Shown in pieces: positions 1-26,527 of a DNA stretch of 26,527 bases (its first letter is position 1; every line of letters begins with the position of its first letter). Source of the stretch: a virus; IMG/VR virus record IMGVR_UViG_3300046747_000157, positions 1 through 26,527 of that record; one strand, 5' to 3'. The notes beneath the pieces are model-generated. The model had not been told where the DNA came from, ran no database searches, and saw only the letters and a program-made list of their open reading frames with translations. The position numbers were made by a program, and so were the translations under genes.

Positions 1-3000
1 GCCCATCAGCTTGGTGAGGGCTGACAGCGTCTCATCAGCCACCCCGACAGCGGCAGCACCGGCTTTCTTGATCACCTCGGCGGTGGAGGGACGCGTGCCA
101 ACCTTCTGACGCGCCGCATCAAGCCACGCCTTGGTTTGCGGGCGCTGGTTGGCGTGATCGATCAGGCTCTTGAAATGATCGTAGTAGCCCTGGATCGTGC
201 CAGAGTACGGGCGGCCCTGCTCTTCTTTGCCGGGGATATCAGCCGTCGAGTTGGCGATCCGCAAGTGCTCATGGGAGGCGCGGTTATCGGCCTCCATGAT
301 CGGCTCAAGCTCGGCGACCTTCGTGTAGTCCCAGATTGGCTTCCCGTCCGGGCCCTTCTCTTTCTTGATCAGGTCATCGAACCAGCCGTGACGAGCCTTC
401 GTCATCTCCTCGTAGAACTTGATACGCTCCTTCATCCAAGCGAGCGACTCTTGCCAGGTCTTGAAGGCCGGGACCTTGTACGCCTCAGTCTTCGGCTCTG
501 GAGTTGTGGAGGTCTGAAGAACAGAGGTATCCCGAATAGAAATCTGATTGACCCCAATGCTCTTGGGGGTCCCGACAACAAGCTTTACATCACCATGCTG
601 CTTGAGCGCCGCTTCTACCTTCTCGGGTTTCCACGGGCCGTGCCATAACTTAGCACCGGTACCGCTAACAATACTAACGTCCTCCCCAGTCTTGGCACCA
701 CCAAACACATACGCAACGTCACCGGGATTGAGATCTTTCAGTTCATAGTTGTGAACAACTCTGGTCCCGCCCTTAACGCTGGCTTTGGGCCCGCCTCCGT
801 AGCTGCTGGCAATGTCATGAGACGAGGTGAGATAAACGCCATCGCCCATGTCTCCACCGCGAAATACACGGAGGGCATCCTTGCTTGTGGTCCCAGATTC
901 TACGCCACGAAATAGAGTTCCAAGATTTGGCTTGGCGTTAGGATCGATGTCGCTTGGCGATTCGGGAACTTTGTAGGCAGCGGTGGTCTTCTTCTGCTCA
1001 GGTAGCGTATCATTGAGGAAGTTGTCCAGCTCGTTGAGATCGTCTTGGGTAGCCGGGGTCAGAGCCCCGCCAGTGTCTCCAGGCTCACCAGGAGTCCCTC
1101 TAGGGTGTCCAGTTTCTTTAGGTCCCGTGGTAGGAGTTTCTGTACCAGTCTCTCCAGGTCCGGATTCATCGATGCCTCCGCCGAGAACTGGTCCGGGGTT
1201 TCGTGGTCCCCCGGTTCCTCCAGCACCACGCCCACCTCCGCGAGTCGTTCCCTTACCTCCCTCATCGCCTGTACCGGATCCGGTGCCTGGGACATAAGGT
1301 CGCTCAGTCTGACTTCGAACAACTGGTTTTGGTCCATGGATCAGCCCTTTCACTTCGTCCCACGTAGCGAGTACGCGGGGCACGTCGGCGGCCGGCACTT
1401 TGCGCAGCGACGGCGTTCGGCCGTCAATCACGATAACGTCGACAGGCCAGCCAGCCCCTTGACGTTCGTACAGGTTGCCCGACACAGTGAAGTGGTCGAC
1501 TACGTTGAAGTTCTTATATAGGACTTGGTAGAACTCGCGTTTAGCCTTACCCTGGTAGGCTTTTGAGCGCTTTGCCTCGGTGGACGCCATCTTGTTGACA
1601 CCGCCCACGATCAGCACCGCACGACCATCATCCTTCAGGTGCTGGAGCGCACGCAGCGCAATGACGTGGTCGGCTTCGTTGGTGTGGTAGCCTTTCTGGA
1701 TATCACTAAGATCGTACGTGATCGTCTTACCATGGTCATCCTTGGTGGCCCCGAACGGTGGGTTGGCCACGATGACGTCGTACGTCTCATCAGCGGGGTA
1801 GCTCTTCGGCGCGAGCGCGTCCTTCTGAAGTGGTGCAAAACCGAGATCCTGGAGATTGTTGGCGCGATTCTTGTCGATCTCGATAGCGGTGGTCTTGGAA
1901 GCGTTCGCCACGAGCAGCAACGCGCCATTGCCGGCGGTCGGTTCGAGGACAGACGACTCACGTGTCATACCTGCGAGGTAATCCACCATGTAGGCGAGGG
2001 GGATTGGTGTGGAGAGCTGCTGAAGGACCGCGGACGTGGTGGTCTTCGCAGACAGGCGGGGCTGACGACCGTAGAGGTCGAGCAGTGCGTCGAACGCATC
2101 CTTTTCGGTAATGTCCTTCGGGCCCGGGTTGGGCTTGATGCGGTGACTGAATTCGGTAGCAATCTCACGGGCGCGCTTGACGACACCAAGCTCTAATTCT
2201 TCCTCAATCTGCTTGTCGTTGAGGTCCTTGAAACCTTCCTCGCGCGCGAACGCACGAGCAGCCAGAATGTCCTTGAAGCCTTCGGCGCGGAAGTGATTCG
2301 CAAACGCCTCTGACAGCTTGGGCTGGCCGTAGCCACGCTTCACTGACCAGTCTTGCTTCTCGACCGTCACTTCCCCGGGGACGCCCGTAAGCTTCCCGGA
2401 CTTGTCGGACTGGAGTGCGTCGAAGAAGGCTGCGAACTTCTCGTTGATGTAGCGGCGCTCACTCCCGGTCGGGTATGGGTTGGCCTTGTACCCATCCCCA
2501 GCGAAGCGATCTTCCTCAACGCCCTGGACACCAAACGGGCTGGAGACGCCCATCTCCTTGAGCTTGTCGAACACGAACGCTTCCCCGGCGCGCGCCCACA
2601 GCTCGTTGGGGCGACGCCAATACTCGCCGAGCGCGTCAGCTTCCTTGTAGAAGTCAGTCGGGACAAGCTCGCGGTAGACAGTACCGTACTTGAGGGTATT
2701 AATTAGGCGCTCATAGAGCGGAATGTTCTTGTCGGCGCCCCTGAGCTGGTCCCGGTGCCACTTGCTGCCGCCATCCTTGGCGATCGCGGCACGAGACTCG
2801 TCGGCCCTCTTCTTCCAATTTTCGAGATGAACTGTCTCAGCCTTCAACTTTTCATCCACGCGCGCAAGCGCCTGAGCAGGCGTCTCGCGCTGGAAGTAGA
2901 GGGACTGCATAACGTCCATCGCGGCTTTCGCCAACCGCGGCGAGAAGTCGGGGAACTTATCCATGGCCCTGGCCTTGGTCCACTCGAAAGTAGCAATCTT

Positions 3001-6000
3001 GGGGACTGCCTTGTTTCTCCAGCCGGAGATCGAATGGATTGTCGACCCGTACGCCCCACTTTTGCGCATCAGATTGGCGACGTTGAAATCAATCCCATGC
3101 AGCAATTCGTGGATCAGGCTCCCGGCGTGCGGCCGCGTCACATTGGTGACGTTCTCGTGCGCCTCGAAGGTCGCCCCAGCCTTGCCGCCCTGTCCGCGCG
3201 CCCCCCACGCCATCCCGATCCGGAACGGACCTTGCATGGAAAGGGCTTTAGGATTTGTCCACCCAACCGCGTCCATGAAATCATGGAGGGCGTCGTACGC
3301 ATCATTCAGAAGCTGCTGGCGCTCATCACCCTTCCTGACCCAATTACCGAACTGATTGCCGCGGAAGTCAAAGTGACTTTTGCCGTCCTTGTTGGCGAAC
3401 TCTTCAGGCGTGATATCACGTCCCTGTCGATGGTCTGGCCCGACGCGCTCGATCGTCTTGAGGTACGGACGGACCGGTTCTTTGGGGCCGCCCTCGGGCT
3501 TGCCCTTGTTGGTTTCGTATAGCTCGCGAGCCTTGACGACGGCTTCATCGCGCGTATCGAAAAACTGGAACCCAGTATCCTGCTTGAACCTTCCATCCTT
3601 CTCATAGGGATTGAAGGTACCGTCCTTCAGGAGTGGCTTGCCGCTCTTATCATCAATGCTCCAGCCCGACTTCTGGCTTAGCTCAGTCTTCTTGAACCTG
3701 GAGTGGTTGAGGGTGTAGACCCGATTCCACGGCTCAATGTTGGGCCAGCCCTTCTTGATCTCAGCATCGATCTTGCGGCGATCCTTGCTGGTGAGTTCGA
3801 ACGGGTGCTTGTAGGAGTAGCTGCTACCCCAGCGCTTCTTAGTCTTGCGCAGAACCGGTGCGAGCTTGTCCCAATCCGAGTAGGTCCCGATACCGCTCAC
3901 CATCTCGTTGAGCAGATCCTCAACCCCCTTGGTGTCATCCCAGGTCTTGACACCCTCAGCGACCTCGCGGAGCTTGCGTACGAGATCAATGTACTGTTGC
4001 TGCTGTCCAGCGTCGTGGGGCTGCACCGGGAGCTTGTCGTACCAGAGCTTGACCGCGTAGGCGGCACTCGCCTCCACGCCCTCGCCCACCATCTTGGCGT
4101 AGTCAGGCCGCGGCCATATGTTATCTTTCTTGATGAACTTGGTCTTCTCGGCATCCGTCATCCCGCCGAGTTCTTCGTCCGTGAGACCGGTGCCAAACTT
4201 GTGCTTGCGGGCGCCCTTGATCACCTCGCCGGTATCAGTGATGCCGGGTGACTTTGGCCCCCCGGTGCTGCCGCGGCCCTTCTTGACCTTTGGTGCCGGG
4301 AGATCAGTGACCTCGCCTTGCTGGAGAACCGTCTCCCCACCGATCACCATCGAGGGCTTGCGGATTATGACCTCATCGCCCATCTTCGGCTCAGTCTCAG
4401 AGCCTCCCGTATAGACGTGATGAACCGGGTCGAACGCTACCTTATCGCCAGTCTTCCCGACCGCCGTGATGCCCTGCTCCTTGCCGATCTTCATCACCCA
4501 GCGAACCAGAGCGGCATCGCTCTTGGGTTCGTACTTGAGCATACGGGCGGCCATGCGCGCCGACTGCGTGACGAGCTTATTCTTGAGTTCGGCGAATTTC
4601 TCTTTCGATGTTTCCTTCAGTTGCGGCTTGATGTAGCGATCCTGCATCGCCGCCGCGATGTATTTGTTCGCCTCGGCTTGCACCATCTGGTCTTGCCAGG
4701 CTGGCTCAGTCTTACCAAGAGCCTTCGTGACTTCAGCGGGCGTTCGTGCGGCCGTACCATCCGCATTGAGAACATACGCCATGTGCCGCTTTTCGGAGCC
4801 AATACTCAGCGCGGCCTGATCGATTCTCGGCGTTATCTCCGATTTATTATCCATTGGATAAAGGGTGATCTTGCCATCACTTTGCAATTGCTTCAGCGTT
4901 GCATGCAATTCAGGCAAAGGCATATCGAGTTTATCAGCCAAATCGGCAATGAGTATCCGTCCTGTACTCTGTACCGATTGGGCAGCAGCACTGGTTAGAT
5001 CACCGGCTTCCGTCTTTACTGCGTTCTCTTCTGTAAAACTCGGGAAGTTATGACTCAGCAAACTGCCGGACCACTTTTTGTTCTTCTTGATCCAGCGATA
5101 TCCGGAAGCGAACCAGAGCTTCTTTCCGTTCGGGAATTCTTTGAGTTCAGGCTCACTGACAATCTTGATTCTATCGGTCGCCTTACCATTCGGCACCACG
5201 ATGACGCGCGGCTCGAACGGCTTCTCAGGCGCCTTCAACGAGCTGTCAGCGATCTTGAGCGCGATGGTCTTGCGGCCCTCTTTGCGCGTGACGCGGTAGC
5301 CCGGCGCACCATCCTTCATCGCGATGGCGTTGGTGACCTTGTATTCTTTCCCGGCGTACTTTCCGGTCTCGACCGTTACTCGATCCCCGACTGCGAACCT
5401 ATGCTCGCCAGGGCCTCCGCGTACGGATTCTGTAGCGGCTCCCTCTGATCGCTCAGTTGCGGCGCCAGCGACGGACTTTCCTGATTCGGTAGTGAGTCCG
5501 GACTTCCCGGGCTCGGATCCTTGAGCTTTCCTTGCTCCTTCGCCCTCGCCAGTGCCAACCCCATGCCGGCTAGGTTGCCCGCTTTCCGGCTCCCCGACTG
5601 CCGTATTTTCTTGGCCCGGCTCCTGTACTGCGCCGGATTCAGTGCTCGTCTCATCGGTGACCTCTTCCCATGCGTGAGCGAGCGCCTCAAGCGAGGGCTC
5701 GCCGTCCTTCATGAACTTGCGGGCTTTGGTCAACACGTCCTCTGGGATTTTGTCGAAGGGGAAGCCGAGCTTGGCCGCAGCTTTCCTCAACAGAGGGTCG
5801 TAGTCAACCTGTTTTAGAACTGGGGTTTCACCAGTGGGACTTTCGGTGCCTTCTGGGCGCCCATGAACGGAGGTTGGTTCCCCGGTTGGGTGCTCGGATT
5901 GAACAGTCCCTTCGGGGTGGGATTCGGGCTGAACAGTGCCTGGTCCTTCGCTGACACCGGATTTGCTAGTGGGCTGGCGTGGACCGCCGGTGCCAGTGGT

Positions 6001-9000
6001 TTCAGTTTCATTTTCTTGTTCGCCAGCTTCGCCGCGCTCATGAACCCCGTGTTCAGTAGTTTCGGCAGCTCCCCGCTCAGTTGCGGCGCCTGCTTCCTGA
6101 GCTTGTACGCCATGTTCAGGTGAAACGACGGCTTGAACGTCGGTGTCAATTTCGTCGTGAGCTTGTTCGACGGCGTCCCTGGTATCTTTGCCATTCTGTT
6201 TCTCTATCTCTTCATCGGTGGTGAGGCCGAGACTCTTTGCGTACTCCGTCATCACGACGCCGAGCGCCTGCCCGACGTCCCAGCCGTGCTTCTTCATCAG
6301 CTCAGCGACGGCCGTATGGACGGCATCGAAGTGCTGGAATTTCTCCCACTCCTGTGCCGACATGGTCGGCCTGAGAACGGCTTCTATCTCTTTGTGGTAG
6401 TCCTTGGTGCCTGTTACTTCGTCGAGGAACGCATCAAGCTCACTGATTTTTTCGTCAAGATTCTTCTCGGGCTGCGGAACCGGCTGCTCAGTCGCTGGTT
6501 GAGTGGTCGGACCCTCGGCTGCGGCACCCCCCTCGCCCCCCGATCGCGGCGGGGTCCTAGGACCACCACCTACCTCAGTCCCCCCACTGGAGGTAGGAGA
6601 GGATGGCCCACCGGTCGGACCCTCTCCTGCGCTGACCTCGCCGGGAGAGGGTCCTTCTTTTGCAACCTCATGGAGTTCCGTGATAGGATTGCCAAAATGG
6701 TTCCGTGTTCCGCTATTCCAAAGCTCAAGCGGTAGCAATCCTTTTGCCGGAACAGTGCTGTAAGAAAGGTTTGTCGATGTCGGAGAACCACCCACCTTAC
6801 CGGTCTTTGTGTTCTTCCAGACGGTTGATATCCTATCGGCGCGTACGACAATCCGTGCGCCACCACCCTGCGGCGGAGCAAGAGCGCGAGCCACCTGTTC
6901 GGTCACATAGACGGTCTGATTCGACCGTGGCTGCGGACCACGAGCCGACTCAGAACCCGCTGGCCTGGTGGTGGATGCGTTGCGAGTAGTGGTGCCGTCA
7001 TTATGCACCACGTAGGTCGAGCCCTGCGCGGTCGTGAAGCCAGCGACTTTGGGCTGGCCAGTCTGCTTCTGCGGGTTGGCGAGGCGCTCGCGCAAGCCCT
7101 TGTTGTACGGCTGCTTGGCGACCTTGCCGGTCTTGGTCCACTCTTTGAACTGTTCGGGGGTAATTGACGTGATGGCACCGACACGCGACATCGCGTTGTC
7201 GCTGTAACTACCCAGGTAAGCGTGGACAGCCGCGGCCGCGCTCGGGAAGCCGTGCATGACCTTGTGCTCGTCGAACTTGCCATCCTTATCGAGCTGGTCG
7301 ATCACAAAGGTGTCGGTGCCGTGCCCAAGGAACATATCGAGGCCCTGGGGCTTCGCCTTGGTGCTGTCGGCCCCTTGAATGCGTTTGGCACGCCCATACG
7401 GGACCGGCATGGCAGGCGAGATCCACTCGGGCTTGCCGGTCTCCTTATTGATCGGGCCTTTGCGCACGCCGCCACGATCGGTCTCGATCGAGACGCTCCC
7501 CATACCGGTGAGGCCAAGCTCTGGGACGTTGACGTGCGTGTGCTGGTAGCGGCTACTGATTCGCTGCTGTGGGGATGGATTGGGGTTGGCGACGCCACCC
7601 TGGGCTGCCTGCTCGGGGGTGAGCGGCGCCTCGCGCGTGCCAGGCTTAGGACCGGTCTGCGGCGCCTGGTACTTGTAGCGCCCCTCGATAACGGCGCGCT
7701 GCGCCTCCCGGAGACGGCGCTCGGGCGACATCTTGGCGATGTCCTCAGGTGACCAGTCCTTGAGGGCGGCGGTCTGCTGCTCGGGCGTCCATTCGGCGAC
7801 GGGGGGTCCGTACTTCTGGCGAAGCTGATTCGCAAACGCCACGATGTCGGCTTCGCGGTTCTGGCCCTTGAAGTTCGCCGGATCTTGGTCGAATGCCTTG
7901 AGGGTCTCGGACGCCTCAGCGAAGGTCTTGTCTTCCTTTGGCGGCTCGGTGCTGGTCTCACCGGTAGCGGCACCGGGGGCAGCAGTACCGGCCTCGCGCG
8001 CCGCGCGCGCCGCCATGAAGTCGTCCATCTCCTTGCGCCACGCGGCGCCACGCTCGGTGCCGGGTCCGGTATAGGGGCCACCTGGTGAGCCAGGGGCTGG
8101 ACCACCCGGCGCAGCCCCGGCGCGCCGCAGGAAGTCGGCCACGTCCTCTGGACTGGACGGACCACCACCCGGTGGCGGAGTAATAGGTGCCTCAGGAGGA
8201 GGCGCACCAGGAGGCCCCTTCTCATTGCGTTGCATGACGGCGCCGGTACCACCAAAGACCACGCCTCCGAACATGCCACCCAGGAAGTTGTTGGTTACGG
8301 AGAGGACTTGCTGGTAGGCGGTCTTGTCACCACCGACGTACTCTTGAGCCCACTCCGAAATGATCTGTTGCAAGCCCTCGGTAGAACCCTCGATAAGGGC
8401 GCCATTGACGATATCGTGGACCAGTCGGTGCCGGAGACTGGTTTTGGCCTTTTCCAGAAGCTTTTTACCGAGGATGTTGTACTCGCTGTAGATATCGAGC
8501 ATGGCCATCGGCACGGCCGCGGTAGCCGCAACCGAGTCGACCCATTTCTGCGAGACCGTACCGTCGGCGATCTTCTTGTTGATGGCATCACTCTCGGCAA
8601 TGTCGTCTCCGACATCACCAAGGTTCTGCACGTAGGACGGCAATGACATGCCGGCCCAGTTGCCAATGGTCCCACCCACAACAGCACCGGGTGGGCCAGC
8701 TACGGCCGTGCCCCATGCGCTACCGACGGCAGTACCAATGCCAGCACCCACGAACGACGGGATCGAGCTGGCGACCGCCTGCGCGGTATTGTAACCAGCG
8801 AACGATCCAACATCTTGGAGGAACGGAACAAGCCCCTCGCCGGTGCGAATGTTTTCAATACCGGCCACACGTGCGTTGTATGGATCGGATGACTTCTTGC
8901 CGTACGCAGTTAGCTCCTTGGAGGCGGCCTCCATCTCGGGCCGATTGAACAAGCGGCCATAAATCTCACCAGCGCGCCCAATCATCTTGGCGTTCTGGTA

Positions 9001-9702
9001 CCACCCACCAACGGCGCCTTTGGTAATTTCGTACGAATCACCTTCCTTGGGTGGCTGCGCCTTCGGGGCCCCCTCTTCATTCATGAAGCCTTCGTAGGCG
9101 CGCTTCGCAAAACTAGCCGTATTTCCGATGCCTCGGCTGATCATCCCGCCGGGGGTGAGATCCGAGATCGGCTTGAGCGGCCGCATGACGTCAATGACAG
9201 CGTCCCGCCAGTCACCAAATTTACCAGGCTCTTCCGGAGTTGGGGCCGGTGCCGCGGGTGCCGCCGGCTGCGGAGCGGCGAACTTGGAGAAATCCTGACC
9301 CTCTTCTGCCGGTGGCGTTGGTGTGGGCGAAGGCGTTGTCTCACCGGGAGTCGGCTGTGCTTGTCCTGGGGCCGCGAATTTCGAGAAGTCGTCAGTCGTC
9401 TCGCCCTTGGAGGCGGGAGGCTCTGGCGTAGCCGGCGCGGTGGGCGACGGCGGTGGGGCAAGTGGGGGGATTCTGTCTTGGGTCGCTGGAATCAGTTTGT
9501 TCCAGTCGGTTTCGCGGGCTGTCTTGCGAGCCAAGCGATTCATGACATCCGCGGACGAGATGAAGTTGTCGTCCGGGGCACTGGCCATAGCGTAATTCGT
9601 GAGATCACGAATCACGCCCATGGGGTCGTTAGGTTGCTGCTGAGTCTGATCAGGTTCGACGGTGTCGCCGCCGAGACCGAAAACGCTTTCGTCGAGAGCC
9701 AT
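1..9702 (-). CDS. Giant polyvalent internal-virion-type protein (3' end beyond window)
   Basis: The frame beginning at ATG 9702 was followed codon by codon to position 1 without a stop, giving at least 3,234 residues; the C-terminus lies outside the window. Order by residue: disordered Pro-rich N-terminus with DFSKFAAP at 105-112 and 137-144; Gly-rich hydrophobic region about 310-490; inorganic-pyrophosphatase-like domain about 735-868; KOW/SH3-like segment about 1435-1500; winged-helix-like segment about 1577-1640; an ARK...WPRPDY segment about 1825-1960; FGNWV segment plus HELLH zincin about 2105-2378; N6-adenine methylase about 2545-2765; Gly/Thr-rich linker; ADP-ribosyltransferase-like domain about 2920-3050. 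This mix is that of phage polyvalent proteins, which are thought to be packaged and delivered with DNA. It starts 2 nt after the previous stop, behind a weak ribosome site. It is last in the visible structural operon. The reading frame is certain; domain names come from motif recognition; delivery into the host is inference. Confidence 0.9.
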   Translation of the reverse strand, partial: MALDESVFGLGGDTVEPDQTQQQPNDPMGVIRDLTNYAMASAPDDNFISSADVMNRLARKTARETDWNKLIPATQDRIPPLAPPPSPTAPATPEPPASKGETTDDFSKFAAPGQAQPTPGETTPSPTPTPPAEEGQDFSKFAAPQPAAPAAPAPTPEEPGKFGDWRDAVIDVMRPLKPISDLTPGGMISRGIGNTASFAKRAYEGFMNEEGAPKAQPPKEGDSYEITKGAVGGWYQNAKMIGRAGEIYGRLFNRPEMEAASKELTAYGKKSSDPYNARVAGIENIRTGEGLVPFLQDVGSFAGYNTAQAVASSIPSFVGAGIGTAVGSAWGTAVAGPPGAVVGGTIGNWAGMSLPSYVQNLGDVGDDIAESDAINKKIADGTVSQKWVDSVAATAAVPMAMLDIYSEYNILGKKLLEKAKTSLRHRLVHDIVNGALIEGSTEGLQQIISEWAQEYVGGDKTAYQQVLSVTNNFLGGMFGGVVFGGTGAVMQRNEKGPPGAPPPEAPITPPPGGGPSSPEDVADFLRRAGAAPGGPAPGSPGGPYTGPGTERGAAWRKEMDDFMAARAAREAGTAAPGAATGETSTEPPKEDKTFAEASETLKAFDQDPANFKGQNREADIVAFANQLRQKYGPPVAEWTPEQQTAALKDWSPEDIAKMSPERRLREAQRAVIEGRYKYQAPQTGPKPGTREAPLTPEQAAQGGVANPNPSPQQRISSRYQHTHVNVPELGLTGMGSVSIETDRGGVRKGPINKETGKPEWISPAMPVPYGRAKRIQGADSTKAKPQGLDMFLGHGTDTFVIDQLDKDGKFDEHKVMHGFPSAAAAVHAYLGSYSDNAMSRVGAITSITPEQFKEWTKTGKVAKQPYNKGLRERLANPQKQTGQPKVAGFTTAQGSTYVVHNDGTTTRNASTTRPAGSESARGPQPRSNQTVYVTEQVARALAPPQGGGARIVVRADRISTVWKNTKTGKVGGSPTSTNLSYSTVPAKGLLPLELWNSGTRNHFGNPITELHEVAKEGPSPGEVSAGEGPTGGPSSPTSSGGTEVGGGPRTPPRSGGEGGAAAEGPTTQPATEQPVPQPEKNLDEKISELDAFLDEVTGTKDYHKEIEAVLRPTMSAQEWEKFQHFDAVHTAVAELMKKHGWDVGQALGVVMTEYAKSLGLTTDEEIEKQNGKDTRDAVEQAHDEIDTDVQAVVSPEHGVQAQEAGAATERGAAETTEHGVHERGEAGEQENETETTGTGGPRQPTSKSGVSEGPGTVQPESHPEGTVQSEHPTGEPTSVHGRPEGTESPTGETPVLKQVDYDPLLRKAAAKLGFPFDKIPEDVLTKARKFMKDGEPSLEALAHAWEEVTDETSTESGAVQEPGQENTAVGEPESGQPSRHGVGTGEGEGARKAQGSEPGKSGLTTESGKSVAGAATERSEGAATESVRGGPGEHRFAVGDRVTVETGKYAGKEYKVTNAIAMKDGAPGYRVTRKEGRKTIALKIADSSLKAPEKPFEPRVIVVPNGKATDRIKIVSEPELKEFPNGKKLWFASGYRWIKKNKKWSGSLLSHNFPSFTEENAVKTEAGDLTSAAAQSVQSTGRILIADLADKLDMPLPELHATLKQLQSDGKITLYPMDNKSEITPRIDQAALSIGSEKRHMAYVLNADGTAARTPAEVTKALGKTEPAWQDQMVQAEANKYIAAAMQDRYIKPQLKETSKEKFAELKNKLVTQSARMAARMLKYEPKSDAALVRWVMKIGKEQGITAVGKTGDKVAFDPVHHVYTGGSETEPKMGDEVIIRKPSMVIGGETVLQQGEVTDLPAPKVKKGRGSTGGPKSPGITDTGEVIKGARKHKFGTGLTDEELGGMTDAEKTKFIKKDNIWPRPDYAKMVGEGVEASAAYAVKLWYDKLPVQPHDAGQQQQYIDLVRKLREVAEGVKTWDDTKGVEDLLNEMVSGIGTYSDWDKLAPVLRKTKKRWGSSYSYKHPFELTSKDRRKIDAEIKKGWPNIEPWNRVYTLNHSRFKKTELSQKSGWSIDDKSGKPLLKDGTFNPYEKDGRFKQDTGFQFFDTRDEAVVKARELYETNKGKPEGGPKEPVRPYLKTIERVGPDHRQGRDITPEEFANKDGKSHFDFRGNQFGNWVRKGDERQQLLNDAYDALHDFMDAVGWTNPKALSMQGPFRIGMAWGARGQGGKAGATFEAHENVTNVTRPHAGSLIHELLHGIDFNVANLMRKSGAYGSTIHSISGWRNKAVPKIATFEWTKARAMDKFPDFSPRLAKAAMDVMQSLYFQRETPAQALARVDEKLKAETVHLENWKKRADESRAAIAKDGGSKWHRDQLRGADKNIPLYERLINTLKYGTVYRELVPTDFYKEADALGEYWRRPNELWARAGEAFVFDKLKEMGVSSPFGVQGVEEDRFAGDGYKANPYPTGSERRYINEKFAAFFDALQSDKSGKLTGVPGEVTVEKQDWSVKRGYGQPKLSEAFANHFRAEGFKDILAARAFAREEGFKDLNDKQIEEELELGVVKRAREIATEFSHRIKPNPGPKDITEKDAFDALLDLYGRQPRLSAKTTTSAVLQQLSTPIPLAYMVDYLAGMTRESSVLEPTAGNGALLLVANASKTTAIEIDKNRANNLQDLGFAPLQKDALAPKSYPADETYDVIVANPPFGATKDDHGKTITYDLSDIQKGYHTNEADHVIALRALQHLKDDGRAVLIVGGVNKMASTEAKRSKAYQGKAKREFYQVLYKNFNVVDHFTVSGNLYERQGAGWPVDVIVIDGRTPSLRKVPAADVPRVLATWDEVKGLIHGPKPVVRSQTERPYVPGTGSGTGDEGGKGTTRGGGRGAGGTGGPRNPGPVLGGGIDESGPGETGTETPTTGPKETGHPRGTPGEPGDTGGALTPATQDDLNELDNFLNDTLPEQKKTTAAYKVPESPSDIDPNAKPNLGTLFRGVESGTTSKDALRVFRGGDMGDGVYLTSSHDIASSYGGGPKASVKGGTRVVHNYELKDLNPGDVAYVFGGAKTGEDVSIVSGTGAKLWHGPWKPEKVEAALKQHGDVKLVVGTPKSIGVNQISIRDTSVLQTSTTPEPKTEAYKVPAFKTWQESLAWMKERIKFYEEMTKARHGWFDDLIKKEKGPDGKPIWDYTKVAELEPIMEADNRASHEHLRIANSTADIPGKEEQGRPYSGTIQGYYDHFKSLIDHANQRPQTKAWLDAARQKVGTRPSTAEVIKKAGAAAVGVADETLSALTKLMG
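553..945 (-). other. ADP-ribosyltransferase-like domain of the giant protein
   Basis: Residues about 2920-3050. GTLFRGVESG (Arg at about 2932) is followed by GDGVYLTSSHDIASSYGGG (Tyr at about 2956) and a beta-rich stretch. This resembles the Arg and Tyr/Ser-Thr-Ser parts of ADP-ribosyltransferase folds found in polyvalent proteins. The catalytic Glu could not be placed with confidence, so activity is uncertain. Confidence 0.5.
1408..2070 (-). other. N6-adenine DNA methylase domain of the giant protein
   Basis: Residues about 2545-2765. An SAM-dependent Rossmann methylase with LSTPIPLAYMV (motif X-like), VLEPTAGNGALL (motif I, E at 2587), AIEIDKN (motif II) and DVIVANPPFG (catalytic motif IV, N at 2647). 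The C-terminal NLYERQGAGWPVDVIVIDGR is typical of the methylases linked to strawberry-notch helicases in phages. All the key motifs are present, so it should be active. No cognate restriction enzyme is in view. Target sequence unknown. Confidence 0.82.
2569..3390 (-). other. FGNWV segment plus HELLH zincin-like metallopeptidase of the giant protein
   Basis: Residues about 2105-2378. FDFRGNQFGNWV, an AYDAL helix, ALSMQGPFRIGMAWGARGQG and GSLIHELLHGIDF follow one another as in polyvalent proteins that pair an accessory domain with a zinc metallopeptidase. H2198, E2199 and H2202 form an HExxH motif (two zinc ligands and the general base). A later block, ELWARAGEAFVF near 2367, is typical of the family. 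The third zinc ligand was not identified. A role in self-processing or in cutting a host protein is inference. Confidence 0.72.
3823..4230 (-). other. Large-polyvalent-protein-associated segment (ARK...WPRPDY)
   Basis: Residues about 1825-1960 begin GARKHKFGTGL, continue with a Thr/Asp/Glu stretch, then KKDNIWPRPDY and a helical part ending in VREVAEGVKT-like sequence. I recognise this as a conserved accessory segment of phage polyvalent proteins but cannot fix its family number. No activity is assigned. Confidence 0.5.
4783..4974 (-). other. Winged-helix-like segment of the giant protein
   Basis: Residues about 1577-1640 read GRILIADLADKLDMPLPEL followed by a second helix and GKITLYPM, the usual helix-turn-helix plus wing layout. 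A KOW-like stretch with VGDRVTVETGKYAGKEYKV lies upstream at about residue 1440. Both assignments rest on pattern only, and nucleic-acid binding is unproven. Confidence 0.4.
7099..7500 (-). other. Inorganic-pyrophosphatase-like domain (polyvalent type) of the giant protein
   Basis: Residues about 735-868 read like the pyrophosphatase-type domain described in phage and plasmid polyvalent proteins: SIETDRGGVRKG, then PVPYGRAKRIQGAD, then the core FVIDQLDKDGKFDEHKVMHG, then ITPEQFKEW near the end. The order and spacing of these blocks are what point to the family. The real substrate of such domains is not established. Confidence 0.65.
8233..8775 (-). other. Glycine-zipper hydrophobic region of the giant protein
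   Basis: Residues about 310-490 contain two Gly/Ala/Val-rich stretches, one starting FVGAGIGTAVGSAWG and one reading FLGGMFGGVVFGG, separated by a helical part. The composition suits membrane-inserting or tightly packed helices, as in phage ejection proteins. Membrane insertion is inferred and no defined family was recognised. Confidence 0.5.
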
Positions 9703-9704
9703 AA

Positions 9705-11264
9705 TTACTGAGTTCCGGCCTGATTATTGTCACTATAATACTGTTGTCTTTCTAAATCGTTGATGTCCTTGTCTTTCTGGGCAGCCTTTTCATTCTGGTC
9801 ATGCGCGTCGCCCAACCTGTCCATCACGGTCTCTTGCGCGCGCTGCACTGGAGTAGCGCCGGGCTTCGGAATAAACCAAGCCCCCGGCGGAACGAGCTGC
9901 TTAAACTGCTCATCCGTCATCTTGCCACCCCCGATAGCGTGGGGATCGAACGCATTCGCCGCATTGGTGCCGGCGAGCTTGTTCTTGGCGGCGACTTCCG
10001 GCGTAATATTGTATTGCTTGTAGAGTTCCTGACGCCGCGCCTCGAACTTCTGCCTTACTGTCTCAAGATCTTTCTCATACTTAGCCGCATCCGAGGTACT
10101 CATATCAGCGCCATACTTGCGGCGGACGTTCTTGAATTCATTTTCCATCATTGTGTTGATGGGGCGATCGATCATAGTCTGTCGGCCGATCGGGCTCTGC
10201 CACATCTTCTCATTGGTACCGAGTGTCAGCTTTCCGTTCTGATCAACCTTGGCACCCCAAACCTTGGCTTGGGCGTTGACAAGATCCATCTTGGCTTTCG
10301 CAGTCCCAAGCTCGAACGGAAGCTTGGTCAGCTTCTCATCCTCAGCGAACTCCTGTTTGTGCTCGGATTCGTCCTGCTTGCGGTTGGCGGTATCTTGCGC
10401 CGACCCACCCGCCATGGACTTACCAAATCCCCCGGCGAACGCTCCGAACTTGCTGCCAGGATTCGCATTGAGACCCGAGAGACCGGCGCCGAGCGATGCC
10501 GCCATGCGGCTATCCTGGTTATTGTAATTGCCACCGCGCTTCGGCCAGCCGAACTGCGCAGCACGATCCTGCGGAGCACCACCACCGATGAGCTGCTGGA
10601 GCAAACCACCCAGAGGCCCATTGGCGGTAGGCGCAGCAGTCGGCGGAAGAGCGCCGGGGGCCTCGCGCGGCGCGGGCGGCGTGAGGGGCAGCGGAGCTGG
10701 ACCACCCTGCGACGGCAGCGGGCCTTGGGGAGTGAATGCCTGTTCTGGTGTCGGGAACGGCGCCACCCCGGACGGCCCACCGGCGAGCGGGCCAACGAAT
10801 GGCTCAACCTGGCTGCGTGCGTAGTCAGACCCTATCCCGCCTGGTGCGCCCGGTAAGGGTTGCGGCGCTGGTGCCTGCATAGGATTATTGGGCCCGACCG
10901 TACTAGGAAGCTCTGGCATCCCAGCCGGTGGTGCCATGGGGTTGCCGGGCATGTTCTTGGAGGCGTCGATACTACTCCCCGGATCAAGGGGGTTGTTACC
11001 AGTGTTCTGAGTCGGATCACCGCTCAGAAGCCCTCTCCCAGCCACGCTGCTGATACCCATGTCGTCATTCGCGCCACCCTTGGCGGCGCCCATCGGGCCC
11101 GTGTCATGCGGCGTGAGCGACGACATGGTGGCACCGGCGCTGAGCATCTTCGCCAGACTATCAATCATGCTGTCGAAGTTGAGCCCACCGCCGAGCTGCT
11201 CGAAGAAACTGCCGCCGGGTTGACCGCCAGGCTGGCTGCCATCCGCACTGTAGGTATCGCTCAT
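9705..11264 (-). CDS. Gly/Pro-rich internal virion-like protein (519 aa)
   Basis: Not assigned to a family. Residues 1-220 are Gly/Pro/Ala-rich and probably disordered, with FFEQLGGGLNF near the start. Residues 230-300 are Gly/Ala-rich (AASLGAGLSGLN, FGAFAGGFGKSMAGG), and residues 300-519 are charged and helical with a late PPGAWFIPKPGA block. The layout suits a packaged or ejected internal protein, and it lies directly upstream of the giant gene. ATG 11264 follows AAGGA about 10 nt upstream and the gene ends in TAA. The mixed low-complexity and helical make-up recalls phage internal proteins; a role in ejection is inferred from position. Confidence 0.8.
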   Translation of the reverse strand: MSDTYSADGSQPGGQPGGSFFEQLGGGLNFDSMIDSLAKMLSAGATMSSLTPHDTGPMGAAKGGANDDMGISSVAGRGLLSGDPTQNTGNNPLDPGSSIDASKNMPGNPMAPPAGMPELPSTVGPNNPMQAPAPQPLPGAPGGIGSDYARSQVEPFVGPLAGGPSGVAPFPTPEQAFTPQGPLPSQGGPAPLPLTPPAPREAPGALPPTAAPTANGPLGGLLQQLIGGGAPQDRAAQFGWPKRGGNYNNQDSRMAASLGAGLSGLNANPGSKFGAFAGGFGKSMAGGSAQDTANRKQDESEHKQEFAEDEKLTKLPFELGTAKAKMDLVNAQAKVWGAKVDQNGKLTLGTNEKMWQSPIGRQTMIDRPINTMMENEFKNVRRKYGADMSTSDAAKYEKDLETVRQKFEARRQELYKQYNITPEVAAKNKLAGTNAANAFDPHAIGGGKMTDEQFKQLVPPGAWFIPKPGATPVQRAQETVMDRLGDAHDQNEKAAQKDKDINDLERQQYYSDNNQAGTQ

Positions 11265-11276
11265 GGCCTGTGTTCC

Positions 11277-11927
11277 TTAGCCGACGCTGTAGCTGCCGCC
11301 ACTGGGCTGTCCGCCGAGTGCGCTGAAGAGGTTCGCGAATGGTGCGCTCCCAGAATTGCCCTGGGGTGCCGGAGTCGGCGGCATCGGGTTAGGCCCCGGA
11401 GGCGTCGCTGGACCACCAGGCGCCATGGCACCCGGTGCCGTAGGAGCGCCACCAGTGAATGTTGGTCGCGCGCCACCACGTGACATGAGATTCTGAAGCA
11501 AGGAGGCGAAATTATTGGCGCCACCGGAGCCACCAAGACCACCCATGCCGCCAAAGAGATTGCGCAGTATCCCAAAGAACGGATGTTCGTGATTGGTGAC
11601 GGCCGGCGTCATCGCGTTGTGCTGTTGAATCTGCGGCGCGAGCGCGTTGCCACCAGGCGCGATCCCGGTTGGGGAAGGAGTGGCTGGTTGCGCGTCAGGC
11701 GTAATGCCAATATTTCCGGCCCCCGGCATCGGGTCGGTGGTCGAGGTACCAGCGGTCGGGTCAGACGGGCTCGTCGGAGTAGATGCGCTCGGGTTGCCGC
11801 TGTCGCCCGTCACTGGCGCGCTTGGGTTCGGGATAGGGCTTGTTGAGCTGCCCCCTCCACCTCCGCCGGCTGAGCCGAAGAGTTGACCGCTTTTACTTGC
11901 AGCGCCGAGACCGCCTGGGAAACACAT
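11277..11927 (-). CDS. Gly/Pro-rich low-complexity virion-like protein (216 aa)
   Basis: No family recognised. It opens with MCFPGGLGAASKSG, passes through a polyglycine tract and a Ser/Thr/Pro linker, and has a short hydrophobic helix-like block around residues 115-145 (FFGILRNLFGG, NNFASLLQNLM) before another Pro/Gly tail. ATG 11927 has AAAGGAG 7 nt upstream, and that ribosome site overlaps the stop of the preceding gene, which suggests coupled translation. The start MCFP resembles MCFG in the neighbouring upstream product. Probably a minor or internal virion protein, based only on composition and place. Confidence 0.72.
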   Translation of the reverse strand: MCFPGGLGAASKSGQLFGSAGGGGGGSSTSPIPNPSAPVTGDSGNPSASTPTSPSDPTAGTSTTDPMPGAGNIGITPDAQPATPSPTGIAPGGNALAPQIQQHNAMTPAVTNHEHPFFGILRNLFGGMGGLGGSGGANNFASLLQNLMSRGGARPTFTGGAPTAPGAMAPGGPATPPGPNPMPPTPAPQGNSGSAPFANLFSALGGQPSGGSYSVG

Positions 11928-11939
11928 GCTAGTTCTCCT

Positions 11940-13151
11940 TTACGCGGCCAAGCCGAACGCATCGGCAAGGAACGCTCTGCGCGCTGGGCGCGTGGCCATT
12001 TCGTAGTCGACCGCCTTGTAGTCACCGAAATCATGCACGGCCTCGGGGACACGATCTTCGATATCCTGCGCCATGAGACCGATCTGCGGAGTTGGGTCGT
12101 CGATGTAGTTGTAGGACCAGACCGGCGTGCCATCCCACAGCTCAGTGAGAGGCTCGATGTTTTCCTTGAGTTCGATATCCGACATAGCCAGAAACGGCAG
12201 CATGCTGGATAGGCCGCTGGCGATCCCGGTGCCGGCGGATGCGAGTGTCGGACCCATGAGCGAACCAGCAATCGAACCTAATGCTCCAAGGCCAGAGTTA
12301 TCTGGAGCACTGGTGGTCTGCACACCGGTTGACGGCATGCTCTTGGTACCGACCGAAGCCGTTTGATTGAGGAGCTGCGCGATCTGCGGCATCCACTGCA
12401 TGTTCTGAATCATCCAATCCTGGAACGGGACATTCAGTTTGGCCTGAGTTTGCGCCGTCTGACCCATGCCAAGCGAGTTGAGGATGTTGGCCAAGTTCAC
12501 CTGACCACTCTGGAGATTCATTAAATCTCCGGCCCCGCTCTGGGCGCGATTGAGCGCGGTCTCTTTCAAACCAGCGTTGGCAGTCTGGGCATTGTTCGAA
12601 TTGCTGACGTCTTGCGCACTTGCGCCGAGCGCGCGGTCGAATGCCTGATTGTAGGCGTTACTGATCAGGCCCTGTCGACTCTGGTCGTACCGTCGGTTGA
12701 CCAGATCCTGGTCGATTGCGGCGCGCGGGTCCCCGAAGGCGCCAGACATTGTGGCTGCGCCCTGAGCGCTGCGGAGCGCGGCGTTGCGCTGCTCTTCATT
12801 ATCCCTGAGCTGCGGATCGAGCGCGGACGCATCGAATTGATCCATGTAGGGCTGAATGCCCTGGGAGATATTGTTGGTGAGAATGTGCCCGGCGGGCGCC
12901 GAGCTGTATTGATTGACGAGATCCTGTGCGTGGCTAAGGTAATCCGGGTTAGCCGCAGTCGTGGCCGCGAGATCAAAGCCCTGGTTCTGGAGCGGCCCGA
13001 AGTCGGCAACGCGATTATCCGGGAGTGCCGGCATGCCTCCGGCCTGCGCGCTCTGCAACCAATCCAGGTTCTGAGCAGTCGCGTTCGTTACGCGCGGATC
13101 AGGAGTGTTGCTGGTATTGACCGTTTTGGTGGTCGCATTACCAAAGCACAT
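11940..13151 (-). CDS. Virion protein with C-terminal Peptidase_S74-type intramolecular chaperone
   Basis: 403 residues. Residues 1-285 are Ala/Asn/Gln-rich and helical without a recognised family; residues 288-322 are Gly/Ala-rich and hydrophobic. Residues 323-388 match the S74 chaperone domain: MSDIELKENI, then WSYNYIDD, IGLMAQDIEDRVPEAV and VDYEMA. S324 and K329 have the five-residue spacing of the Ser-Lys dyad known from endosialidase chaperones, so self-cleavage before S324 would free about 80 residues. These domains usually end tail spikes and fibres and assist trimer folding; here the domain sits on an internal-protein-like chain between an acetyltransferase gene and low-complexity virion genes. 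ATG 13151 has AAGGGTG about 7 nt upstream. The S74 call is firm; the role of the rest is open. Confidence 0.85.
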   Translation of the reverse strand: MCFGNATTKTVNTSNTPDPRVTNATAQNLDWLQSAQAGGMPALPDNRVADFGPLQNQGFDLAATTAANPDYLSHAQDLVNQYSSAPAGHILTNNISQGIQPYMDQFDASALDPQLRDNEEQRNAALRSAQGAATMSGAFGDPRAAIDQDLVNRRYDQSRQGLISNAYNQAFDRALGASAQDVSNSNNAQTANAGLKETALNRAQSGAGDLMNLQSGQVNLANILNSLGMGQTAQTQAKLNVPFQDWMIQNMQWMPQIAQLLNQTASVGTKSMPSTGVQTTSAPDNSGLGALGSIAGSLMGPTLASAGTGIASGLSSMLPFLAMSDIELKENIEPLTELWDGTPVWSYNYIDDPTPQIGLMAQDIEDRVPEAVHDFGDYKAVDYEMATRPARRAFLADAFGLAA

Positions 13152-13163
13152 TGTGTGGCACCC

Positions 13164-13706
13164 TTAGTGTTTAGTCTCTGATGGCTGGTCTGGAGCAAAT
13201 GTCTGCACGCGGGTGAAGTGGATACCGTTGTTACGCATTCGCTTATGACCGATGATAACGACTGGCAGATCGGCGCTTTTGCCGATGATGTGGGCTTCGG
13301 CGAGCAGTCTTGCCCCGACGCCCTTGAACTTGAGATCGTCCTCAACGAAGAACCAGCGATTGGTGAGGAACTTTGAATCGCTGTACCACCAATCGACACT
13401 GATCAACCCAAGGGTCCCCACGATCTTCCCGTTGAGGATCGCCATGATCGAGGCGCCCTCATTGGCGACACGAAGGACCTCAGCAACAGCCTTGAGCTGA
13501 TTGACTTCCCCGAGCAGAGATGGTCCGGCGGCACGAATCAGGAACTGGTAGACAGCCCAGCAATCTTCGTTGGACTCGGCGAACCTGATCTCGATAGCAT
13601 CTTGAATGGCGATCTCAGGTGGTGCGGGTTGATCCACCTTTTTTGAAATCGTCAACGAGGGTTGAGACGAATTCCCTGAGTTCCGCGAGCGTCGCCGCCG
13701 TGACAT
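13164..13706 (-). CDS. GNAT-family N-acetyltransferase
   Basis: 180 residues. GNAT enzymes move an acetyl group from acetyl-CoA to an amine. After an Arg/Ser-rich N-terminus of about 35 residues comes IEIRFAESNEDCW (first strand and helix), then NGKIVGTLGLISV (central strands) and FVEDDLKFKGVGARLLAEA, which carries the acetyl-CoA pyrophosphate-binding loop (K126-F-K-G-V-G131). ATG 13706 is fixed by a strong AAGGAGG 8 nt upstream, although this makes the gene overlap the preceding one by 92 nt in another frame. It lies among virion genes, so a virion or host protein could be its target; the substrate cannot be inferred. Confidence 0.8.
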   Translation of the reverse strand: MSRRRRSRNSGNSSQPSLTISKKVDQPAPPEIAIQDAIEIRFAESNEDCWAVYQFLIRAAGPSLLGEVNQLKAVAEVLRVANEGASIMAILNGKIVGTLGLISVDWWYSDSKFLTNRWFFVEDDLKFKGVGARLLAEAHIIGKSADLPVVIIGHKRMRNNGIHFTRVQTFAPDQPSETKH

Positions 13707-13878
13707 CGATAGTCCTCCTTGGTGTGTATGCGCCGGTGATTAAGAAGTTGTTGGAAACCTGCACGATATCGTTCTCTTTGCTGGCGGCCGCAATCTGCTG
13801 CGCTGCCTGATGCAACCAATTGATCTGATCATGCACCGGCATCCCAAATATTCCGCCGATCAGAGTAACTTGCCTCAT
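13615..13878 (-). CDS. Small conserved-looking protein (87 aa) between tail hub and GNAT genes
   Basis: No family recognised. It has a hydrophobic start (MRQVTLIGGIFGMPV), a helix INWLHQAAQQIAAAS, a strand-like VSNNFLITGAYTPRRTIDV and a helix TLAELREFVSTLVDDF. Its ATG overlaps the stop of the tail hub gene as ATGA, a strong sign of translational coupling. Its last 92 nt are shared with the GNAT gene in another frame. The balanced composition and the ATGA junction favour a real gene; the function is unknown. Confidence 0.72.
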   Translation of the reverse strand: MRQVTLIGGIFGMPVHDQINWLHQAAQQIAAASKENDIVQVSNNFLITGAYTPRRTIDVTAATLAELREFVSTLVDDFKKGGSTRTT

Positions 13879-15671
13879 CGCGCTGTTCCCTTGGGTTTCA
13901 TGAAGACGGTCGTCTTACCCAATCGCATGAAGCTGTTGAGCACATTGCTGGAGTAGGTCAGCCCGATGTAGCGACCGCAGATATCGTAATCGATGAGACC
14001 GGAGATCGTTGTCGTAACCTCAGTCTCGCTGTCAATCGGACTGGCGTCGTTCAGGCGGTCCCAGGCTTCAGCCAGCACCGTAATGTCACCGGCCTGCTGG
14101 GCGAAGTCGAACAAGATACCGTCGACCCGCATGTTCATCAGGCCCTCATGAAGCGCTATCGGGCCCATGGAGATCGTCCACGCAATGGCTACGCCATCGC
14201 CGTTATTGGTGTTTTCGTGCTGGTAAATCTTCCCGTCAGTCGCGCCCAGATACGGTCGCGTATCGCCTTGGGTATAGTGCGTCCCGGAGACGCGCCCCAG
14301 CGTAGTGGCGCCCCATGTGTGGGTCGACCAGCACTGATCCTTGATACCGTAGATCACCGAGTGCATCGGGTTGGTGTCACCGATCACGGTGTAGAAGAAT
14401 TCAATTTCGTCATCACGTGTGTTGTAGACAGCGTGACACTGGAAGGCAGCTTCCGCCTTGAGAGTTTCAAAGACATAATCCCGAATGTCCTCGACGTGCG
14501 GCATCTTGCGAACCGAACCGTCGTACATCCAGAACGATTCTTGCCCCTGCCAGTAGGCTTTACCATCAACCGTCACCGCGGCGCCTGGCGCGATCAGCCC
14601 ACAATCCTTGCCCGCAAGTGAGACGTTGTAGACAAACTGCGACCCCGTATACTGCATGAGATAGAGCGCACCGTCCGACCACACGAGCGATAGGAACGGA
14701 CCCAGCACCCGCCCAGAAACCAGCTTAGAGCCCTCTTGAAGGGTGCGGGTAAATGCGGTGTTGCTCGATGATGGCGTCCAGATCGTGAAGTCGCCCTGGG
14801 ACGACCCGTGCAGCACCATCTGATCACGCAGCGCGATCACGAAGCGCTCTGGCGTGATGAACATGGCGCGAAAATCTGTCGGCGCCGTTGCCACAATTGT
14901 GGAGCGCAGCAATGGATTGTAATCAGTTGACGGGTTCCACTTGTAGAGCGAACCACCATTGTAGGCGGCCAGTAGGATCTGACCGAAGTTATCCAATGAC
15001 CAGATGCGTGGTTCGATAAAGATCGTGGAGCTGGCGTGAGCACTGCCCCACGTCCCCAAGCCCCAGCCGCCGACGCCCCAACCTAAGCCGTAAGCGCCAA
15101 GCTCGACACCGATATTGATCTCGTATGAATACGTGACCGCGGCACCGCCGCCGGAACCGCTGGCATTTGCCGTGGTGTTGGCCGTTACCACAAACGCATT
15201 GGCATTCGTCACCGTCAACACAATGAATGTGCCATTCATGGTGACATTGTTGAAAGTCGACGCACCAGCCCAAACAACCGTATCGCCCTCAATCACACCG
15301 TGTGCATTGTGGGCTACCGATACGCTCGTTGAGCCGTTTGTGGTGGTGAACGGATTGTTGGCCTCTGTCCCGGTCAGTCGATACGGCGTGATGTCATTCT
15401 GGACACCACTGAAATCGTACACATAGAGTTTGCGGTAGGTGCCGGCACCCATGAAAGAATTAGAGTTATTATCTCGCCAGGCACGCAGTGCGCGCGGTTG
15501 CCCTGACGTCGCGGTCACAAAGGCACGTGCCCAGCCGCCACGTTTCTCGGGGCGACCGGACTTGAAACGGACCATGTTGGAGTCAGTCCAGCGCCCCTGT
15601 GTGAGACGCTTAGACTCTGTTTTCACCACCCCGGGTGGGGGCAGGAGCGGAATTTCCCTGTCCGCAACCAT
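13875..15671 (-). CDS. Tail hub/nozzle or packaged-DNA stabilisation protein
   Basis: 598 residues, beta-rich. The start (PLLPPPGVVKTESKRLTQGR, WTDSNMVRFKSGRPEKRGGW) is typical of podovirus stabilisation/nozzle proteins in the P22 gp10 class, which plug the tail channel and stop DNA leakage. An HNAHGVIEGDTVVWAG module at about 113-188 resembles the FCCH-type domain and is inserted before a Gly/Trp-rich stretch (GLGWGVGGWGLGTWGS, about 195-210). Repeated beta motifs such as QMVLHGSSQGDFTIWTP and GKIYQHENTNNGDG suit a propeller. ATG 15671 lies 3 nt after the stop of the collar fibre gene and the stop overlaps the next gene. Role by family resemblance; the exact place in the tail is inferred. 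Confidence 0.82.
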   Translation of the reverse strand: MVADREIPLLPPPGVVKTESKRLTQGRWTDSNMVRFKSGRPEKRGGWARAFVTATSGQPRALRAWRDNNSNSFMGAGTYRKLYVYDFSGVQNDITPYRLTGTEANNPFTTTNGSTSVSVAHNAHGVIEGDTVVWAGASTFNNVTMNGTFIVLTVTNANAFVVTANTTANASGSGGGAAVTYSYEINIGVELGAYGLGWGVGGWGLGTWGSAHASSTIFIEPRIWSLDNFGQILLAAYNGGSLYKWNPSTDYNPLLRSTIVATAPTDFRAMFITPERFVIALRDQMVLHGSSQGDFTIWTPSSSNTAFTRTLQEGSKLVSGRVLGPFLSLVWSDGALYLMQYTGSQFVYNVSLAGKDCGLIAPGAAVTVDGKAYWQGQESFWMYDGSVRKMPHVEDIRDYVFETLKAEAAFQCHAVYNTRDDEIEFFYTVIGDTNPMHSVIYGIKDQCWSTHTWGATTLGRVSGTHYTQGDTRPYLGATDGKIYQHENTNNGDGVAIAWTISMGPIALHEGLMNMRVDGILFDFAQQAGDITVLAEAWDRLNDASPIDSETEVTTTISGLIDYDICGRYIGLTYSSNVLNSFMRLGKTTVFMKPKGTAR

Positions 15672-15674
15672 GGA

Positions 15675-16718
15675 TCACAAGCGAATGCACATCATGACGG
15701 AGAGGTTCGTCGGCCGTGCCTCAGAAGATCCTGATGTGTCGGTAGAGCCCGATATGGTATGGGTATGTGTACCGCTCGATGCGATTGAATGAGTATGGTC
15801 AACGGCCGCGTTGATCGTGATACCGGTTGTTGCGCTATCAGTGCCGCCGTCGGTCGTTCCCTGGGAGACGTTGATTGTGGCGATTGGAGAGCCACCAGAG
15901 TTTCCGAGCTTGTTGATGGCAAGATCGTGGTGGATGACGTGGGTGTGGCCAGGGTCGTTGATCGTGTGCGTGTGCGCGCCACCAGCCCCCGTCGCGCCAC
16001 CATGGTTGTGATCGCCGCCGGCATTGACCGTAACGGCCGTTAGCGTATGGGTGTGTGACTGGTTCTGGTCAGCCTGGGACGTACCGACCGTCACTGCACC
16101 AGTTCGCGACCGAAGAAACTTTCCGGCGGTCTTGCCGTCAGGAAGCGTGAATGTGGTCGAGCCGTTGCCGACGCCCCAGGTCGTGCCGATCTTGGCAAAC
16201 AGATCGATACCGAGACCAGCGCGCGAGATGGTCGAGCCATCGCACTCCGCAGCCCCATTCGGCACAGTAGTACCGCCATACCAGAAGATCTCACCGACAC
16301 TGTCCTGATCGAGCCGTCGGCAGATGTTGTTGCCGTCGCAGAAGATCAGCTTGGTGGTGCCCTGCGGCACGCACACCGCGGTACCGGACGTCGTCTTGAT
16401 CAGGACGCCGAAAGCCCCGCTGGTGTTGTTACGAAAGACCCAGGTCTTCGCCAGGTTCGGAACAATGATCGTATGATCGGATCCCAATGCTCCGGTAAGA
16501 TTCTGAATATACTCCAGAGGCTGAGTCGGCCCGGCCGGAGGTGGTGTTCCTGATAAATCGGTTGTCCCACCGGTGATAGCGCGCGTCGTGTAGCCGCAGA
16601 TCGCTTTCTCCAGGATCGCAAATACTGAGATGTCGCAATTGTCGCCCCAGGTGTTGTTGTTATTGCCGGTTCCCTGATCCAGGAAGCCCAGGATGGCAGA
16701 ATAGGTGTCAGCAGTCAT
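15675..16718 (-). CDS. Tail fibre with phage collar domain and His-x-His tip
   Basis: 347 residues. Residues 1-140 form a beta-rich N-terminal part (TWGDNCDISVFAILEKAI, then TWVFRNNTSGAFGVLIKT) like phage fibres that attach to the tail. Residues 142-197 form a tail-collar domain (GEIFWYGGTTVPNGAAECDG, then FTLPDGKTAGKFLRS). Residues 218-325 carry six His-x-His motifs (222-224, 237-239, 249-251, 258-260, 308-310, 318-320), a pattern that binds metal along trimeric fibre tips such as T4 gp37. The end, EARPTNLSVMMCIRL, is the usual collar-fibre finish. It probably binds the host receptor. The start overlaps the adaptor gene stop as TGATG, with GGGGTGA just upstream. Confidence 0.88.
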   Translation of the reverse strand: MTADTYSAILGFLDQGTGNNNNTWGDNCDISVFAILEKAICGYTTRAITGGTTDLSGTPPPAGPTQPLEYIQNLTGALGSDHTIIVPNLAKTWVFRNNTSGAFGVLIKTTSGTAVCVPQGTTKLIFCDGNNICRRLDQDSVGEIFWYGGTTVPNGAAECDGSTISRAGLGIDLFAKIGTTWGVGNGSTTFTLPDGKTAGKFLRSRTGAVTVGTSQADQNQSHTHTLTAVTVNAGGDHNHGGATGAGGAHTHTINDPGHTHVIHHDLAINKLGNSGGSPIATINVSQGTTDGGTDSATTGITINAAVDHTHSIASSGTHTHTISGSTDTSGSSEARPTNLSVMMCIRL

Positions 16719-17623
16719 CAGTCACCCCAGTTCGTGGTCTCAATGTCAGCGCCGCGGTAGCGAAGGTCATCTTCCTCCTGCGCGCGCTGGACAGCCAATG
16801 AGAGTTGCTGCATCGCTCGGTTGAACGTCTCGGTCTCCTCCATCCAGTCAGCCGCCGCCGCCACGCATGCCTTGCGCAGAATCTGCGGATACCGATCGGT
16901 GAGAAAGTTTGTTGGATTGGTTGTGGAAAGTAATGGAAGGGCCTTGTAGTAGCGGAGCTGGCAGGTGTGCTGCTCGTCGTACGCCTGGTCGAACTGGATT
17001 TTCTCTTCCCAGACTGACCAGTACTTTGGCTGCCCAGGCTCCAATCGGCTGACCGTGTAGGTGTTGCTGGCGCCCCCGAAGGCGCCGCTGCCGGACGATA
17101 TGACGTCGCCAGTATTGATGGTGAATTGATCGGCGCTATTGATCGTGACAATCTCGTAGGAGCTATCCAGTGTCTGACCGTTGGCGGGTGTCACGCCTGC
17201 CGGGGTGAACACGCTCCCCTGTGTGAGACCGTGCGCAATCTTGTTCACCACCACCGTTGACAGGTTGATGGTGGCCACGAACGAGTCAGTCAGTAGCGTG
17301 CCGGAAAGAAGTGCGAACGGCCGCAGATTATGAACGACCGCCTCAGCCTTCTGTCGAAACTTGAAATTGTGGCTCGTGGAGACAATGTCCCCGATCGGAT
17401 CCAGCCAGCGCGACGGAAGCGGCACGCTCGAATTCCCGACCGCCATCTTGAAGCTGAAGACCTTCTGCATCTCGCGAGTGCGCAGGAGTTGGTAGATCAG
17501 CGCCTGTGCCTCTTCCAAGATGGTCGGGAGGACTGGCTCTACCTTGCTGTAGTGAACCCAATTGGCGATGGACCCGGCCGTGCCTTTTGTCGCGACCAGG
17601 TTGGTGTAAGTCATCAGCGTCAT
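16718..17623 (-). CDS. Head-to-tail adaptor-like protein with inserted FCCH-like module
   Basis: About 301 residues from ATG 17623, 2 nt after the stop of the preceding gene; an ATG at 17614 is also possible and neither has a strong ribosome site. Residues 1-115 hold a helical part (PTILEEAQALIYQLLRTREM) and VPLPSRWLDPIGDI. A module at about 121-190 (VNKIAHGLTQGSVF to FTINTG) is like the one in the tail hub protein. The C-terminal part (KYWSVWEEKIQFDQAYDE, LRYYKALPLLS, TNFLTDRYPQILRKACVAAA, then a helix) is the pattern of podovirus adaptors joining portal and nozzle. Its place just before the fibre and hub genes fits. Family resemblance is good but the exact family is not certain. Confidence 0.75.
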   Translation of the reverse strand: MTLMTYTNLVATKGTAGSIANWVHYSKVEPVLPTILEEAQALIYQLLRTREMQKVFSFKMAVGNSSVPLPSRWLDPIGDIVSTSHNFKFRQKAEAVVHNLRPFALLSGTLLTDSFVATINLSTVVVNKIAHGLTQGSVFTPAGVTPANGQTLDSSYEIVTINSADQFTINTGDVISSGSGAFGGASNTYTVSRLEPGQPKYWSVWEEKIQFDQAYDEQHTCQLRYYKALPLLSTTNPTNFLTDRYPQILRKACVAAAADWMEETETFNRAMQQLSLAVQRAQEEDDLRYRGADIETTNWGD

Positions 17624-17625
17624 GA

Positions 17626-17832
17626 TCAGGGACCATCTGCCGGGGGTGGCGGAGGTGGCAACCACTCGACGATTTCGCTGTCGGAGACAGCAATCTGGGT
17701 GCCGACAGTGAAGCGTGCGGCGCTCTCCAGCGCGATCATGAGATGAGCGCTGCCTTCATCGAGGCCGGTGTAGCGGGCGAGGAAACGATCCCCGCCCCAT
17801 TGACACTTTGCTTCCTGATCCGCGACGGGCAT
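17626..17832 (-). CDS. Small protein (68 aa) with polyproline tail
   Basis: Unrecognised. Residues 1-58 form a compact mixed alpha/beta chain (CQWGGDRFLARYTGLDEG, IALESAARFTVGTQIAV) and the end is a run of eight prolines broken only at the last residues. ATG 17832 overlaps the upstream stop as TGATG and has GAGGT about 7 nt upstream, which supports translation. It sits between a head-completion-region gene and the adaptor, so it may be a small head or neck factor. Confidence 0.7.
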   Translation of the reverse strand: MPVADQEAKCQWGGDRFLARYTGLDEGSAHLMIALESAARFTVGTQIAVSDSEIVEWLPPPPPPADGP

Positions 17833-18440
17833 CAGGCGACCTCACGCCGCGGCTGCGCGCCGCTGGCGAGCCGTGGATCGACCTTCTGATCGAGCAGACG
17901 GATCAGTCGCACCTCGACATCGATCTCGGGCACGATCTTCTCATCAAGAACCAGCGTTTCGATCAGCGACCGCATGGTGACACACTTGACGTGGAAGCGT
18001 TGCTGAACGGCGCGCGACAGCATGTAGAAGGGATACTGGACCTCGCCACGTAGCCAGCTCTCCAGATTGACGTCCTCAACCGGGTCGACCGGGGCTTCGA
18101 GCGGCTCCTGATTGGCCAACTCGATCTCGGCATCATCGGCCGCTCGCTTCAGGCGCTTGATCTTGGCCTTGAGTTTCTCCCGCATCTCTTCAGTCCAGAG
18201 CGGGCGATAGGTGACTTCCTCACCGTCCACATTCAGACCGCGGAATGTCTCCTCCGGCTTCTCGGGCGGACCGACAAGATTCCCAGACGTATCGAACGGC
18301 AAACCACCCTGCATGAAGGCTACCGAGTGCATCGGGTCTTCTGGCGTACGCTCGCCATGCACCGAACCATGCGAACGTGTACGGTCAAGCCGTACGATGA
18401 TCTTCTTCTCTGGCTTTGATTTCGTTTGGACTTCAGCCAT
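17832..18440 (-). CDS. Conserved-looking virion-module protein (202 aa)
   Basis: No family recognised. An N-terminal basic stretch (SKPEKKIIVRLDRTRSHG) is followed by PMHSVAFMQGGLPFD, a strongly charged coiled-coil-like helix at about 83-108 (WTEEMREKLKAKIKRLKRAA), and a C-terminal helical half with AVQQRFHVKCVTMRSLIETL. ATG 18440 has AGGAGA about 6 nt upstream. The start is only 20 nt downstream of the T-tract of a terminator hairpin, so it depends on read-through unless an unseen promoter exists. It is co-directional and overlaps the 68-aa gene. Confidence 0.75.
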   Translation of the reverse strand: MAEVQTKSKPEKKIIVRLDRTRSHGSVHGERTPEDPMHSVAFMQGGLPFDTSGNLVGPPEKPEETFRGLNVDGEEVTYRPLWTEEMREKLKAKIKRLKRAADDAEIELANQEPLEAPVDPVEDVNLESWLRGEVQYPFYMLSRAVQQRFHVKCVTMRSLIETLVLDEKIVPEIDVEVRLIRLLDQKVDPRLASGAQPRREVA

Positions 18441-18460
18441 GATTCTCTCCTGGCGTTTGG

Positions 18461-18493
18461 TTAAAAGAAAACGGGCGCCCGCTAAGGCGCCCG
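18461..18493 (-). terminator. Intrinsic terminator, GC-rich hairpin with T-tract
   Basis: On the minus strand CGGGCGCC (18486-18493) pairs exactly with GGCGCCCG (18472-18479) over a 6-nt loop and is followed by TTTTCTTTT. Eight G/C pairs and the T-tract make a good rho-independent terminator. It lies only 31 nt before the next start codon. Confidence 0.85.
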
Positions 18494-18500
18494 CCTGTCT

Positions 18501-18522
18501 TAAAAATCTGGCGTACGCCAGA
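18501..18522 (-). terminator. Second terminator: 16-bp palindrome with T-tract
   Basis: TCTGGCGTACGCCAGA (18507-18522) is a perfect palindrome that starts 1 nt after the stop of the 79-aa gene and is followed on the minus strand by TTTTTA. It can fold as a hairpin with a small loop. It is weaker than the neighbouring hairpin 14 nt further on, and together they form a tandem pair. Confidence 0.7.
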
Positions 18523-18523
18523 C

Positions 18524-18763
18524 TTAGTCGATGTGGCCAACCTTGGCCGATCCAGCAAGGCCGAGACCCTGCGGATCAACCGCGTCAGCGCCAGCAAGCG
18601 AGTGCTTGAGGTTGCGTTGACTACCCTTGAATGACCCGCCCATCGTGTCCGGGATGGACATCTTGCCACCCGGCTCATTCTGGACGTTGTCCATCGGGTA
18701 CGAAGTCGCGATCGTCTGACCACGCCCGATCGAACTGGTCTTGATGTTATTGCTGCCTTTCAT
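18524..18763 (-). CDS. Small virion-module protein (79 aa)
   Basis: Unrecognised. It is polar and Gly/Ser-rich with few hydrophobic blocks (SIGRGQTIATSYPMDN, MSIPDTMGGSFKGS, SLAGADAVDPQGLGLAGSAK) and may be largely disordered. AAAGGAG lies 8 nt upstream of ATG 18763, one of the best ribosome sites in the window, and the gene ends right at a terminator pair. That it is bounded by regulatory signals suggests it is well expressed; the function is unknown. Confidence 0.75.
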   Translation of the reverse strand: MKGSNNIKTSSIGRGQTIATSYPMDNVQNEPGGKMSIPDTMGGSFKGSQRNLKHSLAGADAVDPQGLGLAGSAKVGHID

Positions 18764-18778
18764 CTGAAGGCTCCTTTC

Positions 18779-19009
18779 TTAGCTTGATTGCTCGAACGAA
18801 CGATCGTATCCGCGACAGAGTGGGTACTCCGTACCGCGGACATCAGGGCGATCACCTTCCCGCTGTGGGTCAGCCTTCGCCATGACCTCGAAGCCGTCTT
18901 GTAGGACGTTGCCGGAATGTACGGCGTCATCGTACTTCTCGATCGGGTGTTGATCGATCAGCTTGTAATTGCCATTGCGCTGGGGACTCCAGGCGCGGTA
19001 GGTGTGCAT
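18779..19009 (-). CDS. Small hydrophilic virion-module protein (76 aa)
   Basis: Unrecognised. The sequence is charged and aromatic (MHTYRAWSPQRNGNYKLID, IEKYDDAVHSGN, REGDRPDVRGTEYPLCRGYD). ATG 19009 has AAGGA about 10 nt upstream. It follows the terminator at 19041-19069 by about 32 nt and is followed by the 79-aa gene after 15 nt. It is probably co-transcribed with that gene by read-through. No function is proposed. Confidence 0.72.
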   Translation of the reverse strand: MHTYRAWSPQRNGNYKLIDQHPIEKYDDAVHSGNVLQDGFEVMAKADPQREGDRPDVRGTEYPLCRGYDRSFEQSS

Positions 19010-19040
19010 GATTTTCGATCCTTGTTCAGTTGGTGGAATA

Positions 19041-19069
19041 GAAAACCCCGGCGCTAATGAACGCCGGGG
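19041..19069 (-). terminator. Intrinsic terminator after the capsid block
   Basis: On the minus strand CCCCGGCG (19062-19069) pairs perfectly with CGCCGGGG (19046-19053) over an 8-nt loop, followed by TTTTCTATT. It lies 28 nt after the stop of the 118-aa gene. The downstream 76-aa start is 32 nt from the end of the hairpin with no clear promoter between. Confidence 0.85.
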
Positions 19070-19097
19070 CCAGATATTGTAGTCGACAAGACAGACC

Positions 19098-19454
19098 TTA
19101 GAGGATCATGGTTGGGACAGTCGCCCCACGATCATAACCCTCCATGACGAGGGTCAGATTATTCGGTGCGTTTAGACCGGTTCCGGTAGGAACATGACCC
19201 CTCACCTGACATGGTGGCAAATCTACGCCACCAGCGACGGAGTGATGAGCGTTGGCATTAAGAGAAGCTGCCGATCCGGCCCAGTTATTACCACCATCAA
19301 AGCTAACTTGGATATCAGCTTGATAGGCGGCGGCAGGAGTAGCTGTACTCCAGATAAAGAACGGCCCACCATTCCAGATCATCGCATCACCAGGGCCACC
19401 AACACTGACGTTACTGAGCAGCACTAGTTTCTGTCTGTTTACTTCGAACGACAT
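19098..19454 (-). CDS. Beta-rich virion-like protein (118 aa)
   Basis: No family recognised. It is strand-rich with Gly and aromatic residues (KLVLLSNVSVGGPGDAMIW, GGPFFIWSTATPAAAYQADI, VSFDGGNNW) and resembles compact capsid-surface or neck proteins in style only. ATG 19454 has AAGAGGTG about 6 nt upstream, and both the start codon and this site lie inside a predicted RNA fold that spans most of the intergenic gap. The gene ends ahead of a strong terminator, so it is the last of the capsid-expression block. Confidence 0.78.
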   Translation of the reverse strand: MSFEVNRQKLVLLSNVSVGGPGDAMIWNGGPFFIWSTATPAAAYQADIQVSFDGGNNWAGSAASLNANAHHSVAGGVDLPPCQVRGHVPTGTGLNAPNNLTLVMEGYDRGATVPTMIL

Positions 19455-19519
19455 TGTGACACCTCTTGATACCGCATCATTGCGGCACTGGGATTATGGT
19501 CCCAGAAGATGTCACAATG
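19452..19519 (-). promoter_or_regulatory. Structured leader covering a start codon
   Basis: On the minus strand the 9-nt arm CATTGTGAC (19511-19519) pairs exactly with GTCACAATG (19452-19460), which contains the ATG of the 118-aa gene. Between the arms lie two smaller hairpins: CTGGGA/TCCCAG over a 6-nt loop and CCGCA/TGCGG over a 4-nt loop. The ribosome site AAGAGGTG sits in the junction. The fold is seen directly; control of translation is inferred. Confidence 0.55.
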
Positions 19520-19526
19520 GTGACGT

Positions 19527-19982
19527 TTACGCGATCGGCATGCCGATCCAGTCGATCATGAACTTCGGACGCACGGCACCTGCCGCCGAACCGACCGCCA
19601 ACGTGAGTGAGAGCACGAAGGAGGTATCGGCCGGAATGCGGGCCGTATCCAACTGCACGTGGCCAGCGAAGTCGCTGAGCGTGCGCGGAGGATTGCCAGT
19701 CCACGTCTTCTGCGAAGCGCGGTGGACGCCGACACCATAGCCAGTGCTGGCTGTGGTACCAAGGCGATGGCGGCCATAGGTGAAGTCCGCCGAGGCTGTG
19801 CCAACCGTCATTTCAGGCACCGATGTGGTGCCGACGATTGACGTGGTGACTTCCGCAACAAGATCGCGAACGAAACCAACGCAGCCCTTTGGACCGATCA
19901 TGGTCTGGACTACCGAGCCCGTCACGGTGACGAGCCCGAATGCCTCACCGTAAGTCTCGGTGAGTGGTGTATCAAAAGCCAT
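19527..19982 (-). CDS. Capsid-associated protein, tandem paralogue 2 (151 aa)
   Basis: Clearly homologous along its length to the gene just upstream (20014-20472), with identical blocks such as GPKGCVGFVRDL-like, VGTASADFTYGRHRLGT and WTGNPPRTLSDFAGHV. ATG 19982 is chosen because AAAGGAG lies about 8 nt upstream; a longer frame to 20030 would start inside the previous gene. It is beta-rich, Thr/Val/Gly-rich and has no signal peptide or membrane segment. Lying right after the major capsid gene with a strong ribosome site suggests an abundant head protein such as a decoration or minor capsid protein, which is inference. Confidence 0.85.
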   Translation of the reverse strand: MAFDTPLTETYGEAFGLVTVTGSVVQTMIGPKGCVGFVRDLVAEVTTSIVGTTSVPEMTVGTASADFTYGRHRLGTTASTGYGVGVHRASQKTWTGNPPRTLSDFAGHVQLDTARIPADTSFVLSLTLAVGSAAGAVRPKFMIDWIGMPIA

Positions 19983-20013
19983 CGTAAATCTCCTTTCTTG
20001 GGGAAACCGTCGC

Positions 20014-20472
20014 TTACGCGACGGGTCCACCGATCCAGTCGATCACGAAGCGCGCGCGAACGACGCCAGCCACCGTGCCACCAGTGCCGGCCGTGATCGT
20101 AAGGGTGATCGCGGTATCGGCCGGGATACGTGCCGTTTCGAGCGACACGTGACCTGCGAAGTCGGACAGGGTGCGCGGCGGGTTGCCGGTCCATGCCTTC
20201 TGCGAGGCGCGGTGTACACCAGTGCCGTAACCAGCAGACGCACTGGTACCGAGACGGTGGCGACCGTAGGTGAAGTCCGCCGAAGCAGTCCCGACCGTTA
20301 GTTCGGGAACCGCCGTGGTGGCTGCAATCGAGGTCGTAACCTCGGCGATGAGATCGCGCACGAAACCGACACAGCCCTTGGGGCTGATGACGGTCATGGT
20401 GGACGATGCCGAAACAAGCGGCGAGCCAAGAGCTTCGCCGTAGGTCTCGGTGATAGGATTTTCGTAAGACAT
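20014..20472 (-). CDS. Capsid-associated protein, tandem paralogue 1 (152 aa)
   Basis: Starts at ATG 20472 with AAAGGAG 8 nt upstream, 30 nt after the capsid gene stop; the longer frame to 20502 lacks this support. It shares about two thirds of its residues, by eye, with the following gene: ETYGEA near residue 10, PKGCVGFVRDL at about 31, GTASADFTYGRHRLGT at about 60 and SDFAGHV at about 103. The two differ most in the first 30 and last 40 residues. No family recognised. Two copies with matching ribosome sites suggest two related shell components or positions; decoration or cement is the likeliest role. Confidence 0.85.
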   Translation of the reverse strand: MSYENPITETYGEALGSPLVSASSTMTVISPKGCVGFVRDLIAEVTTSIAATTAVPELTVGTASADFTYGRHRLGTSASAGYGTGVHRASQKAWTGNPPRTLSDFAGHVSLETARIPADTAITLTITAGTGGTVAGVVRARFVIDWIGGPVA

Positions 20473-20502
20473 GGTGTGGTCTCCTTTATGAACCAAACGC
20501 AA

Positions 20503-21495
20503 TTACGCGCTGGTGCTGGTGTCCCACATCACGATGCGCGAGTTCGTCGCGTCGGTGTGTACGATACCGAAACCACCGAGGTAGTACCACATGATGCCGC
20601 GAGACCGACCGTAGTCGGACGGAATCTTGGCCCGAATCTCTTCGGGAATGCAGACCGCCTCAGTAACGGTGTCGCCACCGAGCATGAACATCCAGGACGA
20701 GAGTCCGTTGCTCCATGCGCCGGCAGTGCCGGTCCAGGGATCGAACGCCGTCGAGTTCGCACCGCCGCCCTTCGGAATGAAGGTCTGTTCGATGAAACGA
20801 ACCGACTCATACCGACCGATCTCCCCGTTGAAGATCTGCTGGAGACCAGTCTCAGTGTACTGGTGAATGCCCTCCAGGGTGTTCTTCAGGTTACGGAACG
20901 TGGACGGATGAGAGACAGACACGTAGTCATCCGACGTATACGCCGGGATGTTACGCTCCTTCATCGTATCCACGAGGGCCTTGATGTGGCCGGTGCCGAG
21001 TGCCACAGAATTCGCCTGGGACGCGGTACCATTGGTATCAAGGGTGAACGACGTGGTGGAGTTCGTGGTGGACGCACGAAGCTGCGTCGCCTTGAACTGC
21101 AAGTACGACTCAATGTCGAAATACTTGCGAGCATCGTCCTTCAGGGTCTTGTCGATGACCGCTGCCACCTGGTGCTTAGCCAGAGCGAGCAACTTGCCCG
21201 TGTATGGTACAGAATTACCTGCCTCAAACACAGTCAGCGAGCGCTGAAGGATGGTGAAACCAGTCTCAGGGACCGGTGCATTTTCATCGAGACGTCGCCC
21301 CTGGGTACCCACGTTGCCGTAGACATCCCAAAAGAACTTGTCTCCGCGGTTGAGGCCCTTTTGGGTGCCATCTTCCGCATCGCAGAGCTGACGCATTTTG
21401 GTCAGCGGCTGGACTTGCTGACGGAGAACATCCGACAACTCGTCCGAATACATAAAGCCGCCTTCCGCAGCGACGCCCCAAAGCTGTCCTGCCAT
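20503..21495 (-). CDS. Major capsid protein, N4-gp56-type
   Basis: 330 residues, HK97-fold expected. The order of features suits the N4-gp56 family: early helix YSDELSDVLRQQVQPLTKM, DKFFWDVYGNVGTQGRRL, LDENAPVPETGF, a spine helix VAAVIDKTLKDDARKYFDIE, a beta part with VSVSHPSTFRNLKN and IFNGEIGRYESVRFIEQTFI near residue 225. It assembles the icosahedral head with the scaffold encoded just upstream. ATG 21495 has AGGAG about 9 nt upstream. The two paralogues that follow directly would add to the same shell. Family resemblance is strong; the exact subfamily was not verified. Confidence 0.9.
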   Translation of the reverse strand: MAGQLWGVAAEGGFMYSDELSDVLRQQVQPLTKMRQLCDAEDGTQKGLNRGDKFFWDVYGNVGTQGRRLDENAPVPETGFTILQRSLTVFEAGNSVPYTGKLLALAKHQVAAVIDKTLKDDARKYFDIESYLQFKATQLRASTTNSTTSFTLDTNGTASQANSVALGTGHIKALVDTMKERNIPAYTSDDYVSVSHPSTFRNLKNTLEGIHQYTETGLQQIFNGEIGRYESVRFIEQTFIPKGGGANSTAFDPWTGTAGAWSNGLSSWMFMLGGDTVTEAVCIPEEIRAKIPSDYGRSRGIMWYYLGGFGIVHTDATNSRIVMWDTSTSA

Positions 21496-21532
21496 TGTAG
21501 TAGGCTCCTATTGATGTGATTGTGGTTCGCGC

Positions 21533-22840
21533 TTACGCGACCCCAATCCCGACTTTGCCGCGCGGTTTGGCCCGGGCAGCAATCATTGACTGCACGACTG
21601 AGGACCGGTCGCGTGGAGCGGCCGGAGCTTGTGCATCGGGTTTGGGAGCGACAGTGCGAGATGGTTGCTGTTGGATGTTGGTCCGACGAGCAGTGCGATC
21701 CACGACGACTTCAACGCGTGGTGCGCCCTCTTTCGGAGCCGGCTCATCCGCGGATTTGCCTTTGCCCCGCCACTGAATGTAATCGTCCTTCGTCTGCTTC
21801 AGCAGCGCTGGGACGTCACGTACCGGATGGTTTTCCGTGCGATAGTACAGATGATACTGTGCGATCTGGGCCGGATTGGTTGGGACAACTGACTCATCCT
21901 TTCCGAAACTCTTGGCGAGCTTCACCAGGTCTTCGCGCTGGAGTTCGAAGAGTCTCTTCTCCATTGCAGCACTGGCGTAGCCATCGTTGGCAAGTTCCGG
22001 ATTTTGATCCGCGAAATCTTGCAGTACGCGTGCGGAGCGGACAGTCTCATTCCTGAGACGTTCGCGTTGCAGCGCCTGGTGGGATCGTGTCGTCGCACGA
22101 GTATCGATCTCGCGATCGAGTTCGGCGGCGGCCTCATCGGGATCACCGAACTGGAGCAGTTCAACTACCCTCGAAAGCGGCGACTTTGGTTTCCCTTGGT
22201 GTTCGGGGGCCGCTTCGGTAGGAACTTCCTGTTCGTCTTCTTCGCCTGCTTGGGGCGCCGGAGTGTGCGGCGGCGTGCTCGCAGGCTGAGCACGTGTCTT
22301 GGTGGTTCGCAAAAGCTCATTGACTTCGTTGAGCTTATTCTTGGCCTCGCCGAGGTAATCGTCGGCAGCAAGCGCCTTCTGGGCGTGCGCCAACAGCTCC
22401 TCGTCGGTTAATTCCATTTCCCTGCCGCGCACGATAACCTTGGTGCGCTTGACAGGAGCATCATGTACCGGATCAGGCGCCGGCTCTGGTTCGGGCTCTG
22501 GCTCTGGCTCAGGCAGCCGCTGTGGCTGCCGCATCTCAGGCGGGAGACCATCGTTGGCGAAGGCCCGAATCTCAGCCGCGTCCTCATCAGCCTCGGAGGA
22601 AGCACGACTCTCGCGAAAGCGCGCTACGATCGAGTCGCGCTTACTATCGCGGGGTGGTGACTGCCTGACATGCTCGGGTGCCGGCTCCGGCTGCGCGGCA
22701 GCGCGCTCGGAGGCTGGGAGTTCGTTCGGTGTCACGCCATCTTCAACCGGAGGTGACACCTGATCAGGTGAACCATGGCCACGCTCACGTGCGCGAGCGA
22801 AGGATTCGGCTTCTTGGGCTGTCTTACTTGGTGCGGCCAT
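21533..22840 (-). CDS. Scaffold-like capsid assembly protein (435 aa)
   Basis: Acidic, helical and Pro/Glu-rich. A run of Pro-Glu pairs covers about residues 110-121. VKRTKVIVRGREMELTDEEL at about 130-149 followed by an AAD...LGEA helix is a common head-scaffold pattern. A second helical half holds AAAELDREIDTR and YASAAMEKRLFELQREDL, and the end is basic (SMIAARAKPRGKVG), like scaffolds that contact the coat. It lies immediately before the capsid gene, as scaffolds usually do. Its start overlaps the upstream stop as TAATG. It is expected to leave the head after assembly. Called by composition, motif style and position rather than by a named family. Confidence 0.75.
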   Translation of the reverse strand: MAAPSKTAQEAESFARARERGHGSPDQVSPPVEDGVTPNELPASERAAAQPEPAPEHVRQSPPRDSKRDSIVARFRESRASSEADEDAAEIRAFANDGLPPEMRQPQRLPEPEPEPEPEPAPDPVHDAPVKRTKVIVRGREMELTDEELLAHAQKALAADDYLGEAKNKLNEVNELLRTTKTRAQPASTPPHTPAPQAGEEDEQEVPTEAAPEHQGKPKSPLSRVVELLQFGDPDEAAAELDREIDTRATTRSHQALQRERLRNETVRSARVLQDFADQNPELANDGYASAAMEKRLFELQREDLVKLAKSFGKDESVVPTNPAQIAQYHLYYRTENHPVRDVPALLKQTKDDYIQWRGKGKSADEPAPKEGAPRVEVVVDRTARRTNIQQQPSRTVAPKPDAQAPAAPRDRSSVVQSMIAARAKPRGKVGIGVA

Positions 22841-23223
22841 TACTCAACTCTTCTTTCCATAAGCCCAAGTTCCATAGCTTCCCGCTCACCCTCTGGGCTT
22901 TGAATGAGCATGTCAGCGAGTTCGTCCCGCTCTTCCTGGGTAATCTCATCGTCGTAACGCATGCCATCCTCAACGATGGCACTGAGCCATCTGATGAGAT
23001 CATCGAACCGCTGCACCTCCATCTGGAGAGAGCGGATCGTCTCAATTTTGGTGTCATGTTCGCAAAGAGCGAGCTGCGCGAGCGCGCCGGCAGCTTCTCG
23101 CTTCGCCAGCAACAGCATCACCAGAATGGGACGTGTTCCATCCATGACGCTGAGCTGCGCTTCAATGTCGGCACTCGCAGCAACAATGCGTTGCATCGCG
23201 AGCCGACTTACTGGGTCGGTCAC
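22840..23223 (-). CDS. Helical head-module protein (127 aa), GTG start
   Basis: Unrecognised. Almost wholly helical: AMQRIVAASADIEAQLSVM, ILVMLLLAKREAAGALAQLA, then IETIRSLQMEVQRFDDLIRW and an acidic C-terminus (EITQEERDELADMLIQ). The start is GTG at 23223 with GAGG about 8 nt upstream. The gene ends in TAATG, so translation of the scaffold-like gene is probably coupled to it. Its place suggests a partner of head assembly, but nothing in the sequence proves it. Confidence 0.78.
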   Translation of the reverse strand: MTDPVSRLAMQRIVAASADIEAQLSVMDGTRPILVMLLLAKREAAGALAQLALCEHDTKIETIRSLQMEVQRFDDLIRWLSAIVEDGMRYDDEITQEERDELADMLIQSPEGEREAMELGLMERRVE

Positions 23224-23251
23224 GTTTCAAACCTCGGGAATGTGTGGTGTG

Positions 23252-24097
23252 TTAGCGGTGTTGGACGATGCTTATCGCCAGCAAGGCGTCCTGAATGTCG
23301 CGGGCATCCGCGATCTGCGCGTTGATCGCCGTGATGGCGGCCATCGCATCCTCGCCGTCATGGACCTCGTTGACCATGTGGTCGAACTGGTCTGGTGTCC
23401 GGATATACGCCGGCACACCCATGGGCTCGCCAAGGCCGGCGATCCCCAAGCTCTTTGGCGTAGGCCCGAAGAGGTCGCTCAACCCACTCGGAGGCGGCCA
23501 CTGGGCTTTCTGACGCTCGAATTCCTCGCGCGCGCGAGCCTCGACCTTGGCCTTCTGTTTGGCCTCAGCCGCTTTGCGCGCCTTCTCTTCCTTGCGCTTG
23601 AGAGCGAGCTGGGTCTTCTTTTCCTGCTCGGCTTTCGCCTTGCGCTCGGCGGTGCGCTCCGCTGCTTTGGCGGCGCGCTTCTCAGCCTCAGTGAAAGGCT
23701 TGCGTTCTCGACCGGGCGGGCCAGGATGCGGGACCTGCCTCTCGCCCCAACCACCATGAACGATCAGGATCGGGTTGGGGGCATTATCGAGGCCGCGGAC
23801 GTCTTTCCCGGTCAGCGTGAATGTGCCGAGCCCGGCGGATTCGCTCAATACATACGCAGCAGATTGGCCTGCGAAATTAAAGGTTCCGAGACCTTCCACC
23901 ATCGAAATGCGGAAGATCGCTGCTTGTCCGGCCAGGGAAAAAGTACCGACGGCTTCAGCCATCGAGACCCTGAACAGGGCCGCAATACCGGTGAACGTGA
24001 ACGTGCCGACATCCGCCGGCATCGTGTATATCGTAACCCCTGACCCACTAGGGACCGCTACCAGCGGTGCCCCTACAAGAGGTCCAAAGGCGACCAT
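23252..24097 (-). CDS. Repeat protein with GTFTF-type 20-residue repeats and charged helix (281 aa)
   Basis: No family recognised. Residues 30-100 hold 3.5 copies of a 20-residue repeat (VGTFTFTGIAALFRVSMAEA and variants), suited to a beta-strand stack. Residues 128-215 are a long Lys/Glu/Ala/Arg helix or coiled coil (KRAAKAAERTAERKAKAEQE-like). A helical end (DQFDHMVNEVHDGEDAMAAI) closes it. ATG 24097 lies 1 nt after the stop of the oxygenase gene with a weak ribosome site, so coupling is likely. The beta stack plus rod layout suggests a virion fibre or head-surface element; that is inference. Confidence 0.75.
   Translation of the reverse strand: MVAFGPLVGAPLVAVPSGSGVTIYTMPADVGTFTFTGIAALFRVSMAEAVGTFSLAGQAAIFRISMVEGLGTFNFAGQSAAYVLSESAGLGTFTLTGKDVRGLDNAPNPILIVHGGWGERQVPHPGPPGRERKPFTEAEKRAAKAAERTAERKAKAEQEKKTQLALKRKEEKARKAAEAKQKAKVEARAREEFERQKAQWPPPSGLSDLFGPTPKSLGIAGLGEPMGVPAYIRTPDQFDHMVNEVHDGEDAMAAITAINAQIADARDIQDALLAISIVQHR
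23798..24010 (-). repeat. 3.5 copies of a 60-bp coding repeat
   Basis: The DNA encodes consecutive 20-residue units, each beginning V/L-G-T-F and continuing with a hydrophobic stretch and a Ser/Glu end (residues 30-49, 50-69, 70-89, 90-100 of the host protein). Units differ at several bases, so the amplification is not recent. Confidence 0.8.
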
Positions 24098-24098
24098 G

Positions 24099-24719
24099 TC
24101 AGATGAACTTTGGTCCGGTTACCCAGATGACCACAGACTTGCGGACACCCTTGGTGACCGGTCTCACCCGGTGGATCATCCAGGACGGGAAGGCGATAAT
24201 GCGCCCCTTAACGAACGGCACAGTAAACGCGTCTTCTTCCTTACCGAGGTTGAATTGAAACTCACCACCGTCAAATCCAACTCCAGGCTCGTTGAGCAGC
24301 AGCGACAGCGAGAGCTTCCTGGTCTCAACCTGATCGATCAAGACATTCTCATCACCCAGATGGGTGTCCATGTGCCAATCGTATTTGCCTTGCTGCTCGG
24401 CCGTGTATTCCGCGTACTGGAATTTCTCGTAGCCATTGAGATCGAGGCCGTACCAGCGAGCGTTTATTCGCGTAATGACATCATTTAAGATCTCGAAGAT
24501 CCACTTATTCTCTTCGTTCCACGAATGAAAATTGACCAACGATGTCCGGATATTCTCGTTGACGCCAGCGAATGTCTCGCCGGCATTCATCTCAACAGAT
24601 TGGCAATAAGCCGCGATCTTGTTCAACTGCTCTTCAGTGAACGCATTATCCCACCACACATATGGGTAGGTGATCCGCACCCGCTGCTGCGGGTTGTTGT
24701 TCAATCCATGGAACAGCAA
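24099..24719 (-). CDS. 2-oxoglutarate/Fe(II) dioxygenase, PKHD/prolyl-hydroxylase type, TTG start
   Basis: 206 residues. These enzymes couple 2-oxoglutarate decarboxylation to hydroxylation of a protein, peptide, base or small molecule. The double-stranded beta helix shows H116-x-D118 (YDWHMDTHLG), LSLSLLLNEPG, GGEFQF, FPSWMIHRV (H183, third iron ligand) and PVTKGVRKSVVIW (R193, 2-oxoglutarate ligand), so all cofactor residues are present. The start is TTG 24719: AAGGAGG lies 8 nt upstream, inside the last codons of the PP-loop gene, and no in-frame ATG fits that site. It follows the PP-loop gene by 3 nt and precedes the repeat protein. The substrate is unknown; a virion protein or a product of the PP-loop enzyme are the options suggested by position. 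Confidence 0.88.
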   Translation of the reverse strand: MLFHGLNNNPQQRVRITYPYVWWDNAFTEEQLNKIAAYCQSVEMNAGETFAGVNENIRTSLVNFHSWNEENKWIFEILNDVITRINARWYGLDLNGYEKFQYAEYTAEQQGKYDWHMDTHLGDENVLIDQVETRKLSLSLLLNEPGVGFDGGEFQFNLGKEEDAFTVPFVKGRIIAFPSWMIHRVRPVTKGVRKSVVIWVTGPKFI

Positions 24720-24722
24720 GTC

Positions 24723-25880
24723 TTATTCCTCCTTCAGTGATCCAACGTGGTAGCGTTTCGAGCCTCGCGCGAATTGCACCCGAACCCCGCGCCTCCCCGT
24801 CGCCGGCACGTCAGTCAAGACGTTGACATTGCCAAGCAATTGGTAGCGGCTGTTATAGTGCTGTGTCCGCTCGGCCGCGGCTGAGCGCACCCAATCGGCG
24901 CCATCGAAACACGTCAGCAGCAGAGCGGCGTGGACATTCTCGCGTTCCTGATATCTGAACGTCCAATCCGGGTAGATCAGACGCCGATGCACATCAAGAT
25001 CGCTGATGATCGACCGATCGTGCTCCAGCGCCCGTTTGATGATGTGCGCCTGCTTGCATGTGATCCGGAGGTCACCCCAGTAAAACATGATCGGGTCAAA
25101 CAATCGGTCTGGCATCCAGGCGTGCGAGATGCCACCGCGTTGCGTGTCAAGAAATTGGACCGACAAGTCTGCCCCATCAAGCTGCACAGGTGGCTTCTCG
25201 TTACCGTAAATAACCCCGATCTTTTTTGTACCGATGGGATCAGTCGCCCGGCGCAGACCGCGCTCGACACAAGCTCGATAGATACCCTGATACAATCCGT
25301 GTACGCCACCATTTGGACGGTGCTGATTGGGAGCCTCGCTCCAATCCGCCATGCTCCTGTTGTAGGAGTCAGACGTGTCAATGACACGAATCTTTGTCCT
25401 CGGACTGACCAGACTGAGCGTGCGCAGAGCTGGGACAACGGCGTGATGGTATTCGTACAGCAACCCAAGCGGATGGTCACGCGGCACATCGCCGGTAACG
25501 CGCTCAACCCACCGCATTGGGTAATAGGTATGAACCTCGTCAAGTGGGATGCCGGAATTCAGAAATGACATCATCACCTGCGTCGAGTCCGAGCCACCTG
25601 AGAACATCAGGATCAGGTAGTCATACTCATTGCGTAGACGCTGCGCGCGCACGCGGTAGAGCTGCGATAGAGATTGCTCTGGCTCGCTTGTCCAGTCAAT
25701 CAGATCAGCAGCCGGGAACACAAACTCTATGTCCGGACGCCGGTCACCGAGTTCAGCGGCCCGATCGAGGGCCTCGAACGGGCTCAGCCAGTTTTCACCG
25801 GCGTAGCGGTGGTAACCCCATTCATCTTGGAATATCTCGCGTGAGCCTGAACCCTGCATCATAGGTCGTCCCTGCCGCAT
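24723..25880 (-). CDS. PP-loop ATPase (asparagine synthetase/QueC-like nucleotide-binding fold)
   Basis: About 386 residues. YLILMFSGGSDSTQVMMSFL at about residues 88-107 is a PP-loop (SGGxDS) with the usual strand before and helix after. PP-loop enzymes adenylate a carboxyl or carbonyl group to form amides, nitriles or thio groups. Later conserved-looking parts are KIRVIDTSDSYNRSM, KKIGVIYGNEKPPVQL and DPIMFYWGDLRITCKQAHII. There is no glutaminase domain, so it is not a full asparagine synthetase; QueC- or sulfur-transfer-like chemistry cannot be excluded. Start choice is open: ATG 25880, GTG 25883 or ATG 25862 with AGGGA upstream; the longer forms overlap the preceding gene. It lies upstream of the oxygenase gene with strong coupling. 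Confidence 0.82.
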   Translation of the reverse strand: MRQGRPMMQGSGSREIFQDEWGYHRYAGENWLSPFEALDRAAELGDRRPDIEFVFPAADLIDWTSEPEQSLSQLYRVRAQRLRNEYDYLILMFSGGSDSTQVMMSFLNSGIPLDEVHTYYPMRWVERVTGDVPRDHPLGLLYEYHHAVVPALRTLSLVSPRTKIRVIDTSDSYNRSMADWSEAPNQHRPNGGVHGLYQGIYRACVERGLRRATDPIGTKKIGVIYGNEKPPVQLDGADLSVQFLDTQRGGISHAWMPDRLFDPIMFYWGDLRITCKQAHIIKRALEHDRSIISDLDVHRRLIYPDWTFRYQERENVHAALLLTCFDGADWVRSAAAERTQHYNSRYQLLGNVNVLTDVPATGRRGVRVQFARGSKRYHVGSLKEE

Positions 25881-26527
25881 CACGATACTTTCTCGACAAT
25901 TCCTTCAACGCCAAGACTTCTGGCGACTGATTGGTCTTGAGGAACTGATACATCGCCCTGGCGTTCTCAACCGAATCGAGTGTGTACTTGGTGATGAACG
26001 TGGTGCTCGAATCGAAGTAAACCTGTGGCCGCGCCAAGATACCTTTGCAGGCGCCGTAGAACAAGCGCGTGTAAGGATTGACGATGCTTGAGACCTCGTC
26101 GGACGTGTAATTCGTTGGATAAGTCCATGGTCCGTCATTCGTCTTTATCCAAAGCCTGTGGAAAAAGACCCTGACACCGTTCGGTAGTGCGTCGCGCACT
26201 GGATCAGGAGCAGCGTCGAGCAGATCAGTGATGTCATCTTCCCTTACCAGGAAGTCGCCAGCCTTGCCGATCTGCGGTACCGGGGCCGGCGGGACGATCT
26301 CACCACTTCGATTGACGCCGACCAGCGATTTGACTTGAGCCAGCGATGTATCGACCTGCGGATCGTTGATCTTCTCTTTCAGCCCGAGCCAATCGACTGG
26401 CGCACACCTGAGAATAGCATCGCTGATCTCACTGTCTGTTGCATCGGGGCGCCAGATATTGAGATTGGTATCGGTCCGACAGCGCTCCGGCGTATCCGCT
26501 TGCTCGTTCGGATCGATCGATAGCTGG
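25822..26527 (-). CDS. Virion-module protein, 5' end beyond window
   Basis: The frame is open from the right edge to the TGA at 25822, so at least 234 residues are in view and the true start is outside; GTG 26199 is only an internal candidate. No family recognised. Visible parts: LNIWRPDATDSEISDAIL, CAPVDWLGLKEKI, a Pro-rich turn, RVFFHRLWIKTNDGPWTY, PYTRLFYGACKGILARPQVY and LDSVENARAMYQFLKTNQ, a mixed alpha/beta chain. It overlaps the PP-loop gene start, so the two are probably translated together. Whether it is a head protein or part of the modification cassette cannot be told from the fragment. Confidence 0.78.
   Translation of the reverse strand, partial: QLSIDPNEQADTPERCRTDTNLNIWRPDATDSEISDAILRCAPVDWLGLKEKINDPQVDTSLAQVKSLVGVNRSGEIVPPAPVPQIGKAGDFLVREDDITDLLDAAPDPVRDALPNGVRVFFHRLWIKTNDGPWTYPTNYTSDEVSSIVNPYTRLFYGACKGILARPQVYFDSSTTFITKYTLDSVENARAMYQFLKTNQSPEVLALKELSRKYRDAAGTTYDAGFRLTRDIPR

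Follow-up and report, generated by a model that had tools for sequence, protein, structure and literature searches.

Polyvalent proteins of phages combine several domains of disparate activity on one polypeptide, are often longer than 2,000 aa and are encoded near virion genes, and their injection into the host has been predicted chiefly on the basis of their domains and gene neighbourhood (Iyer et al. 2017, PMC5512222). The same study described a phage-type clade of polyvalent zincins and assigned the motifs TP and NPP(Y/F) to DarB-type adenine methylases of the gamma class. In the Bcep22-like Burkholderia phage JC1, the DarB-like protein gp69 (4,515 aa) was detected in purified virions by mass spectrometry with 51 unique peptides (PMC9144972). 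DarB of P1 is also packaged, and its first 30 residues suffice for targeting a reporter to the capsid (PMC9024508). In N4-like phages, the giant virion RNA polymerase contains no cysteine, a property explained by its passage through the tail and the periplasm (PMC3715699; PMC3915230).

The window (the whole stretch of DNA analyzed here, 26,527 bases) is a linear viral contig in which a search for an end repeat found none. As claimed in the initial annotation, its minus strand carries an uninterrupted frame of at least 3,234 codons that leaves the window: re-reading from the ATG at 9702 to base 1 gave zero stops, while 26-160 stops occur in the other five frames over the same span. At the base composition of the window, a run this long has a chance probability of about 10^-49. 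The ATG lies two bases past the stop of the preceding gene in a tightly packed, operon-like arrangement. Since the contig is linear and lacks an end repeat, the frame is cut by the contig end. Homology to independent phages is collinear with the frame at aa 211-548, 650-885 and 1816-2853, which argues, in these parts only, against a chimera or a hidden frameshift; aa 2854-3234 have no such collinear support from independent phages. The frame encodes most of a giant DarB-like polyvalent protein of a podovirus-like phage (Table 1). In keeping with the description of Iyer et al. (2017), it joins several disparate activities (InPase, zincin with LPD1 and LPD5, and methylase) in more than 3,234 aa, and it lies near genes for head, tail and structural proteins at 11940-21495. 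It is a new, divergent member of the already known class of injected polyvalent phage proteins with a presumed counter-defence role.

Table 1. Features of the giant gene and its neighbours in the window
Position	Strand	Residues	Feature	Remarks
1..9702	-		Giant polyvalent protein	3,234 codons; 0 cysteines; cut by contig end
1..87	-	3206-3234	Segment similar to the beginning of the pre-ATPase region in L020 and L095	Suggestive only
517..930	-	2925-3062	ART-like segment	Unproven
1378..2220	-	2495-2775	DarB-type N6-adenine methylase	TP, EPTAGNG, NPPF
2392..4257	-	1816-2437	LPD5 - zincin metallopeptidase - LPD1 module	
3088..3111	-	2198-2205	Zinc motif HELLHGID	
4864..4974	-	1577-1613	Possible winged helix	HTH_24, 18.6 bits, below cut-off of 21.9
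6673..7089	-	872-1010	Conserved domain without Pfam family	
7132..7557	-	716-857	InPase domain	Pfam
8059..9072	-	211-548	Gly-rich N-terminal module	Common to POI1126 gp30, L095, L096 and L097
9262..9393	-	104-147	DFSKFAAP twice	Copies at aa 105 and 137
9705..11264	-		519-aa protein directly upstream of the giant	Cysteine-free; without a family; possible partner in ejection
13164..13706	-		GNAT-like protein	Weak match; syntenic in sister phage
13875..15671	-		Virion structural protein	phrog_3287; relatives carry the annotation 'stabilization protein'
15675..16718	-		Tail collar/fibre protein	
20503..21495	-		Major head protein	phrog_1357

No match was obtained in DNA-level searches of phages and plasmids, or when viral contigs were searched with three portions of the protein as single sequences. 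Alignment-based searches succeeded, and relatives of the zincin module (more than 500) and of the methylase (more than 300) were found in viral contigs. One of the closest systems is a sister phage (L020/G001, IMGVR_UViG_3300044833_000023, a contig of 63.3 kb), whose capsid protein is 74% identical and whose virion genes are in the same order. Its giant, complete at 4,523 aa, contains InPase, LPD1, methylase, a Strawberry-notch ATPase (AAA_34 and Helicase_C_4) and LPD38. It shares 39% identity with the window protein over aa 1816-2833, has InPase, zincin/LPD1 and methylase in the same order and is free of cysteine, but it has no ART-like segment after the methylase. Judged from this homologue, the frame would represent roughly the first 60% of the protein, with about 1,900-2,400 residues probably missing beyond the contig; the full-length product would reach about 5,100-5,600 aa if the remainder resembles that of the sister.

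Among the described phages, 1) gp30 of the Ochrobactrum phage POI1126 (4,841 aa) shares the N-terminal module (33%) and InPase (35%) with the window protein, has methylase followed by ATPase and lacks cysteine, but differs in its N-terminal peptidoglycan hydrolases and in having no LPD1 zincin match by Pfam. 2) BS-TP4 gp3 shares InPase and methylase. 3) The Y11 protein and a 2,793-aa protein of an Stx phage share the zincin region. 4) PBC5 shares InPase and the unnamed domain at aa 872-1010. 5) JC1 gp69, the nearest analogue studied experimentally elsewhere, occupies the same late slot, has a DarB-type methylase and is cysteine-free; in contrast, it carries a transglycosylase, no InPase by Pfam and a different ATPase profile, and its neighbour genes have no detectable homology to those of the window, comparison of the latter with the late genes of JC1, POI1126 and the Stx phage giving only weak or low-complexity matches. 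6) P1 DarB combines an adenine methylase with an SNF2-type ATPase (in the window phage the ATPase is predicted past the contig end), is packaged and acts in antirestriction, but is smaller, contains cysteine and does not carry the other polyvalent domains in the same chain. 7) The N4-like virion RNA polymerase is likewise giant and cysteine-free, and it is packaged and injected, as predicted for the window protein, but its cargo is an RNA polymerase.

The initial annotation listed a pyrophosphatase-like domain, a zincin, an N6 methylase and an ART, and considered their pairing in one chain unusual. Profiles and motifs bear out the first three, and the combination is not unusual: InPase, zincin and methylase occur in the same order in one frame in five other loci (L020, L095, L096, L154 and L166). 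InPase, zincin and ART are found together in L079, L063 and L016, and InPase, methylase and ART in L141; all four domains in one chain were not found among the 177 loci.

No relative of the N-terminal module was found in bacterial genomes or plasmids. A membrane-spanning N-terminus was considered and dropped, as no segment of the giant passes a simple hydrophobicity test for transmembrane helices. The InPase domain was detected by Pfam at E 1.9e-21 (76.8 bits, cut-off 26.8). The acids D779, D789, D811 and E812 as well as K814 are kept, and an acid present in 83% of 46 relatives aligns with Q786, beside an insertion; the InPase may thus lack full catalytic competence. The adjoining domain at aa 872-1010, with no Pfam match, is kept in PBC5 gp22, L103, L106 and L107 (E 1e-14 to 1e-17); it precedes InPase in PBC5 and follows it in the window protein.

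In the zincin module, LPD1 was detected by Pfam at aa 2359-2432 (E 6e-17) and LPD5 below threshold, and the CLCA_X model (NCBIfam) matches aa 2086-2215 far under its cut-off. The chain has a single HEXXH (H2198-E-L-L-H, with D2205), and H2198, E2199, H2202, D2205, E2367 and R2371 are invariant across 84 relatives. The HEXXH, the downstream Glu and the Asp three residues past HEXXH thus agree with the phage-type clade of Iyer et al. (2017), which the module fits except for the His at the end of strand 2, replaced by Thr2178 (His in 99% of the 84 relatives). Despite Thr2178, the zincin assignment was retained because of the metal ligands and LPD1.

The methylase was detected by Pfam (N6_Mtase, aa 2626-2699, E 2.6e-5), and a PDB search with its profile led to type I restriction methylases. 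Both DarB-type motifs are present (S2564-T-P and N2647-P-P-F), and EPTAGNG is also kept. An AAA_34 ATPase was found in 10 of 10 related giants scanned, and in the window phage this region would lie past the contig end. Over the last 29 residues (aa 3206-3234) there is a suggestive likeness to the beginning of the pre-ATPase region in L020 and L095, with scores reached by 18 and 6 of 1000 shuffles, respectively, although equally high scores occur elsewhere in the giant. From the relatives, a Strawberry-notch-type ATPase is predicted just past the contig end.

For the ART, the fourth member of the claimed set, the evidence is suggestive only. By eye, aa 2930-3062 (LFRGVE ... GDGVYLTSSHDIASSYG ... 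NQISIRDTSVL) resemble an ART; they lie in the linker region that follows the methylase, and the sister phage lacks such a segment there. Pfam gave no ART-PolyVal match, the only hit to the segment being DUF3990 (E 0.054). A profile built from domains of related giants, selected for their similarity to the ART that Pfam confirms in Shewanella phage Y11, scored 12.5 bits on the segment and 6.0 in the context of the entire protein, the highest of 1000 shuffles scoring 4.7; another profile was set aside as partly circular, its members having been picked with a pattern overlapping the tested motif. Since the strand-1 His is replaced by R2932, the segment was not filed as a polyvalent ART (Tox-ART-HYD2 / ART-PolyVal). 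An AlphaFold model based on nine aligned ART domains (pLDDT 56.6, low confidence) matched no ART in a fold search, which further lowers the claim, and we regard an ART domain in aa 2925-3062 as possible.

The window giant has no cysteine in 3,234 residues, and the other window proteins have 32 in 5,485. Relatives are similar: in 149 related loci, mean cysteine content was 0.025% in giants and 0.86% in other long frames (the longest non-overlapping ORFs, mechanically picked, from sequences that are related to one another). The giant was the lower in 138 loci, the remaining 11 consisting of nine ties at zero and two without a frame to compare. Over all 157 giants (L006-L177), cysteine amounted to 0.028%, and 86 had none. 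The gene immediately upstream averaged 0.174%, 74 of 103 being cysteine-free. In a domain-controlled comparison, the region aligned to the L020 methylase-ATPase contained 5 cysteines in 93,480 residues of 84 phage proteins and 20 in 3,814 residues of just five plasmid homologues. The same domains thus retain cysteine in plasmids, whereas in phage giants its content has dropped about 100-fold.

Among the long genes without cysteine in annotated phages are those of giants and of proteins presumed to be internal to the virion, e.g. the 'DNA transfer protein' of DSL-LC04 with its neighbours and the 'internal virion protein D' of MW202675, whereas the polymerase, primase and stabilization proteins contain cysteine. 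JC1 gp64, gp67, gp68 and gp69 are all cysteine-free and virion-associated by mass spectrometry (PMC9144972). Some other structural proteins also lack cysteine, so its absence alone says little in a short protein, and the 9 cysteines in the 2,255 residues of P1 DarB mean that the mark is not universal for DarB-like proteins. Cysteine is nowhere mentioned by Iyer et al. (2017, PMC5512222), and our literature search, which covered few subscription journals, found no paper applying its absence to polyvalent proteins. As the ejection rationale is published for the N4-type virion RNA polymerase, the absence in the window protein supports delivery. Because injection of polyvalent proteins has so far been predicted largely from gene context, an independent mark may help to sort ejected from non-ejected members and gives the statement that they are 'thought to be delivered' a sequence test. 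It also points to small neighbours, such as the product of 9705-11264, as likely ejection partners.

We consider with good confidence that the window giant is a polyvalent protein which a podovirus-like phage packages into its virion and ejects. The lack of cysteine could instead be an accident of descent from one cysteine-poor ancestor rather than the result of selection for ejection, a reading to which the mutual relatedness of the phage giants and the small number of plasmid homologues compared (n = 5) lend some weight. However, identities among the giants are mostly 25-50%, so that cysteine had ample opportunity to reappear, the genes immediately upstream are also cysteine-poor, and the N4-like virion RNA polymerase shares the property, making such an accident quite improbable. 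A late protein that stays unpackaged and acts in the producing cell appears very unlikely, since the homologous giants belong to the virion in both JC1 and P1 (PMC9144972; PMC9024508) and a cytoplasmic protein would have no reason to lack cysteine, which plasmid homologues of the same domains keep.

The giant might also be mainly a structural conduit for DNA ejection, forming or lining a trans-envelope channel, with its enzyme domains as accessory or decaying passengers. Its slot is that of the DNA-transfer and internal virion proteins of related phages, its N-terminal module is Gly-rich, the InPase is altered and the ART doubtful, all of which would suit a conduit. The methylase motifs and zincin metal ligands are nevertheless wholly kept, no transmembrane-type segment is present, and the small upstream genes are better conduit candidates; we therefore hold this role to be unlikely.

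Our preferred reading, ejection of a polyvalent protein, bears on the earlier proposal that a podovirus-like phage packages and ejects such a protein as an anti-defence agent. A polyvalent protein beside virion genes is indeed present, and gene position, the virion-confirmed analogue and the lack of cysteine make its delivery from the virion very probable; the anti-defence role is suggested by analogy with P1 DarB. Most likely, it is a self-processing multi-enzyme protein whose methylase-ATPase part guards the incoming DNA. Gene position and relatives suggest that the giant would be made late with the virion proteins and packaged. Threaded in extended form through the portal and tail, together with the DNA or ahead of it, the chain would then cross the oxidising periplasm, the absence of cysteine being the presumed sequence mark of exit and crossing. 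The Gly-rich N-terminal module may, speculatively, help in the envelope. In the cytoplasm, the zincin, with its metal ligands intact, would cut Gly/Pro-rich linkers and free the enzymes, as proposed by Iyer et al. (2017), and the N6 methylase and predicted ATPase would mark the phage DNA or shield it from restriction, much as DarB protects P1. If they are active, InPase and the ART-like segment, with active sites altered or unproven, might have nucleotides or host proteins as their targets. Against the preferred reading as a whole count the InPase acid and the zincin-site His that this protein has not retained, the unproven ART, the location of the predicted ATPase beyond the contig and the cysteines of P1 DarB.

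How the giants enter the capsid may be reflected at their N-termini. A duplicated 9-mer within the first 120 residues, counted from the first Met of each frame, was found in 35% of 107 non-redundant giants (L015-L177) at a score that only 0.9% of shuffles, and 1.7% of other windows taken from these proteins, attain. The peptides vary between phages and agree within one, and many have aromatic residues (e.g. GPWEKYAAP/GPWAKYAAP, NPFADPNFG/NPFADPDFG and KFWENDPIV/KFWANDPIA). In the window protein, the second DFSKFAAP lies past the 120-residue range, making it an illustration and not a counted case. These peptides are a concrete candidate for the recruitment of giants into the capsid, although a packaging role is conjecture. 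Tentatively, and with more doubt than confidence in the two halves jointly, we suggest that near-total cysteine absence, a measured property, is a general mark of giant ejected phage proteins, weaker in adjoining genes, and that the duplicated aromatic N-terminal peptide, conjecturally, is a packaging signal. If true, ejected effectors would be recognisable from sequence alone.

Further observations concern the structural region. The phrog_3287 protein and the structural protein encoded at 16718-17665 have a 96-aa stretch in common (29% identity), possibly a shared tail module. Two tandem paralogues (19527-20030 and 20014-20502; 68% identical) adjoin the major head protein gene, and the sister phage has one copy. 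A gene for a 2OG-Fe(II) oxygenase (24099-24719) lies within the structural region, as in DSL-LC04 and HTVC027P.
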